Source: Prosthecobacter dejongeii
GTDB lineage: Bacteria; Verrucomicrobiota; Verrucomicrobiia; Verrucomicrobiales; Verrucomicrobiaceae
Length of the DNA stretch: 64,000 bases
Direction: 5' to 3'
NCBI RefSeq assembly: GCF_014203045.1
Contig: NZ_JACHIF010000004.1
Location: 228,943-292,942 of the forward strand
Below are positions 1 through 64,000 of this stretch, piece after piece. Below the pieces are notes generated by a model. The model was not told the origin of the DNA and made no database searches. It was given only the letters and a program-made list of their open reading frames with translations. Each line of letters opens with the position of its first letter. Position 1 is the stretch's first letter. The position numbers and the translations under genes were made by a program.

Positions 1-713
1 GTTTTGTCGTTCTCACACGCACCGTGGAAGCCTTTGTTGTTAAGGGTTCAATCATTGCTTCCGAAGTGCAGGGACTGCTGATTGTGGGGGGGGCGTTGAC
101 GATTTTACTCGGTAGCTTGCCTGCTATTTTTCAGACCAGCGTAAAACGTTTGTTGGCTTACTCCAGCATCAGTCATGCGGGTTATTTGCTGCTCGCTCTG
201 GGAGCAGGCTCTGCTCGTTTTGACCTAAATCCAGGGGGTGTCGTTGCTTTTTATCTGGCGACTTATTTGCCTATGACCGTTTTAGGTTTCCTCGTGTTGG
301 CTGTTCTGCGTGCACATGGTGGTGGTGAAGATTTGCAGGATTTCCGAGGTTTGTCCAAACGCAGCCCGTTGCTGGCTCTGGCCATGACTCTGGCTCTCGC
401 CTCGTTGGCGGGTTTGCCATTGACAGCTGGTTTCATGGGGAAACTCTTTGTGTTTACCGGGCTTGTGGATCAAGCCGCTTGGGGGGCTCTCGTCTGTGCT
501 GTGATCGGCGCGGCTACAGGGTTCTACTACTACTTCCGGGCTATCTTGGTAATGTATACAAGCGATTCTCAGAAAGCTGATCTCTTAAAGCTTTCCGTTG
601 GTACAAAAATTGGTGCTGCTGCCCTCGCGGTGGTGATTGTGGTGATCGGGGTTTACCCGAAGCCTCTCCAGCATCTCCTGATGCCGGCAACGGTTTCGGT
701 GGTTGCTCACTGA
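1..713 (+). CDS. nuoN: NADH-quinone oxidoreductase subunit N, C-terminal part (cut by window edge)
   Basis: Membrane subunit of respiratory complex I, part of the proton-pumping arm in the inner membrane. The frame is open from the left edge (codons begin at position 3), so this is only the last ~237 residues of a protein normally about 480 long; the GTG at 24 is internal, not a start. The segment KRLLAYSSISHAGY, several long hydrophobic helices, and TAGFMGKLFVF with its conserved lysine are typical of the antiporter-like subunits. NuoL and NuoM are the alternatives, but the protein ends soon after the last helix, which fits NuoN. nuoN is usually last in the nuo operon, so the rest of the operon probably lies to the left. 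Confidence 0.88.
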   Translation, partial: FVVLTRTVEAFVVKGSIIASEVQGLLIVGGALTILLGSLPAIFQTSVKRLLAYSSISHAGYLLLALGAGSARFDLNPGGVVAFYLATYLPMTVLGFLVLAVLRAHGGGEDLQDFRGLSKRSPLLALAMTLALASLAGLPLTAGFMGKLFVFTGLVDQAAWGALVCAVIGAATGFYYYFRAILVMYTSDSQKADLLKLSVGTKIGAAALAVVIVVIGVYPKPLQHLLMPATVSVVAH

Positions 714-781
714 GTTTTTGGAAGAATTGAGAGATTGTGAATGCAACAAGCGTCGTTGAGAGACGTTTGTTCACGCTCTTT

Positions 782-1648
782 ATGAAGTTCTCCGTCGCTT
801 GTCTGTTTCTTGCTCTCAGTTTTAGTCTCCACGCTGCCCCCCAGGATGACCAATATGTCTTGGGGCCAGACTCCCAAGTACAATCGGGAGTGCCGCAAGG
901 GAAGGTGACCCAAATGCCGGCTTGGACTGAGTCTAAGATCTTTCCGGGGACCTCCCGAGATTGGTGGGTGTATGTGCCTGCCCAGTATTCCAAAGAGAAG
1001 CCAGCCTCGGTCATGGTCTTTTGTGATGGAGCGGGTTTCGTAAAACCTGACGGCCAGTTTCGCGCTCCAGTGGTCTTTGATAACCTGATTGCCAAAGGTG
1101 AGATGCCAGTCACGATCGGCATTTTCATTCAGCCCGGCTCCTTCCCGAATAAGGATCCGAAGGTGAAGGCCCGCAGCAATCGCAGCTTTGAATATGATTC
1201 TTTGGGTGATCTTTACGCCCGTTTTCTACTGGAAGAAATTTTGCCTGCTGTGGCGAAAGACTATAATCTGAGCAGCAACCCTGACGACCGAGCTATCTGT
1301 GGAAATAGCAGTGGTGGGATCTGTGCCTTCACGGTGGCGTGGGAAAAACCAGATTCATTTCGCAAGGTGGTGAGTCACATTGGGTCTTTTACCAATATTC
1401 GTGGTGGCCATGTTTACCCTGCTTTGATTCGGAAGACGGATAAGAAGCCTCTCAAAGTCTTTTTACAGGATGGAAAAAACGATCTGGATAACCAATTCGG
1501 TAATTGGCCTTTGGCGAATCAAGACATGGCTGCGGCATTAAAATTTGCCGGCTATGATTACCAATTTGTGCTGGGTGAAGGAACTCATAACGGCAAACAT
1601 GGGGCTGCCATGTTGCCTGACACCCTGCGCTGGCTTTGGAAAAAATAG
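782..1648 (+). CDS. exported esterase of the enterochelin-esterase (Fes/IroE) type
   Basis: Predicted secreted alpha/beta hydrolase, 288 residues. A GTG at 737 would add 15 residues, but ATG 782 puts a clean signal peptide ([19 protein letters not shown]) at the very N-terminus, so it is preferred. The nucleophile elbow is GNSSGG (Ser about residue 176); a conserved [14 protein letters not shown] block precedes it and THNGKHGA near the C-terminus supplies the likely catalytic His. This is the layout of putative esterases related to enterochelin esterase; the natural substrate is unknown. The next gene starts 37 bp downstream and encodes an SMP-30-like protein. The same two domains occur as one fused protein at 13602-15374, so the pair probably act together. 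Confidence 0.8.
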
Positions 1649-1685
1649 GTGGGTTATTTTGACTCAACATTTGGTTATTCACTTT

Positions 1686-2564
1686 ATGAAATATCTCGCT
1701 TTTTTGTCTTTAGCTTTCTTCCCCTTGCTGTCCTTTGGTCAGGACACCTCGTTGCATGAATACCTCAGCGATGACCAGCCCTGGAAGGAAGCAGTCTCGG
1801 GTTATACCTTTACAGATGGCCTTTGCACTGATGCTGCAGGCAATTTGTTTTTTACCGATGTAAAAGCAGGCAAGGGCATCTACAAGCTGGATGTCGTGAC
1901 GGGCAAAACGGATTTATTCCTGGATAATCTACCTGGTATCAGTGGTCTCCAAATCGGCCCTGATGGGCGTTTTTATGCCTGTCATAATCGGGAACAACGT
2001 ATCATCGCCATCACGATGAAAGGTGAAGTGGAGGTGCTCTTAACAGGCGTGAAGTGCAATGATCTTGTGGTCAGCAAAAAGGGGCATTTGTATTTCTCGG
2101 AAACCCCGACACAGCGCATCCATCTCATCACCCAAGATAAGAAGCATCTCATCGCAGATGAAGGCCATGTGGCGAAGCCGAATGGCATCACTATATCTCC
2201 GGATGAAGCGACATTGGCTGTTTCGGAGCATGGAGGTAAGCATGTGTGGACTTGGCGGATCGAAGAAGACGGCACCCTTACTGGAGGCGCTCCATTCATG
2301 ACCATGTGGTTGCCAGTGGGAAAGGAAACGGCTGCTGGAGATGGAGCAACCACGGAATCTAAGGGCCGCTATTTCGTCACGACGGACTTGGGCATTCAGA
2401 TCTTTGATCCGGCGGGTCGTCTAGCGGGTATCATTGCTAAGCCTGTGATGGATGGCAAAATCGTCAGTGCGGAGTTTGCAGGTAAAGACCACGATCTTTT
2501 GTATGTCGCGTCAGGGGATAAGATCTTCAGCCGCAAGCTTAAGGTGAGCGGTTACTTTCGTTAA
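1686..2564 (+). CDS. exported SMP-30/gluconolactonase/LRE-like beta-propeller protein
   Basis: Predicted secreted six-bladed beta-propeller of the SMP-30/gluconolactonase family, 292 residues. The frame is open from 1545, but ATG 1686 begins a signal peptide (MKYLAFLSLAFFPLLSFGQ) and lies just after the previous stop, so it is the likely start. Propeller signatures include GLCTDAAGNLFFTDV, GPDGRFYACHN, KPNGITISPDE and the C-terminal GRYFVTTDLGIQIFDPAGR. Family members are lactonases or bind ligands through a metal site of Glu/Asn/Asp residues; which reaction this one performs cannot be told. The C-terminal ~70 residues clearly match the end of the fused protein at 13602-15374. Confidence 0.8.
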   Translation: MKYLAFLSLAFFPLLSFGQDTSLHEYLSDDQPWKEAVSGYTFTDGLCTDAAGNLFFTDVKAGKGIYKLDVVTGKTDLFLDNLPGISGLQIGPDGRFYACHNREQRIIAITMKGEVEVLLTGVKCNDLVVSKKGHLYFSETPTQRIHLITQDKKHLIADEGHVAKPNGITISPDEATLAVSEHGGKHVWTWRIEEDGTLTGGAPFMTMWLPVGKETAAGDGATTESKGRYFVTTDLGIQIFDPAGRLAGIIAKPVMDGKIVSAEFAGKDHDLLYVASGDKIFSRKLKVSGYFR

Positions 2565-2640
2565 AAGGGACACTTCCGTTTGAGAAGACCTTACCGGTGG
2601 CTCCACGAAGGAACGGGTGTTTGGGTAGCGTATCTTGAAA

Positions 2641-4074
2641 ATGCGTTACCTCTTTCTTCTGATTGCTTGCAGCCTTGGTTCTATTTTAGCGCAAGAGCCA
2701 GCCAAAAAATTGCTAGCTGGAGCGGCTATCAGTAATATCACTCCTTCTATTGGTGGAGCTATTGTGGGAGGCTTCTCCCCTTTTCCGTCCACGCACATTC
2801 ATGACGATTTGCATGCACGTTGCCTCGTACTCGATAATGGTGAAAAACGCTTGGCCATTGTGGTTTGTGATCTTCTGGGTGGAGCTAGGCAGATGTTTGA
2901 TGAAGCTGCAAGATTGATCCAAGTCAAAACGGGTATTCCCCGTGAGTGTGTTCTGATGTCTGCCACCCACACGCACTCTGCCAGCAGTGCTTTGAGCGAA
3001 AATCGCTATTCGCTGGATGAGCCTCTGAGTGAATACCAGACCTTTGTTGCTGGACGCATCGCTGATGGAGTAACTCGTGCTCTCAATAACCTTACTACTG
3101 CACAAATCGGTTGGGCTGTTGGGCAAGAGCCGGATCAGGTCTTCAATCGCCGCTGGTTTATGAAGGAAGGGACGGTGCCGCCCAATCCTTTTGGCGGGAT
3201 TGACAAGGTGAAAATGAACCCACCTCGAGGCGCGAATTTGGTCAAACCTGCCGGGCCCACAGATCCAGACGTATCTGTAATATCTCTCCAAACTCTTGAG
3301 GGTAAACCTTTGGCTGTCCTGGCGAATTATTCCCTTCATTATGTGGGGGATGTAGGCCCTGGGCATATCTCAGCTGATTACTTCGCAGTCTTTTGTGATC
3401 GTTTGCAACAGTTGTTAGGCGCAGATCGGCAGGAAGTGCCTTTCGTGGCTATGTTAAGCAATGGCACCAGTGGTAACATCAATAACAACGATTATTCGAA
3501 ACCTGCGGACAAAGCCGGCCCCCCTTATAGTAAGATCCGGGCGGTGGCGGATGATGTGGCCAAGGTTGCCTTTGAGGCAATCAAGGGAATCAAATATCAG
3601 ACCTGGGTGCCTTTGGATTCACGCTTCAGCGAACTGAAGTTGGAAGCTCGCCGTCCCACAGCCGAGCAATTGGCGCGTGCAGAGGCGATCTTGGCTAAAC
3701 CACGTGTGCTGGGGGGCAAGAATTTATTGGAGGTGGTGTATGCGGAGAGGACGCTGAAGCTGCGTGATGTAGCGCCTCATATTGATCTACCGTTGCAGAC
3801 TCTACGCATCGGTGAGGCGGGCATCTGCGCGATTCCCTGTGAGACTTTTGTTGAAACTGGGCTTGAGATCAAATTGAAAAGTCCGTTTCGACCTTCGTTT
3901 ACCCACAGCATTGCTGGGGGTTATTATGGTTATTTGCCGACGCCTGAGCATCATCAACTGGGCGGGTATGAGACTTGGCTGGGAACGAATCGGCTCGAGG
4001 TCCAAGCCAGCACGAAGATCACACTTAGGCTTCTTGAAATGCTACAGAGCATGAAAGGCTTCGGTCCTCCTTGA
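2641..4074 (+). CDS. exported neutral/alkaline ceramidase-like protein
   Basis: Predicted secreted protein of 477 residues related to the N-terminal catalytic domain of neutral/alkaline non-lysosomal ceramidases. A TTG at 2635 is in frame, but ATG 2641 (MRYLFLLIACSLGSILAQ) gives the signal peptide directly. The family's zinc-site block is visible as LMSATHTHSASS around residue 110, preceded by VCDLLGG; a second His-containing block is ANYSLHYVGD. It lacks the C-terminal immunoglobulin-like domain of true ceramidases, as in many proteins of this family from Planctomycetes and Verrucomicrobia, so the substrate need not be ceramide. Neighbouring exported hydrolases on the same strand suggest a scavenging role. 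Confidence 0.75.
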   Translation: MRYLFLLIACSLGSILAQEPAKKLLAGAAISNITPSIGGAIVGGFSPFPSTHIHDDLHARCLVLDNGEKRLAIVVCDLLGGARQMFDEAARLIQVKTGIPRECVLMSATHTHSASSALSENRYSLDEPLSEYQTFVAGRIADGVTRALNNLTTAQIGWAVGQEPDQVFNRRWFMKEGTVPPNPFGGIDKVKMNPPRGANLVKPAGPTDPDVSVISLQTLEGKPLAVLANYSLHYVGDVGPGHISADYFAVFCDRLQQLLGADRQEVPFVAMLSNGTSGNINNNDYSKPADKAGPPYSKIRAVADDVAKVAFEAIKGIKYQTWVPLDSRFSELKLEARRPTAEQLARAEAILAKPRVLGGKNLLEVVYAERTLKLRDVAPHIDLPLQTLRIGEAGICAIPCETFVETGLEIKLKSPFRPSFTHSIAGGYYGYLPTPEHHQLGGYETWLGTNRLEVQASTKITLRLLEMLQSMKGFGPP

Positions 4075-4173
4075 ATGTTTAGAAAGACCTGTGAGATCTT
4101 GTGAAGGAGCCTTCATTGTCCTGACTATTTCTTGATGGTTGCTGGTTTCTCAGTCCGTATTGCCATCCTCATC

Positions 4174-5859
4174 ATGCGTGCCTTTTTATTCTCTTGTTTG
4201 TGTCTTTGTCTGCTGCCTTTGCATGCTGCTTTGCCGGAGGCACAACGAATTCTTTTTCTGGGGGATAGCATCACCTATGCTGGCACTTATGTGCAGATCA
4301 TTGAGGCGGCGCTGGTGGCCCAGCATCCGGAGGAGCGTTATCAGATTCTGAATCTTGGATTGTCGAGCGAGACTGTTTCAGGATTGTCGGAAGACGGGCA
4401 TGCTGGGGGTAAGTTTCCTCGACCTGATCTGCATGAGCGACTGGATCGTGTGTTGGCTAAGATCAAACCTCAGCTCGTCGTCGCCTGTTACGGAATGAAT
4501 GATGGCATCTACTATCCGTTAAGCCCAGAGCGATTGAAAGCCTACCAAGAGGGCATGAAAAAGCTGCGGGAAAAAGTCATGGCCATTGGAGCTTCGATCA
4601 TTCACCTTACTCCTCCTGTTTTTGACCCGATGCCGATTCAAGCGCGTGTTTTGCCAGCAGGATTGAAAGATTATCCTCAGCCATATTCAGGTTATGATGA
4701 AGTGTTGGCCGCATATGCCCAGTGGCTGCTGGACCAGCGTGGTGCAGGGTGGCAGGTCCTGGATGTGCATGGGGCGATGACCAAGGCGCTAGCTGTCGCC
4801 CGCCGTAGTCAGGCGGACTTTAGTTATTCTAAAGATGGTATTCACCCCAATGCTGCGGGGCATTTGGTGATGGCTGGCCCTCTTCTGGATCAGTGGGGTT
4901 TAATGGTGACGGCGGATGGCCAACCTGCACACGTGAATGGAGCGGCTATTTTTGAAGCAATTCAGAAAAAGCAAAATTTGTTACGCGATGCCTGGTTAAC
5001 GGAAACGGGGCATAAACGCCCTGGCGTGAAGGTGGGGCTGCCTCTGGCGGAAGCGGAAGAACAAGCCGCTGTACTGGATAAAAAAGCTCGTGAGCTGGCC
5101 CATGTTTCCACCGCGCAGGTGCTTCCTGGAACGACTTCGAACTGGAATGGCTACACTAAGAACGAATTCACCGTGGATGGGAAAATGGTCTCTGTTGTCG
5201 TGCCTAAAGTGGTTGCACCGGGCAAGCCCTGGGTATGGCATGGCGAATTTTTTGGCCATAAGCCTGCGCCTGACATTGCTCTGCTGGGGAAGGGCTATCA
5301 CATCGTGTACATGAAAGTGCCGGACATGCTGGGCTCTCCACCAGCGGTGAAGCACTGGAATGCGTTGTATCAAGAGCTCACGACTCAGCATGGCTTCAGC
5401 GCCAAACCTTCTTTGGTGGGGCTAAGTCGTGGAGGTTTGTATTGCTACAATTGGGCGGCTGCAAATCCTGATAAAGTTTCCTGTATCTATGCGGATGCAC
5501 CGGTGTGTGATTTTAAAAGTTGGCCTGGAGGTAAAGGGAAGGGGAAGGGGGACCCTAAAAACTGGGCGCTAATCCTGAAACTGTGGAGGTTTAAAGATGA
5601 GGCGGAAGCTTTGGCCGCCAAGGTGAATCCGGTAGATCAACTGGAACCGCTGGCTAAAAACGGAGTGGCGCTTTTGCATGTGTATGGCGATGCCGATGAT
5701 GTAGTGCCGTGGGAAGAAAATACAGGTGTCATTGCCCAGCGCTACAGGGCTCTCGGCGGCAGCATTACGCTTATTGCCAAACCAGGGGTGGGGCATCACC
5801 CGCATGGATTGGATGACAGCCAGCCCATTGTGGATTTCATTTTGAAGCACACACGTTGA
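4174..5859 (+). CDS. exported two-domain hydrolase: SGNH/GDSL esterase fused to alpha/beta hydrolase
   Basis: Predicted secreted protein of 561 residues with two separate esterase folds. ATG 4174 opens a signal peptide (MRAFLFSCLCLCLLPLHA); the in-frame TTG 4132 is less likely. The first half is an SGNH hydrolase: ILFLGDSIT (block I, Ser), YGMNDG (block III, Asn) and DGIHPNAAGH (block V, Asp/His). The second half, from about residue 310, is an alpha/beta hydrolase with the elbow GLSRGG, HVYGDADDVVP (acid) and GVGHHPHG (His). The combination suggests successive removal of ester groups from one polymer, for example acetylated polysaccharide; that is inference. It stands alone between genes of unrelated function. 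Confidence 0.8.
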   Translation: MRAFLFSCLCLCLLPLHAALPEAQRILFLGDSITYAGTYVQIIEAALVAQHPEERYQILNLGLSSETVSGLSEDGHAGGKFPRPDLHERLDRVLAKIKPQLVVACYGMNDGIYYPLSPERLKAYQEGMKKLREKVMAIGASIIHLTPPVFDPMPIQARVLPAGLKDYPQPYSGYDEVLAAYAQWLLDQRGAGWQVLDVHGAMTKALAVARRSQADFSYSKDGIHPNAAGHLVMAGPLLDQWGLMVTADGQPAHVNGAAIFEAIQKKQNLLRDAWLTETGHKRPGVKVGLPLAEAEEQAAVLDKKARELAHVSTAQVLPGTTSNWNGYTKNEFTVDGKMVSVVVPKVVAPGKPWVWHGEFFGHKPAPDIALLGKGYHIVYMKVPDMLGSPPAVKHWNALYQELTTQHGFSAKPSLVGLSRGGLYCYNWAAANPDKVSCIYADAPVCDFKSWPGGKGKGKGDPKNWALILKLWRFKDEAEALAAKVNPVDQLEPLAKNGVALLHVYGDADDVVPWEENTGVIAQRYRALGGSITLIAKPGVGHHPHGLDDSQPIVDFILKHTR

Positions 5860-5911
5860 GTCTGGTTTTTGTGCTGGAGCATGGGGACCTTCGGCCCTAT
5901 CAGAGTCTATC

Positions 5912-6898
5912 ATGACGGATGAATCCCTTCACGAGCGCGAACTTGGCGGCCAGTTGTTGGCTTCTGTATCACGCTCCTTTTACCTGACGCTGAAAGCTCT
6001 ACCCCGGGAATTGCGTGAGCCGATCTCTCTCGCCTATCTCTTGGCCAGAACCGCAGACACCATTGCTGATACGGCGGCGGTGCCTGCTGAAGTGCGTTTA
6101 AACTGCCTGCGGGATTATGAGAGGCTGGTGCAAGGACAGGGAAACGCGGTGAATCCCTTGGCGGAGACAATCCAGACACGGTTTGTTTCCCTTCAAGAAG
6201 ATGAGGCTGAAAGGCGCCTCATGGAGCGTTTTGCTGATGGGGTGGCGTGGTTGGGAACTATCGGCGAGGTTCCGTTGAAGGCCATTCGAGAAGTCTTGCA
6301 CCATATCATTCAAGGGCAGATTTTGGATATCCAGCGATTCCCTGATGATGGTGAGGTTCGGGCGCTGAACAATGAGGCTGAGCTGGATGAATACACTTGG
6401 CTTGTCGCTGGGTGTGTGGGGGAGTTTTGGACAGAAATGTGTGCGGCTGAAAAGCCCGATTCGCTTGATTCGCGGGTTTCAATTGAGCAAATGAAAAGCT
6501 GGGGAGCCGATTTTGGCAAGGGGCTTCAACTCATCAATATCCTGCGGGATGTGGGGGAAGATGGGCGTGACGGCCGCTGTTATCTTCCGGGTGGATTGCA
6601 AGGTGAGGCGCAGCTGAAGGCTGCGTGGTCTCACTGGCTAGTCATTTGCCGCCAGCGCTTGCAGTGTGGGCTCCTGTATGTGCAACATGTCAGCGATGGA
6701 AAGCTGCGTTATGCCACTGCCTTGCCTTTATTGTTAGGTGCAAAAACGGTGCGACGCATGGAGGCTGCTAGTTGGGAGCAGGTGCAGCAAGGGATTAAAA
6801 TCAGCCGATTGGACGTGGCTATGATTCTAGCGGAAGCGGCAGTTGCCTGCCGGAAGCCTGAGAATTTGGAAAAGCTGTTCGTTAAATTGGCGGGATGA
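5912..6898 (+). CDS. squalene/phytoene synthase family protein (squalene-synthase-like)
   Basis: Head-to-head prenyl synthase, 328 residues. The first substrate-binding region is SRSFYLTLKALP followed by ARTADTIADT (Asp-rich DxxxD motif), and the second is LINILRDVGED, the two metal-binding motifs of the family. The SRSF start and overall order resemble farnesyl-diphosphate farnesyltransferase (squalene synthase) more than CrtB, so squalene, the hopanoid/sterol precursor, is the likely product; phytoene-type activity cannot be excluded. The start is ATG 5912. No other isoprenoid gene is next to it, so the pathway partner genes must be elsewhere. Confidence 0.82.
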   Translation: MTDESLHERELGGQLLASVSRSFYLTLKALPRELREPISLAYLLARTADTIADTAAVPAEVRLNCLRDYERLVQGQGNAVNPLAETIQTRFVSLQEDEAERRLMERFADGVAWLGTIGEVPLKAIREVLHHIIQGQILDIQRFPDDGEVRALNNEAELDEYTWLVAGCVGEFWTEMCAAEKPDSLDSRVSIEQMKSWGADFGKGLQLINILRDVGEDGRDGRCYLPGGLQGEAQLKAAWSHWLVICRQRLQCGLLYVQHVSDGKLRYATALPLLLGAKTVRRMEAASWEQVQQGIKISRLDVAMILAEAAVACRKPENLEKLFVKLAG

Positions 6899-6971
6899 TC
6901 ACATGGCTTTCTCTCAAAAGGTAGATATGCGTCAAGGTTGCATTTTCGTTCTGACGTATGTAGCTCTGGGC

Positions 6972-8279
6972 ATGCGATATTTCGCGCTTACACTTTCCCT
7001 CATAGGTTTATTAGGAATCACGGCCTGCAAACGGATCGAATCCAAATTGGATCGTCTTGCGAGGGCTGCGGGCATCACGCAAGATCCACCACCTCCCCCT
7101 AAGGTAGCGGAACCAGTGCTCACTCCAGAACAGGAAGCGATGGAGAAACGTTTGCAAGAAAGCTCTGTGTTTGAGGCTGCAAAAGCGGAGGATCTTGTGC
7201 CCAAGGCTGTAGCTTTCGAGTTAAATAAATCTGCGGTGGTTTCTATTTTGGGGTATCATGATTTTAAAGAACGTGGCGGTAGCCCGATGATCATTGCTGC
7301 CTCAAAGTTTCGAGAGCAGATGAAGGCCATTAAGGATTCTGGTATTCCGGTGGTTCCTCTCAGTGATGTTTTAGCTTGGCGTAAGGGATTGAAGAATATC
7401 CCGGAAGAGTGTCTTGTAATCACGATGGATGATGGGTGGGAGGGGGTATATACCTATGCTTACCCGGTGCTTAAAGAGTACGGTTTCCCCTTCACTGTAT
7501 ATGTCTATAAAAAGTATGTTAACATAGGTGGGCGCAGTTTGAGTTGGGAGCAAATTAAGGAGATGATGAAATATGGCTGTGAGATCGGTAGCCACAGTGT
7601 TTCTCATGAAAGTCTGCGTGCGAAAAAAGGACGCAGCGAGGCAGAGCATCTTCAGTGGGTCTTGGCTGAACTGAAAGATTCGAAAGAATTCCTTGAGAAG
7701 AATCTCGGCAGGCCCTGCACCAGCTTTGCCTATCCTTTCGGGATCTTTGATGACGCAATGGCGGAAACGGGGCTGCAAGTGGGCTATGAAACTCTGGTGA
7801 CGGTCAATAGCCAAAAAGTAAATTGGGATACTCCGATGGGTAAAATCGGGCGCTTCATCATCCACGGGGAAAGCGATACGAACTTCAAGCTAGCCACCAG
7901 TTTCCGAGGTCGTGGGGATGTCACATCGAATCATTTCATCAAAGCGGATGCTAAAGATGCCGAAGGTCATCAACTCATCACCTTGAGCCCCGCACCGGAG
8001 GAAGTCATCACGGAGCGCAGACCTACAATCAAGGCTAGTTTGACTCGTGTCGGCACGGTGGTTCCGGAGAGTGTGCGGCTGCGGATCGCCGGTTTAGGGC
8101 CTGTGCCTGCTGTGTATGATCCAGCCAGCATGACTGTCAGTTATCGTTTGCCTTACCGCCTGCGCCGGCAGGACTGCGCGGTTACTTTGAGCTTTAAGAG
8201 AGCGGAGGGAATGCCAGATGAAGTGGTGACTTGGCGGTTCAAACTGGACCTTGAGGCCAGTTACCTCCCCCAGTCCTAA
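6972..8279 (+). CDS. lipoprotein polysaccharide deacetylase (NodB domain)
   Basis: Predicted lipid-anchored carbohydrate esterase (CE4/NodB fold), 435 residues from ATG 6972. That start places a lipoprotein signal (MRYFALTLSLIGLLGITAC, lipobox GITAC) at the N-terminus; in-frame ATGs exist at 6903 and 6930. A proline-rich linker (PPPPPKVAEP) follows. The NodB domain shows VITMDDGWEG (catalytic Asp pair), GSHSVSHESL (metal His residues) and SFAYPFGIFDD. The C-terminal ~120 residues are a separate beta-rich region with no clear family. The substrate is probably an acetylated surface or imported polysaccharide. A second, shorter deacetylase lies at 29631. Confidence 0.8.
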   Translation: MRYFALTLSLIGLLGITACKRIESKLDRLARAAGITQDPPPPPKVAEPVLTPEQEAMEKRLQESSVFEAAKAEDLVPKAVAFELNKSAVVSILGYHDFKERGGSPMIIAASKFREQMKAIKDSGIPVVPLSDVLAWRKGLKNIPEECLVITMDDGWEGVYTYAYPVLKEYGFPFTVYVYKKYVNIGGRSLSWEQIKEMMKYGCEIGSHSVSHESLRAKKGRSEAEHLQWVLAELKDSKEFLEKNLGRPCTSFAYPFGIFDDAMAETGLQVGYETLVTVNSQKVNWDTPMGKIGRFIIHGESDTNFKLATSFRGRGDVTSNHFIKADAKDAEGHQLITLSPAPEEVITERRPTIKASLTRVGTVVPESVRLRIAGLGPVPAVYDPASMTVSYRLPYRLRRQDCAVTLSFKRAEGMPDEVVTWRFKLDLEASYLPQS

Positions 8280-8334
8280 ACGAGAGTTAAAGAGCGAAAA
8301 TCTCCGAGATTAAGTTTAACCTACGATGTGTAAA

Positions 8335-8377
8335 AAGGTTTAACCTTTGATTGACACGGGTTTAGTTTCCTTAAACT
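8335..8377 (+). promoter_or_regulatory. candidate sigma70 promoter with adjacent inverted repeat
   Basis: TTGACA at 8351-8356 is a perfect -35 hexamer; TAAACT at 8372-8377 could be the -10 but leaves only a 15-bp spacer. Immediately upstream, AAGGTT-T-AACCTT (8335-8347) is a perfect 6-bp inverted repeat that could bind a regulator; a half copy, TTTAACCT, occurs at about 8315. It would drive the small gene at 8413. Confidence 0.4.
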
Positions 8378-8412
8378 GTAACTAGCTTAGTTCTATTCAT
8401 CCAACATAACTT

Positions 8413-8664
8413 ATGGCCAGTTCATCCCTTCCTTCTGTTGATCAACTCACCCGCGCTCTGGAAATCACCAAGCAAATTGAAAGATTGCAGGCTGAATTGG
8501 CCTCAATCCTCGGTGGCGATAGCAAAGCCGCCAAGAGACTGGCTAAGGCTGATAAAGTGGATGGTCGCAAAACGCGTATCATGTCTCCTGAAGCCAAGGA
8601 AAAAATCGCTGCCGCCCAGCGCCTCCGCTGGGCTAAGCAGAAGAAGGCTGACAAAAAAGTCTAA
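8413..8664 (+). CDS. small basic protein of unknown function, N-terminal coiled coil
   Basis: An 83-residue protein that I cannot assign to a function. Residues 8-35 (VDQLTRALEITKQIERLQAE) have a heptad pattern and probably form a coiled coil; the C-terminal half is strongly basic and carries SPEAKEKIAAAQRLRWAKQ, a short motif seen in small proteins of Verrucomicrobia and related phyla, often near DNA-binding domains. It has no signal peptide and no membrane segment. It has its own candidate promoter and stands between a deacetylase and a LysR gene. A nucleic-acid-binding role is possible from charge alone; this is inference. Confidence 0.65.
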   Translation: MASSSLPSVDQLTRALEITKQIERLQAELASILGGDSKAAKRLAKADKVDGRKTRIMSPEAKEKIAAAQRLRWAKQKKADKKV

Positions 8665-8670
8665 TTGAAA

Positions 8671-8697
8671 GAGGGCCAGACTCCCTCCCATTTTCTT
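8671..8697 (+). terminator. weak candidate terminator after the small gene
   Basis: A short stem GAGGG / CCCTC with a 7-nt loop is followed by CCATTTTCTT, 7 bp after the stop of the 83-residue gene. The stem is only 5 bp, so support is modest. Confidence 0.3.
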
Positions 8698-8719
8698 GCC
8701 TCACGAAGGCTCCAAGCGT

Positions 8720-8748
8720 AATGCCGTAGATCATGGATCTGCGGCATT
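8720..8748 (+). promoter_or_regulatory. 13-bp hairpin whose loop is the LysR start codon
   Basis: AATGCCGTAGATC (8720-8732) and GATCTGCGGCATT (8736-8748) pair over all 13 positions (12 Watson-Crick, one G-U in RNA) and enclose exactly ATG (8733-8735), the start codon of the LysR gene. It could hide the ribosome start in the mRNA, or act as a palindromic operator at the DNA level. Confidence 0.6.
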
Positions 8749-9638
8749 TACGTTATTTTCAAGCTGTGGCGGAGGAGTTAAGCTTCTCTCAGGCTTCCCG
8801 TCGTCTGCACATTGCCCAGCCAGCCCTTTCGCGGGCTGTGCAAGATTTGGAGAGCGAATTGGGGACTCGGCTTATTGAACGTGATCGCCGCACTGTGGCC
8901 CTCACCCCCGCTGGAGCGGTCTTATTGCATGAAACGGCCCTTCTTTTAGAGCGCTTTGAGGAGTCCATGCGTCGCGTGCGGCGGACGGCATCAGGTGAGG
9001 AAGGCGAGTTACGCCTGGGCTACATTGGCCCACCTACGCAGTGCTTTCTGGGGCGCTTATTGCATGACTACCGGTCGCGTTATCCTCAGGTGTCTGTGCA
9101 CTTGGAAGAAAGGACGCCGGAGCGTGTCTGGGAAATGGTGGCGAAAGGTCGGCTTTCGGTGGCGATTACCCGGCCTCTCCCTGGGCAGGGGGAACGCTCT
9201 TTGGAAACATTGCTTTTACGCAAGGAGCCGTTAGGCATCGTGGTGCCTTTAGATCATCCTCTGGCAGCTCGCGAATCCGTGACTTGGAAGATGCTGGCTC
9301 AGGAGTCTTTGATTGTCCTGGCTCGTCGGGAAGGGGTGGGGTTGCATGACGAGATCCTAGCGGCTTGCCGTGCGGCAGGTTTTACCCCACGCATCGCTTA
9401 TAGCCCTAGCTTAATGGGGACAGTGCTCAGTTATGTGGAAGCGGGCGCTGGAGTCGGGATCGCGACGGATAGTGTGGCCGCAGTCTCCATGTCGCCCTCG
9501 TTGCGGTACTTAAGTGTTACACCAGAGCGCACGGTGCCGTTGGTGCTGGTCTGGAATCCAGAAGAAGATCCACCGCCTGTCATCGCTTTTCGGGAATTGG
9601 TGGGGGAGTGGTTAGCTGCTGGGCGGTTGTGGGAGTGA
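8733..9638 (+). CDS. LysR-family transcriptional regulator
   Basis: DNA-binding regulator of 301 residues. The canonical LysR start MDLRHLRYFQAVAEELSFSQ is followed by the winged helix-turn-helix (ASRRLHIAQPALSRAVQDLE, residues ~21-40) and a substrate-binding domain from about residue 90 (GELRLGYIGPPT, then SVAITRPLPG). The canonical N-terminus fixes the start at ATG 8733, which lies in the loop of a perfect hairpin. LysR genes often control a divergent neighbour, but here the flanking genes are on the same strand, so its target is not evident. A LysR protein of this subgroup usually senses a small aromatic or organic acid. Confidence 0.9.
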   Translation: MDLRHLRYFQAVAEELSFSQASRRLHIAQPALSRAVQDLESELGTRLIERDRRTVALTPAGAVLLHETALLLERFEESMRRVRRTASGEEGELRLGYIGPPTQCFLGRLLHDYRSRYPQVSVHLEERTPERVWEMVAKGRLSVAITRPLPGQGERSLETLLLRKEPLGIVVPLDHPLAARESVTWKMLAQESLIVLARREGVGLHDEILAACRAAGFTPRIAYSPSLMGTVLSYVEAGAGVGIATDSVAAVSMSPSLRYLSVTPERTVPLVLVWNPEEDPPPVIAFRELVGEWLAAGRLWE

Positions 9639-9797
9639 AAGCCAGAGCTTCAGGCTCACCGTGGGGGATCAATACCTAACGAAGGCAAAACTGGAGGATC
9701 CGAAGACAATTCACACTCTGGGAAATCTCCTGGCCGGACGGTGCGTATTGGTTATGAGTGTCGTTTGATGCTACGGTTCTTCCCCCAGACCCTTTCC

Positions 9798-12524
9798 ATG
9801 CAATTTCCCCGTCTTTTTACTCTTCTGTTGGTTCTTCCTGTCGCAGCTCCTGCGGCTGAGGCGTTGGCTACACGTGGCCAGGCAACCTATGAGCAGAAAA
9901 TCAAACCGATGCTGGAAAAGTTCTGCTTTGACTGTCACGCCGATGGCATGGACAAAGGCAGCTTCACCTGGGACAAGCATACTGACTACACCTCTCTGCG
10001 TGGGGACATGAAGTTTTGGGATCATGTGCGGCAGCAGATTGTCACGCATGTGATGCCGCCCGAGAAAAAGGACAAGCCCAGTCTCCAAGAGCGGGATGAA
10101 ATGGTGGCCTGGATAGATGATGCCATCTTTTGGTTTGATCCCACGAAGCCGGATCCTGGCCACATCACCTATCGCCGCCTGAACCGCACGGAGTATAACA
10201 ACACGGTGCGTGATCTACTTTACGTGGATAGCCGTCCTGCTCGCGAATTTCCGCCTGATGACACCGGTTACGGTTACGACAATATTGGCGATGTCCTCAG
10301 CCTTTCTCCCATGCTGATGGAGAAGTACCTGCGTGCCTCCCGTGAGGTGGCTGAAGATGCTATGGATACCCAAACTCCTGGCCATGCCGACCTGGAGATT
10401 CAAGGGCGCAAATTCTACAAACAAAAAGGGGAAACACGTGAGGATGGCACTCGTCGTTGGTTTTTCGCGAATGCTGAAGTGTCTCAGAAATTTGGGGCAC
10501 CCGCAGATGGCAATTACACGGTGACCCTGCATGTCGCAGCGACTGAGGCGGGAGGAGAGCCCGGGAAAATCGGGATGAAACTGAATGGCAAGGATGTATC
10601 CACCTTTGATGTCACCAAGCGCTGGAAGGCGGAGCAGCCTGAGTTCCAGGAGATCACCTACACCCTGGCTCTGAAAGCAGGAGAGTCTAAGCTTTCCATC
10701 GCCTTTTTGAATGATTTCAGTGACGACAAAAACCCGGATCCCGCCAAGCGCGATCGCAATGTGGTGCTGGACAAGGTGGAGATCAAAGGGCCTCACAGCC
10801 TGCTGGCTCCCCGTGGCAGCCGTTTCCTGCGCTGGCTGCTGGACGGCAAACCAGTCGGACTGCCTGCAATCCAGCTCACAGGTGAAGACCTGGAAAGCGG
10901 TCAGGGCAACGCCAATCGAGACACGGGGGGCATCGCCCTGGCCAGCAGTGGTTACGTCAAACATCCGCTGCAACTGACTAAGGCGGGCAAGTATCGCATC
11001 ACGGTGAAAGCAGGTGCACAACAGGCTGGGGATGAGCCTGCGAAATTTGATGTGCGCATCGCTGGTAAAACTGTCGGGGCTTTCTCTGTCACGGCCAAGA
11101 ATCAGGCCCCGCAATGGTTCAGCCTGGATACAGATTTGCCAGAAGGTAGCCATGAGATCCAGATCTGGTTCCTCAATGATTTTTATGATGAAGCTACCAA
11201 AGCGGACCGCAATCTGTGGGTGCATCAGGTAAAGCTGGAGGGGCCTGTGGATCAAGGTGGGGCCTTGGCGGCAGATGCCGTCCCTGCATTGGTGGAGAAG
11301 ATGGGGACGCGACTTTTCCGCCGCCCCATGAATGCCGATGAGAAGACGAAGTGGCAGACGTTTGCCGAGCTCGCCATCAAGGAGGGTGAAAAACCCCTCG
11401 GTGCCTTGAGTTATGTTCTGGAAGGGATGCTGGTATCGCCTTCGTTTCTTTTCCGTGGTGATCCACAACCAACCGGGACTGTGGCTGATGGCTCGGCCTT
11501 GATCGATGAGTATAGTCTGGCTGCACGCCTGTCTTACTTTCTCTGGTCGGCCCCCCCCGATGACGCTTTGCTGCAACTGGCGGCGAAAGGAGAGCTGCGT
11601 AAAAACCTCCCAGCTCAGTTGACCCGCATGATTGCAGACTGGAAAGCGGCTGCATTGACGGAGGACTTCGCAGGTCAGTGGCTCCAGCTTCGGGATATGG
11701 ACATCGTCTCTCCTGACACACGGGCTTTTCCTGAATGGAAGGGCGGCATCGCCTTCAGCATGAAACGGGAAAGTCAGATGTTTTTCGACCACATTCTGAG
11801 GCAGAACCGCAGCGTGATCGATTTCCTCAATGCTGACTACACCTTTGCCGATAAGAAGCTGGCGGAATGGTATGGCATCAAAGATTTCAAAGGCGAAAAA
11901 TTTCAACAGGTTTCACTTCAAGGGACCCCACGCGGAGGTATCCTGACTCAGGGCAGTGTGTTGACACTGACCTCTGGCCAGACCCGCACCTCTCCAGTCA
12001 AGCGAGGCAAGTATCTGCTGGAAAACATTCTGGGTACCCCACCACCGCCGGCTCCGGGTGGGATTCCACCTCTGGATGAAACCAAGGTTCGCAAATCGAA
12101 GATGACCTTGCGTGAGCAGTTCGCCGAACATCGTGCCAATACTTCCTGCGCGGGCTGTCATGCCTTTCTGGATCCTATGGGTTTTGCGTTTGAGCATTAC
12201 GATGCCATCGGTCGTTATCGTGAAAAAGAAAAGGATCTGCCCATTGATGCCGCTGGCACCCTGGTGCGTGGCCAGTCTTTCCAAAACATGACGGAACTGC
12301 GCACGATTCTGGCCCGTGACATGGCCGATGATTTCACCCGGAATCTGGCAGAGAACATCCTCACCTTCGCCCTGGGCCGCGGCCTGGAGCACAGCGACAA
12401 ACCTGCGGTGAAGGAAATCGTGCGCCGCACCAAGGAGGGGGAGTACAAGTTCCATTCGCTGATCCTTGCTGTCGTGGAAAGTGTGCCTTTCCAAAAGATG
12501 CGTGTGGGTGCCGAGGCGGAGTGA
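9798..12524 (+). CDS. exported DUF1587/1592/1588/1585 protein with cytochrome-c-like haem site
   Basis: Large predicted periplasmic protein, 908 residues from ATG 9798 (signal MQFPRLFTLLLVLPVAAPAA). An N-terminal PSCyt-type haem motif, FCFDCHADGMDKGSF (CxxCH), is followed by the DUF1587 block YRRLNRTEYNNTVRDLL, two tandem beta-rich modules of about 130 residues resembling xylan-binding carbohydrate modules (each with a YTVTLHV/YRITVKA strand and an IAFLNDF/IWFLNDF strand), then DUF1595 (LFRRPMNADE), DUF1592, DUF1588 with TSCAGCHAFLDPMGFAFEHY (a second CxxCH), and a C-terminal DUF1585. These multidomain proteins abound in Planctomycetes and Verrucomicrobia, usually followed by a DUF1552 protein, which is missing here. 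Their role is unproven; polysaccharide oxidation at the cell surface is a common guess. Confidence 0.85.
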   Translation: MQFPRLFTLLLVLPVAAPAAEALATRGQATYEQKIKPMLEKFCFDCHADGMDKGSFTWDKHTDYTSLRGDMKFWDHVRQQIVTHVMPPEKKDKPSLQERDEMVAWIDDAIFWFDPTKPDPGHITYRRLNRTEYNNTVRDLLYVDSRPAREFPPDDTGYGYDNIGDVLSLSPMLMEKYLRASREVAEDAMDTQTPGHADLEIQGRKFYKQKGETREDGTRRWFFANAEVSQKFGAPADGNYTVTLHVAATEAGGEPGKIGMKLNGKDVSTFDVTKRWKAEQPEFQEITYTLALKAGESKLSIAFLNDFSDDKNPDPAKRDRNVVLDKVEIKGPHSLLAPRGSRFLRWLLDGKPVGLPAIQLTGEDLESGQGNANRDTGGIALASSGYVKHPLQLTKAGKYRITVKAGAQQAGDEPAKFDVRIAGKTVGAFSVTAKNQAPQWFSLDTDLPEGSHEIQIWFLNDFYDEATKADRNLWVHQVKLEGPVDQGGALAADAVPALVEKMGTRLFRRPMNADEKTKWQTFAELAIKEGEKPLGALSYVLEGMLVSPSFLFRGDPQPTGTVADGSALIDEYSLAARLSYFLWSAPPDDALLQLAAKGELRKNLPAQLTRMIADWKAAALTEDFAGQWLQLRDMDIVSPDTRAFPEWKGGIAFSMKRESQMFFDHILRQNRSVIDFLNADYTFADKKLAEWYGIKDFKGEKFQQVSLQGTPRGGILTQGSVLTLTSGQTRTSPVKRGKYLLENILGTPPPPAPGGIPPLDETKVRKSKMTLREQFAEHRANTSCAGCHAFLDPMGFAFEHYDAIGRYREKEKDLPIDAAGTLVRGQSFQNMTELRTILARDMADDFTRNLAENILTFALGRGLEHSDKPAVKEIVRRTKEGEYKFHSLILAVVESVPFQKMRVGAEAE

Positions 12525-12597
12525 CCGTTGCGCTGCCGCCTCATCCTCGCTATGCATGCTGTTCAGGAGGCTGTCTCTCCTGAGCAAACTTCCTTTC

Positions 12598-13365
12598 ATG
12601 TCTGATACCCCCGCTTCCACCACTCAGGGCCGCGTCATTCGCGCTGCTCTCATCATCTTCCCCTTTGGCACGGTCATTCTGGGCATTGCCTCCTTTGGCA
12701 TCTGGTGGACGAAAAAGGTGAAGGTGGAGGAGCGCGGCTACAAGTATGCCCTGGCTCTGCGACGTGATCTGACTGAGGCCGGCCTGCAGCGGCATGTGGA
12801 CATCCTCAAGGATGTCATGGCTCAGCCGGACTCTCAGAAGATCCCTGCGGTGGCAGCTTATCTGGAGTCCAGCATGGGGGCCGAGAACATGGGCTATCAG
12901 GTGCGAAGGGTGCGTTTCCAGAAAGAGTCTCTTGAACTTGCCAATGTGGATGTGGAACTGACGGGCAAGACGCGCTTCCGCGAGGTGGTGCTTTTGCTGG
13001 TGCCGTATGGCGATCCGGCCCGTCTCAACGCCGAAGTCCATTCCATCGCTTTGCTGATGTCACTGGCCCATGCCATCACGGGTGAGGCTGGTTCGCAGAC
13101 TCTGCGTCTGGCTGTGGTGCCGGTGGGGGCTGAGAAGGGTGCCATCGAACGTTTTGTCTCTGCTGCCCGTGGTAAGGATGAGCGCTTCATGCAGGTGCTA
13201 GTGGCGGGTGCTCCTTCTGAGGAAACAATCAAGGCCCTCAACGAAGCCTTTCGTGTGCAGGAAACAGGCACCGTCATCACGGCCCTGCCTGAAACGGTGG
13301 ACACACCTACTACACTGGCCGCCGCGCAGGCTCTGAAGGCCCGGTTGCTGAAAGCGGTGGAGTAG
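12598..13365 (+). CDS. membrane-anchored protein with M28 peptidase-like domain
   Basis: A 255-residue protein with one N-terminal membrane helix (about residues 17-38, IRAALIIFPFGTVILGIASF) and a soluble remainder. The fold suggested by the block REVVLLLVPYGDPARLN then SIALLMSLAHAITG resembles M28 aminopeptidases, where a similar strand-helix pair surrounds the zinc site, but the usual His/Asp/Glu metal ligands are not visible, so it may be a non-catalytic relative. The start is ATG 12598 (MSDTPAST); the frame is open further upstream but that part overlaps the preceding gene. It may share a transcript with the DUF1592-type gene 73 bp upstream. Confidence 0.6.
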   Translation: MSDTPASTTQGRVIRAALIIFPFGTVILGIASFGIWWTKKVKVEERGYKYALALRRDLTEAGLQRHVDILKDVMAQPDSQKIPAVAAYLESSMGAENMGYQVRRVRFQKESLELANVDVELTGKTRFREVVLLLVPYGDPARLNAEVHSIALLMSLAHAITGEAGSQTLRLAVVPVGAEKGAIERFVSAARGKDERFMQVLVAGAPSEETIKALNEAFRVQETGTVITALPETVDTPTTLAAAQALKARLLKAVE

Positions 13366-13410
13366 GGTGGCGGGGTCTCGCTGATCGAAGACTGGAAGCG
13401 TCGTTTGGGG

Positions 13411-13440
13411 AAAAGGGCCGCCTTTGCGGACGGGCCTTTT
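13411..13440. terminator. candidate bidirectional terminator between convergent genes
   Basis: AAAAGG and CCTTTT flank an imperfect GC-rich hairpin, ending in TTTT on both strands. It lies 45 bp after the plus-strand M28-like gene and before the end of the minus-strand fused esterase gene, which is where a shared terminator is expected. Confidence 0.5.
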
Positions 13441-13454
13441 GCGTGCTGCGACCA

Positions 13455-13497
13455 CCCCCTCACCTTGGCCTCGTCCCCCAATTCTTGGGGGAGAGGG
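13455..13497. repeat. REP-like element (CCCCTCACC...GGGGGAGAGGG type)
   Basis: Contains CCCCCTCACC, a perfect stem CCCCCA / TGGGGG with a 5-nt loop (13475-13491), and GAGAGGG. This resembles short palindromic repeats dispersed in many bacterial genomes. Only one copy is seen in this window. The rest of the 236-bp gap to 13602 shows nothing else clear. Confidence 0.4.
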
Positions 13498-13601
13498 AAT
13501 GCGCTTTTGGAAGCTCTGGATGAGAGATCAAATGAGGTGTGAAACGCCCTGAAGTTCATCCTGCATAGACAGGCTTCATTTTTTTTAGACTGCTGTAGCG
13601 T

Positions 13602-15374
13602 TTACAGCTTGGGCGGCGCTGGTTTGATGGGGGCCTGCTGACCACTGACGACACCGTGGACTTTCGTCGGGCGTTTGTAGATCGTGTCGCCGCAGGCAAT
13701 GAAGAGCTCGCTCAAATCCTTGCCGCCAAAACAGACATCGTGGGCGGGTTTTGGTGTGGGGATGATGAAGTTCACCCGACCCGCCTGATCGCAGACCTGG
13801 ATGCCGAGGGAGGTCGCGACGTAGAGACGGCCTTCGGTGTCCACGCAGAGGCCTTTTTCAGTATCTGGGGTGTCTCCAAATTCATCCAACATCACAAACC
13901 CATCGGTGTGCCTGACTTGCTGGTCTTTTTGAATTTGTCCCATAGCAACTCGATTGGATTTTGAGCCAGAAATATAAAGCATGGTTTGGTCTGGGCTTAG
14001 TGCGATCCTGCCTTTGCCAAAATTTTCTTGTTCTGTGAATGGATCTACCTGCCACTCAGTGCCTCGATATGTGCAGACGTAGCCTGCTGATCCCAAATTT
14101 CCCCAAGCAAAAAGGCGGTCATCCGATGTGATGGCTAAGCTTTGAATGTTATCCATGAAGTAGTGAGGCATGGCCTCAAATATGCCTTTCTCGTTGATGC
14201 TGATCATCTGAGTCTTTGCACATACCATGTCGTTCAAGACAGCAATTAGATGACCATGATGGTTAATGGTCATTGCAGGGAAGCCCCCCAATCCCGTTTC
14301 TACTTCGTATCGTGGAGAAATGTGCTCTCCTATCTTAAGCTGCATGAGGTTTCCTTGATTTGTAAAAAGGACCGTGCCATCAGCCATCGAAATTAATGGC
14401 GGATAGAAATCTATAAACATAGTTTTTTTCAAGTCAGTCACTACGGGGTGCCAGGAACTTTCATTGACCACCTCATACCCCTTCCACTTCGATTCTGCCT
14501 TGGGGTTTGCTTTCACTTCGATGTCGGTTTGCCAGTCGCGCCAGAGCCAGCGGAGGACGTCGGGAAAGATCTGGGTGGCATGCTTTTGGTTATGCCCGCC
14601 TTCACCCCAGGCGTGGTTGACGTCATAACCGGCCCAGGTGAGGCTGCGTTCCATCATCTGATTGGCCATCCACCAGTCGCCGCAGTAGAGGTTGTTGTCG
14701 CCAGTGCCGCTTTGCAGGTAGATGCGCAGGGGTTTGGGTTCGATTTTGCGGACGAGCACGGGGAGTTGATCCGCCCCATGGATGCCGACGTAGGTGCCGA
14801 CTCCAGTGAAGACGCGGCGGAAGCGGTCGGGCCGATGCCAGGCAACCATGAAGGCGCAGATGCCGCCGCTGCTGTTGCCTGAAATGGCGGCGTGATTGGG
14901 ATCTTGGCTCAGAGAAATGGAGTGCTTTTTCTCGAGGGCGGGGAGGAATTCTTCGATGAGGAATTTCGAATACGTGGGGGTGATGCTGTCATATTCGTAG
15001 CTGCGGTTGAATCGGGGCAGGGCATTGTCATTCGCAGCCGGGACGACGCCGGGTTTGATGAAGATGCCGACGAGGGAGGGGATGTCCTTTTTGGCGATGA
15101 GGTTATCAAACACCACTGGGGCTTGGTAGATGACACCATCCTGAAAGACCATGAAGTGGACGGGCTTGGCCTTATCAAAACCCGCCGGCAGGTAGATCTG
15201 ATATTCGCGGACAGTGCCTGGGAAGACGCTGCTTTCAGGAGCGGTGTAGCTGTCCTTGATCAGCGTGCCTTTGGCCACGGCAGCCTGCGGTTTTGAATCT
15301 GCCGTAAGGGGAAATTCTGGCTCGGCAGCCAGAATGTGCAGGCTGAAAAAGAGAAGCAGCAGGGAGTGTTTCAT
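13602..15374 (-). CDS. exported fusion protein: esterase domain + SMP-30-like beta-propeller
   Basis: Predicted secreted protein of 590 residues starting MKHSLLLLFFSLHILAAEP (signal peptide). Residues ~20-305 are an enterochelin-esterase-type alpha/beta hydrolase: FEYDS-like block RSYEYDSITPTYSKFL, elbow [10 protein letters not shown], and a HAWGEGGHNQKHA segment with the likely catalytic His. Residues ~320-570 are an SMP-30/gluconolactonase propeller ending GLCVDTEGRLYVATSLGIQV. Both halves match the separate neighbouring genes at 782-1648 and 1686-2564 in order and in detail, so this is a fused paralogue of that pair. The fusion supports a joint function on one substrate, perhaps an ester plus a lactone. 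The gene is divergent from the ABC transporter operon. Confidence 0.85.
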   Translation of the reverse strand: MKHSLLLLFFSLHILAAEPEFPLTADSKPQAAVAKGTLIKDSYTAPESSVFPGTVREYQIYLPAGFDKAKPVHFMVFQDGVIYQAPVVFDNLIAKKDIPSLVGIFIKPGVVPAANDNALPRFNRSYEYDSITPTYSKFLIEEFLPALEKKHSISLSQDPNHAAISGNSSGGICAFMVAWHRPDRFRRVFTGVGTYVGIHGADQLPVLVRKIEPKPLRIYLQSGTGDNNLYCGDWWMANQMMERSLTWAGYDVNHAWGEGGHNQKHATQIFPDVLRWLWRDWQTDIEVKANPKAESKWKGYEVVNESSWHPVVTDLKKTMFIDFYPPLISMADGTVLFTNQGNLMQLKIGEHISPRYEVETGLGGFPAMTINHHGHLIAVLNDMVCAKTQMISINEKGIFEAMPHYFMDNIQSLAITSDDRLFAWGNLGSAGYVCTYRGTEWQVDPFTEQENFGKGRIALSPDQTMLYISGSKSNRVAMGQIQKDQQVRHTDGFVMLDEFGDTPDTEKGLCVDTEGRLYVATSLGIQVCDQAGRVNFIIPTPKPAHDVCFGGKDLSELFIACGDTIYKRPTKVHGVVSGQQAPIKPAPPKL

Positions 15375-15486
15375 AAACGAGGGTGACCTTTAAAGCTGAA
15401 CGGTAACGGGACAAACTTTCTCCAGAGGTTTTAGCCGTGATGCCGTTTGGGCATGAAGATGATGCTAGAATGGGATTATATTATCA

Positions 15487-16560
15487 ATGGGGATGATGGA
15501 TAAACAGGGGATGAAACTTCTCACCGCAACCTTTCTCTTTGGAAGCCTATGGCTGGCTCTCATCACGGGGATGCACGGCAAGCTCAATTTGAAGTGGTTT
15601 GCCATTCGTGCCCCCGGGGTGTCAACCACTGAGAAATACAAGATCGGTTTCCTGCCCGTGACCTGTCACCTGACCTGCCCGGTGACGGATTTCATCAACA
15701 AAGAGACGACGGGGGATGGCATCTTTGAACCCGTGCGCTTCAACGGCTGGCCGGAGCTGAAGGAGGCCTATCTTTCCGGCTATACGCCTGCGACTTTCAT
15801 CCTCGCACCCATGGCGATCGCTCTTCGTGAGCAGGGTGTGCCGATCAAGATCGTGTATCTGGGGCACCGAGATGGCAGCGCGGTGATGGTGCACAAGGAT
15901 TCGAAGATCTACCGGATGGAGGATCTGCGGGGGAAGAAGGTGGCGGTGCCGAATCGTTATTCCAACCAGCGGCTGCTGATCTTCCGCGCGCTCAAGCAGG
16001 CGGGAATGACGGTGAAAGACATCGAGCTGGTGGAGATGCCTCCTCCCGACATGCCTGCTGCTTTGTATTCAAAAGCGGTGGATGCCATCTCTAGCGGCGA
16101 GCCTTTCATGGCCCAGACTGAACTGGATGGTTATGGGCGAGTGCTTTGGCTAACCAAGGATGTGTGGCCAAATTTTATTTCCTGTGTGCTGGCCGTGCAT
16201 GAGGACATGATCAAGAATGACCGCGCCGCAGTGCAAAAGCTGGTGGATGGCATCGCCAGCAGCGGCAAATGGCTGGATGAAAAAATGGACCACCGCATGG
16301 ATGCTGCACAGTTCGTTTCAAAAAATTACTACAACCAGCATCCGCGCTTGCTGACCTTTGTGCTGAGCAAGCCGCCAGACCGCGTGAAATACACCAACCT
16401 GGCCCTGAGGAAGGCTGATTTTGAAGAGATTGAAGAACTCGGAAAAGATGCAGGCATTGTGACGGGCAGCGCCCGCTTTGAGGACTACACCGATGTGTCC
16501 TTTGTACCGGATGAGTCCCTCGTGAAGCCTTATGTCTTTGAGGGTGTGGGTAAGCCATGA
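15487..16560 (+). CDS. NitT/TauT-type ABC transporter substrate-binding protein
   Basis: Periplasmic binding component of an ABC importer of the nitrate/sulfonate/bicarbonate class, up to 357 residues. In-frame ATGs lie at 15487, 15493, 15496 and 15511; the last (MKLLTATFLFGSLWLALIT) would begin directly with a hydrophobic export or anchor segment. Family features are KIGFLPVTCHLTCPV at the ligand entry, FNGWPELKEAYLSG, RGKKVAVPNRYSNQRLL and GEPFMAQTE. It leads a three-gene operon with permease (34 bp downstream) and ATPase. The substrate cannot be read from the sequence: nitrate, sulfonate, thiamine precursors or others are possible. Confidence 0.82.
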   Translation: MGMMDKQGMKLLTATFLFGSLWLALITGMHGKLNLKWFAIRAPGVSTTEKYKIGFLPVTCHLTCPVTDFINKETTGDGIFEPVRFNGWPELKEAYLSGYTPATFILAPMAIALREQGVPIKIVYLGHRDGSAVMVHKDSKIYRMEDLRGKKVAVPNRYSNQRLLIFRALKQAGMTVKDIELVEMPPPDMPAALYSKAVDAISSGEPFMAQTELDGYGRVLWLTKDVWPNFISCVLAVHEDMIKNDRAAVQKLVDGIASSGKWLDEKMDHRMDAAQFVSKNYYNQHPRLLTFVLSKPPDRVKYTNLALRKADFEEIEELGKDAGIVTGSARFEDYTDVSFVPDESLVKPYVFEGVGKP

Positions 16561-16593
16561 GGCCGCTGACACAACGCTCTTTTATTTTATCGC

Positions 16594-17358
16594 ATGAATA
16601 AGTCTCTCCGTGGCACGCTGTTGCCCGTCCTCACTGCTTTCTTCTTCTTGGCGCTCTGGCATGTGCTGGTGAAGCTGTCTGGAAGCGATCTTTTCCCCAC
16701 GCCGTTGGATGTTGCCAAAGGCATCCAAGAGCTCTTCGAAAAAGGTCTATTGCTGAAATACATTGTGGCCTCGCTGTTCCGCGTGAGCTGGGGATTCATG
16801 CTGGCGGTGGTCGTGGGGGTGCCTCTCGGTCTGGCTCTGGGCTGGTTCCGCCCGGCTTATGAGGCACTGAATCCGATGATTCAAATCATGCGCCCCATCT
16901 CGCCCATCGCCTGGATCCCCGTGGCGATTCTTTGGTTCGGCATTGATGACACTGCACCAGTCTTTCTCATCTTTTTGGCCAGTGTCTTCCCTATCACGGT
17001 CTCCTCCATGGCAGCCGTGCAGAACATGCAGCTCGTGTATCTGCGTGCGGCACAGAACTTTGGCGTGCAGGGGTCACAACTGTTCCGCCGGGTCATTCTT
17101 CCCGCAGCCCTGCCTCAGATCATCACCGGCATCCGCATTGCCCTGGGCATCGCTTGGCTGGTGGTGGTAGCGGCGGAGATGATCGCTGTGAATAGCGGTC
17201 TGGGTTATTTGATCATTGATGCGCGCAATGCTGGCAAACGCTACGACCTGGTGGTCGCTGGCATGGTGATGATCGGCCTGATCGGGCTGGTGCTGGACCT
17301 GCTGGTGCGGCAGTTGGAGAAATTCGATGAAGTTCGCTGGGGTTATGGACAACGCTAA
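16594..17358 (+). CDS. NitT/TauT-type ABC transporter permease
   Basis: Inner-membrane permease of 254 residues with about six helices. The cytoplasmic EAA loop that contacts the ATPase is seen as LRAAQNFGVQGSQLFRRVIL followed by PAALPQIITGIR. Start ATG 16594. Its last 14 bp overlap the ATPase gene, indicating coupled translation within the operon. Confidence 0.9.
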   Translation: MNKSLRGTLLPVLTAFFFLALWHVLVKLSGSDLFPTPLDVAKGIQELFEKGLLLKYIVASLFRVSWGFMLAVVVGVPLGLALGWFRPAYEALNPMIQIMRPISPIAWIPVAILWFGIDDTAPVFLIFLASVFPITVSSMAAVQNMQLVYLRAAQNFGVQGSQLFRRVILPAALPQIITGIRIALGIAWLVVVAAEMIAVNSGLGYLIIDARNAGKRYDLVVAGMVMIGLIGLVLDLLVRQLEKFDEVRWGYGQR

Positions 17359-18127
17359 AACACTTATTCAAGTCCGAGATTGCTGGAAGTCTTTTCCAGG
17401 GAAGTCCGGGGAGATGATCCACGTGCTGGAGCGCGTGAATCTGGACGTCTATGAGGGGGAGTTTCTGTGCATTGTCGGGCCCTCCGGCTGTGGCAAATCC
17501 ACTCTGCTAAACATCATCGGTGGATTTATCAAAGAGACTCAGGGGGAGGTACGCGTGGATGGCGGACCTGTGCTCGGGCCTGATCCCAAGCGCATTTTTG
17601 TCTTCCAGGAAAATGGCGTCTTCCCCTGGCTGACGGTGGAGGAGAACGTAGGCTTTGGTCTCATGTCCCGCCCTGCGGCTGAAAGGGAGGAGCGGGTGCA
17701 GCACTACATCGAGATGGTGGGCCTGAAAGGCTTTGAGAAAGCGTATCCGCGTGAGCTTTCCGGCGGCATGCGCCAGCGTGTGGAAATCGCCCGTGCGCTG
17801 GCGGCAAATGCGGACGTGCTTTACATGGATGAGCCTTTTGGTGCTCTGGACTTTTTGACGCGTCTGAAAATGCGCGCGGATCTGATCCGCATCTGGCAGA
17901 CGGAAAAAAAGACCGTCCTGTTTGTCACGCATGACATCGAAGAAGCGGTGCAGCTAGCCGACCGTGTGGTGGTGATGAGCCGCCGTCCGGCGACGGTAGC
18001 GGAGACGGTGACTGTCGATCTGCCGCGTCCCCGCGATCTGGATGCGCCCGGGTATCTGGCCACGCGCGACCGGATCTTTGCCATCATGGGCATGGATGTG
18101 CATAGTGGCGGCGACTTATCGCATTAA
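17345..18127 (+). CDS. NitT/TauT-type ABC transporter ATP-binding protein
   Basis: Cytoplasmic ATPase of 260 residues. Walker A GPSGCGKST, Q-loop VFQENGVFPWL, signature LSGGMRQRVEIARAL, Walker B VLYMDEPFGALD and switch FVTHDIEEAVQLADR are all intact. ATG 17345 (MDNAKTLIQV) is chosen, overlapping the permease by 14 bp; an upstream in-frame ATG at 17327 would lengthen the overlap. The gene ends in a strong hairpin. Confidence 0.92.
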   Translation: MDNAKTLIQVRDCWKSFPGKSGEMIHVLERVNLDVYEGEFLCIVGPSGCGKSTLLNIIGGFIKETQGEVRVDGGPVLGPDPKRIFVFQENGVFPWLTVEENVGFGLMSRPAAEREERVQHYIEMVGLKGFEKAYPRELSGGMRQRVEIARALAANADVLYMDEPFGALDFLTRLKMRADLIRIWQTEKKTVLFVTHDIEEAVQLADRVVVMSRRPATVAETVTVDLPRPRDLDAPGYLATRDRIFAIMGMDVHSGGDLSH

Positions 18128-18150
18128 AGCATCACGATGATGCGTTAATG
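18122..18150 (+). terminator. hairpin at the end of the ABC transporter operon
   Basis: CATTAA-A-GCATCA and TGATGC-G-TTAATG form a 6 + 6 bp stem with one mismatch and a CGA loop, overlapping the ATPase stop codon. There is no T-run after it, so it could be a Rho-independent terminator of poor quality or an mRNA 3'-end stabilising structure. Confidence 0.4.
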
Positions 18151-18216
18151 GAATCATAGTTGCATGATTTGCAGTCGTAATGATTGATGAACCTCAACTA
18201 AAAGCAGTCCTTTTTC

Positions 18217-19473
18217 ATGAATTCCCAATACGACGTCTTGATCATCGGTGGTGGCCCCGCTGGAGCCAGCGTGGCCACGATTTTGGCTGAGCATGGCCAC
18301 CGGGCTTTGGTGATAGAGCGCGCTAAATTCCCCCGCTACCACGTGGGTGAGTCCTTGATCCCCTTTACCTTTGGCCCATTAGAGCGGCTGGGCATGATCC
18401 CGAAAATGAAGAAGAGCCACTTCATGAAGAAGTACAGCGTTAGCTTCGTGCAGCCAGATGGCCGTCGCTCGCAGCCCTTTTATTTTCACACTCGTTATGA
18501 CAAGGAGACCGTTGCGCAAACCTGGCAGGTGCTGCGTTCTGAGTTCGATGAAATGCTGCTGAATAACGCCCGCGACAAGGGTGCCCATGTGAGGGAAGAA
18601 ACGACGGTGGTTCAGCTTCTGAAAAACGACAGCGGTCATGTCATCGGTGTGGAGGTCAAAAACAAAGATGGCAGTCTGGAACAGTTGTATGCCAAGTTGG
18701 TCATCGATGCCTCAGGCAAGGAGGCTTTTGCCTCCAGTCGCCAAGGCTGGCGAGTGGGTGATCCTTACCTGAACAAGGTGGCCATTTGGACCTATTACAA
18801 GGGATCCAAACGCGCGGAGGATTTGGATGAAGGTGCCACCACCATTGCCTTTGTGCCTGACAAGGGTTGGTTCTGGCATATCCCGCAGCACAATGACATG
18901 GTGAGTGTGGGCATCGTGGCTGAGGGCAAGTATCTAACGCGCGATGGCTTCCGCGATCCGGAGGCGATGTTCCAGCGTGAGATCGAGCAAAACCTGTGGA
19001 TTAAAGAGCATCTTTCCACAGGGGAATGCACGGGGGAATATTGGCTGACGAGCGAGTATTCGCGTCATTCTAAATATGGCTCTTCGCCAGGACTGCTTTT
19101 GGTTGGAGATGCTTTTGCTTTCCTGGATCCTGTCTTCAGCAGCGGAGTCATGCTGGCGCTGAAGAGTGGGGTGCTGGCGGGAGATGCTGTTCATGAAGCC
19201 CTGGTGGCCAATGACCTGTCACCGGAACGTTTTGCTGACTATGGCCGGCAGATCCGTGAGGGCGTGGAAAACATGCGCAAGCTGGTCTATGCCTTTTACG
19301 ATCCTAACTTTTCTTTTAAGGATGTGGTGATGAAGTATCCAGAGGCGGGCGCCGAGCTGACTGATTGTCTTTCGGGGGACTTAAACAAGGACTACACCCT
19401 TCTTTGGAACCGCATCCGCGAGTTTGTAAAGCTGCCTGACGACCTGCCTTACGGGCTGCCTTTGGCGGCCTGA
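18217..19473 (+). CDS. flavin-dependent halogenase-like FAD oxidoreductase
   Basis: FAD-binding monooxygenase-fold protein of 418 residues. The N-terminus has the dinucleotide site LIIGGGPAGASVA, then RYHVGESLIP as in flavin-dependent halogenases and geranylgeranyl reductase relatives, a HFMKKYSVSF stretch where halogenases carry their catalytic Lys, GWFWHIP (the WxWxIP halogenase motif), and LLVGDAFAFLDPVFSSGV for the second FAD contact. It therefore sits in the halogenase/geranylgeranyl-reductase superfamily; whether it halogenates, hydroxylates or reduces a substrate is not decidable from sequence. No carrier protein or biosynthetic cluster is adjacent. Its 3' end overlaps the convergent membrane-protein gene by 25 bp. 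Confidence 0.78.
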   Translation: MNSQYDVLIIGGGPAGASVATILAEHGHRALVIERAKFPRYHVGESLIPFTFGPLERLGMIPKMKKSHFMKKYSVSFVQPDGRRSQPFYFHTRYDKETVAQTWQVLRSEFDEMLLNNARDKGAHVREETTVVQLLKNDSGHVIGVEVKNKDGSLEQLYAKLVIDASGKEAFASSRQGWRVGDPYLNKVAIWTYYKGSKRAEDLDEGATTIAFVPDKGWFWHIPQHNDMVSVGIVAEGKYLTRDGFRDPEAMFQREIEQNLWIKEHLSTGECTGEYWLTSEYSRHSKYGSSPGLLLVGDAFAFLDPVFSSGVMLALKSGVLAGDAVHEALVANDLSPERFADYGRQIREGVENMRKLVYAFYDPNFSFKDVVMKYPEAGAELTDCLSGDLNKDYTLLWNRIREFVKLPDDLPYGLPLAA

Positions 19474-19856
19474 GCTTGAGTTTGTTTGACCGTGTAAACG
19501 AGGGCCAAAAAAATCACAATGGCTGTTAGGCCGATCAGATTTTCTCGCCAAGACGGTGGGAAAATTAGAACGTAACCTGCGTCCTTCACCAAGGCCGCGA
19601 AACTGCTGACGCAGAAGGGCATGAGGAAGAGACGAAAGGTCACCCAGGGATCCATGCGGTTTTTTTGACCACCCGCTGGCCGTGTGCTGATGATGAGGGC
19701 CGCACCGATGATGCCACTGAGGCCTAGGGAGGTGAGCCAAATGCGCGGGCGTGAATCAAAGTGGCCTATGACATTGACTGTGTACCAAATGGCATAACAC
19801 CATAGGATGACTCGCCCGCTGGTGAGGTCTCGCAAATAATGAAGTAGCCTGTGCAT
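19449..19856 (-). CDS. small integral membrane protein of unknown function
   Basis: A 135-residue protein with about four hydrophobic helices (for example VILWCYAIWYTVNVIG, LTSLGLSGIIGAALIIS, FRLFLMPFCVSSFAALV and LIGLTAIVIFLALVYTV). No family was recognised. ATG 19856 is the first ATG. It converges on, and overlaps by 25 bp, the halogenase-like gene, so the two ends are read antisense to each other. Confidence 0.6.
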   Translation of the reverse strand: MHRLLHYLRDLTSGRVILWCYAIWYTVNVIGHFDSRPRIWLTSLGLSGIIGAALIISTRPAGGQKNRMDPWVTFRLFLMPFCVSSFAALVKDAGYVLIFPPSWRENLIGLTAIVIFLALVYTVKQTQAQAAKGSP

Positions 19857-19920
19857 GATTAAGAGTGCAGCATGACAAAGGCCATGCCGTCAAACCACAT
19901 CTGAAAACTAGACTTGCAGA

Positions 19921-21441
19921 TCAAGGGCGAGTGCGCCCGGCTTCGCGAGCTTTGCGTAGAAAATCGCCGAATTCCTGGACCTTCTCAGGCAGCTTTTCAG
20001 CGAGGTTGTTTTGTTCGGCAGGATCCTGGCTCAGATCATAGAGTTGGACTCGATTGCCGCCGCTGTCTTTTTTGGCGGCTGCTTTGCCATAGCCACCTTT
20101 GCCTGCCTCCATGAATTTCCAGTTTCCGTGGCGCAGGGTGAGCGGTGTTTTGGTGCCTCCGACGTGGAAGATGGCATGCTCACGGGCAGTCTGGCTTTCA
20201 CCCAGTAGGGCAGGGAGGACATTGAAGCTGTCCGGGGCGGCGTCAGCAGGCAGGTTGATGCCTGTTAGGCTGGCCAGCGTGGCGGGCATGTCCACATGGG
20301 CGATGAGGGCTTTGTTCTCACTGCCAGCCTTGATTTTACCCGGCCAGCGGGCAATGAAGGGCACGCGATGGCCGCCCTCAAAGAGGGTGCCTTTGGTGCC
20401 GCGCAGGGCTCCGTTCATGGCATGGACATCGGCGGGGCCATGATCCTCATAACCGTCATCCCAGACACCGCCATTGTCGCTGGTGAAGATGACGAGGGTA
20501 TTGTCGGCGATGCCGCGTTTTTCCAAAGCGGCCAAGACCTGGGAAACGGTGTCGTCCAATTCGTGAATGGCATCACCACGGGCACCCAGAGTGCTGCTGC
20601 CAACGAATCGTTCGTTAGGCACACGCGGCACGTGAATGCCATGAGTGGCGAAGAAAAGGAAGAACGGCTCTTGGGTGCTTTCCTCGATGAATTTGACGGC
20701 TTGTTTGGCGAAGGTATCGGCCATGTCCTCATCGCGCCAGCGTGCGGCCTTGCCTCCAGTCATCCAGCCGATGCGACCCACCCCATTCACGATGGTCATG
20801 TCGTGCCCGTGAGTATGTTTCAGCTTCAGCAGGTCCGGGTTCTCCTGGCCTGTTGGCTCGGTGCCGACTTTGGCTTTGTAGCTGACGCTGATGGGATCGG
20901 CAGGGTCCAGGCCTACGATGCGGCGTTGGTCCACATACACGGTGGGCACACGGTCGCCGGTGGCGGCCATGATGAAGGAGGAGTCAAAACCCAGGTCGAG
21001 AGGGCTGGGTTTGATGTCGCCATTCCAGTCCGGCCCGCCTTCACCGCCCAGTCCCAGATGCCATTTGCCGACGATGCCGGTGCGGTAGCCCGCCTGCTTC
21101 AGCAAGGAGGCCACGGTGACGGTGCCAGGCTCAATGGTGATCGCGGCGTCGCCAGGGGCGATGCTGGATCCTGGTTGCTGCCGCCAGGAGTAGGTGCCCG
21201 TCAGAAAAGCACGACGTGTGGGGGTGCAGGTGGCAGCGGGGGAGTGGGCATCGGTAAAGCGGCAGCCCTGCGCGGCCAGTTTGTCCAGCGTCGGTGTCTT
21301 CACCAGCTTGGCTCCATAACAGCCGAGGTCCCCATAACCGACGTCATCGGCCATGATGAATAGGATGTTAGGCTTGCTGGTTTCAGCCGCTGCTGCACTC
21401 AGGCAGGCCAGGGCAAAGATGGGAAGAATTCGGCGAATCAT
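19921..21441 (-). CDS. exported sulfatase (formylglycine-dependent)
   Basis: Secreted S1-family sulfatase, 506 residues, with signal peptide MIRRILPIFALACLSAAAA. ILFIMADDVGYGDLGCYG supplies the metal-binding Asp pair, CTPTRRAFLTG is the CxPxR motif whose Cys becomes formylglycine, and GIVGKWHLG contains the conserved Lys/His. It needs a formylglycine-generating enzyme, not present here. The substrate is probably a sulfated glycan. It is 65 bp downstream of the phosphodiesterase gene on the same strand and may be co-transcribed. Confidence 0.92.
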   Translation of the reverse strand: MIRRILPIFALACLSAAAAETSKPNILFIMADDVGYGDLGCYGAKLVKTPTLDKLAAQGCRFTDAHSPAATCTPTRRAFLTGTYSWRQQPGSSIAPGDAAITIEPGTVTVASLLKQAGYRTGIVGKWHLGLGGEGGPDWNGDIKPSPLDLGFDSSFIMAATGDRVPTVYVDQRRIVGLDPADPISVSYKAKVGTEPTGQENPDLLKLKHTHGHDMTIVNGVGRIGWMTGGKAARWRDEDMADTFAKQAVKFIEESTQEPFFLFFATHGIHVPRVPNERFVGSSTLGARGDAIHELDDTVSQVLAALEKRGIADNTLVIFTSDNGGVWDDGYEDHGPADVHAMNGALRGTKGTLFEGGHRVPFIARWPGKIKAGSENKALIAHVDMPATLASLTGINLPADAAPDSFNVLPALLGESQTAREHAIFHVGGTKTPLTLRHGNWKFMEAGKGGYGKAAAKKDSGGNRVQLYDLSQDPAEQNNLAEKLPEKVQEFGDFLRKAREAGRTRP

Positions 21442-21506
21442 GGAGCGTGATAAACGCAGGGATGCGCCCGAAATATCGCGGGAGAAAAGATTTAGTCTTT
21501 GGGAAA

Positions 21507-22487
21507 TCAGGGCTCGATTGGGAGCGGTGCGGAGATTCTCAAGTGATCGTAGATCAGCGGGACGATCGCTGTCTGCGGCACTGGCGTATTGAGTAGCTTG
21601 TCTTTGGGCAGTTCCTTCCCGTGGGCGATGAGCCAGATCTTTCGTTCTTCATCGGTGTCTCCGCCATGCTTGGTGCCCGTGCCGCCATGATCGGTGGTGA
21701 TGATCACCAGCCAATCTTCTTCGTTAAAATTTGGCCTCGCACTCATGGCTGCAATGAGACTGCCGATGTGGGCATCCACAGTCGAAATGGCCTTCAGATA
21801 CCATTCATTCTCTGGCGAGAAGCTTCCACGTTTGTCACTGGCGGCATGGCCCACTTCATCCACCTGGCCAAAGTACACAAACATCACGTCGGGGTTCTGG
21901 GTGCGCAGCGTTTGCACTGCCTGATCGCGCATGGATTCATCATGGGCCACGTACTGTTCGGCATGGGATTCGAGGGTGAACTTGACGTCCAAAAACTCTT
22001 GCCCATTCACCCGGGAGCCATCGGCGATCATGTCATGGATGGGTTTCCAGTCAGCAAAGGAGGCGCACCAGGAGGTGGGTTTCACCTTCTTGATGTGGCG
22101 CATGAAATGCCCGTGAGCCTGAAAGCGTGCACCGAAGAAACGGTTGTCTTTGACGCGGTGCTTGTCCATCCACACACCGCTCAGCAGGCTGGACCAGCCT
22201 GGACCGCTGACGGTGGGCTGGTGGGTGACCTGTCCTAATTCGCCGCCTGCATAAACCTGCCTGCTGTGCAGACCTTGAGGATCGGTGGCCAGAGATTTAA
22301 GGTGAGGTGCGAGACCTTTTTCCATGGCTGCTGCGATGGCATCCGCCCGGCAGCCGTCCATGCCAATGAACAGGACCCTGCGGCCTTCAAAGTCGCTGTC
22401 CTTACCAGGTCCATGGGCCTGTAGCTGCGAGCCTAACGAAAAGAGAGTTAGGAAACAAAGGAGTGAGCGAACAGGCTGCATATTCAT
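21507..22487 (-). CDS. exported type I phosphodiesterase / nucleotide pyrophosphatase-like protein
   Basis: Secreted alkaline-phosphatase-superfamily hydrolase, 326 residues, with an N-terminal export signal (MQPVRSLLCFLTLFSLGSQL after a short extension; ATG 22481 is an alternative start). Metal-binding blocks are VLFIGMDGCRAD, YFGQVDEVGHA and IITTDHGG; HQPTVSGPGWSSLLSG holds the likely Thr/Ser nucleophile, as in NPP-type enzymes. At 326 residues it is shorter than typical NPPs. It likely acts on phosphodiesters or phosphonate-like compounds outside the cytoplasm. Confidence 0.78.
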   Translation of the reverse strand: MNMQPVRSLLCFLTLFSLGSQLQAHGPGKDSDFEGRRVLFIGMDGCRADAIAAAMEKGLAPHLKSLATDPQGLHSRQVYAGGELGQVTHQPTVSGPGWSSLLSGVWMDKHRVKDNRFFGARFQAHGHFMRHIKKVKPTSWCASFADWKPIHDMIADGSRVNGQEFLDVKFTLESHAEQYVAHDESMRDQAVQTLRTQNPDVMFVYFGQVDEVGHAASDKRGSFSPENEWYLKAISTVDAHIGSLIAAMSARPNFNEEDWLVIITTDHGGTGTKHGGDTDEERKIWLIAHGKELPKDKLLNTPVPQTAIVPLIYDHLRISAPLPIEP

Positions 22488-22568
22488 GCCAGGTAGGTGG
22501 CTGAGAAATCGTCAGACAAACGATGTTTGATACAAACAAACGTCGGAAAACCCAAAGGAGGATGGCTT

Positions 22569-23765
22569 TCACAGACCCAGTTCTTTTTTCACTTCGACAA
22601 AGGCTTGTACGGCCCAGTCCAGTTCGTCCCTCGTGTGGGCTGCACTGATCTGGGTGCGGATGCGCGCTTTTCCTTGCGGCACAACCGGGTAGCTGAAGCC
22701 GATGACATAGACACCCCGAACGAGCATGGCTTCGGCGAATTTGGCAGCCAGCGAAGCATCCCCGAGCATGATGGGGACGATAGGATGTTCCCCGGGCAGG
22801 AGATTGAATCCGGCTGCCGTCATTTCCTGCCGGAAAAAGCGGGTGTTGGCTTCCAGTGTGTCGCGAAGCTGGGTGGACTTGTTGAGCAAGTCCAGCGCAG
22901 CAATGGAAGCCCCGGCGATGGTGGGGGCGAGGGTATTGGAAAAGAGGTAGGGGCGTGATCGCTGGCGCAGCCATTCGATGATCTCTTTGCGACCACTGGT
23001 GTAGCCTCCGCTGGCACCTCCCAGGGCCTTGCCCAGGGTGCCTGTCAGAATGTCCACCCGGCCCATGACATCGCAGTGTTCATGGGTGCCGCGTCCCTGC
23101 TTGCCCATGAAGCCAACGGCGTGGGAATCATCCACCATGACGAGGGCTCCGTATTGGTCGGCCAGGTCGCAGATGGCCTTCAGATTGGCAATGTATCCAT
23201 CCATGGAAAACACACCATCTGTGGCGATTAGCTTGAAACGTGCACCTTTGGCACTGGCTTCTTGGAGCTGGGTTTCCAGATCGGCCATGTCATTGTTCCG
23301 GTAACGGTAGCGCTGTGCCTTGCAGAGGCGGATGCCATCAATGATGGAAGCGTGGTTCAGTTCATCGCTGATGATGGCGTCCTCAGGGCCTAACAAGGTT
23401 TCAAATAAACCTCCATTTGCATCAAAGCAGGAGCTGTAGAGGATGGTGTCCTCCGTTCCCAGGAAATCGCTCAGGCTGGATTCCAACTCCTTGTGTACGC
23501 TTTGCGTGCCGCAGATGAAGCGCACGCTGGCCAGGCCGTAACCCCAATGTTCCAGGGCTTCATGGGCGGCTTGACGCACCTTGCTATGCTGGGCTAGGCC
23601 AAGGTAGTTGTTGGCACAGAGATTGATGACGGGTTTGCCACCATTGGCGCGGACAAGCGTGCCTTGGGGCGTCGTCAGGGTGCGTTCACGCTTGTAGGTG
23701 CCAGCTTCGCTGACGGCTTCCAACTGGCTGGCGAGATGAGCTTGGAAAGGGGAATAGGCTTTCAT
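22569..23765 (-). CDS. kbl: glycine C-acetyltransferase (2-amino-3-ketobutyrate CoA ligase)
   Basis: PLP enzyme of 398 residues that cleaves 2-amino-3-ketobutyrate with CoA to glycine and acetyl-CoA. [26 protein letters not shown], the PLP-stacking [29 protein letters not shown] and the Schiff-base Lys in [15 protein letters not shown] are intact and typical of the alpha-oxoamine synthases; the full-length match and the tdh partner point to Kbl rather than KAS or BioF. It lies 25 bp after tdh on the same strand, forming the two-gene threonine degradation operon. Confidence 0.95.
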
Positions 23766-23790
23766 AAAAGCAGGGGAAGGGGGGATCGAG

Positions 23791-24819
23791 TTAGGTGGTC
23801 CAGTCGAGGACTACCTTGCCACAGTGGCCGGACTCCATGGCGGCAAAGCCTTGTTCAAAGTCCGTGTAGTGGAAACGGTGAGTGATGACAGGTTTCAAAT
23901 TCAGTCCACACTCCAGCATGACACTCATCTGATACCAGGTCTCATACATCTCACGTCCATAGATGCCTTTGAGGGTCAGCATGTTGAAGATGACCTTGTT
24001 CCAGTCAATGGCCATGGGCCCGGAGGGAATGCCCAGCATGGCGATCTTGCCGCCGTGGCACATATTATCAATCATGCTGTGAAAGGCGGAGGCATTGCCA
24101 CTCATCTCCAGCCCGACATCGAAGCCTTCCTTCATCCCAAGCTGTTTTTGTACATCGGTCAGGTTTTGCGTCTGCACATTCACGGCCAGGGTCGCGCCCA
24201 TCTGGCGTGCGAGGTCCAGGCGGTACTCGTTGACATCGGTGATGACGACGTGGCGTGCGCCTGCATGCTTGACCACAGGGATGGCCATGATGCCGATAGG
24301 CCCCGCGCCAGTGATCAGCACGTCTTCACCGAGGCACTCAAAGGCCAGTGCTGTGTGTACCGCATTGCCAAAGGGATCGAAGATGGAGGCTACCTCCTCA
24401 TCCACACCTTCGCGATGATGCCACACATTCGTCATCGGCACGCTGATGAATTCGGCAAAAGCCCCTGTGCGATTAACGCCGATGCCCACGGTGTCCTTGC
24501 ATAGATGGCGGCGGCCTGCGAGGCAGTTGCGACAGCGGCCACAAACCACATGACCTTCAGCGCTAACGATTTCTCCTGGATGAAAGTCGCTGACGTTCGC
24601 TCCCACACTTACCACTTCGCCCACAAATTCGTGCCCCACCACCATCGGCACCGGGATGGTTTTCTGGGCCCAGGCATCCCATTTATAAATGTGCAGATCC
24701 GTACCGCAGATGCCCGTTTTGCGGACTTTGATCAGGACATCGTTGATGCCGACTTCGGGTTCCGGGACATCCTGCAGCCAGAGGCCGCGTTCCGCGTGAG
24801 CTTTGACGAGCGCTTTCAT
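23791..24819 (-). CDS. tdh: L-threonine 3-dehydrogenase
   Basis: NAD- and zinc-dependent medium-chain dehydrogenase, 342 residues, oxidising L-threonine to 2-amino-3-ketobutyrate. The catalytic zinc site shows [10 protein letters not shown] and GHEFVGEV, the structural zinc loop is [15 protein letters not shown], and the Rossmann motif is [31 protein letters not shown] at the N-terminus and the kbl gene directly downstream confirm the assignment. The 123-bp region upstream to gpsA should hold the operon promoter, but no convincing -10/-35 pair was found. Confidence 0.95.
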
Positions 24820-24942
24820 GGGTGGCGGTATATTGGAAGTAAATCCGGTAAAATGGCAAGGGGAATTATTCCATGATGAAGGATTGGATTCCTTTATATT
24901 GTCATTTAGGGCGCGAATGCAACAGGGGCTTATACGGCCTGA

Positions 24943-25959
24943 TTACTCCGTTTCCGCCCGTGGATCGCGGGAAAGGAGTGCGCGCATGGCTTCTTTGGCC
25001 GGTTTGGCCTCATAGAGCATGGAGTAGATCTCATCCAGCAGGGGGGTGCGCACGCCTTTGGCTTTAGCGGCTCCATGCAGACTGGCGGTATTGGGCACAC
25101 CCTCGGCCACCATGCGGGTGCTGGACATGATTTCCTGGAGGGGCATACCTTCACCGATGAGACGGCCCACCCGGTGATTGCGGCTGTGCTGGGAATAGCA
25201 AGTGGCCATCAGGTCGCCCACGCCGCCAAGCCCCATGAAGGATTCGGGCCGGCCTCCCATGGCTACGCCCATGCGCACCATTTCTGCCAGGGCCCGAGTG
25301 ACCAGGGCGGCGATGGCATTATCTCCCAGCTTCAATCCGAGCGCGATGCCTGCGGCGATGGCATAGGGGTTTTTCATGGCTCCGGCCCATTCCACTCCCG
25401 CTACGTCATCGCTGGTGTAGGTGCGAAACCAGGGCAGGGTGAAACAAGTCTGAACCTCGCGTGCGATGTTTTCTTTTTCACACGCAACGACTGCAGCGGT
25501 GGCCATGCGTTGAGAAACTTCCTCGGCATGGTTGGGCCCTGTCAGAACCGCCAGGGCAGTGTGGGGGAAAGATTCTGACAGAATCTGGGTGAGCCGTTTA
25601 CCGCTGTTGAGCTCAATGCCCTTGGCACACGAAATGATAACCTTTGCAGTCTGGAGCTCTGACAGGGCAGCCATGCTATGAGCAGTTTCGCGCACGGCTT
25701 TGGAGGGAACTACAAAGACGACGAGATCCGCAGGGCGTAGCTCTTCCAACTTGGCAGTGGCCTGAATGCTGGCTGGCAGGACCAAACCCGGTAAATAACG
25801 GGAATTTCTCCGGGTGTTCTGGATCTCATCCATGAGACCATGATCACGTCCCCAGAACTGCACCTGCATCCCACGTTCTGCCAGGACGGCGGTGAGCGCC
25901 GTCCCCCAGCTTCCGGCTCCAATGACGAGGGCATTTGAATATGGCAGGGCAGAGGACAT
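24943..25959 (-). CDS. gpsA: NAD(P)-dependent glycerol-3-phosphate dehydrogenase
   Basis: Cytoplasmic enzyme of 338 residues that reduces dihydroxyacetone phosphate to sn-glycerol-3-phosphate for phospholipid synthesis. The nucleotide site is VIGAGSWGTALTAVLAERG; AKGIELNSG, VLTGPNHAEEV and the catalytic-Lys region WAGAMKNPYAIAAGIALGL, GLGGVGDLMATCYS are conserved. One variation is NHAEEV where most family members have SFAxEV. ATG 25959 (MSSALPYSN) fits the family; the longer frame starts at 25989. It is divergent from the sialic-acid cluster. Confidence 0.95.
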   Translation of the reverse strand: MSSALPYSNALVIGAGSWGTALTAVLAERGMQVQFWGRDHGLMDEIQNTRRNSRYLPGLVLPASIQATAKLEELRPADLVVFVVPSKAVRETAHSMAALSELQTAKVIISCAKGIELNSGKRLTQILSESFPHTALAVLTGPNHAEEVSQRMATAAVVACEKENIAREVQTCFTLPWFRTYTSDDVAGVEWAGAMKNPYAIAAGIALGLKLGDNAIAALVTRALAEMVRMGVAMGGRPESFMGLGGVGDLMATCYSQHSRNHRVGRLIGEGMPLQEIMSSTRMVAEGVPNTASLHGAAKAKGVRTPLLDEIYSMLYEAKPAKEAMRALLSRDPRAETE

Positions 25960-26091
25960 GAGAAATAAATCGAATGCATCAAAGAGCAATCCTGGCCAGA
26001 CCGCTAGTCACATCTGTAACGATGTTCTCAGATAAGACAGCCGCTTTCTCGGAAGGAATTCTGGAATGCTGTGCTTATTTTCCCGCTTCTC

Positions 26092-27297
26092 ATGAATCCA
26101 CTCATCCATCCAGAAGGCCGCCGTGCATTGGCCGCTTTCTATCAAGACACGCTGCTCAAAGATGTGATGCCATTCTGGTTAACGCATGCCATGGATGCAG
26201 AGCATGACGGCATCATGACAGCGCTGGATCGCGATGGCAGCCTGCTGGATACGGACAAAAGCATCTGGTTTCAGGGGCGTGCAGGCTGGATGTTTGCTAC
26301 GCTTTTTAATACGATCCGGCCTGATCGAGCCTACTTCGATGCAGCGGGATCCTGCTTAGCTTTTTTGGAGAAGCATGGTTATGCCACGGATGGGAAGCTT
26401 TTCTTCACCGTCACGCGCGAGGGCAAACCACTACGGATGCGTCGTTACGCTTACAGTGAAGCTTTTGCCAGCATCGCACACGCGGCGTATTTTAAGGCCA
26501 GTGGTGATGCTCATTATGCCGAAGCGGCTCTGAGGGACTTTTCTTTCTACCTCCGTCACTCTTTTGAACCGGGGTATATGATGCCCAAAGTGGACTCGAA
26601 TACTCGTACCATGGTCGGCATTGGAGCTCTCATGATCGGAATTGTCACGGCTCAAGAATTGAGATTAAACTTGGGCCATAAGGAAGTAGGTGGGCGCAGT
26701 TTGACGGAGTGGATTGACCTCTTCATCCTGGATATTCAACGTTTGTTTTACAAGCCGGAGCTAGAGGTGTTGTTGGAGACAGTTGCTCCAGATGGCAGCA
26801 TTTTAGATCACCTGGATGGACGCATTCTCAACCCCGGCCATGCCATTGAGTGTGCGTGGTTCATCCTGCATGAAGGAAAAATGCGTGGGGAAAAAAGTTA
26901 CATTCAGTTAGGTCTGAGGATTCTGGATTGCATGTGGAAGCGCGGGTGGGATGAAGGCATGGGGGGACTGTTTTACTACCGGGATGTCTATGACAAGCCT
27001 GTGCAAGAATATTGGCATGACATGAAATTCTGGTGGCCGCATAACGAGGCCATCATCGCCACTTTGTTAGCCTACGAGGTGACGGGAGATGCGAAGTACG
27101 CTGCCATGCACCAGCAGGTGCACGACTGGAGCTTTGCCCATTTTGCGGATGCTGAATATGGCGAATGGTATGGTTATCTGCACCGTGACGGCAGTGTTTC
27201 TCAACGAGCTAAAGGCAATATGTTCAAAGGGCCCTTTCACCTGCCTCGGATGCTGGCGTACTGTGTCCAGCTCCTGCAGGAGCCAAAGGCTGTTTAA
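26092..27297 (+). CDS. N-acylglucosamine 2-epimerase (AGE/RenBP family)
   Basis: An (alpha/alpha)6-barrel epimerase, 401 residues, likely interconverting N-acetylmannosamine and N-acetylglucosamine. Family blocks are FQGRAGWMFATLF, RYAYSEAFASIAHA, MPKVDSNTRTMVG, DGRILNPGHAIECAWF, FWWPHNEAIIATL and KGNMFKGPFHLPRML, which supply the Arg/His/Glu residues of the active site. The start is ATG 26092 (MNPLIHPEG). It is followed by a NanA-type lyase and a sialidase, so it probably handles the ManNAc released from sialic acid, replacing the NanE/NanK route. Confidence 0.88.
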   Translation: MNPLIHPEGRRALAAFYQDTLLKDVMPFWLTHAMDAEHDGIMTALDRDGSLLDTDKSIWFQGRAGWMFATLFNTIRPDRAYFDAAGSCLAFLEKHGYATDGKLFFTVTREGKPLRMRRYAYSEAFASIAHAAYFKASGDAHYAEAALRDFSFYLRHSFEPGYMMPKVDSNTRTMVGIGALMIGIVTAQELRLNLGHKEVGGRSLTEWIDLFILDIQRLFYKPELEVLLETVAPDGSILDHLDGRILNPGHAIECAWFILHEGKMRGEKSYIQLGLRILDCMWKRGWDEGMGGLFYYRDVYDKPVQEYWHDMKFWWPHNEAIIATLLAYEVTGDAKYAAMHQQVHDWSFAHFADAEYGEWYGYLHRDGSVSQRAKGNMFKGPFHLPRMLAYCVQLLQEPKAV

Positions 27298-27365
27298 CCC
27301 ATTCTAAAAAAGAACAGGTGATCAGCTGACTCATTGGGACCGAATTTGGCGTTATATCCAACGCC

Positions 27366-28286
27366 ATGCTTTCACATCCCATCACAGGTCTTGTTGCTGC
27401 CACCCACACCCCGTTTCATGCTGACGGCTCTTTGAACCTTTCTGCGGTGGAAAAGCAGGCAGCTCATCTTTTGCACACGGGAGTGGGGCGGGCATTCATT
27501 GGGGGCACTACGGGTGAGAGCCATTCTTTGAGTCTAGCAGAACGTCAGGCCTTGGCTGAGCGCTGGATGGAGGTGACCAAAGGCACAGCTTTAAAAGTGG
27601 TGGTGCATGTGGGGGCAAACTGCCTGGGAGACGTCGCCACACTAGCGGCTCAGGCGCAAGATTTAGGTGCGGATGCTATCAGCGCACTGGCGCCCAGTTA
27701 TTTCAAGCCACGCTCGGTTTCATCCTTGGTGGATTGCTGTGCGCAGATCACGACAGCCGCTCCTGAGCTGCCCTTTTTCCTTTATGATATTCCTTCATTT
27801 ACAGGCATTTCTCTCTCCATGCCTGAGTTCTTATCTCAAGGTGTGGAGCGTCTGCCCACGCTTGCTGGGATTAAGTTTACCAATCCTGACGGCATGATGT
27901 TTCAACAGTGCCTTTACCATACTGAAGGTGCATTCTCCATCCTTTGGGGCACTGATGAGTGCTTGTTGGCGGGGTTGGCTCTTGGGGCTACGGGGGCGGT
28001 GGGGAGTACCTACAATTTTGCCGCCCCTCTTTATTTGCACATCCTTCGTGCGTTTGCAGAAAACGATTTCGAGTCGGCTCGGCGGGAGCAGCGGCGCTCT
28101 GTTGAATTGGTCGCTCGATTAGCTTCTGTCGGTTACATGGGGGCGGCGAAAGCGGTGATGAAGATTTTAGGGGTGGATGTGGGGCCTGCACGTTTGCCTC
28201 ATACCAATCTGGATGCCGCGCAAGAGAAAGCGCTGGCGGCTGATCTGGATGCAATGGGGCTTCTGAGCACTGAATTCCGACTTTGA
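27366..28286 (+). CDS. nanA: N-acetylneuraminate lyase-like aldolase (DapA/NanA family)
   Basis: Class I aldolase of 306 residues splitting N-acetylneuraminate into pyruvate and ManNAc. GGTTGESHSLSLAER (the GxxGE carboxylate loop), FFLYDIPSFTGI (catalytic Tyr) and GIKFTNPD (Schiff-base Lys) are visible; the IP-SFTG and KFTNPD forms are those of sialic-acid lyases rather than DapA. Its position between an AGE epimerase and an exo-sialidase makes this reading strong. It is 68 bp downstream of the epimerase. Confidence 0.88.
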   Translation: MLSHPITGLVAATHTPFHADGSLNLSAVEKQAAHLLHTGVGRAFIGGTTGESHSLSLAERQALAERWMEVTKGTALKVVVHVGANCLGDVATLAAQAQDLGADAISALAPSYFKPRSVSSLVDCCAQITTAAPELPFFLYDIPSFTGISLSMPEFLSQGVERLPTLAGIKFTNPDGMMFQQCLYHTEGAFSILWGTDECLLAGLALGATGAVGSTYNFAAPLYLHILRAFAENDFESARREQRRSVELVARLASVGYMGAAKAVMKILGVDVGPARLPHTNLDAAQEKALAADLDAMGLLSTEFRL

Positions 28287-28342
28287 GCATTTTAATCCGA
28301 ATCGTTTCGCCGTTGGTTACTGAAATTTAAACCTAACAAACA

Positions 28343-29467
28343 ATGCATAAAATCATTTCATTTTTATCGTTCATCGCACTAGCGAATGCCCAGGAAATAT
28401 CCTTTCCCGTTCCTGCCCTGGATTTATCTCAGGAGACCGCCCGCCAAGTACAGGTGGACCGAGAGGCTGGCCAATACTTGGGGCACCCAACGACGGTGCT
28501 GTTAGAGGATGGTAAGACGATGCTCTGTGTGTATCCCAAAGGTCATGGAAAAGGCGGCATTGTTTACAAGCGCAGCCTAGATGGTGGCCTGACTTGGAGT
28601 GACCGCCTGCCGACGCCTGAAAACTGGGCTACTTCTCGGGAGGTGCCTACGCTGCATCGGGTAGTGAATGCTGCGGGAAAAAAACGTCTCATCATGTGGA
28701 GCGGGCTGTACCCGGCGCGTCTCGCCGTGAGTGAAGACGACGGTGCAAACTGGAGTTCGCTCAAACCCGCGGGGGACTGGGGCGGCATTGTGGTCATGGG
28801 CTTTACAGAACCGCTTAAGACGCCCGGCCATTACATGGCGATGTTTCATGATGATGGGCGCTATTTCAGTACCACAAACACCCACTCAAAGCCGCCATTG
28901 TTTATTCTCTACAAAGTCTTGTCCGAAGATGGTGGCCTGAGCTGGGGCAAGCCGGAGCCGGTTTTCCAGAGCAGTGAGGTCAATCTGTGTGAACCGGGGT
29001 TCATTCGTTCCCCTGATGGCCAGGAGATTGCCGTACTGTTGCGGGAAAACGCCCGGAAGAAGAACTCTCACATCATCTTTAGCCGTGATGAGGGGCAGAC
29101 ATGGACAGCACCTCGTGAACTTCCAGATTCGCTGAATGGAGATCGTCATACGGCCAAATACACTGCGGATGGCCGCCTATTCATTTCCTTTCGCAGCGTA
29201 GCCCCCAAGGGTAAAACGACGCCATTTTTGGGCGATTGGGTCGCCTGGGTGGGGCGCTATGAAGATCTCGCCCAAGGTAAGCCGGGGCAATATCACGTCC
29301 GTTTGATGGACAATACCAAAGGCTATGACTGCGCTTACCCGGGGGTGGAGGTCTTACCTGATGATACCGTCGTTACCACCACCTACGGACATTGGACGGA
29401 AGGGGAAATGCCCTACATCATGAGTGTGAGACTGCAACTGAGTGAGTTGGACGCCTTGAAAAAGTAG
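28343..29467 (+). CDS. exported exo-alpha-sialidase (BNR/Asp-box)
   Basis: Secreted sialidase-fold beta-propeller, 374 residues, with signal peptide MHKIISFLSFIALANAQ. Four Asp-box repeats are present: SLDGGLTW, SEDDGANW, SEDGGLSW and SRDEGQTW. Likely active-site segments include LLRENARKKNSH (Arg/Glu) and CAYPGVEVLPDDTVVTTTYGHW. It would release sialic acid from glycans for the two enzymes encoded upstream. The gene ends just before a strong terminator. Sialidase-fold proteins of this phylum sometimes act on other sugars; the neighbours argue for sialic acid here. Confidence 0.85.
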   Translation: MHKIISFLSFIALANAQEISFPVPALDLSQETARQVQVDREAGQYLGHPTTVLLEDGKTMLCVYPKGHGKGGIVYKRSLDGGLTWSDRLPTPENWATSREVPTLHRVVNAAGKKRLIMWSGLYPARLAVSEDDGANWSSLKPAGDWGGIVVMGFTEPLKTPGHYMAMFHDDGRYFSTTNTHSKPPLFILYKVLSEDGGLSWGKPEPVFQSSEVNLCEPGFIRSPDGQEIAVLLRENARKKNSHIIFSRDEGQTWTAPRELPDSLNGDRHTAKYTADGRLFISFRSVAPKGKTTPFLGDWVAWVGRYEDLAQGKPGQYHVRLMDNTKGYDCAYPGVEVLPDDTVVTTTYGHWTEGEMPYIMSVRLQLSELDALKK

Positions 29468-29494
29468 CCGCAGGTCTAGAAAAGCAAATTTCCG

Positions 29495-29529
29495 CAGGGC
29501 ATCACCTCCAGGGGGATGCCCTGTTTTTT
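29495..29529 (+). terminator. Rho-independent terminator of the sialic-acid cluster
   Basis: A perfect 9-bp stem CAGGGCATC / GATGCCCTG with an 11-nt loop followed by TTTTTT, 28 bp after the sialidase stop codon. Confidence 0.9.
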
Positions 29530-29630
29530 AGCCTGGATTTGTGCTTAGCTGCGCTGGAAAGTACCATCAATGTTCAATTTCCACAAACTTCATGCTTTCC
29601 TAAATGGCGCACTGAACTAATCTCGCCGCC

Positions 29631-30515
29631 GTGATTTCTCAACGCATGTACCTCAGTATCTGGCTAGGCATCCTCATGGGCAGCGCAGGCTGCAGTTCTA
29701 CCGACAAAAAGCCGGAAGACCTTGCCGAAGTTCGTAAAGCCGCCATTGCTGCTCCGGATCCGATCCTTCTGGACAATCCACTGGCGAAGCGGATGAACAA
29801 CCCTTCCACCATGCCGACGGTGCCGCCTGCGGGGGCCAAAATCGGCTATTCCCAGGTGAACATCACGGAGAAGGTCGTAGCTATGACCTTCGACGATGGT
29901 CCACACCCCACTCTGACGCCGAAGCTTCTGGACATTCTGAAGGCTCGCAACATCAAGTGCACTTTCTTCGTCATCGGTCGCAGTGCCAAGACCTATCCAA
30001 ACATCATTCGCCGCATGATCGCCGAAGGGCATGAGGTGGCGAACCACACCTGGACTCACGCCAGCCTCACTAGCCGCTCCGATGCCCAAATCCGCACGGA
30101 ACTACAGCAGAGTGAAGATGCCCTGGTCGCGGCAGCGAATTATCGCCCTCACCTCATCCGTCCTCCTTACGGGGCGATCAATACCCGCATCAAGCAGTTG
30201 ATGTTCTCAGAATTTGGATACTCCACGATCATGTGGTCCGTGGATCCCCAAGACTGGCGCCGCCCGGGCGTTTCAGTGGTCACCAGCCGTCTCGTTAATG
30301 GTGCCCATCCAGGCGCAATCATGCTGGCTCATGACATCCACCCTCCGACCATCGAAGCTATGCCAGCGATGTTTGACCAGCTTCTGGCCAAGGGCTATCA
30401 ATTCGTCACAGTCAGCCAGTTGCTGAACATGGAGAAGGCAAATATGCCCGTGGGTGTCGTCATCCGTCCTGCCATGGCCGTGGATGATAAAGATCCAGCG
30501 CCATTGCCGCAGTGA
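29631..30515 (+). CDS. lipoprotein polysaccharide deacetylase (NodB domain)
   Basis: CE4 deacetylase of 294 residues. The GTG at 29631 gives MISQRMYLSIWLGILMGSAGC, a lipoprotein signal with lipobox SAGC and a positive charge; ATG 29646 is an alternative. The NodB domain has all motifs: TFDDGPHPTLTP, NHTWTHASL (metal His), RPPYGAIN, VDPQDW and LAHDIHP. This full set implies an active metal-dependent deacetylase, probably of peptidoglycan or a surface glycan. It ends before a strong terminator. Confidence 0.88.
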   Translation: MISQRMYLSIWLGILMGSAGCSSTDKKPEDLAEVRKAAIAAPDPILLDNPLAKRMNNPSTMPTVPPAGAKIGYSQVNITEKVVAMTFDDGPHPTLTPKLLDILKARNIKCTFFVIGRSAKTYPNIIRRMIAEGHEVANHTWTHASLTSRSDAQIRTELQQSEDALVAAANYRPHLIRPPYGAINTRIKQLMFSEFGYSTIMWSVDPQDWRRPGVSVVTSRLVNGAHPGAIMLAHDIHPPTIEAMPAMFDQLLAKGYQFVTVSQLLNMEKANMPVGVVIRPAMAVDDKDPAPLPQ

Positions 30516-30548
30516 GTTAAGGGTTTTAGTTTGAGGGTTCAGAACTAG

Positions 30549-30584
30549 AGTGGCTGCACCCTTGCAGGTGCCAGCCACTTTTTG
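30549..30584 (+). terminator. Rho-independent terminator
   Basis: AGTGGCTG / CAGCCACT extended by CACC / GGTG with a one-base bulge, loop CTTGCA, followed by TTTTTG. It lies 33 bp after the deacetylase stop and ends before the dynamin start. Confidence 0.85.
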
Positions 30585-30620
30585 TTTTCCCTTTGTTCCC
30601 AGATTCTGAATTCCCCAACC

Positions 30621-32345
30621 ATGATAGGTGATGAATACTTCCATTTGCGCACTCGCCTGAGCGGGCATTTGCATGCGCTTGCAGAAGTCATCCGTGACCT
30701 CGGCGGGGATACGGAGTCCATCGCCATTGCTGAGAATCTCATTGCAAGTCTCAAGGAGCCTTTTGTCTTCGTGGTGGTGGGAGAGGTCAATGTGGGCAAG
30801 TCCACCTTCCTGAATGCGCTTTTCGGTCAGGACTTCTCCCGCACGGGGGTGATGCCAACGACGGATAAAATTCTATTTTTCAAACATGGGCCCCAGCAAC
30901 AGATCGTGCCCATCACGCCCACGCTGGATGAGGTCCATGTGCCCAATGATATCCTGCGGGATTTTCACATCGTAGATACTCCCGGGACCAATTCTATCGA
31001 GAATGAGCATCAAGAGATCACCGAGCGTTTCGTGCCGATCGCAGACCTCGTGATCTTTGTTTTCAGTGCGATGAACCCTTGGGGAGCTTCTGCCTGGCAA
31101 TTTCTTGACAAGGTGCACAAGCACTGGATGCGGCACGTTGTCTTCATTCTACAGCAGTGTGATCTCCGCAGCCCTGAGGAAATCCAGGTCATCACCGACT
31201 ACATGGGGCAGCTTTCCCGCCAGCGTTATGGTCAGGATTTTCCACTCTTTCCAGTCTCAGCTAAAAAGGCCTATCTGGCACGAAGCTCAGGTGTGGATCG
31301 TGAGCGTCTCATGGCAGAAAGTGGATTTCAGGGGTTGGAAGATCACATCTCCAATCTGGTCGGGCGCAATGCTTCCCGGCTCAACAAGCTTTCCAGCACC
31401 GTTCGTTTAGCGCGTCAGCTTTTGACAAATTTGCGAGATCACGTCACTCAGCAGGCTCAGCACGCACAGCATTCTGCGGCACTGATCCAGGAGTTTCTCA
31501 CGGAGCGGGAAATGCAGGTGGATCGTACCTTGAAAAAAATCCTGCCTGCTCTGGATGCAACCGAGAGGGATTATCATGAATCCTGTGTGCGGGTGGCAGG
31601 CTTAGCGGATGATGCGCTGGCCACGCGGCAAGCTTTCAAAAAAGACCCGTCGGAGGAGAAGGAAGAGATCAAACAAGAAAGTCTGGATCATCGATTGTTT
31701 CAAGATTTGCAGCATCGAACGGGGGATCGTTGGCGTCAGGTCGGCATCATTCTGGAAGAGGATTGCCTGCAGTATGATCGCTTTCTGCATTCCCAAGGGC
31801 GTGGTACGCTTTTCCCTGCGGATGCGGTTTTACCCACGGAGGCAGATCCTGAACTTAGACGGCTGTTCGCTGCTCACATTGACAGCACCATCCGTCGCTT
31901 TGTTCTAAGTCTCAAGCTGGATGAAGCCATCGAGCCCGGACTGAATAAAGCCCGTAAACGGGCGCGCTGGGTTCCCTGGTTGATCCTGCCAGTGCTGGCT
32001 GCGGTTGGGACTGCTTGGTATTTCGACGGGCCCATCGGTGCGGCTATTTCAGCGGGTGGTGGGATGCTACTGGTAGGGTTTGCTCTGCTCATTACTCAGT
32101 CCGCATTGAACCATACCCGGGGACAATTGGTGGACAGATTGGAAACTTCCACCATGAAGCTTCGGGAGATGCTGTTGACTCAGGTGCAGAGCGATGTGGA
32201 GGCCCTTTTTGCCCGCTTCCTGCCACTGCTGCAGCCCGCACAATCAGAGGCCAATGGACGCGAACAACTCCTCCTTGGCCACACGGATCGCCTACAAACT
32301 TTGTCGGATTCCCTGCATGCTTTTCAGCGGGAAATGATGCATTAG
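30621..32345 (+). CDS. bacterial dynamin-family GTPase
   Basis: Large GTPase of 574 residues from ATG 30621 (MIGDEYFHLR). The GTPase domain has G1 GEVNVGKST (residues ~54-62), G2 Thr in MPTTDK, G3 DTPGTNSI and a G4-like QQCDL. A long helical stalk follows, and residues ~455-495 contain two adjacent hydrophobic segments (WLILPVLAAVGTAWYF, AISAGGGMLLVGFALLI) that would insert into the membrane like a paddle. Bacterial dynamin-like proteins remodel or protect membranes. It is a single gene rather than the tandem pair often seen. Confidence 0.85.
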   Translation: MIGDEYFHLRTRLSGHLHALAEVIRDLGGDTESIAIAENLIASLKEPFVFVVVGEVNVGKSTFLNALFGQDFSRTGVMPTTDKILFFKHGPQQQIVPITPTLDEVHVPNDILRDFHIVDTPGTNSIENEHQEITERFVPIADLVIFVFSAMNPWGASAWQFLDKVHKHWMRHVVFILQQCDLRSPEEIQVITDYMGQLSRQRYGQDFPLFPVSAKKAYLARSSGVDRERLMAESGFQGLEDHISNLVGRNASRLNKLSSTVRLARQLLTNLRDHVTQQAQHAQHSAALIQEFLTEREMQVDRTLKKILPALDATERDYHESCVRVAGLADDALATRQAFKKDPSEEKEEIKQESLDHRLFQDLQHRTGDRWRQVGIILEEDCLQYDRFLHSQGRGTLFPADAVLPTEADPELRRLFAAHIDSTIRRFVLSLKLDEAIEPGLNKARKRARWVPWLILPVLAAVGTAWYFDGPIGAAISAGGGMLLVGFALLITQSALNHTRGQLVDRLETSTMKLREMLLTQVQSDVEALFARFLPLLQPAQSEANGREQLLLGHTDRLQTLSDSLHAFQREMMH

Positions 32346-32450
32346 CCTTCGGTCGTAAGGCAGCTCCTCCAGGGCTCAAAAACAGAGGTGTGACTAAAAC
32401 GTCACTCACCATTCTTTGCATCGTACCCTACTTTGCATCCAGCAACGCAT

Positions 32451-34169
32451 GTGACTGAACTGCTCCTCATTGACACCATTGGCCCGTTTTTTCGTGGGTA
32501 TGATCGTCGTGTCATCAATTGGTCAAAAATCCCTTGGGATCATGCTGGACGTCAAGGGGCGGCGTGGTGGGAGACGGTGTGCCGTGAATTGAATGTCATC
32601 GCGCGCCAAGCGGCTAGTTGGGGATTCAACGCGGCATCCATGGATGATGTGGCGCATCTGGCAGATCACGCCTGGATTGAGCCCGAGATTCGCCGCCGCA
32701 TCGCGCGGTATCGTTTGGAGATGCGAGATTGTTTTCAGGTACTTTCATGCGCCGGACTCTCCGTTTACGTGACCATGGACGTATTCTCAGCCACTCCAGG
32801 TTTGCTTCAGCGATTGGAGCATGAACGGATGACCGTGAACGAATATCTGTGCGGCTTGCTGGATCAATTCTTCACAGACTTCCCAGAAGTCGCCGGCGTT
32901 ATCGTTCGCATCGGCGAGGCGGACGGTAAAGATGTGCATGATGATTTTCGAAGCCAACTCGTCATCAAAACCCCGGCAGATGCACGTGCGTTTCTCCAGC
33001 AGATCTTGCCCATTTTTGAGAAACATCAGCGCCGTTTGATTTTCCGTACTTGGACTGTGGGTGCCTATCCCATCGGTGATCTTATGTGGCATCGGGGGAC
33101 CTTTGCGGAGACTTTTCAAGACATCACCAGCCATGCTCTGGTGGTGTCTATGAAGTACGGTGAGACGGATTTTTTCCGCTACCTCCCTTTGAATCGAAAT
33201 TTCTTTCGAACGCCTTTGGCTAAAATCGTGGAGCTACAGACGCGGCGAGAATACGAAGGGTGTGGAGAATATCCGAGCTTCACGGGTTGGTTGTATGAGC
33301 GTTATGCACGTGAGCTTAAGCAGGCCCAAAATGTTATCGGTTGCATGGTCTGGTGTCAGACTGGGGGCTGGGTGCCGTTTCGAAGATTGGCCTTTATAGA
33401 TCGTGAGGCTATCTGGAATGACCTGAATACCTATGTCACTATTCGGGTGATCAAGGACGGAGCTCTGGTAGAAGATGCCGTTCGCGATTTTGCCAGAGAA
33501 CGTTACTTGGGGGATTCGGATGCTTTGTTGGAGCTTCTTCGTCTTTCCGATGAATGCGTCCGAGAGCTTCTTTATGTCGAGGAGTTTGCCCAGCAAAAGC
33601 TGTTCTTCCGTCGTGTGCGCATCCCTCCGATGCTGACGGTTTATTGGGGGAACTTGTTCGTCAGCCACAGCTTGCGCAAGCTGCTACGCTACTTCGTTCG
33701 TGATGCAGATGGGGCCTTGCGCAGCGCCCAGCGCTGCATGGATAACCTGGATCACATGATCCCTCTGGCGAAACGCGCCGGTGTGCCTGTAGCCGATATC
33801 GAATACATGCGTGACACTTTTGCCCTTTTGGCGTTGGCCAGAGAATACTACTTTGCTGAGGATGTCACTGACATTGAAGAGCGTATTCTAGCCGCTAAAG
33901 CGGATTACAAAGCTAAATATAGCAAACGCGGGTTGCGTGCGCGCTACCGAGTCAAAACGGACTTTAAGCCGTTATTGCTCAATCCACGCCATCTTGGATG
34001 GGCCATCCAGTTTTTAATGCGTCGTCAGCGTGGGTATCGGATGGTGGATCGTCTCGTCGTTCTCAGTGCGCTATCTCTCATCTACCGTTTCATTGCGGCC
34101 CGTCGTCCTCATTGGATTCCTGGATTTGCCTCTAAAAGTGCCATGGGGGTGGATGTGGTTTTCCGCTAA
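32451..34169 (+). CDS. large protein of unknown function, possibly glycoside-hydrolase-like
   Basis: About 572 residues with no signal peptide. I do not recognise the family with certainty. The layout (IDTIGPFFRGYD, NVIARQAASWGFNAASMDDV, VIVRIGEADGKDVHDDF, FRTWTVGAYPIGDL, IGCMVWCQTGGW) looks like a TIM barrel with acidic residues at strand ends, reminiscent of alpha-glucuronidase-type glycoside hydrolases, followed by a helical C-terminal region rich in Arg/Tyr. The start is unclear: GTG 32451 is preferred, TTG 32433 is possible; both lack a good ribosome binding site. No operon partner is evident. Confidence 0.6.
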   Translation: MTELLLIDTIGPFFRGYDRRVINWSKIPWDHAGRQGAAWWETVCRELNVIARQAASWGFNAASMDDVAHLADHAWIEPEIRRRIARYRLEMRDCFQVLSCAGLSVYVTMDVFSATPGLLQRLEHERMTVNEYLCGLLDQFFTDFPEVAGVIVRIGEADGKDVHDDFRSQLVIKTPADARAFLQQILPIFEKHQRRLIFRTWTVGAYPIGDLMWHRGTFAETFQDITSHALVVSMKYGETDFFRYLPLNRNFFRTPLAKIVELQTRREYEGCGEYPSFTGWLYERYARELKQAQNVIGCMVWCQTGGWVPFRRLAFIDREAIWNDLNTYVTIRVIKDGALVEDAVRDFARERYLGDSDALLELLRLSDECVRELLYVEEFAQQKLFFRRVRIPPMLTVYWGNLFVSHSLRKLLRYFVRDADGALRSAQRCMDNLDHMIPLAKRAGVPVADIEYMRDTFALLALAREYYFAEDVTDIEERILAAKADYKAKYSKRGLRARYRVKTDFKPLLLNPRHLGWAIQFLMRRQRGYRMVDRLVVLSALSLIYRFIAARRPHWIPGFASKSAMGVDVVFR

Positions 34170-34239
34170 AGAACTGCTCAAGCGGACATTGAGACCCAAG
34201 GTTTGCGAGAGCTGAACGTTTGTTTGGCATCCATTCATT

Positions 34240-36561
34240 ATGTTCCGCCTTCTCTTTGTTTTTATTCTTCCCGCCTTCTTCCTTCAGGCTGCTAGTGTGG
34301 ATGAAGCGTTGCTCGCTGCAAAGAAATGGGATAACCAATTATTTCGAAATCAAGTCAAGGCGGTCTGGTTGGATGAAAATACTTTCTGGTATAGGCTTCA
34401 AACTGGCGCCAAAAGTAGTGAGTATGTCCGCATAGATGCAAGGACCGGCGAGCGTAGAACGGCAGCCACACTTCAAGGCATCGGTTTGCCTGAATTTGAA
34501 ACACTTAAAACCTCTCAAAGTCAGGAAAAAATCCATCCATCAGGGAATGGCCTTGAGACAAAAATCGTCTTTTCCAATCGCCTCTCAAAGCCTGTTCGGA
34601 TGACCTGGATTGATGCCCGTGGAAAGCATCACTCCTACAAAGCATTGCCTCCGGGGGAAACTTTCCGTCAAAATACTTTTGTGGATCACGTCTGGTTAGT
34701 GAGTGACCTTGATGGTCGGCAGATCGCAGTTGTCAGTGCCAAAATAGTGCCTCTAGAAGTGGAGATTGATGCCATTCCATCAGCCGCTCATGAAGGTGTG
34801 ACCTCCAATTTGAAAGCAGGCGAGATACTAGCTCCGAATGGCCAGTGGTCGGCATGGGTGGAAAATGGGCAGCTCATGCTGAAGGACCAGCGTGTGAATA
34901 AGACCATGCAAATAAAGAGAAATTTTGAGCCAGCGCTTCCTTTTCAGGGGGGCATTACCTGGGCTCCAGATTCCTCTTGTTTCGTTGTCTCGTGTGCAGC
35001 GGATGTGACGAAGCGTCACATCACTCTGATTGAATCCTCGCCCCCAGATCAGGTAGAACCCAAACGAAAGGAAATCACTTATTCCAAGGCGGGAGATGAC
35101 TTATTTAAACCCATGCCTGTCATTGTTAGACTGACCCCAGAGGGGCATGCATGCAAGGCTGTCCAAACGGAGTTGTTTTCGAATCCTTTTATTCAGACTG
35201 ATCATTTCGACATCCGTTGGGCTCCCGACAGCCGTGAATTTTATTTCGACTACAACCAGCGTGGACACCAGCTTTACAGAATCATCGGGGTAGATGCATT
35301 CTCAGCAAATGCTCGAACCGTGGTGGAGGAAAGTAGTAAAACTTTCGTGGATCATACCCAGAAAACTTGGCGCCAGTGGTTGGATAAAAGCCATGAACTG
35401 CTTTGGATGAGTGAGCGGGATGGGTGGTGTCACCTCTGGTTGTATGACAGTCAACTTGGCCAAGTGAAGCAACAGGTCACTCGGGGGGAATGGGTGGTAA
35501 GAAAGGTTCTGGAGGTGAATGAGGCGACCCAGCAGGTATGGTTCATGGCTTCGGGTTTGAGAAAGGAAGAGGATCCCTACCACCAGCACCTCTACCGCAT
35601 CCATTTGGATGGCACAGGATTCAAGCAGTTGACGGAAGGAGATGGTCAGCATGAGATTGAGTGGTCGCCTAACAAGAGGTATTTTATTGATACATGGTCG
35701 CGCGTCGATTTGCCTCAAGTGATCGAGCTTCGGCGGAGCGAGGATGGGAGCCGAGTTTGTCTTTTAGAAAAGGCTACCGCTCAGACATTGCTGGCTACCG
35801 GTTGGCAGATGCCGGAGCGTTTTGTCGCCAAAGGGCGGGATGGTCACACCGATATACATGGCATCATCATCAAGCCTTCATTTTTTGACCCCACAAAAAA
35901 GTATCCTGTAGTGGAGCAAATCTACGCTGGCCCTCACAGCGCTTTTGTGCCCAAAACGTTTGGAGTGCTCTCCAAACAACATCGGATCGCGGAACTTGGA
36001 TTCATCGTCGTGCAAGCCGATGGCTTGGGGACCAATCATCGAGGGAAAAAATTTCATGAAGTCTGTTGGAAAAATCTGAAGGACGCAGGTTTTCCGGACC
36101 GCATTGCCTGGATTAAAATGGCTGGTGCTTCCAGGCCCTGGATGGATCTCACTCGCGTGGGTATTTACGGCGGTAGTGCAGGAGGACAGAGTGCCATGCG
36201 GGCATTGTTAGACCATCATGACTTCTATCATGTGGCCATGGCAGACTGTGGATGTCATGACAATCGCATGGATAAAATCTGGTGGAATGAGCAATGGATG
36301 GGCTGGCCGCTGGATGAAAGCTACAAACGTAGTTCCAATGTCGAAGATGCCGCTAAGCTTCAGGGAAAGCTGCTTTTGGTAGTAGGAGAGTTAGATGACA
36401 ATGTGGATCCTTCCAGCACTCTCCAGGTGGTTCATGCTTTGCAGAAAGCTGGAAAATCCTTCGAGTTTATGCCGATCATAGGGGCAGGTCATGGAGCTGC
36501 GGAGACACCCTTTGGATCGCGCTTACTGATGGATTTTTTGGTCAAACATCTTCATCCTTGA
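34240..36561 (+). CDS. exported S9 (DPP IV-type) peptidase with a pVHL-like beta domain
   Basis: Secreted serine peptidase of 773 residues, signal MFRLLFVFILPAFFLQAA. A beta-propeller region spans roughly residues 190-520 (for example WAPDSREFYFDYNQRGHQ), and the C-terminal alpha/beta hydrolase domain has GIYGGSAGGQSA (Ser ~646), ELDDNVDPSS (Asp ~723) and GAGHGA (His ~751). Between the N-terminal strand and the propeller, residues ~104-167 match the pVHL beta domain: IVFSNRLSKPVRMTWIDARG, KALPPGETF and TFVDHVWLVSDLDG. The insertion is unusual for DPP IV-type enzymes but pVHL-like domains are known in Planctomycetes and Verrucomicrobia. It should cleave peptides outside the cytoplasm. Confidence 0.87.
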   Translation: MFRLLFVFILPAFFLQAASVDEALLAAKKWDNQLFRNQVKAVWLDENTFWYRLQTGAKSSEYVRIDARTGERRTAATLQGIGLPEFETLKTSQSQEKIHPSGNGLETKIVFSNRLSKPVRMTWIDARGKHHSYKALPPGETFRQNTFVDHVWLVSDLDGRQIAVVSAKIVPLEVEIDAIPSAAHEGVTSNLKAGEILAPNGQWSAWVENGQLMLKDQRVNKTMQIKRNFEPALPFQGGITWAPDSSCFVVSCAADVTKRHITLIESSPPDQVEPKRKEITYSKAGDDLFKPMPVIVRLTPEGHACKAVQTELFSNPFIQTDHFDIRWAPDSREFYFDYNQRGHQLYRIIGVDAFSANARTVVEESSKTFVDHTQKTWRQWLDKSHELLWMSERDGWCHLWLYDSQLGQVKQQVTRGEWVVRKVLEVNEATQQVWFMASGLRKEEDPYHQHLYRIHLDGTGFKQLTEGDGQHEIEWSPNKRYFIDTWSRVDLPQVIELRRSEDGSRVCLLEKATAQTLLATGWQMPERFVAKGRDGHTDIHGIIIKPSFFDPTKKYPVVEQIYAGPHSAFVPKTFGVLSKQHRIAELGFIVVQADGLGTNHRGKKFHEVCWKNLKDAGFPDRIAWIKMAGASRPWMDLTRVGIYGGSAGGQSAMRALLDHHDFYHVAMADCGCHDNRMDKIWWNEQWMGWPLDESYKRSSNVEDAAKLQGKLLLVVGELDDNVDPSSTLQVVHALQKAGKSFEFMPIIGAGHGAAETPFGSRLLMDFLVKHLHP

Positions 36562-36640
36562 GCTTCGCAAATTCATGCGGGCATGGTATTCGGCGAAATG
36601 TGAGGAGGCGTGGTTCGTTCATGGTGAATTCATCATGGTC

Positions 36641-38026
36641 ATGAAACATTTTCTCCTCATTCTGCTCAGCTCGGGGCTGTTTGGTGGGTCGATCTATGCT
36701 CAGCCGGATCGCCCTAACTTTATCCTTATTCTCGCGGATGATCTGGGCTGGGCAGATCTGGGTTGTTATGGGAACAATTACAACGAAACGCCGAACATTG
36801 ACCGCTTAGCGAAAGAGGGCATGCGGTTTACCCAGTTTTATGCTGGTCCTGTCTGTTCGCCGACTCGGGCCAATTTACAAAGTGGCCAAGATCAGGCTCG
36901 TTTTGGCATCACCCAGCACATTCCAGGACATCGGCGTCCGTTTGCTAAATTGACGGATCCTGTCGTTGCGTCACACTTGCCCCTGGCGGTCGAGACCTAT
37001 GCAGAGCGTCTCCGTAGCGTTGGTTATACCACGGGATACTTTGGTAAGTGGCATTTAGGCAAGGCTGGGTATGGACCTCAGGATCAGGGGTGGCAAACTG
37101 TCGTGGAATGTCAGGGGCACACCCAACCACCTCAGATCACCGGCACCTCGCAGCCGCAGCGAACGGCCGATTTTTTGACGAGTAGAGCTGAGGCCTTTAT
37201 TCGTGACCATCGTGAGCGCCCCTTCGTTTTGCAGTTATCTCACTACGCTGTTCATATCCCTCTCTCCACCACACCAGAGTTACTGCAGAAGTATCAGGTC
37301 AAAAAACCAACAACTGGTTATCCCTGCAATCCAATGTATGCGGGGCTACTGGAGGAATTGGATCAAAGTGTGGGGCGTATCGTTCAGGCTGTGGATCAGG
37401 CGGGATTGGCTGAAAAGACACTCATCCTTTTTCTGTCTGACAATGGGGGGATCGAGCATGAACAAAGCGGACGAGTCGTGACATCCAATCGACCGTTGCG
37501 AGGAGAGAAGGGGACTCTATATGAAGGAGGCATTCGCATACCCGCCCTAGCTCGCTGGCCAGGCCGTATTCCAGTAGGCAGTGAATGCCTGACACCTGCC
37601 ACTACCATGGATATCCACCCGACATTGATTGAGCTAGGAAAAGTTCAGTCATTGAACTCACAACCTCAAGATGGCGTGAGTCTAGCCGCTGTCCTGCGTG
37701 ATTCGCAGGCAATCCTCGCACGTGATACCTTTTACTGGCATCTCCCACATTATCATCATAGCAGCCCTGCCAGTGCGATTCGTCAAGGAGACTGGAAGCT
37801 CATCGAATTTTACGAAACGGAGACGACTCAACTCTATCGTTTAGACACGGATCCAGCCGAAGCGAAAGACCTGAGTGCAAGTGAACCTACCAAGACTGCC
37901 AAGCTGCGTTCTGACCTAGCTGAATGGAGAAAAAAAGTGGGAGCGCAGATGCCGACTCAAAACCCTCAGTATGATCCAGCAAAGGCGACTCAACTAGCCA
38001 AGGGCAAGAAGGAGGCGGATAATTGA
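36641..38026 (+). CDS. exported sulfatase (formylglycine-dependent)
   Basis: Secreted S1-type sulfatase, 461 residues from ATG 36641 (MKHFLLILLSSGLFGGSIYA, signal peptide); ATG 36635 is two codons upstream. Metal site FILILADDLGWADLGCYG, formylglycine motif CSPTRANLQSG (CxPxR), and YFGKWHLGKAG are intact, as is FLSDNGG. It converges on a second sulfatase (38048-39550) with only 21 bp between the stops, but the two differ in sequence and are not a recent duplication. Confidence 0.92.
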   Translation: MKHFLLILLSSGLFGGSIYAQPDRPNFILILADDLGWADLGCYGNNYNETPNIDRLAKEGMRFTQFYAGPVCSPTRANLQSGQDQARFGITQHIPGHRRPFAKLTDPVVASHLPLAVETYAERLRSVGYTTGYFGKWHLGKAGYGPQDQGWQTVVECQGHTQPPQITGTSQPQRTADFLTSRAEAFIRDHRERPFVLQLSHYAVHIPLSTTPELLQKYQVKKPTTGYPCNPMYAGLLEELDQSVGRIVQAVDQAGLAEKTLILFLSDNGGIEHEQSGRVVTSNRPLRGEKGTLYEGGIRIPALARWPGRIPVGSECLTPATTMDIHPTLIELGKVQSLNSQPQDGVSLAAVLRDSQAILARDTFYWHLPHYHHSSPASAIRQGDWKLIEFYETETTQLYRLDTDPAEAKDLSASEPTKTAKLRSDLAEWRKKVGAQMPTQNPQYDPAKATQLAKGKKEADN

Positions 38027-38047
38027 GCTGGCGATCAACCTGCACCT

Positions 38048-39550
38048 CTAGTTAATCCCAGGCACTTTTAGAGGAAATAAGGCATTCTCAGACATCTCAC
38101 TTTTCAGCACCCTTTCAGCCTGCTGAATCAACTCAGAATGCTGGGCGGCGATGTCGGTCGTTTCGCCTGGATCTTGGGCAAGATCATAAATTTCCCACGG
38201 TCCTGGAGACTTCGTTTTGAGCCTTTGCCGCACTCCTTTGAATTCACCCAGACGCACCGCGACTTGCCCTTCATACTCGGGGAAGACCCAGAGCATGGGG
38301 CGGTTACGAGTTTGTTTATTCCCCCTCGTGAGTGCAGACCACAAGCTCTGCCCATCCAGTCCTGTGGGTGTTTCCAGACCAGTGGCTTCACACAGAGTGG
38401 GAAACCAATCGGCAAAGTAGCTCGGCGTGGCATTCACACCGCCTGGAGAGATCCGTCCAGGAAGCCGGGCAATCATCGGCACTCGGATGCCGCCCTCATA
38501 CACGCTGCCTTTGTAGCCACGCAGACCTGCCGTGCTATTGAAAAACCCTGCATCCACTCCACCTACATGGAAATGGGTTTTGGTGGAGCGCGGGTGAGTG
38601 GTGCCATTGTCACTGGTGAAAATGATCAGCGTGTTTTCTGTGACTCCCGCTTGATCCAAGGCCGTCATAACCCGCCCCACATAGCTGTCGAGGTCTGAAA
38701 TCATGGCTGCATATGCTGCTCGCGGCCGTGGATGAGGAACATAACCGCTCTCTCCACGATACGGCTCGGCGTCCCATTCAGCAGGGAAACGCTCTACCGA
38801 TTCACGCGGTGGGTGCATGGAGACATGAGGCTCGATAAAAGCGAGATAGAGGAAAAACGGTTTGGCGGATTGAGTCTGGATGAATTTTTCCGCTTCTTGG
38901 ATCATCAGCTTGGGCGCGTAGATTTCGCCGATCCAGTCTGCCATTTTGACTTCACCTTCGGGCTGTTTACCATGACCTGGAATGGGTTTGGCATTGAGCG
39001 GTACTTTCTCTGCGTTGCGCCAGAGGTATTCAGGATAAAAACTGTGTGCAAGCGATTGGCAATTATACCCGAAAAATAAATCAAAACCCTTTTTGTTAGG
39101 CTCACCCGTACTACCGACTGGGCCCAGCCCCCACTTGCCCATGGCACCGGTGGCGTAGCCCGCTTTTTGAAAAAGCTGGGCAATGGTCACTGCTTGATCA
39201 GAAAGCGGATACTGACCTTCCGTGAACTGAGGCAGGTGCTTTTGAACTGGCAAGTTGCCTCGGATTTCAGCATGGCCCAGGTGCTTCCCTGTCATGAGCA
39301 CACATCGGGATGGGGCACAGACGGGAGCTCCTGAGTAATGTTGGGTGAAGCGTGTGCCTTCTTTAGCTAAACGATCTAAATGAGGCGTGGGAATTTTCTT
39401 CTGGCCATAGCTGCCTAGCTCGCCCCAGCCCAGATCATCTGCCAGGATGAAAACGACGTTCAGGCGCTGGGGGCTGGGGGCTCCCTGGAGGTTGATAGCT
39501 CCCAGGGAGAACGCTGCTATAACATGCAGGAAAGAGCGAAAAATTTTCAT
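38048..39550 (-). CDS. exported sulfatase (formylglycine-dependent)
   Basis: Secreted S1-type sulfatase, 500 residues. ATG 39550 (MKIFRSFLHVIAAFSLG) is preferred over the GTG two codons upstream because GAGGTG lies at a suitable distance before it. VVFILADDLGWGELGSYG, CAPSRCVLMTG (CxPxR) and GAMGKWGLGPVG are the active-site blocks; the usual His after GKW is replaced by Gly, as in some arylsulfatase A-like enzymes. It is the last gene of a close-packed minus-strand run from the alcohol dehydrogenase through floA, 29 bp after the isomerase gene. Confidence 0.9.
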   Translation of the reverse strand: MKIFRSFLHVIAAFSLGAINLQGAPSPQRLNVVFILADDLGWGELGSYGQKKIPTPHLDRLAKEGTRFTQHYSGAPVCAPSRCVLMTGKHLGHAEIRGNLPVQKHLPQFTEGQYPLSDQAVTIAQLFQKAGYATGAMGKWGLGPVGSTGEPNKKGFDLFFGYNCQSLAHSFYPEYLWRNAEKVPLNAKPIPGHGKQPEGEVKMADWIGEIYAPKLMIQEAEKFIQTQSAKPFFLYLAFIEPHVSMHPPRESVERFPAEWDAEPYRGESGYVPHPRPRAAYAAMISDLDSYVGRVMTALDQAGVTENTLIIFTSDNGTTHPRSTKTHFHVGGVDAGFFNSTAGLRGYKGSVYEGGIRVPMIARLPGRISPGGVNATPSYFADWFPTLCEATGLETPTGLDGQSLWSALTRGNKQTRNRPMLWVFPEYEGQVAVRLGEFKGVRQRLKTKSPGPWEIYDLAQDPGETTDIAAQHSELIQQAERVLKSEMSENALFPLKVPGIN

Positions 39551-39579
39551 TTCCACCTCAACGCTGCGTCAACGTGCGA

Positions 39580-40395
39580 TCACACGTAAAGTTGATGATA
39601 GGCCTCCGTGATTTTCTTCAGCCATTCGTCTTGATCCATGGCCCAGTAACGGTTGGAAAATATTTCGACCTCACGCGTTCCCTTATATCCCGTAGCATCC
39701 ACCCAGTCCGAAATTTGGCGGATGGGAATGCAGCCTTCGCCCATGAGACCACGGTCATTGAGGAAATCCATCGTGGGTGTTTTCCAGTCGCAGATATGGA
39801 AGGCAAAAAGGCGCTTCTGTGCGGCAGTGAATTCGATCTGGTGCTTCAATTCAGGGTCCCACCAGATGTGATACACATCTGCGGCGATGCCTAGCATCTC
39901 AGGTGAGCCCAGGGCATCGCAGATGTCATTGGCCTGGCGCATTGTGTTCACGGCACTGCGATCATCGGCATACATGGGATGCAGCGGTTCAATACCCAGT
40001 TTGACCCCTGCTGCCTCGGCATCAGGCAAGATCGCCTCAATGCCATCCGCAATCTGTTTCCTGGATTCTTCCAATGACTGACCTGGAACGGCCCCACACA
40101 CCAGAACGATCAGGGGTGCCCCAAGCGCTTGGGCTTCCTCGATGCAGCGGCGATTGTCATCAATGGCTTTTCGGCGACCCTCTGCAGAAGCCGATGGAAA
40201 GAAACCTCCTCGGCAAAGGCTGACGATGTCCAGCCCTGCTTCACGCGCCTGTCGGCCCACTTCGGCAGGATTCCGACCCTCCAAATTGTAGCGCCAAAAG
40301 GTGATCCCCCCCACACCTGCCGCGGCATAGCGGGAGATGCACTCTTCGGTGGTCCAGGGCTTGGTGGTGATGGTGTGGATGCAAAGTCGGCGCAT
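39580..40395 (-). CDS. sugar phosphate isomerase/epimerase-like TIM-barrel protein
   Basis: Xylose-isomerase-like TIM barrel (AP endonuclease 2 family), 271 residues. Metal-binding positions are suggested by GIEPLHP (Glu), GIAADVYHIWWD (Asp/His), FHICDW (His) and REVEIFS (Glu), the standard order of the family. Cytoplasmic; probably isomerises or epimerises a sugar or inositol derivative. It follows floA by 8 bp and precedes a sulfatase by 29 bp, so co-transcription with glycan catabolism is plausible. Confidence 0.82.
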   Translation of the reverse strand: MRRLCIHTITTKPWTTEECISRYAAAGVGGITFWRYNLEGRNPAEVGRQAREAGLDIVSLCRGGFFPSASAEGRRKAIDDNRRCIEEAQALGAPLIVLVCGAVPGQSLEESRKQIADGIEAILPDAEAAGVKLGIEPLHPMYADDRSAVNTMRQANDICDALGSPEMLGIAADVYHIWWDPELKHQIEFTAAQKRLFAFHICDWKTPTMDFLNDRGLMGEGCIPIRQISDWVDATGYKGTREVEIFSNRYWAMDQDEWLKKITEAYHQLYV

Positions 40396-40403
40396 GGGCT
40401 TCC

Positions 40404-41420
40404 TCAGGATTGAATGGACCCTGTCGCCGTGCCAGCGATTTTTGCGCGCATGTCGGTATCCGCAGCGATGTTTTTGTAACGCGCAAAGTCCATGATCCCG
40501 AGGTTACCATTGCGAAAAGCTTCGGCCATGGCCATGGGAATTTGAGCCTCAGCCTCCACGACTCGCGCGCGCATTTCTTGAGTGCGGGCGGCCATTTCTT
40601 GTTCCACCGCCACGGCAGCAGCTCGTCGCACTTCAGCATTCGCCTGCGCGATCTTTTTGTCCGTTTCAGCCTGTTCCGCTTGCAGCTTCGCACCCACGTT
40701 TTCACCCACATCAATATCAGCGATATCAATGGAAAGAATCTCAAAGGCGGTGCCTGCATCCACGCCTTTATGCAAAACCAGTTTGGAGATGCTATCTGGG
40801 TTTTCGAGCACATCCTTGTAGGAGGCGGAGGAGCCGATGCATGTCACGATGCCTTCACCCACACGGGCGACCACCGTCTCTTCCGTAGCACCACCGATGA
40901 AACGATCCAGGTTGGTGCGCACGGTGACACGGGCACGCACACGCAGAGAAATACCATCCTTCGCGACAGCATCGATTTTGCCACCGCGCCCCATGTCTGG
41001 ATGAGGGCAGTCAATCACCTTGGGATTGATGCTGGTCCGCACAGCTTCCAGCACGGTTTTGGAGGTGCCTTTGCAGGCCAGGTCAATGGCACAAGCACGG
41101 CGGAAGTCCAAGGGGATACCCGCCTTATCCGCTGCGATGAGGGAAAGCACCACGTGGGTGACGTCACCGCCCGCCAAGTAGTGAGCCTCCAGTTGATCCG
41201 TATTGATGGGAATGCCGGCTTTAGCCGAAGTGATGCGAGTATCCACAATCAAGGCATTTGGCACTCCCCGCAGATACATGGCTAATAAATTGACGATGCT
41301 CACCGGCGCATTGGAAATACGTGCCCGAAGCCACAAGTTGAAAAACTTGGCCACGATAAGGAAGAGGACGAGTGCAACGATGATGGCACCGCCGACGAGT
41401 AGGATTTCAAGGTTGCTCAT
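40404..41420 (-). CDS. floA: flotillin-like protein FloA
   Basis: Membrane scaffold of 338 residues (UPF0365 family). A single N-terminal hydrophobic hairpin ([20 protein letters not shown]) anchors it; an SPFH-type domain follows ([20 protein letters not shown]), and the C-terminal third is a charged coiled coil rich in Glu-Ala ([20 protein letters not shown]). FloA organises functional membrane microdomains. The nfeD gene ends 15 bp upstream, the usual nfeD-floA operon. Confidence 0.95.
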
Positions 41421-41435
41421 ATAAATAAAGTCTAA

Positions 41436-41936
41436 CTAGGAGTGGAGAGAAATAGCGCGGACAAGAAGGTTACCAGGTTCTGCGCCAGTGACGCACAAAC
41501 GTGAACCCGCAGGAATAAAACCATCCTCACTGCGCACTTCACGACGGCTGCCGCTAAAGTCGGCACGCCCTAAGGGCCTGAGCTCTGTCAGCGCCACCCC
41601 TTCAGTTCCGCAGGCGAGAGTTTGTGGGTTCTCAGCCGAAGGGATTTCCGCCTGGAGCGTAAACGTGCGACTCCAAAACTGGACTGCAAAAAAGCGCAGC
41701 CAAATCAGCTGTAAAATCGCTGAACCGACGATGATGAAACAAGCCACTGCGCCGCGTCCCCAAGCTGGCCAGTGGGAAAATTCCTCTGCCATCATGACCA
41801 AAAGTACACCCGTCAGCACGCACAGCACCCCTAAGATCCCAGCGATCATGCCTGGGATAAAGGTCTCCAAGATCATGAGGAGAACCCCAAGGATCACGAT
41901 GATAGCAACAGTGGTGATCATGTGTGATAAGATCAT
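41436..41936 (-). CDS. NfeD family membrane protein (short form)
   Basis: Partner of flotillins, 166 residues from ATG 41936; a TTG at 41960 would add eight residues. Two to three membrane helices (TTVAIIVILGVLLMILETF, GMIAGILGVLCVLTGVLLV, AVACFIIVGSAILQLIWL) are followed by a C-terminal OB-fold domain (GTEGVALTELRPLGRADFSG, AGSRLCVTGAEPGNLLVRAI). It lacks the N-terminal ClpP-like protease domain of the long NfeD type. Directly upstream of floA. Confidence 0.88.
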   Translation of the reverse strand: MILSHMITTVAIIVILGVLLMILETFIPGMIAGILGVLCVLTGVLLVMMAEEFSHWPAWGRGAVACFIIVGSAILQLIWLRFFAVQFWSRTFTLQAEIPSAENPQTLACGTEGVALTELRPLGRADFSGSRREVRSEDGFIPAGSRLCVTGAEPGNLLVRAISLHS

Positions 41937-41978
41937 GGCGGTTATCCCGCGCACCGTCAAGACGGAGTCCCGGTAGGA

Positions 41979-43091
41979 TTACTCCCAGAGAATCAGACTA
42001 CGGGCTACTTCTCCACGTTCGAGGGATTCATAAGCTTCATTGATCTGTTCGAGCGGATAGGTACGTGTTAGCAACTCATCCAGCAGCAAATGCCCTTGAC
42101 GATGCATTGCGATCAAATGGATGAGATCAATCCGGGGTCTTGCGCTGCCATAGAGAGTACCCTTGAGGGTCTTTTCTGCGTAAACGAGTTGGTTCACATT
42201 GATCGCCGCTCGTGCATCGGCCCGGCAGATCCCTGAGACCACACAGGTTCCTCCTTTGCGCACGCTGTCGTAAGCCTGCTCGATTGGTTGAGGCAGACCC
42301 ACGGCCTCAAAGGCATAATCCACACCGCGTCCTTTCGTCAGATCCCTTACCGCCTGGACAGGATCGCCCTGGCTGGCATCTACAAAGTGGGTGGCACCCA
42401 TCTGCCGTGCCCAGGTTTCTTTATTCGCTTTTGTATCCACCGCAATGATCTGACTGGCGCTAACCAACTTTGCTCCTTGAATAATGTTCAGCCCGATGCC
42501 CCCGCACCCATAGACGGCGACGGTGGTCCCGGGCATCACCCTGGCAGCATAAGTCACGGCTCCCACCCCAGTGATCACCCCGCAGCCGATAAGGGCGGCT
42601 TTCCATAAAGGGAAATCTGCATCGATCTTCACCACCGCAGCCTCTGGCATCGTGGATAAACTGCTAAACGTGGAGACCCCGGCATAGTGGCGGATACTGT
42701 CCCCTAGACCGTTCCTGAAACGCGTCTGTCCATCAGGCATGGTGCCTGTGAATCGCATGGCGGTACCCATATCACACAGGGCGGGTCTGCCATTCAGACA
42801 GTATTCACAGCGGCCACAAGATGCACGCCAGATGGGGATGACGTGATCTCCCGGCTGCACGCTTGTGACACCGGCCCCTACTTCTTCGACAATACCTGCC
42901 CCCTCATGACCGAGGATGATCGGGCAGGTCATCGGTAAATCACCTTTGATCACATGCAGGTCGCTGTGGCAGACCCCGGCGGCCTTCATTCTCACGGTGA
43001 CTTCTCCCGCCTGTGGCGGCAGCACAGTGACCTCTTCGATCACCATCGGTTTTCCTGATTCGTAAAGAACGGCAGCGAGAGCGGTGCGCAT
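41979..43091 (-). CDS. zinc-dependent alcohol dehydrogenase (class III-like)
   Basis: Medium-chain dehydrogenase of 370 residues. AAGVCHSDLHVIKG and GHEGAGIVEEVG supply the catalytic zinc ligands, CGRCEYCLNGRPALC the structural zinc loop, and VYGCGGIGLNIIQGAK the NAD site. It resembles the class III/NDMA-dependent group, but the exact alcohol or aldehyde is unknown. The nfeD gene begins 42 bp downstream, so it may head that operon. It is divergent from the alpha/beta hydrolase at 43146. Confidence 0.88.
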   Translation of the reverse strand: MRTALAAVLYESGKPMVIEEVTVLPPQAGEVTVRMKAAGVCHSDLHVIKGDLPMTCPIILGHEGAGIVEEVGAGVTSVQPGDHVIPIWRASCGRCEYCLNGRPALCDMGTAMRFTGTMPDGQTRFRNGLGDSIRHYAGVSTFSSLSTMPEAAVVKIDADFPLWKAALIGCGVITGVGAVTYAARVMPGTTVAVYGCGGIGLNIIQGAKLVSASQIIAVDTKANKETWARQMGATHFVDASQGDPVQAVRDLTKGRGVDYAFEAVGLPQPIEQAYDSVRKGGTCVVSGICRADARAAINVNQLVYAEKTLKGTLYGSARPRIDLIHLIAMHRQGHLLLDELLTRTYPLEQINEAYESLERGEVARSLILWE

Positions 43092-43145
43092 GGTATTTCC
43101 ATGACGATACGACCATTCCTCCTAAAAATTCCAGCCTGAAGTCCC

Positions 43146-44042
43146 ATGAAAGCAAATCTTCCAGCCAACGTTCCAAAACACATGCGCCTGCCACTCTTTG
43201 TTTCGCTGTGGATCTCCCTGTCTGCCTGTCTCACAGCAGCGGAGCCCATCACTCATATCTATAAAGAGGTGGAAGGGCGAAAGCTGAAGCTGACCGCCGT
43301 CAATCCCCCCGATTGGAAAGCGGTAGATAAACGCCCGGCCATGGTCTTTTTCCATGGTGGTGGTTGGGTCGGAGGCGGCCCCACGCAGTTCAGCCAGCAC
43401 AGTGATTATCTCGCCACTCGCGGTCTGGTGTGTATCCAGGTCGAGTACCGTTTACTCAAAGGCACAGCACAGGACACACCTCCTCTAGTCTGCGTGCAAG
43501 ATGCTAAATCTGCGATGCGCTGGGTGCGAGCTCATGCGACTGAACTGGGCATTGACCCTCAGCGTATCGGCGCGGGTGGAGGCTCCGCAGGCGGGCATCT
43601 TGCCGCTTTTGTCGGCATGGTGGAAGGCCTGGACGATCCCCAAGATGACCTTTCCATTTCACCCAAGGCAAATGCGTTGGTTCTTTTCAATCCAGTCTTT
43701 GATAATGGTCCAGACCAAGGCTGGGGAACGGCACGTGTCAGAGATCGTTACAAGGAGTTTTCACCAGCGCACAACATTACCTCGGATGATCCTCCCGCCA
43801 TTGTCTTTCTCGGCACACAGGATAAGCTAATCCCAGTCACCGTGGTGGAGCGGTTTAAAACCAACCTGCAAAAAGCTGGAGTGAAATGTGAAGCCCGGTT
43901 CTATGAAGGGCAGGGGCACGGCTTCTTCAATGCGGGGAAGGGTAACAACAAGTATTACCACGAAACCCTGCTGGCCACAGATCGCTTCCTGGTCTCCTTG
44001 GGATGGATCAAAGGAGAGCCCACTTTAGTCTTACCTCAGTAA
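43146..44042 (+). CDS. exported alpha/beta hydrolase (HSL/BD-FAE-like esterase)
   Basis: Esterase of 298 residues. The oxyanion motif HGGGW (MVFFHGGGWVGGG) and elbow GGGSAGGHLAA define the hormone-sensitive-lipase/BD-FAE branch; FLGTQDKLIPV (Asp) and GQGHGFFN (His) complete the triad. A signal peptide (MRLPLFVSLWISLSACLTAA) begins at the in-frame ATG 43182, which may be the true start; ATG 43146 adds 12 residues. Likely substrates are acetylated sugars or other short-chain esters. Confidence 0.85.
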   Translation: MKANLPANVPKHMRLPLFVSLWISLSACLTAAEPITHIYKEVEGRKLKLTAVNPPDWKAVDKRPAMVFFHGGGWVGGGPTQFSQHSDYLATRGLVCIQVEYRLLKGTAQDTPPLVCVQDAKSAMRWVRAHATELGIDPQRIGAGGGSAGGHLAAFVGMVEGLDDPQDDLSISPKANALVLFNPVFDNGPDQGWGTARVRDRYKEFSPAHNITSDDPPAIVFLGTQDKLIPVTVVERFKTNLQKAGVKCEARFYEGQGHGFFNAGKGNNKYYHETLLATDRFLVSLGWIKGEPTLVLPQ

Positions 44043-44056
44043 ATTTGATTCCAGGA

Positions 44057-45178
44057 TTACACCCTAAGCTCGCGAAAGGTGACCTGCAGAGCTTTTTCTA
44101 GCTGGGGCAATTTCCATTTTTCCTTCGGGTGGATCAGGCATAGGGAAGTACCTTTTTTGCCTGCTCGGGCCGTTCGGCCACTGCGGTGGGTGTAGTATTC
44201 GAGTTGGTCGGGCAACTGATGGTGGATGACAAAAGCAAGGTCGGCCACGTCAATGCCACGAGCTGCCACATCGGTAGCCACCACAAACTGGACACGTTCT
44301 TTTTTGAAGGCTCGCATGACCTTGTCGCGCTCTTTTTGCATGAGGTCGCCTTGCAGCACATCCACGGGAAGGCCCAGGGCTATGAGTTCACGACAGAGAG
44401 TATTGGCATCAGCTTTGGTCCTGCAAAAGATCAAACCTCGTCCCTCCTTTTGGCGTTTGAGGAAGTCACTGATGAACTCAGTTTTTTCCTCTGGCTTAAG
44501 GATGACAAACCGATGATCAATATCCCGGTTCACCACGTGCCCTTGATCAATCTGGATGGTGTGCGGATGCGGCGCCATGCAGCCCTTAATCAGGGTATTG
44601 ATCGCTTCTGGAAAAGTGGCGGAAAATAGCCAGGTGCTTTGCCTCTGAAGTGTGAGTTTCAGGATCTCCTGCAGCGCTTTCTTGAAGCCCATGCTTAGCA
44701 TTTCATCGGCCTCGTCTAAGACCACATGCTTGACCGTTTCGAGCGAGAGTGATCGACGTTCGATCAGGTCCATGATGCGGCCTGGTGTACCGACTACAAT
44801 GTGTGTGGGGCGGCGCAGAGCCTCTTCCTGGCGGTCCATATGGTCCCCCCCCGTGATCACTTCCACGAAAATTTTCGTCTCCACATGCTTCGTGAATCGG
44901 AAAAGCTGTTTGCCGATTTGTTTGGCCAACTCCCGTGTAGGAGCGACGACCAATCCCTGGATATGCCTCACTTTCGGGTCCACCTTCATCAGCAAAGGCA
45001 GTCCAAAGGCCGCCGTCTTCCCCGTTCCCGTTTGGGCCTGGGCCACGAGGTCGCTGCCATCTTTAAGCAGAAAGGAAATAGCTTTTTGCTGCACTTGGGT
45101 GGGCGTGAGGATACCCAGCTCCTCCAGCCCACGAATCAAGTCCTCACGGATGCCTAGCTCTCTAAATGTTTGCGACAT
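44057..45178 (-). CDS. DEAD-box ATP-dependent RNA helicase
   Basis: RNA helicase core of 373 residues from ATG 45178 (MSQTFRELG); ATG 45193 is also possible. Q motif TPTQVQQKAI, motif I AQTGTGKT, Ia PTRELA, II VLDEADEM, III SATFPE, IV GLIFCRTK, V ATDVAARGIDV and VI HRSGRTARAGKKG are all present. It ends almost immediately after motif VI and has no RNA-binding tail, so it is a minimal DEAD-box helicase. Its role (ribosome assembly or mRNA decay) is not decidable. Confidence 0.93.
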   Translation of the reverse strand: MSQTFRELGIREDLIRGLEELGILTPTQVQQKAISFLLKDGSDLVAQAQTGTGKTAAFGLPLLMKVDPKVRHIQGLVVAPTRELAKQIGKQLFRFTKHVETKIFVEVITGGDHMDRQEEALRRPTHIVVGTPGRIMDLIERRSLSLETVKHVVLDEADEMLSMGFKKALQEILKLTLQRQSTWLFSATFPEAINTLIKGCMAPHPHTIQIDQGHVVNRDIDHRFVILKPEEKTEFISDFLKRQKEGRGLIFCRTKADANTLCRELIALGLPVDVLQGDLMQKERDKVMRAFKKERVQFVVATDVAARGIDVADLAFVIHHQLPDQLEYYTHRSGRTARAGKKGTSLCLIHPKEKWKLPQLEKALQVTFRELRV

Positions 45179-45243
45179 ATCCTTGCCTTCCATCAAGATG
45201 AGCCAGAATGCCAGCGGAATGCGATGTGGAGGTAATTCGGCTG

Positions 45244-45753
45244 TTAAGCGTGTGGATGGCTAACAAGGTCCTCCGCCAAGCGATCAAGCATGGATAACCA
45301 GCTAGGATAGGCCCCCGTGCGACGAGCGAGAGATTCCTTCACGTTCTGGTGGAGTGTCAGCCGGGTCGTGTTGTCGACGTTCGAAGTCAAAGTGATCGTG
45401 ACGGTAGTTTCCGCAGGCCACTCAGGGTCATGACCTGCAAGGATAGGTAAAACCAAATTTCCCTGAGCATCGGCAATCGCCATTGTGTAAACAAGACGCT
45501 CATGCGGCACGATCTCCAAATAAGTGCCAAGACACCAGCAATCACCAAAGCTGGGATTACGGATGCGAGAGTGAAAACCCCCGCCAACCCTAAAATCAAA
45601 CTTCGCAAAGTGAATTTCACATCCCTCTGGCGCATGCCAACGAGTGAGATGATCGCGATTGGTCCAGGCTTCCCAAACAAGTTCACGAGGTGCTTGGAAA
45701 TGACGTGAAATGAAGATTTCACCCTGGGTAGGGTTGGATTGTGGTGCGTTCAT
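45244..45753 (-). CDS. SRPBCC/AHSA1-domain protein
   Basis: A 169-residue START-like (Activator of Hsp90 ATPase 1-type) domain protein. SRHFQAPRELVWEAWTNRDH, LTRWHAPEGCEIH, GGGFHSRI and TRLTLHQNVKESLA are family hallmarks. Such proteins bind small hydrophobic ligands. It is 24 bp downstream of an ArsR-family regulator on the same strand, a very common two-gene arrangement, so its expression is presumably controlled by that regulator. Confidence 0.88.
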   Translation of the reverse strand: MNAPQSNPTQGEIFISRHFQAPRELVWEAWTNRDHLTRWHAPEGCEIHFAKFDFRVGGGFHSRIRNPSFGDCWCLGTYLEIVPHERLVYTMAIADAQGNLVLPILAGHDPEWPAETTVTITLTSNVDNTTRLTLHQNVKESLARRTGAYPSWLSMLDRLAEDLVSHPHA

Positions 45754-45777
45754 TGAAGTAAAAAGTCCATTGAGTGA

Positions 45778-46119
45778 TTAGGTTGGGGGCGTCTGAAGTT
45801 GGATGAGGAAGTCGTCTAAACGATCAAAGCTAACCTCCCAATGGCGGCGGTAGCTTTCCATCCAAGCCTGGGCTTCTTGTAGCGGACCCGCTTTCAGACT
45901 GATGGAATGAATTCGACCCTGACGATGGCGACAAATGAGCCCTGCATCCTCAAGCACACGAAGATGTTTGGACACTGCTGGCAGTGACATAGCATAAGGT
46001 TTGGCCAGATCCGTCACGCAGCATTCACCCCGGGAGAGGTGGTCTAGAATGTTGCGGCGCGTCGGATCGGCGAGCGCCGAAAAGGTAAGATTTAAAGCTC
46101 CAGTCTTACATTTAACCAT
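45778..46119 (-). CDS. ArsR-family transcriptional regulator
   Basis: Winged-helix repressor of 113 residues from ATG 46119 (MVKCKTGALNLTFSALADPT). The helix-turn-helix is VTDLAKPYAMSLPAVSKHLRVLEDAG, of which LPAVSKHLRVLE is the recognition part; RRHWEVSFDRLDDFL closes the domain as in the AHSA1-associated subgroup. No metal-binding ELCVCDL motif is seen, so it is not an arsenic sensor. A perfect palindrome overlaps its start codon and is the likely autoregulatory operator. The frame continues upstream to 46164 but the family starts at MVK. Confidence 0.9.
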   Translation of the reverse strand: MVKCKTGALNLTFSALADPTRRNILDHLSRGECCVTDLAKPYAMSLPAVSKHLRVLEDAGLICRHRQGRIHSISLKAGPLQEAQAWMESYRRHWEVSFDRLDDFLIQLQTPPT

Positions 46120-46128
46120 TTGGTTAAA
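46111..46128 (-). promoter_or_regulatory. palindromic operator over the ArsR-type start codon
   Basis: TTTAACCA-TT-TGGTTAAA is a perfect 8-bp inverted repeat with a 2-nt centre. The regulator's ATG (46119-46117) lies inside it. Similar TTTAACC palindromes at the start of arsR genes paired with AHSA1 genes are common, so this is most likely where the protein represses its own operon. Confidence 0.75.
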
Positions 46129-46225
46129 TAAATCATAACAATAAAAAGACAAGTTTATATCCATTCTTTTTTACCAGCCCAATTTAGCCTTCTCAATCGC
46201 TGAACGAATCCTTACGCTGCTGCAC

Positions 46226-47122
46226 ATGAACCGCCAGACTGCCGCAGACTTTGATCAAGATCTCCTCAATCTTTATGATGATTACGCCCACGGTCGCTTA
46301 GACCGCCGTAGCTTTCTTGACCACGCCTCTCGTTTTGCCATCGGCGGAATCACAGCCGCGATGCTACTGGAGATGTTAAGCCCTAATTACGCGCTGGCCG
46401 AGCAGGTATCCAAAGATGACCCCAGAATCCAAACCAGCTATGTCGAATATGACTCACCCTTGGGTGCTGGCAGGATGCAAGGCTTGTGGGTAAAGCCAGT
46501 AAAAAGCAAAGCTAAACTCCCTGGAGTGCTGGTTATTCATGAAAACCGTGGACTCAATCCTTACATTGAGGATGTCGCTCGTCGTGTGGCCGTCGCCGGT
46601 TACGTCGCCTTTGCGCCAGATGCCCTGTTTCCTCTAGGCGGTTATCCCGGCAGCGATGACAAAGGCCGTGAAATGCAGGCACAACGAGATCCTGCCCAGA
46701 TGACAGAAGACTTTATTGCTGCAGCCAAATGGCTAGCCAATCATCCTGACTGCAATGGCAAGATCGGAGTCGTTGGCTTTTGCTACGGTGGGGGTATGGC
46801 AAACACACTTGCCGTTAGGCTGCCTGAAGTGATCCGTGCTGCCGTACCCTTCTATGGCCGCCAACCTGCGGCTGAAGACGTGCCAAAAATCAAAGCCGCC
46901 CTACTGATCCACAACGCTGAAAAAGATCAAAAAGTCAATGAAGGCTGGCCAGCTTACGAAGTAGCGCTCCAAAAGTCGGGCGTTCATTACACCGCCCATT
47001 TATATCCGGGGGCCAATCACGGCTTCCACAATGACACAACTCCTCGTTATGATGAAAGCGCCGCCAAACTGGCTTGGGAGCGAACTCTTGCGTTTTTTAA
47101 AGAAACCCTCAAGGCCGAATGA
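46226..47122 (+). CDS. dienelactone hydrolase family protein (YghX-like), Tat-exported
   Basis: Alpha/beta hydrolase of 298 residues. The N-terminus has a twin-arginine-type signal ([10 protein letters not shown] then [15 protein letters not shown]). [20 protein letters not shown], the Cys nucleophile in [13 protein letters not shown], and [17 protein letters not shown] (His) match dienelactone hydrolases of the YghX group. Substrate unknown. It converges on the DUF1080 gene with 22 bp between stops. Confidence 0.87.
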
Positions 47123-47144
47123 TGCGCCATCCGGCCCATGTTTC

Positions 47145-47885
47145 TCATTTCTTCTCAGCGAGGATTTTGGAAGCCTCCGCTGGGGTGATCTGGCGGAGAA
47201 AAATATTTCTCCAGCGTATCTCCCCGCCATGAGTTTGTAGCATGATGGGGCCACTGGCAGGAAACGGCAGCGTCTTATCCCAAAAGTTTTCCATCTTAGC
47301 CCGATCCACCACCAGCTTATCATTTAACCATACCCAGGTAAGATCGCCAATCTGGCGTATGCGAAAGCTATTCCACTCACCAAACGGTTTATCCGCAAGA
47401 ACCAGAGGATCTCGACCTGGAGTTTTGGGCGTATTGTTAAAAAGGCCTCCTGAGCCGAGTCTGGGATGACGATCCGGCTTCTTCACATCATCAGGTTGAT
47501 GGATATCCCAAATCTGGATTTGAGGGTTCCCTCGCAGGTAGATACCGCTATCCGCCTTAGCTACAGTTTTGTATTCGATGAGCAATTCCACATCACCAAA
47601 AGAAGCATCGGTCGTGGCATAAGGCCCCGTGCCAATGTTCACTAGCTCGCCATTCTCCACACGCCAATGCTGCGCAAATTCAGCACGCATTTTTTGAAGA
47701 GCAGTCTCCTTTTTCTCCCCTGTAAGTTTAGTCACAACATGGGGATTAAGCCCATGCCAGCCCTCAAGATCGCGACCATTGAAGATCGCCTGAAAACCAG
47801 GCGGAGGAGTCGGTTCTGCAGCAAGCGCGGCCATGGAGATGGAAAAAACAATCAATAGCAAAGATGTGCAAAACAACATTTTCAT
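47145..47885 (-). CDS. exported DUF1080 (3-keto-disaccharide hydrolase) protein
   Basis: Predicted secreted LamG-like beta-sandwich protein, 247 residues. ATG 47885 (or 47879) begins the signal peptide MLFCTSLLLIVFSISMAALA. Blocks FQAIFNGRDLEGWHGL, HWRVENGELVNIG, LLIEYKTVAKADSGIYLRG and GPIMLQTHGGEIRWRNIFLR are the hallmark of DUF1080, some members of which hydrolyse 3-keto-disaccharides. The open frame runs on upstream into the CRISPR array, but that extension is only repeat translation. Its start lies 44 bp from the degenerate end repeat of the array. Confidence 0.88.
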   Translation of the reverse strand: MKMLFCTSLLLIVFSISMAALAAEPTPPPGFQAIFNGRDLEGWHGLNPHVVTKLTGEKKETALQKMRAEFAQHWRVENGELVNIGTGPYATTDASFGDVELLIEYKTVAKADSGIYLRGNPQIQIWDIHQPDDVKKPDRHPRLGSGGLFNNTPKTPGRDPLVLADKPFGEWNSFRIRQIGDLTWVWLNDKLVVDRAKMENFWDKTLPFPASGPIMLQTHGGEIRWRNIFLRQITPAEASKILAEKK

Positions 47886-47928
47886 TACACCAGAATAAAC
47901 GCAACTTTGCCAGCTTCCATGCATGCAA

Positions 47929-47964
47929 CAGTCGCTGAGACACCGCTTTTTATGTCGTGGAAAG
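47929..47964 (-). repeat. degenerate terminal CRISPR repeat (trailer end)
   Basis: The right half (19 nt, CTTTTTATGTCGTGGAAAG) differs from the array repeat at two positions, while the left half is strongly diverged. It is separated from the first intact repeat by 37 nt (47965-48001), a normal spacer length. Degeneration at this end marks it as the leader-distal, oldest end. Confidence 0.75.
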
Positions 47965-48001
47965 GAATAGCAACTGGGGCATGTACCCAGACCCACGTCA
48001 C

Positions 48002-51000
48002 GCTTCAACGGAGCCACGATTTTTATGTCGTGGAGAGTCACTCCATAGAAGTGATCTAAAACTTTTCTCGCTAGCTTCAACGGAGCCACGATTTTTATGT
48101 CGTGGAGAGCACCCACATCCACGGCAGTTACACGATCCCCCACGACAGCTTCAACGGAGCCACGATTTTTATGTCGTGGAGAGCTACCCCGAAACTATCC
48201 CCTCAGCCTACGCTGAAAACGCTTCAACGGAGCCACGATTTTTATGTCGTGGAGAGCCTCGATGCCGTTGACCGCGTTGTTCGCGTTCGGGTTGCTTCAA
48301 CGGAGCCACGATTTTTATGTCGTGGAGAGGTGAGGTAGTGCAGGGTGCGCTTCCCCTCCTGGTCGAGCTTCAACGGAGCCACGATTTTTATGTCGTGGAG
48401 AGGCGCGGTGTCGTCTCCTGCAAGTTCTGCGGGTGGCTGGCGGCTTCAACGGAGCCACGATTTTTATGTCGTGGAGAGCTGCACAAGCCGGAAGTAGCGC
48501 AGCCATTGCAAACTCATGCTTCAACGGAGCCACGATTTTTATGTCGTGGAGAGCCGAACTCCGCGCCGCTCAGCGCAAGCTGGACGAGGCGCTTCAACGG
48601 AGCCACGATTTTTATGTCGTGGAGAGGCGGTGCAGTTTTGGCCAAATGCGCAAGCAGGTGTAGGGCTTCAACGGAGCCACGATTTTTATGTCGTGGAGAG
48701 GGGAAGCTGATTGATAATCGAGTGAAGCCATGAAAACAGCTTCAACGGAGCCACGATTTTTATGTCGTGGAGAGCACTGGCACAGCATTGGATATTGAGG
48801 CTGACACTTGGGCTGCTTCAACGGAGCCACGATTTTTATGTCGTGGAGAGATTGCTCCGCGCTCGCCGGTGGTGCCGTGGTTGGAGCTTCAACGGAGCCA
48901 CGATTTTTATGTCGTGGAGAGTGGATGTGAGTGACAACACCTGGAAGCTCACGGATGCGCTTCAACGGAGCCACGATTTTTATGTCGTGGAGAGTGCCCC
49001 TGGTTCTGAATTTGAAGGATCTCGTGTTCGAGCTTCAACGGAGCCACGATTTTTATGTCGTGGAGAGACAAAGATCGAACGCCGCCAGAGCTTCCCGAAG
49101 GGGCAGCTTCAACGGAGCCACGATTTTTATGTCGTGGAGAGCCGCCGTCAATGTCCATGTCAGCAAGGCCGATCCACTCGCTTCAACGGAGCCACGATTT
49201 TTATGTCGTGGAGAGTAGGTTGCGGGAGTTGGAGAACAAAACATTACAATTTAGCTTCAACGGAGCCACGATTTTTATGTCGTGGAGAGCTGGTGCAGGA
49301 AGTTCCCCTGGCTGCGGAACTCCGTGCTTCAACGGAGCCACGATTTTTATGTCGTGGAGAGAGCGGGTGGAGGCTGCGCTGGCCGCTCTGCCGGCATTAG
49401 CTTCAACGGAGCCACGATTTTTATGTCGTGGAGAGCCCAGATTACCCGAACATGTATGCGGTGGACGTCCAGCTTCAACGGAGCCACGATTTTTATGTCG
49501 TGGAGAGTTTCCAGACCATTGCTTTATCTGTCTTCACTTCCTCTCGCTTCAACGGAGCCACGATTTTTATGTCGTGGAGAGCCTTTGCGCAGCGGATGGA
49601 CGCCGCAAGGGTTTCTTCGCTTCAACGGAGCCACGATTTTTATGTCGTGGAGAGTTGATGATGCTGTATTTGCGAGCCACATCCAGGTTATCGCTTCAAC
49701 GGAGCCACGATTTTTATGTCGTGGAGAGTTCCTCAGAAGCTGACCGAATTAGATCCGCCCTCGCTGCTTCAACGGAGCCACGATTTTTATGTCGTGGAGA
49801 GATCGGCGGCCTCTTCAATCTCGTAGGCACTACGACTCGGCTTCAACGGAGCCACGATTTTTATGTCGTGGAGAGAGGGTGGCTACTCGCAGGTTTACCC
49901 AGCCACACGTCCGCTTCAACGGAGCCACGATTTTTATGTCGTGGAGAGTAGCGAAACCGAGGGCCTGACGTTTCGCAATCCGTCGCTTCAACGGAGCCAC
50001 GATTTTTATGTCGTGGAGAGAACCACATCGTGGTAGATGCCAGCAATGCATGTGCCCAGCTTCAACGGAGCCACGATTTTTATGTCGTGGAGAGCTAACG
50101 GGCTCAAGATGCGAATCACCCTCAGCGACTCCGCTTCAACGGAGCCACGATTTTTATGTCGTGGAGAGCTTGCCAAACTCAACCCGCAGAAAGTATGAGC
50201 AAAATGCTTCAACGGAGCCACGATTTTTATGTCGTGGAGAGCCCTTATGCCAACCAAACCCAAGCGACAACATATCAGGCTTCAACGGAGCCACGATTTT
50301 TATGTCGTGGAGAGATCCCAGTCTTTAGCTGGTCGAGAAAGTTTTAGAATAGCTTCAACGGAGCCACGATTTTTATGTCGTGGAGAGAAGCCCGAGGCCG
50401 CAGGCACCGGCACCGCCTCCCGGGTGGCTTCAACGGAGCCACGATTTTTATGTCGTGGAGAGCTTCCAGAAGATATCCGCTCTCGTTTCACCTTTGACCA
50501 GCTTCAACGGAGCCACGATTTTTATGTCGTGGAGAGTCATTTATATGACGAATAGTAAACACGCCATGACACACGCTTCAACGGAGCCACGATTTTTATG
50601 TCGTGGAGAGTTGCTGAGGATGTGCTGACGGAATCTTACCACCACACGCTTCAACGGAGCCACGATTTTTATGTCGTGGAGAGCGCTGCCGTAGGGGGTG
50701 GTGATGGACGTCACCGGCGAGAGCTTCAACGGAGCCACGATTTTTATGTCGTGGAGAGCCACCGAAAACAAAGTTGTCCTCCACATCCAGATCAGCTTCA
50801 ACGGAGCCACGATTTTTATGTCGTGGAGAGGTAGGGCTTCCGCGTTGTTCATCGCTCCAATCATCACGCTTCAACGGAGCCACGATTTTTATGTCGTGGA
50901 GAGGAAGCGGTCGAAGACGGGACGGCGGGTGAAGGTGCTGCTTCAACGGAGCCACGATTTTTATGTCGTGGAGAGGTGCTGGACGTGGCCACGTCGGGAA

Positions 51001-54000
51001 TCCTGGTGGTCAAGCTTCAACGGAGCCACGATTTTTATGTCGTGGAGAGCTGCGACCTCGAAGTCCTCCATTCCCGACCATGAACGGCTTCAACGGAGCC
51101 ACGATTTTTATGTCGTGGAGAGATCACCTTGCCATTTTTGATAACGGTCAGGTGCGATGCTTCAACGGAGCCACGATTTTTATGTCGTGGAGAGGACACC
51201 CACGCTAAACCCGCTACAACTCGCGAGTATGTAGCTTCAACGGAGCCACGATTTTTATGTCGTGGAGAGTCCTGGATAGGGCCAGACGTAAGCCCAAACA
51301 TCGCCTTTGCTTCAACGGAGCCACGATTTTTATGTCGTGGAGAGTGTGCATGGATTCCAGCCATTTATCCTTGGAAAGAGCTTCAACGGAGCCACGATTT
51401 TTATGTCGTGGAGAGGGCATTCCATAGTGGTACGAATTTTCCCGCCACGCAGGCTTCAACGGAGCCACGATTTTTATGTCGTGGAGAGCACATGGCAAGC
51501 CGTCCCAAAGAAAAACGACCGCCTTGCTTCAACGGAGCCACGATTTTTATGTCGTGGAGAGGGGTGTCGCGGATGACTTCGCCGTCTTCGGAGATGATGC
51601 TTCAACGGAGCCACGATTTTTATGTCGTGGAGAGACCGAACTCCGCGCCACTCAGCGCAAGCTGGACGAGGCGCTTCAACGGAGCCACGATTTTTATGTC
51701 GTGGAGAGACAAGGTTGTCACCGACTGTCTGCTCGTAGGGAAAGCTTCAACGGAGCCACGATTTTTATGTCGTGGAGAGCTGCTATGGCTTGCCCTCAGC
51801 GGTGGCCTAGTCACCATGCTTCAACGGAGCCACGATTTTTATGTCGTGGAGAGATCCGTGCAAGACTGCAACCTCAGCGCCAACCCCGCCGCTTCAACGG
51901 AGCCACGATTTTTATGTCGTGGAGAGCTGATGGAACGCAGGTTGCAGAGACGCAGCGTTATCTGCTTCAACGGAGCCACGATTTTTATGTCGTGGAGAGT
52001 TGCGCAGGGAGTTTGAGGAGGCGGCAAAAATTTTTGGGCTTCAACGGAGCCACGATTTTTATGTCGTGGAGAGGCCGCCTGGAATGCTCATCCATCGTCG
52101 GGGAGCATGGCCGCTTCAACGGAGCCACGATTTTTATGTCGTGGAGAGAAGGGGAGCGAACGAAAGTTCTAACGGTTTTATAGCCTGCTTCAACGGAGCC
52201 ACGATTTTTATGTCGTGGAGAGGGCTTTCTGTAAGAGATGCTTTCGATAACTATCTTAAATGGCTTCAACGGAGCCACGATTTTTATGTCGTGGAGAGAA
52301 AAGCCCGTGGGCTTTACCACGGGCTTTTGAATGGCTTCAACGGAGCCACGATTTTTATGTCGTGGAGAGCTGTGGGATGCTGACCCCAGGTCGAACGGAG
52401 CACGGGCCGCTTCAACGGAGCCACGATTTTTATGTCGTGGAGAGGGGCCGTAGTATTGCGGCCTCAACCACACGGGAACGAAGCTTCAACGGAGCCACGA
52501 TTTTTATGTCGTGGAGAGGCCCAGGCCAAACTGGTGCAGGCCTTCATGTCGTGAGCAGCTTCAACGGAGCCACGATTTTTATGTCGTGGAGAGAACGGGG
52601 CCAATCTGTTCATCGGCTGCAACGCGGGGTTGCTTCAACGGAGCCACGATTTTTATGTCGTGGAGAGTTTCACACGCGTTGGTGGCCGGGCCGATCAGCA
52701 CAGCTTCAACGGAGCCACGATTTTTATGTCGTGGAGAGGGGCATAAAAAAGGAAGGTTTCGGATTCGCAGAGGTGCTTCAACGGAGCCACGATTTTTATG
52801 TCGTGGAGAGATTTTGATCGTCTTTTAAGTATCTCCACCGTTTTTTTAAGCTTCAACGGAGCCACGATTTTTATGTCGTGGAGAGGCGGCAAGAGGGTTT
52901 CTAGGGTGTGGGTCATGGCTTTTGCTTCAACGGAGCCACGATTTTTATGTCGTGGAGAGCCCACAATGGGAGATCGAGGGGCATGGACTGCCAGGCGCTT
53001 CAACGGAGCCACGATTTTTATGTCGTGGAGAGTTTGCAATACCAAAATACCCCCCATAGCTACCCCATGTAGCTTCAACGGAGCCACGATTTTTATGTCG
53101 TGGAGAGCCGCAGTTCGTGATTCTTCTTCACCCGGTCCGGAATGGCTTCAACGGAGCCACGATTTTTATGTCGTGGAGAGTTTTGGAAAAACGCTACAAG
53201 GTTTACGTGCTTCGTGCCGCTTCAACGGAGCCACGATTTTTATGTCGTGGAGAGGGGGTGCCGGGAAAGTTGATGGACGGTTGAATGGCTCCGCTTCAAC
53301 GGAGCCACGATTTTTATGTCGTGGAGAGTTCCCACCGATCATGAAACTGGGCGACTTCTCCGCATGGCTTCAACGGAGCCACGATTTTTATGTCGTGGAG
53401 AGTCTTTGAAGACCTGCCCGACCAGCAGCTCGCACGGCAGCTTCAACGGAGCCACGATTTTTATGTCGTGGAGAGCCTGCCGCATCAGGAGCGTCAATGG
53501 TGACCACGCGCTGCTTCAACGGAGCCACGATTTTTATGTCGTGGAGAGTAAAAAGCCTGATAACTTGCCTGATGGCGTGGAGTGGCTTCAACGGAGCCAC
53601 GATTTTTATGTCGTGGAGAGTCTCCAACGACGTGAAGAACCAACTCCGCTCCGCAGGGCTTCAACGGAGCCACGATTTTTATGTCGTGGAGAGATGGCCT
53701 TTGTGTAAATGTGCCTGAAACTTCAAGGGTTGCTTCAACGGAGCCACGATTTTTATGTCGTGGAGAGCCGGCAGGCCGCTTTGGATGCTGCGCACGGAGC
53801 CTTGCTTCAACGGAGCCACGATTTTTATGTCGTGGAGAGCTCGCTCTCGCTGTTCCCGCACCACTCCGCCACCTGACCGCTTCAACGGAGCCACGATTTT
53901 TATGTCGTGGAGAGGCAGAGATTCAAAGATGTATTTCCCATCATCAAAAGAGGCTTCAACGGAGCCACGATTTTTATGTCGTGGAGAGTAGTAGCCGGTG

Positions 54001-54139
54001 GCGCTGAAGTTGCCTTGCTCCGTGATTCCGCTTCAACGGAGCCACGATTTTTATGTCGTGGAGAGCCCAGGAACTCATCCCACTCCGAGCTCTCCATGAA
54101 CTCGCTTCAACGGAGCCACGATTTTTATGTCGTGGAGAG
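48002..54139 (-). CRISPR. CRISPR array: 84 full 36-nt repeats, 83 spacers (type I-G)
   Basis: By eye 84 apparently identical 36-nt repeats start at 48002, 48074, 48148 ... 54030, 54104, with spacers of about 35-41 nt. On the plus strand the repeat reads GCTTCAACGGAG, stem CCACGA, loop TTTTTATG, stem TCGTGG, then AGAG. In the opposite direction it ends in GTTGAAGC, like the usual crRNA 5' handle, and the degenerate repeat is at the left end; both argue for transcription on the minus strand from a leader next to cas2. The hairpin would be processed by the Cas6-like part of Csb2. The repeat has no stop codon in most frames, which creates many false reading frames. Two spacers are near-identical (48554-48590 and 51635-51672) and one (52299-52333) is a perfect hairpin. 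Confidence 0.98.
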
Positions 54140-54344
54140 AGTCGCTTTATAAACCTCGTATGCATGGGCTATCCAGAGGTATTTTGCGAGTGGTGCGGAA
54201 ATTGCCAGCATTAGATAGGATCGCTCTTCAGTTTGAGCGTATTAAACTGCTGATAATGAACACGCGAGTGGCTGCGGAGGGTGCGAGCGGGACTTGACCG
54301 CTCGAAGAAGTTTAAAATGTCAAAGAACAAAGTACGTGGGTGTT
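54140..54344 (-). promoter_or_regulatory. putative CRISPR leader between cas2 and the array
   Basis: No gene is seen here. On the minus strand it runs from the cas2 stop to the first (newest) repeat. TTGACA occurs at 54323-54318 followed by an A/T stretch TTTTAAAC, but no good -10 at standard spacing was found. A hairpin ACGTG-GTGT / ACAC-C-CACGT at about 54332-54354 overlaps the cas2 stop and may end the cas transcript. Position and polarity of the array make this the leader; the promoter itself is not proven. Confidence 0.6.
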
Positions 54345-54662
54345 CTACACCACGTAGCAAGGCGCATCAAATCTGGAATAGGGAAGCCCCAGCGCTGAAA
54401 TGACGCGATCTCCGCGCCCTTCGGAGGGACCTAGTGAAACGAAGAGCACTTGGTCTTCATCATGTTTGATGACTTCTTTTAGCGTGCGCTGCAATTGAAC
54501 GAGCTCGCGGGGATTCAAGTCGCATTCGAAAACGGAAAACTGCAGGTGAGTTCCGTGATCTTTGCATATTTTGAAAACTTTTCTCAGACGTCGGTCATTG
54601 GAAATGTCATAACACACAAGATAGGTATGTCTTGAGCTGGGGCTGTTATTACGGGCAGACAT
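54345..54662 (-). CDS. cas2: CRISPR-associated endonuclease Cas2
   Basis: Cas2 of 105 residues, the dimeric partner of Cas1 in spacer integration. YLVCYDISNDRRLRKVF has the beta-1 strand with the conserved Asp, and THLQFSVFECDLNPREL the beta-2 region. Start ATG 54662, six bp after the cas4-cas1 stop. The first 12 residues are a short Ser/Asn-rich extension. Confidence 0.97.
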   Translation of the reverse strand: MSARNNSPSSRHTYLVCYDISNDRRLRKVFKICKDHGTHLQFSVFECDLNPRELVQLQRTLKEVIKHDEDQVLFVSLGPSEGRGDRVISALGLPYSRFDAPCYVV

Positions 54663-54668
54663 GGGAAT

Positions 54669-56888
54669 TTACCGGGTGACCATGGGGATGTAGTCGGGGA
54701 TTTCTCCGGTTAGCCAGCGTGCTAGGAGACGGGCTTGGAGTTCTAAGACGCGGCGATAGCTGACTTTGTAGTCGAAAATGGGGTGCGTGATGAGGGTGTT
54801 CATTCGCTGTTCATAGGCCTGGAAGAAGGCTTTGCGGCCGATGGGCGTGAGGTTGACGGCATCCCCGGCGCGGACGAAGTGACCTGGGGTGATCATTCGA
54901 TTATTAATGGCGGTGAGGACGGCGCTTTCGGCGATGAGGGGACGGAATTCTTCCATCAGGTCGAGGGCGAGGGCGGGGCGACCGTGGCGGGGTTGGTGAT
55001 AAAAGCCAATGTAGGGATCGAAGCCGACGGCGAGGGAGGCGATGGTACAGTCTTTGGCGAGGAGGCTGTAGGCGAGTGATAAGAGGGCGTTGACGGGATC
55101 GGTAGGGGGACGGCGGCGACGTTGGTTGAAGTCGAAAGTGAATGTTTCTTTTTCGGTTCTTAGCTTTTTCTGTAATGCGGTGCTGATGTCTAAGCCGGGG
55201 ATGTCATCGTCGGGGTCGTTTTGGCCGATTTTGATCATTCCGGATAGATTTTGGAAGTAGAGGGCGGCGGCGGCGCCTTCCATGCCGAGGAGTTCATCGA
55301 GACCTCGGGCGTCGGGGACGCGGCCAGCGATTTCTTTCATGCCCCGGATGGCGGTGCTAGGGGGATCAATGTGCAGCCGCATGAGCATGGTGCGGTGGTT
55401 GCGGATTTTGGCCTGGACGATTTTGCGGGCGAGGGCGAGGCACTGGACGGGGTTGCTGGCGATGGCGAACTGGCGGATGCGGGTGTGGACGTTTTTGAGG
55501 CCGTAGAACCAGCCGCCCATGCTGAAGTAGGCGATGGGGATTTCTTGTTCGCAGAGTTCTTGGATGGCTTGGGTGGTGAGCTGGATGTTGCCGAAAAGGG
55601 AGACGTGGGTGACGTCGCTAAGGCGGATTTCGTCGAGGGTAGTGTCTCCGTCTTTGATGGTGAGGCGTTCGGATTTGATGCCGACGCGGCAGCCTTGGGT
55701 GTTGAGGTAAAGGGCGCGTTCGTCATCGCGTGCGGCGATGAGGCGACGTGGGGGCAGGGGAATGCGTGTGGGCGAGGGTGGGTTTTCGGGAAGGCGAGCG
55801 TTGGTGGCGAGAAGGCGTGTTTCGTCGGGTAGGCAGACGGGAGCGAGTGAGCAACGGACGCACTTGGGGCTGTTGATGAGGGGTGGCGGCATCGTGGGGG
55901 ATGCGGCGGTGCGGCGGGCTTCGGCGATGTTTTGGATGATCCAGGTTTCGACCTCGGGGGTCATCTGGAGTTTGACTCGCTGTTTGGTGGCGCGGTAATA
56001 GATGACGCCTTCGTTGCAGTGGTAGCCGTTGTCGCGGAGGACGAGGATTTGGAGGCCGAGTTGCATTTTGTCGGCGTCCCAGAGTTCGTTGGCTTCGGGG
56101 CCGATGCGGGGGGAGCCGACTTTGTAGTCAACGGGGGTGACTTGTTGGACTTTGTGTTGGTGGAGTTTTACATGGAGGAGTTGGGGCTGTGGAACGGCGG
56201 TGTCCGTGATGTCGGGCGATGTTGAGTCTGTGGGTGGGGCTGCGAAGAGGTCTGGCTGGTCGGTATTGGGGAGGGCTTTTTTGGTTGTCTTTTTGGTTAG
56301 GTTAGCGGTGGATTGGGGCTGCCAGTTGTGGGTGGATTGGGGGATGAGGGCCATTTGGACTTCGATGAGGTCCATTTTGGCGACGACTCCGAGGCGTTCG
56401 GAGCTCATCATGGCGGAGCGGGAGTGGATGGTCTCGGTCTCGGGTGGGGCCGCGGATTCGGGCGGGGTGGGGGTGTTGTCGGCTGAGGGCGTTGGATTTG
56501 GGGCCGCATCTGGGTTTTGGGCTTTGGGGAGGGCCCCGCGTCCTCGGTCTATTTTTTGATGGATGGCGGAGCCACGTTCGGTGTCGGCATTGTCGAGGAA
56601 GATGCCTTCGACGTGCTCGTAGTAAAAGAGGCGGGGGCAGTAGATGTATTCGTTGAGCTGCCTGGCGGGTAGGGAATCATTTGCGGCGCTTTTGGTTAGG
56701 TGGGGCTCGCGGGTGCTCAAGACCGCGGTGGGGGCGTTGTGCGGATGGCTGGCGCGTTGGAAGCCGAAGAGGTCGAGTTCGGGATGATCTTCGGGGATGG
56801 GAAGTGGCTCGTAGAGGTATTCTAGATCCCAAAGGGCGGCGGGATGCTGATGAAGGGCGCGTGCGGTCCGGTAGTAGGAGGCATTCAT
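54669..56888 (-). CDS. cas4-cas1: Cas4-Cas1 fusion protein
   Basis: Adaptation enzyme of 739 residues joining a Cas4 RecB-like nuclease (N-terminal) and Cas1 integrase. An in-frame TTG at 56894 is less likely than ATG 56888. Cas4 residues: Cys in YIYCPRLFYYEHVEG (~84), SAIHQK, KMDLIE, PVDYKVG (Asp/Lys ~254-256), and three Cys in CVRCSLAPVC (~343-352) for the Fe-S cluster. Cas1 residues: Glu in GMEG (~537), His in PRHGRP (~635), acidic LDLMEEF (~643-647). I-G fusions are usually nearer 550-600 residues; the excess is a ~75-residue N-terminal extension and Pro/Thr-rich insertions at ~120-158 and ~185-235 inside Cas4. Confidence 0.95.
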   Translation of the reverse strand: MNASYYRTARALHQHPAALWDLEYLYEPLPIPEDHPELDLFGFQRASHPHNAPTAVLSTREPHLTKSAANDSLPARQLNEYIYCPRLFYYEHVEGIFLDNADTERGSAIHQKIDRGRGALPKAQNPDAAPNPTPSADNTPTPPESAAPPETETIHSRSAMMSSERLGVVAKMDLIEVQMALIPQSTHNWQPQSTANLTKKTTKKALPNTDQPDLFAAPPTDSTSPDITDTAVPQPQLLHVKLHQHKVQQVTPVDYKVGSPRIGPEANELWDADKMQLGLQILVLRDNGYHCNEGVIYYRATKQRVKLQMTPEVETWIIQNIAEARRTAASPTMPPPLINSPKCVRCSLAPVCLPDETRLLATNARLPENPPSPTRIPLPPRRLIAARDDERALYLNTQGCRVGIKSERLTIKDGDTTLDEIRLSDVTHVSLFGNIQLTTQAIQELCEQEIPIAYFSMGGWFYGLKNVHTRIRQFAIASNPVQCLALARKIVQAKIRNHRTMLMRLHIDPPSTAIRGMKEIAGRVPDARGLDELLGMEGAAAALYFQNLSGMIKIGQNDPDDDIPGLDISTALQKKLRTEKETFTFDFNQRRRRPPTDPVNALLSLAYSLLAKDCTIASLAVGFDPYIGFYHQPRHGRPALALDLMEEFRPLIAESAVLTAINNRMITPGHFVRAGDAVNLTPIGRKAFFQAYEQRMNTLITHPIFDYKVSYRRVLELQARLLARWLTGEIPDYIPMVTR

Positions 56889-56982
56889 GGGCAAGTCCGA
56901 GAATTTATGACTATAGGCCTAACTTAAGGTGTGGGGCAAGCGGCAATGGAGGTGTGTGGACTGGACGAAAGCGGGGAGCCCG

Positions 56983-57571
56983 GCGCATTGGGACAACGCG
57001 CCCTACCCTGGGAGAGTGCAGGCAGGAGTGCCTGCATCACCTGGGGGATGGAGGAGCACGAAAGGTGCGGAGGATACGGAATGGTTTGGGGGCTTGTGAA
57101 GAGGGATGCTGCGCATCCTAGATTTAGATGCGGGCAGGAGTGCCCACGCTCCTCTCGGGGTTTGTTGGAAGCGGGGAGATGTTTTTGTTATGAGCGGATT
57201 TGGGCGGACTTGAGAGTCCAGCGCGTTGGGACAATGCTCCCTACCGGGGAAGTGCAGGCAGGAGTGCCTGCATCACCTGGGGGATGGAGGACCACGGATG
57301 TTGCGGAAGACACGGAATGCTTTGGGGGCTTGTGAAGAGGGATGCTGCGCATCCTAGATTTAGATGCGGGCAGGAGTGCCCACGCTCCTCTCGGGGCTTC
57401 TTGGAAGCGGGGAGATGTTTTTGTTATGAGCGGATCTGAGCAGTTAAAGGAGGGGGGCTGAGCGTTGGGACAACGCTCCCTACCGAGGGGTCTTGTGGAG
57501 AGGGCGGGGTGAGGCGTGGGCTGAATGCGGGGGGCCGGAGCGTTGGGACAACGCTTCCTACCTGGGGGGAT
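56983..57571. repeat. cluster of tandem REP-like palindromic repeats
   Basis: Two near-identical units of about 238-240 bp start at 56983 and 57221, with truncated copies at 57461 and 57539. Each unit holds several perfect small palindromes: AGCGTTG-GGA-CAACGCT followed by CCTACC (best at 57461 and 57539), GCAGGCA-GGAG-TGCCTGC, GGATGC-TGC-GCATCC and GGGCA-GGAG-TGCCC. No coding sequence is supported. The remaining bases to 57749 show nothing recognisable. Confidence 0.85.
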
Positions 57572-57749
57572 GGAGCGGCTTGTTTTGGCCGGGGGGATTT
57601 TATCGAGTTAAAGCTCTTGAGTACTTTGGCTTGGTCTTTGGATGGGGGCTTCTGGACCTAACGGGAAGTGTGTTGCGATTGCTGATTTGGTGGGCGGCGG
57701 GGGGCTCTGCCTGGGCTGGTTGGTTAGGCTAAGGGTGAGCCTGGGGGCT

Positions 57750-58172
57750 TCAGTCGTTGGGTTCGGCTGGGTATTGGACGGGTGGCTGGCCGATTTTGGA
57801 GTGGGCTTTTTTATAGCCTTTTTGATGGTCGGACTCTTGGACCTTTCGGCAGGTGAGGAGGAACAACCATTCGTCGCCGTAATCGAAGAGGAAGATCATT
57901 TTTCGCCGAGGGCGGAAGACTTTGGAGATGGGTGTGTTTTTGACTCCTATGTCGGTTTCTTTGACCTCTTCCCCCATGTCGGCAAAGAGGCTGTAGGTCT
58001 CTTTGCTCTGGTAGGGATTTTTGACGTTGTCACCAAACTCGAAGGCGTGATCAAAGTCGAATTTTATGGTCTTGATGATGAATGCTGCCAGATCATACAG
58101 GGAGAGTTCGCCGTCGATTGCGAGCTCGGCTTGGAAATCTTCATGTTGGAGGGTGAGATGCTATTCTTTCAT
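57750..58172 (-). pseudogene. pRiA4b ORF-3-like protein gene with amber stop at codon 4
   Basis: On the minus strand the frame reads ATG AAA GAA TAG at 58172-58161 and then stays open for about 136 codons: HLTLQHEDFQAELAIDG, LSLYDLAAFIIKTIKFDFDH, KMIFLFDYGDEWLFLL and GQPPVQYP. The order (Leu-rich start, DH, FDYGDEW, PPVQYP) matches the plasmid pRiA4b ORF-3/IS1096 passenger family, whose members start with a similar strand where the TAG would be Tyr. No other start occurs before the ATG at 57977, which would lose half the domain. It is therefore a probable pseudogene, or a sequencing error, inserted between csb3 and cas4-cas1. Confidence 0.7.
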
Positions 58173-58253
58173 CCAGGGAAAAAAGAAGGGGGAACTCTCT
58201 CAGTCAATGGGAACGAAGAGACCGAGACCGAAGTTGGATGTGTAATGAGTGGC

Positions 58254-59351
58254 CTACACAGCCGTTGCTGGGGTGAAGTTCCGAAATTTGCCCTGGGTGA
58301 AGCGTTCACAACGATAGAGACGAAAAACTCCACGCGGCGAGAGCTGGCAGTGATCTGGTTTGTCTTCTTGGCTTTCTGCTAAGGCGATTAGGCTGCGGGT
58401 GGTGGCAATGTCGATGGGAATATCCCACAAGGGCCAAGTCCAAGTGGTGGCTTTATCAATGTCTGTGAAGCCCGTAGTGCGGAGACCGGATTGGCGAGGA
58501 TGGACGGGGTGGAGTGCAAGCCCAGTGACTGCGAGGGCATTGGCTCCGATCATGCCGCCCTGCTTTTTGCGCTCTGGGTCGCCGCTAGGATTGCGCCAGC
58601 GAAGGGCGTAACGCACGTCATCAAGGGGATCCAAACGCAGACTGAGTGATTCAGTGGGATCGTCGTAGACCCATGGAGCAAAAAGCGTCTTGGTAATGTG
58701 CTCCGGGGCGAGGGAAAGAAGTTGGTTAGCCATGATACCAAGGAAGTGCTGGTGGCCTGCACCACGCACGGTGCGAAAGGCGGTGTCTTCGGCGAGGCCT
58801 TCGTCATCTTCACAGGCGCTGCTGCATAAGGCGGCTAGGGTGGCAGCGTGGAAAGATTGCTCATGTGCCGTGGCTTGAGCTTGCAATTCCCAAGCACGCC
58901 ACTCTGGAGCTTTGAACTTGGTATCAGGACCGTAGTTAAGGTGTGGGGCGGCGTGCTCAAGCCAACGCACTCGTAGTTTGGTGATCTCGGAATTGAAGGC
59001 TACCTTGCGATCTTTGAGGTCGGTTTTGGTGAGGCTTTTGTCTTTCTCGGCTTGTTTAAGGCTGACCTCGATTTGCTCAATGCGGGTGCGGAGTAGTTCG
59101 CGCGCAGTCAGTCCGGCACTGGGATCAGTTGGTCCGCCAATGAGGGCGGTGTGCAGGCTTTCCACAAGCTCGGCCTTGGTGAGTGGATGTGAGGTGTGTA
59201 GTCTGGCTTTCTCGGTCCGTAAGTCCCATGAGAGCTTTGGCTTCCAATCGGGATGATGATGGGCGAGGAGGCGGAGGGTGCCGAGGGCGGCGAGGTAGCC
59301 GACGCTGTTGCTGCCTTTGAGGCCGATGAGTTGAAGAGTGTGGGTGCTCAT
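58254..59351 (-). CDS. csb3: type I-G CRISPR-associated protein Csb3 (Cas8-like large subunit)
   Basis: Putative large subunit of the I-G interference complex, 365 residues. The frame opens at 59462, but ATG 59351 (MSTHTLQLIGLKGSNSVGYL) overlaps the cas3 stop as ATGA, exactly as at the other two junctions, and starts the conserved N-terminus (GLKGSNSVGYLAALGTLRLL). It matches the GSU0052/Csb3 group in size and place; the related Csx17 protein of other I-G loci is about twice as long. It would help recognise PAM and recruit Cas3. A 1.4-kb gap with repeats and a pseudogene separates it from cas4-cas1. Confidence 0.82.
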   Translation of the reverse strand: MSTHTLQLIGLKGSNSVGYLAALGTLRLLAHHHPDWKPKLSWDLRTEKARLHTSHPLTKAELVESLHTALIGGPTDPSAGLTARELLRTRIEQIEVSLKQAEKDKSLTKTDLKDRKVAFNSEITKLRVRWLEHAAPHLNYGPDTKFKAPEWRAWELQAQATAHEQSFHAATLAALCSSACEDDEGLAEDTAFRTVRGAGHQHFLGIMANQLLSLAPEHITKTLFAPWVYDDPTESLSLRLDPLDDVRYALRWRNPSGDPERKKQGGMIGANALAVTGLALHPVHPRQSGLRTTGFTDIDKATTWTWPLWDIPIDIATTRSLIALAESQEDKPDHCQLSPRGVFRLYRCERFTQGKFRNFTPATAV

Positions 59352-62300
59352 GCGGGCTGGGTGATGGTTTGCTCTATCGCGCTGACTTGCTGGTCGGCGA
59401 GGCGGAAGAGGGCTTCCAGCCAGGCGAGACCCCAGGGGCCGAAGCGGTTCTGGAGTCGCCAAAATCGTTCACTAATGGCGCTGTCGAGTCGTTCAAGACC
59501 AGAGACTGCGACATGGGTAAGTGATTGCTGAGCAGCTTTGCAGGTGACGGTAAGGTTTAAGCCATGTGGGTCATTGATGACTGGTGCAAAGGGGCGGCAG
59601 TAACCGTGGTGGCTTGCGATGAGGTGAAGGATGAGGTCTTGCTCTTCGATGTCCTGCCAAAGTGCTGGGCTGCACTCGGCAAGGCGAGTGCTCAGGAGTT
59701 CGTGGCGTCCGCCTGCGGGATAGCCTGCGGCTTTGCGCTGCTCTTCAGCTTGTCGGCGAGTTGCTGGAAGGCGGGCGGACTTGGCTAAAAGCTGGTCTAT
59801 TGCGGGTGCAAAGCCTGGAGAGCCTGCGATGAGCATGGACTGAAAGCGAGGGTCGGCCTTGCCGGTGTCGTGCAGCAGTCCGGCCAGATGGAAGGCGCGG
59901 ACTATGGTCTCAGGCAGGCCCACTGCTTTAGCGTGTTGGCTGGCGCGCTTGGCTACATCTTTGCTGTGTGTTTCCAGAAGGACGGCTTGGGCGCTGCGAG
60001 AGCTGCTGAAGCTGTCGTCGGGAGTGGGATCGTCTTCTACATCAAGAGAAAGCCGATAGCGGCGGGTGCTGCGGAGGATGAACCCGGCAGGGGATAGAGG
60101 CTGATGAATGGCACGCTCTAAGCGGCGCTGGTTGTCGATCTCATCATGCAGGGCGGCACAGGCTTTGAGCAGCCATTGGTGCTCAGGGCTTTGTTTTGCG
60201 CATTCTTGTAGGCTTTTGAGAATGGCTTGGAAATGCGCCTTGGCTGGAGCAAGGTCTTCGAGCATTGGTTCAATGGAGTTGGCTTCGAGCCAAGGCTGGA
60301 GTAACTCCGGCCATTGTGGTTCATCATCCTTGGCAGTGCTGGGTTTTGGCCAGTGAGCAGTCAAGTTCTTGTGAAACCGCAAAGTGGGGCGTGCCCGAGC
60401 GCTGTGTTGGACATAATCCCCTAAATCGAGGTGAATGCTGGGGATATCCTTTCCAGCAATGTCTTCACGAAGCCAGAACAGGGCGCTGGAGTGATCGCTG
60501 AGGATAATTGTGTCTCCCTGCTTTAAGCCATCGAGCTGACGTATATTCGTAATGATGAAGCTAGAAGCTTCATTGTCATCAGCTTGTTTTTTGTGCTTGG
60601 GGTTGCTGCGCAGCGGACCACGCCAGCAAACGGCAAACAACGGCTTGTCTGATTCGGGGAGCTTGAGATCGGGTTCTTTGGAGGTATCGTCGCTATCGAG
60701 AGAGAGAGCTTTAGCCGCTTGATCGTCTTTCGTGGTGGCAAACCACTGAAGCAGAGCCCAGCGTGGGACGCTGAGGCACTCGGCGGCCGCGGGAGGGCAA
60801 AGGGCGATGTGATCAAAAAGGGCCTCTTCGTTGCCCTGGCTCGGTGGTGCTAAGTTAAGTCTCCAACACAGGCTTATCTCGGGAGCATTGGTGCTTTTGC
60901 CGTGAAGGAAAAGGCTAGGCTCGGGTTCGCAGTGCGGCTTGGGACTGGTTTGGCTCCATGCTTCAATATGGGCAGGGAGCATGGCAGGGGCATCTCGGGG
61001 CTCGAGGCGGAGCTTAGCGGCTTCGGAGGGTTCGAGAGCAGCTAGCTGTGGCTGAAGGGCGTTAATACCGAAGTCGAGTTGGTCTGCTGGGATTGTATTT
61101 AGCCAAGTCCAGGTCTCAGGAAGGGCACGAGCATAGACGGGGTCGAGATTTTTATCGTCGGCGGGTGCGGTGTTCTGATCGGCTCGGATAACAATGGTAG
61201 CGAGTGCCTGGATGGGGCGTCCACCACGATTGAGGCGGCCAAAACGCTGGCGTAAGGAACCGAGGCTGGCGCATTCGGTGACAAGCCCGTCGAAGTCCAT
61301 GTCAGCTCCTACTTCGAGGCACTGCGTAGCCACAACGAAGACCGGACCACGCTCTGGATTTTTGGCAGCGGCACCTGTGCTGAGGTGAAAAGTGGACTCC
61401 GCTTTGGCAACGATGCGATCACGGTCGTAAGGCCTCATGCGGCCCGTGAGTAGAACATGCGGTTTATCTTTGAGCAGTTCGGCAACTCTCTGTGCGGTGG
61501 CAACGCGGTTGACCAGAATGGCGATGACGCGCCGATCCTCTTTTTGAAGAGTTTTGGCTTCAGAGACGAGCTTGACGGCAAGTTTCTCCACGAAATCCCC
61601 TTGCTTGGTTCCTTCTGCGATGACGAGGCTTGCGGGTTTGCTGGCGGACCAGCGTTTGCCGAGGGTCGGATGCTGGCGGTCTGGGATAAGCTCTTCGTCG
61701 GTAGCTGGAAAACGGTCTGTGCAGGCCTCTGGCGGCGTGGCGGACATGACGACGAAGCGGAAGGGCGCGGGGAGTGCATCCTGAGCGTAGCGGCGATAGT
61801 GAGCGATGGCGTTGGCGGTCTGGAGGAACGGCTCAGCGATGTGGGCTTCATCCAAAAGGATGAGCATGTCATTCCCCACAAGGCCGGCTTGAATCGGCAG
61901 AGCACCGGGACTGGCTCCGTAGCCACGAAAGAGCAGCCGTGAGCCGAGTTGATCAACCGTCGAGCAGAGAACGAGAGGCTGGAGCGGGTTATTGCTCCAA
62001 GTTTGATCACGGAAAACGCCACCACGCAGCGTGACGACACGGAGAGGGTCTTCAGCGAAGTCTCCTGCGAGCGCACGCAAACGACAGGCAACGGCTTCGA
62101 CGATGGCTGAGTCTCTGGCTCCGGGCTTAAGGGCAGCGGTGATCTTTTCTGCACGAGCGCTGGCTTCATCCACGATGATGCGACGATCTACCACAAAGGC
62201 GATACGACGTGGGGCGGTGCGCTGCCCGGGCGGAAGATCGGCCTGGGCTGCCAGTGCGAACAGGGCGATGTCGATGCAGGCGGTCTTGCCGCTGGCAGTG

Positions 62301-62437
62301 GGCAGGGTGATAGCTTGGGGCCAGCCTTTGCCTGCATCCAGCACGCGCTGCATGAGGCGCTCTTGCCACGGAAAAGGCTCCACGCCATGCACGGCGTGGA
62401 AAAAGTCGCTGAACTGGTCTGTGGTAAGGGCGCTCAT
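59348..62437 (-). CDS. cas3: CRISPR-associated helicase-nuclease Cas3 (helicase first, HD domain last)
   Basis: Effector nuclease of 1029 residues in the GSU0051 arrangement. The SF2 helicase comes first: PWQERLMQRV, Walker A LPTASGKTACIDIA (~45-52), DEAH in LILLDEAHIAEPF (~200), SATPPE, and QRFGRLNRGG (motif VI). The HD nuclease is C-terminal: AFHLAGLLHDTGKADPRFQ (His ~850, His-Asp ~856-857), GGRHE (~912) and ASHHGY (~943). In standard I-A to I-F Cas3 the HD domain is N-terminal. Start ATG 62437 overlaps the csb2 stop as ATGA. Confidence 0.95.
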   Translation of the reverse strand: MSALTTDQFSDFFHAVHGVEPFPWQERLMQRVLDAGKGWPQAITLPTASGKTACIDIALFALAAQADLPPGQRTAPRRIAFVVDRRIIVDEASARAEKITAALKPGARDSAIVEAVACRLRALAGDFAEDPLRVVTLRGGVFRDQTWSNNPLQPLVLCSTVDQLGSRLLFRGYGASPGALPIQAGLVGNDMLILLDEAHIAEPFLQTANAIAHYRRYAQDALPAPFRFVVMSATPPEACTDRFPATDEELIPDRQHPTLGKRWSASKPASLVIAEGTKQGDFVEKLAVKLVSEAKTLQKEDRRVIAILVNRVATAQRVAELLKDKPHVLLTGRMRPYDRDRIVAKAESTFHLSTGAAAKNPERGPVFVVATQCLEVGADMDFDGLVTECASLGSLRQRFGRLNRGGRPIQALATIVIRADQNTAPADDKNLDPVYARALPETWTWLNTIPADQLDFGINALQPQLAALEPSEAAKLRLEPRDAPAMLPAHIEAWSQTSPKPHCEPEPSLFLHGKSTNAPEISLCWRLNLAPPSQGNEEALFDHIALCPPAAAECLSVPRWALLQWFATTKDDQAAKALSLDSDDTSKEPDLKLPESDKPLFAVCWRGPLRSNPKHKKQADDNEASSFIITNIRQLDGLKQGDTIILSDHSSALFWLREDIAGKDIPSIHLDLGDYVQHSARARPTLRFHKNLTAHWPKPSTAKDDEPQWPELLQPWLEANSIEPMLEDLAPAKAHFQAILKSLQECAKQSPEHQWLLKACAALHDEIDNQRRLERAIHQPLSPAGFILRSTRRYRLSLDVEDDPTPDDSFSSSRSAQAVLLETHSKDVAKRASQHAKAVGLPETIVRAFHLAGLLHDTGKADPRFQSMLIAGSPGFAPAIDQLLAKSARLPATRRQAEEQRKAAGYPAGGRHELLSTRLAECSPALWQDIEEQDLILHLIASHHGYCRPFAPVINDPHGLNLTVTCKAAQQSLTHVAVSGLERLDSAISERFWRLQNRFGPWGLAWLEALFRLADQQVSAIEQTITQPA

Positions 62438-63924
62438 GCAAAGGCTCCGGTGAGGGGTCGAAATAGGCCATAACCACGATACCGGCCTGCGCCCAGCATG
62501 AGGGGGCCATGCACTTCATCCGTGAAGGTGATGGCAACATGGCTGTGATGAATGTTGCCCCCTGATTTACGCTGAAGGCAGGGAAAGCCGCGATTTGCAG
62601 GGCTGCCCTGATGGGCGGAGACAGGCATGATGTGGACGGAGCGAATGATGTTCTCCGGCAGGCCGACATGTTTGCAGGCTTGCAAAACCATTTTCTCGAT
62701 TTCGTCGTAGGCATCTTCACCTCGTCCCTTTGGATGACGATCAAAGGCCATAGGGGTGACGGTGGCCCAACGTTTGCTGGGTTGAGTCCAAAGCTCTGGA
62801 ACCAGAGTCTGCGGACGGGAGGATTCGGCAAGTTCTAGCTGCATTTCACCAATTTTCCCGAGGACGAGCTTCAGTGTGCGTGGCTCGCCATCGTCAAAAA
62901 AAATGGAATGGAGAAGAGGACTTTGCAGGTCTGTAGGCAGAGCGAGGGCGAAACCCATAATGCGGCCATCACCATGATTGTGACCGACGTTTGCCAAAGG
63001 TAGGAAGGAGAGATGGGGGCGGTCAGTGGGTTGGCCAGGCCGACTATGGCCCGAGAGCCACTCCGGCGCGGGCTGTTCAGGACAGATGGCCATGAGGGTA
63101 TCTCGCAGGGCTCGGGTGAGCTGGCCTGTGCTCTCGAGGCCAAAGCGGCGTCCCCCAGTCTGGCGAAGCACAATGAGATCAGAGGAAAAAACGGTGTGGT
63201 GGCTGGAATCGGTCTGCTCTGGCCGGTTAGAGTCTAAGTCATAGGAGCCCCACATAACAGGCTTGGGCCGGAGACCTTGAACGAAAAGGCGTTCAAGCTC
63301 ATCAAATCGTCCCGGATTTGGGATGCGGAGGCGGCTTGCCGTGAGACGAGTGGAACCGGGCTTCCAAAGGGGCAGGCTTTTAGCTTGGTCAGGCACTATG
63401 TCTGTTAGCCAGCACTCGACGGGCGATGAGGAGTGGCCCAAGTAGGTGACCCGGCTGCAAAGATCGGCTAGAGCGCTGCGCTCGGTGGGAGGAGGATCGG
63501 TTGGCCAGACGAAGGCAACAAGAGTTGGATCTATGCCCTCAACTAAGTGCAATGGCCGCACAGCAGGGAAGAAACGAGGCTGCTTACCACGTTTTTCAGG
63601 AAGGACGGAGAGGCCATCGTCGATGACATCGTTCGAGGTCTTATCATCAACTTTCCTCGGGGTGACTGCGTCGTTGGTGGGAACGAAGACAGTTACGACA
63701 TCGCGGTGCTGGATCTCAGAAACAGCTCGCAATTCAGGTGCGGGCTGCTCCTCCAGCCAATGGAGGGCAGCCTGAGCTGCGGGCGAGCGATGAGTTTCAC
63801 CCCAGGCGGCGACCAGGGCCATATAGAGTCGGTCAGGGTGCGGCGGCCACTCAGCTAACTTGTAGCTGCTGGGATGTGTGGCCACGGCTCGCCCCATGAG
63901 GTAGCGAACGCAGATGGTGATCAT
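62434..63924 (-). CDS. csb2: type I-G protein Csb2 (Cas5-Cas6 fusion)
   Basis: GSU0054-type protein of 496 residues that combines a Cas5-like N-terminal RAMP domain and a Cas6-like C-terminal RAMP domain, serving complex assembly and crRNA processing. KLAEWPPHPDRLYMALVAAW is the hallmark N-terminal block; the glycine-rich loop GPLMLGAGRYRGYGLFRPL near the C-terminus is the Cas6 signature. IHHSHVAITF contributes a His pair that might act in cleavage. It overlaps both csb1 and cas3 by four bases (ATGA). Confidence 0.93.
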   Translation of the reverse strand: MITICVRYLMGRAVATHPSSYKLAEWPPHPDRLYMALVAAWGETHRSPAAQAALHWLEEQPAPELRAVSEIQHRDVVTVFVPTNDAVTPRKVDDKTSNDVIDDGLSVLPEKRGKQPRFFPAVRPLHLVEGIDPTLVAFVWPTDPPPTERSALADLCSRVTYLGHSSSPVECWLTDIVPDQAKSLPLWKPGSTRLTASRLRIPNPGRFDELERLFVQGLRPKPVMWGSYDLDSNRPEQTDSSHHTVFSSDLIVLRQTGGRRFGLESTGQLTRALRDTLMAICPEQPAPEWLSGHSRPGQPTDRPHLSFLPLANVGHNHGDGRIMGFALALPTDLQSPLLHSIFFDDGEPRTLKLVLGKIGEMQLELAESSRPQTLVPELWTQPSKRWATVTPMAFDRHPKGRGEDAYDEIEKMVLQACKHVGLPENIIRSVHIMPVSAHQGSPANRGFPCLQRKSGGNIHHSHVAITFTDEVHGPLMLGAGRYRGYGLFRPLTGAFA

Positions 63925-64000
63925 GGCTCAGTAGTGGATTTAGCGGAAAGCGCCTGACTGCGACGAATGAGTTCCACTAGCTGGGGGGAGGCTTGCAGCT
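63921..64000 (-). CDS. csb1: C-terminal end of the gene upstream of csb2, presumably csb1 (cas7)
   Basis: Only the last 25 codons are in the window: they read LQASPQLVELIRRSQALSAK followed by STTEP and a TGA that overlaps the csb2 ATG (ATGA). This junction matches the other two in the operon, and csb1 (GSU0053, the Cas7 backbone protein) is the expected gene before csb2 in I-G loci. The stretch is too short to identify the family from sequence alone. Confidence 0.55.
   Translation of the reverse strand, partial: LQASPQLVELIRRSQALSAKSTTEP

What the first reader, a model, noticed from the sequence alone, without database searches (positions are those of the whole stretch)
52299..52333. A spacer that is a perfect terminator-like hairpin may silence the older part of the array
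The 35-nt spacer contains AAAAGCCCGTGG and CCACGGGCTTTT, a perfect 12-bp inverted repeat with a GCTTTA loop: the look of an intrinsic terminator captured from a phage or plasmid. If the array is read from the right, 24 spacers lie before it and 58 after it, so transcription of the older spacers could drop here. Its own crRNA would also fold on itself.
Basis: partly seen in the sequence, partly recalled or inferred. Interest (0 to 1): 0.65.

Follow-up and report, generated by a model that had tools for sequence, protein, structure and literature searches.

The report
Phage terminator captured as CRISPR spacer
One of the 83 memories in this bacterial immune array is a copy of a stop-transcription signal taken from a virus, so it may partly cut off the reading of the older memories behind it, although the array also seems to carry an anti-stop signal.

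Summary
Spacer 52299-52333 holds a perfect 12-bp stem with a 6-nt loop, the only one among 83 spacers (next best 7 bp). The array is type I-G and is read from the right, so 24 newer spacers precede it and 58 older ones follow. Its origin was found: a 33-of-35 copy in a congener's prophage, in the 64-bp gap between two convergent ORFs near the integrase gene. The host's own prophage has a diverged hairpin at the matching place. The spacer is thus a captured bidirectional intrinsic terminator of a temperate phage. By a hairpin-plus-T-tract score it is the strongest such site in the 62.9 kb of the window scored, but weaker than the phage original, whose T-tract was cut at the spacer edge; the consensus scan did not list it. 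Silencing of the older array is not shown. All 18 family I-G leaders aligned share a boxA-like motif, an element linked to read-through of long arrays. Sampling of phage DNA explains its presence without selection. I expect partial termination and a poorly working crRNA.

The parts
52299..52333 (-). Spacer 59 of 83 from the left (25th from the leader); captured phage terminator. crRNA sense CATTCAAAAGCCCGTGGTAAAGCCCACGGGCTTTT
   Evidence: 33 of 35 identical to G013:C5:6935-6969; fold -20.2 kcal/mol, z -6.6
52299..52310 (.). One 12-nt arm of the perfect stem
52317..52328 (.). Other 12-nt arm of the perfect stem
52293..52302 (-). T-tract in crRNA sense, TTTT of the spacer then CTCTCC of the next repeat
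   Evidence: phage original reads TTTTTATTGT
48002..54139 (-). CRISPR array, 84 identical 36-nt repeats, 83 spacers
52370..54103 (-). The 24 newer spacers (with the repeats between them), leader side of the hairpin
48038..52262 (-). The 58 older spacers (with the repeats between them), beyond the hairpin
54140..54344 (-). Leader between cas2 and the first repeat
54318..54329 (-). boxA-like motif TGTTCTTTGACA in the leader; TCTTT core kept in 18 of 18 aligned I-G leaders
54345..54662 (-). cas2 (Cas2g)
54669..56894 (-). Cas4-Cas1 fusion of type I-G
   Evidence: NF049935
58254..59462 (-). Cas8g by PADLOC, 'Cas3-extension family' by NCBIfam
59348..62437 (-). cas3g helicase-nuclease
   Evidence: TIGR02621
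62434..63924 (-). csb2 (Cas5-Cas6 fusion; the type's pre-crRNA nuclease)
   Evidence: TIGR02165; role from PMC9638904 passages

Best explanation
It is an ordinary immune memory with an awkward sequence. A type I-G adaptation machine copied the bidirectional intrinsic terminator that lies between two convergent genes near the integrase of a temperate phage. Shown here: the structure, the origin in a phage family of the same genus, the reading direction. Inferred: in the pre-crRNA the hairpin forms as it leaves RNA polymerase and, with the UUUUCUCU tail, ends a fraction of the transcripts, lowering the 58 older crRNAs and also this one (a terminated transcript lacks the next repeat hairpin that Csb2 binds). 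A boxA-like leader element probably lets many polymerases pass. The crRNA that is made folds on itself and is a weak guide. No selection for a switch is needed.
For: Only perfect stem above 7 bp in 83 spacers. 33 of 35 match in a congener prophage between convergent ORFs, with anti-repressor, Arc-like repressor, tail-fibre and integrase genes nearby. Spacers 80 and 41 match the same 9-kb stretch with 6 and 8 mismatches; shuffled spacers gave none at 11 or fewer. The host's own prophage has a diverged hairpin at the matching place in homologous flanks, and a third relative of the neighbouring ORF has an 11-bp hairpin 11 nt after its stop. Score 17.7 in crRNA sense, other 82 spacers at or below -37; flanking window DNA peaks at 8.1. 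boxA-like core in 18 of 18 aligned I-G leaders. Capture rate fits phage DNA: 0.87 stems of 10 bp or more expected in 633 spacers, 1 seen.
Against: The G013 copy is not the exact source: 2 mismatches and TCC where TTN is expected. The consensus terminator scan, which wants 5 T in 8, did not list the hairpin (60 of 88 rows shown, longest stems first). Host DNA has hardly more terminator-like sites than one shuffle (28 against 20 in 47 kb), so how much this host relies on such terminators is unknown. No boxA was found in the 330 nt before the host's 16S gene, where the contig ends. The score formula and the boxA label are recalled, not tested functionally. No RNA data.
Confidence: 0.7

Rival explanations
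1. Strong silencing: the hairpin terminates nearly all transcripts and the 58 older spacers are effectively dead.
For: Strongest terminator-like score in the 62.9 kb of window scored, in both directions. The parent sites are at phage gene ends.
Against: T-tract cut to 4 T plus CTCT; score 17.7 against 33.3 for the phage original. Not listed by the consensus scan. Conserved boxA-like leader. In vitro, a Nus-SuhB complex lowered intrinsic termination too (PMC6614801, passages). All older repeats intact, though this is weak evidence.
Confidence: 0.15
2. No effect on transcription: antitermination from the leader passes the hairpin fully, and only this spacer's own crRNA suffers from folding.
For: boxA-like core in 18 of 18 aligned leaders; boxA upstream of a synthetic array raised expression of distal spacers (PMC7862264, passages). 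Repeats beyond the hairpin undecayed.
Against: Whether boxA complexes of this lineage suppress intrinsic, rather than Rho-dependent, termination is unknown. No boxA seen in the available 330 nt before the host's 16S gene.
Confidence: 0.25
3. Chance palindrome or host-derived sequence, not a phage terminator.
For: The stem motif occurs in many bacterial genomes (100 stretches), so a match of the stem alone means little; the reversed-pattern control also hit 1 of 68 genomes at 2 mismatches.
Against: Those 100 stretches match the spacer at no more than 29 of 35; the G013 prophage reaches 33. The longer pattern matched only the array and G013 in 384 class genomes, with no control hit. The flanks are homologous in two prophages. 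The host genome outside the array has no site within 2 mismatches of the core that keeps all arm pairs.
Confidence: 0.03
4. The hairpin was kept because it lowers expression of older, self-matching spacers.
For: Spacers 23 (1 mismatch to the resident prophage's portal gene, TTT) and 13 (4 mismatches to a second resident element, TTG) lie beyond the hairpin.
Against: Two of two behind the hairpin has about even odds by chance (58 x 57 / 82 x 81, hand arithmetic). Their mismatches sit at the crRNA 5' end, which could by itself prevent self-attack.
Confidence: 0.05

Closest known systems
Type I-G (former I-U) CRISPR-Cas systems, e.g. of Thioalkalivibrio sulfidiphilus and Geobacter sulfurreducens
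   Same: Cas2, Cas4-Cas1 fusion, Cas8g-type protein, Cas3g, Csb2; 36-nt repeat with a central hairpin.
   Different: Nothing in the machinery that I tested; the array holds one spacer that is itself a terminator hairpin.
Bidirectional intrinsic terminators of temperate phages
   Same: GC-rich stem with A-tract and T-tract on either side, between convergent genes; parent sites found in two prophages.
   Different: The captured copy sits in an array and has lost part of one T-tract.
boxA antitermination of bacterial CRISPR arrays (Stringer et al. 2020, cited in PMC7862264; the original is not held)
   Same: A boxA-like motif in the leader before the first repeat.
   Different: That work is described as concerning Rho (PMC7862264 passages); here an intrinsic hairpin lies in the path, which it does not settle.
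Spacer-borne transcription signals: cryptic promoters in Sulfolobales spacers (PMC10883916), antisense termination at poly-T of Pyrobaculum repeats (PMC3396285)
   Same: Array sequence acts on array transcription (passages).
   Different: Those are promoters in spacers, and terminators in repeats of archaea; here an intrinsic terminator in a bacterial spacer, with a traceable phage source.

Membership tests
Type I-G CRISPR-Cas | Cas4-Cas1 fusion, Cas3g and Csb2 of the I-G families | tested here: met
   NF049935, TIGR02621 and TIGR02165 above their cut-offs; PADLOC agrees
Type I-G CRISPR-Cas | Cas7g backbone gene | not tested
   Not among the five proteins identified; the window ends at csb2 and I did not look beyond it
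Type I-G CRISPR-Cas | TTN PAM | tested here: inconclusive
   TTT and TTG at the two self-matches with 1 and 4 mismatches, not at the other six matches counted
Phage-derived spacer | Protospacer in a phage or prophage | tested here: met
   33 of 35 in a prophage region of G013; no exact copy found in the collections searched
Intrinsic terminator | Stable GC-rich hairpin | tested here: met
   12-bp perfect stem, -20.2 kcal/mol, z -6.6
Intrinsic terminator | T-rich tract directly after the stem | tested here: inconclusive
   6 T in the 8 bases after the GC core, passes my score; not listed by the scan that needs 5 T in 8 after the full stem
Intrinsic terminator | Position at a gene end in the parent | tested here: met
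   64-bp gap between convergent ORFs in G013; matching places in two relatives
Intrinsic terminator | Stops RNA polymerase in this array | not testable with these tools
   Needs RNA-seq or transcription assays
boxA antitermination leader | Conserved boxA-like motif ahead of the array | tested here: met
   TCTTT core in 18 of 18 aligned leaders of related genomes
boxA antitermination leader | Same motif before the host's rRNA genes | tested here: inconclusive
   None in the 330 nt before 16S; the contig ends there
boxA antitermination leader | NusB/E-dependent read-through | not testable with these tools
   Needs experiments

The most novel reading that the evidence does not exclude
The captured terminator works as a regulated age gate: with antitermination low, only the 24 newest spacers are read; with antitermination high, the older 58 are read too. 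Two spacers that match resident prophages next to a TTN motif (23 and 13) lie behind the gate, so it could also have eased autoimmunity and been kept for that.
Probability: 0.06. Interest if true: 0.82.

Novelty: new member of a known kind. Interest (0 to 1): 0.42.

Why it matters
It is a natural experiment: a strong phage terminator placed 24 units into a long array whose leader carries a conserved boxA-like element. RNA read on either side would show whether CRISPR antitermination passes intrinsic hairpins and not only Rho, and whether one badly chosen spacer can disable older immunity. It also gives a first rate for the hazard: perfect stems of 10 bp or more in 0.14% of 37-nt windows of the prophage regions examined, and in 1 of 633 spacers.

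Tried and rejected
Protospacer in named collections: no match for the array in the INPHARED phages or PLSDB plasmids at E up to 1. IMG/VR: exact hairpin core none; a 20-base core 2 contigs that read as the same sequence in opposite orientation, with unlike flanks; 21 bases of the seed side none. The GTDB r220 scan returned exactly 100 stretches, probably a cap, so it is not exhaustive. IMG/VR relatives of the 121-aa prophage protein: none; of the integrase: 4, not pursued. In the family search with all spacers joined, only 4 candidates per genome were scored (3 in one), so it is incomplete.

PAM: TTN at 2 of 8 matches; not settled. A weaker match of the hairpin spacer in G061 (8 mismatches) was set aside.

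Repeat decay as a test of silencing: none in the 84 repeats here, but of six other family arrays that I profiled (of 17 found) three had none either (164, 78 and 21 repeats), two had changes only in the last repeat, and one had 10 single changes in its last 13 of 62. The test has little power. Self-matching spacers behind the hairpin: about even odds by chance. A -35 box reading of the leader motif (TTGACA): rejected because several leaders lose it but keep TCTTT. Host rRNA boxA: not found, contig ends. Rfam: nothing at gathering cut-offs in the window.

Papers: nine searches. One search found none; some searches gave listings, only 12 of 306. In the listings and the passages I read no paper reports a natural spacer acting as an intrinsic terminator; PMC8616872 has no word beginning 'terminat'. 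That is not proof of absence from print. Stringer et al. 2020 is not held.

Full report
WHAT IS THERE. The array runs from 48002 to 54139: 84 repeats of 36 nt, all identical, and 83 spacers of 35-41 nt. The spacer in question, 52299-52333, contains AAAAGCCCGTGG-GCTTTA-CCACGGGCTTTT, a perfect 12-bp stem. The next longest perfect stem among the 83 is 7 bp. In random spacers 0.00036 such stems are expected per 83, and none of 12 bp or more appeared in 33,200 shuffled or 33,200 Markov spacers. In crRNA sense it folds at -20.2 kcal/mol, z -6.6. Spacer 33, GC-rich, reaches -18.2 without such a stem, so the stem rather than the energy is the outlier. With both flanking repeats the hairpin persists and the downstream repeat hairpin forms; the upstream repeat hairpin is not in the best structure.

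SYSTEM AND DIRECTION. To the right, on the minus strand, lie cas2, a Cas4-Cas1 fusion, a Cas8g / 'Cas3-extension' protein, cas3g and csb2: type I-G. The leader lies between cas2 and the array. In crRNA sense the repeat is CTCTCC-stem-loop-stem-CTCCGTTGAAGC; repeats of relatives keep the ends while the stem arms change together. A repeat-like remnant lies at the far left. Mismatches between spacers and their genomic matches crowd in the first 8 nt of the crRNA-sense spacer: 21 of 43 over 8 matches, p 6e-5; last 8 nt, 8 of 43, p 0.72. Those rows are the matches with up to 9 mismatches in the eight regions, without spacer 50 (a near-copy of spacer 8) and the reverse reading of the palindrome; spacer 80 counts twice. 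Without its second row: 18 of 36, p 1e-4. With five more rows, some perhaps chance: 42 of 84. This fits a 5' seed on the minus strand. So the array is read right to left, 24 spacers before the hairpin and 58 after.

ORIGIN. A pattern for the core with its own loop, up to 2 mismatches, matched 2 of 68 family genomes: the host's array and one place in congener G013; the reversed-pattern control hit 1 of 68. At the G013 place the match extends to 33 of 35. A longer pattern, up to 3 mismatches, matched the same two places only in 384 class genomes, with no control hit. The G013 site fills the right half of the 64-bp gap between a 121-aa ORF and a convergent GYF-domain ORF, overlapping the latter's stop by one base. 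Nearby are a Bro-N/Ant anti-repressor, an Arc-like repressor, a tail-fibre-like protein and an integrase. Spacer 80 matches that integrase gene with 6 mismatches and spacer 41 another place in the stretch with 8; shuffled spacers gave no match at 11 or fewer in the eight regions searched (5 mononucleotide shuffles). The host's own genome has a prophage with a 75%-identical integrase, a GYF-domain relative (70% over 54 aa) and a relative of the 121-aa protein (64% over 61 aa); beside the last, between it and a convergent 153-aa ORF, lies a different hairpin, AAAGCCCGTCTCAAGACGGGCTTT, with homologous flanking DNA. In another genus (G002) a relative of the same ORF ends and 11 nt later AAAAGCCCGGTCAAGCACCGGGCTTTT follows. 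Changed arms with kept pairing at the end of the same gene is what a working terminator looks like. Six further rows of relatives of this ORF, in three genomes, showed no such hairpin right after the match; they were not pursued. The G013 copy is not the exact source: 2 mismatches, and TCC where type I-G uses TTN (TTN from a passage of PMC9638904).

HOW GOOD A TERMINATOR. With a classical hairpin-plus-T-tract score (formula recalled) the spacer scores 17.7 in crRNA sense and 17.6 in antisense; the other 82 spacers are at or below -37.3 and -39.8. None of 550 spacers in 17 other arrays of the family scores above 0 and none has a perfect stem above 9 bp (3 of the 20 stretches fetched held no array). 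Window DNA outside the array peaks at 8.1 (1-47000) and 2.0 (54400-64000); it has 28 sites above -30 in 47 kb against 20 in one shuffle, so this host shows few clear terminators of this kind. The parent-type prophage terminators score 33.3 and 38.5 in their stronger sense. Capture cut the T-tract: TTTTTATTGT in the phage, TTTTCTCTCC here, where the next repeat begins. The independent consensus scan, which asks for 5 T in 8 bases after the whole stem, did not list the hairpin. So it is a real but weakened terminator by sequence.

IS IT SELECTED? In 35 kb of the two prophage regions (ends not mapped), 0.14% of 37-nt windows hold a perfect stem of 10 bp or more: 0.11 expected in 83 spacers and 0.87 in 633, against 1 of 633 observed. 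Sampling of phage DNA explains it; neither enrichment nor depletion is visible.

WHAT IT PROBABLY DOES. Termination would end the RNA within the first bases of the next repeat, so this spacer's own 3' repeat hairpin, which Csb2 binds and cleaves near (passages of PMC9638904), would be lost along with all 58 older units. Against complete loss stands the leader. In 18 of 18 I-G leaders that I aligned (19 cas2 loci of this type were found; the other has 2 nt downstream, and 13 less similar cas2 rows were left out) a motif [TC]GNTCTTT is kept shortly after cas2; other kept blocks are GCGAG and CTCGC. Some members lose the TTGACA reading but keep TCTTT, which fits boxA better than a -35 box. The leaders are homologous, so conservation partly reflects kinship. 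boxA upstream of a synthetic array raised distal spacer expression (PMC7862264, passages). In vitro, a Nus-SuhB complex on an rRNA signal lowered Rho-dependent and also intrinsic termination (PMC6614801, passages). Folding within an array lowered crRNA yield for Cas12a (PMC6610086, passages). Premature termination that favours new spacers has been proposed for Sulfolobales (PMC10883916, passages). I therefore expect partial termination and a poor crRNA. All 58 older repeats are intact, but family arrays without such a hairpin are about as intact, so this says little.

VERDICT. Observation right; phage origin and gene-end position confirmed; silencing plausible but unproven, most likely partial. 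An ordinary kind of event with an unusually clear history, and a good test bed for antitermination of CRISPR arrays.

Noticed in passing
spacer 23, window 49655-49692; L180 about 9440-9477 (G000:C4:384440-384477): Near-perfect self-match: one mismatch, at crRNA position 5, to the portal gene of the host's own prophage, next to TTT.
   Followed up: partly
spacer 13, window 48922-48958; L181 (G000:C2:316765) and L222: Four mismatches (positions 2, 3, 6, 30) to a second element of the host genome, next to TTG; the same sequence is an IMG/VR viral contig, IMGVR_UViG_2861697045_000002.
   Followed up: partly
spacers 8 (48554-48590) and 50 (51635-51672): Near-duplicate spacers, 42 positions apart, differing by one base and one nt of offset; perhaps two captures from related phages.
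   Followed up: no
every repeat, 48002-54139, + strand: On the antisense strand each repeat is terminator-like (GCTTC-AAC-GGAGC then a run of 5 T); 88 sites found in 47000-55000 against 9.1 in shuffles. In Pyrobaculum antisense reads end at poly-T in repeats (PMC3396285, passages).
   Followed up: no
54140-54344 and leaders of 17 related loci (L117-L133): Besides the boxA-like motif the I-G leaders share GCGAG and CTCGC blocks, perhaps protein sites for adaptation.
   Followed up: no
56895-58253: A 1.36-kb gap inside the cas cluster between the Cas4-Cas1 gene and the Cas8g-type gene; the 246-aa + strand ORF there (57642-58382) had no PADLOC or NCBIfam match.
   Followed up: no
about 47944-47964: Repeat remnant CGCTTTTTATGTCGTGGAAAG left of the first full repeat, the trailer end of the array.
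   Followed up: no
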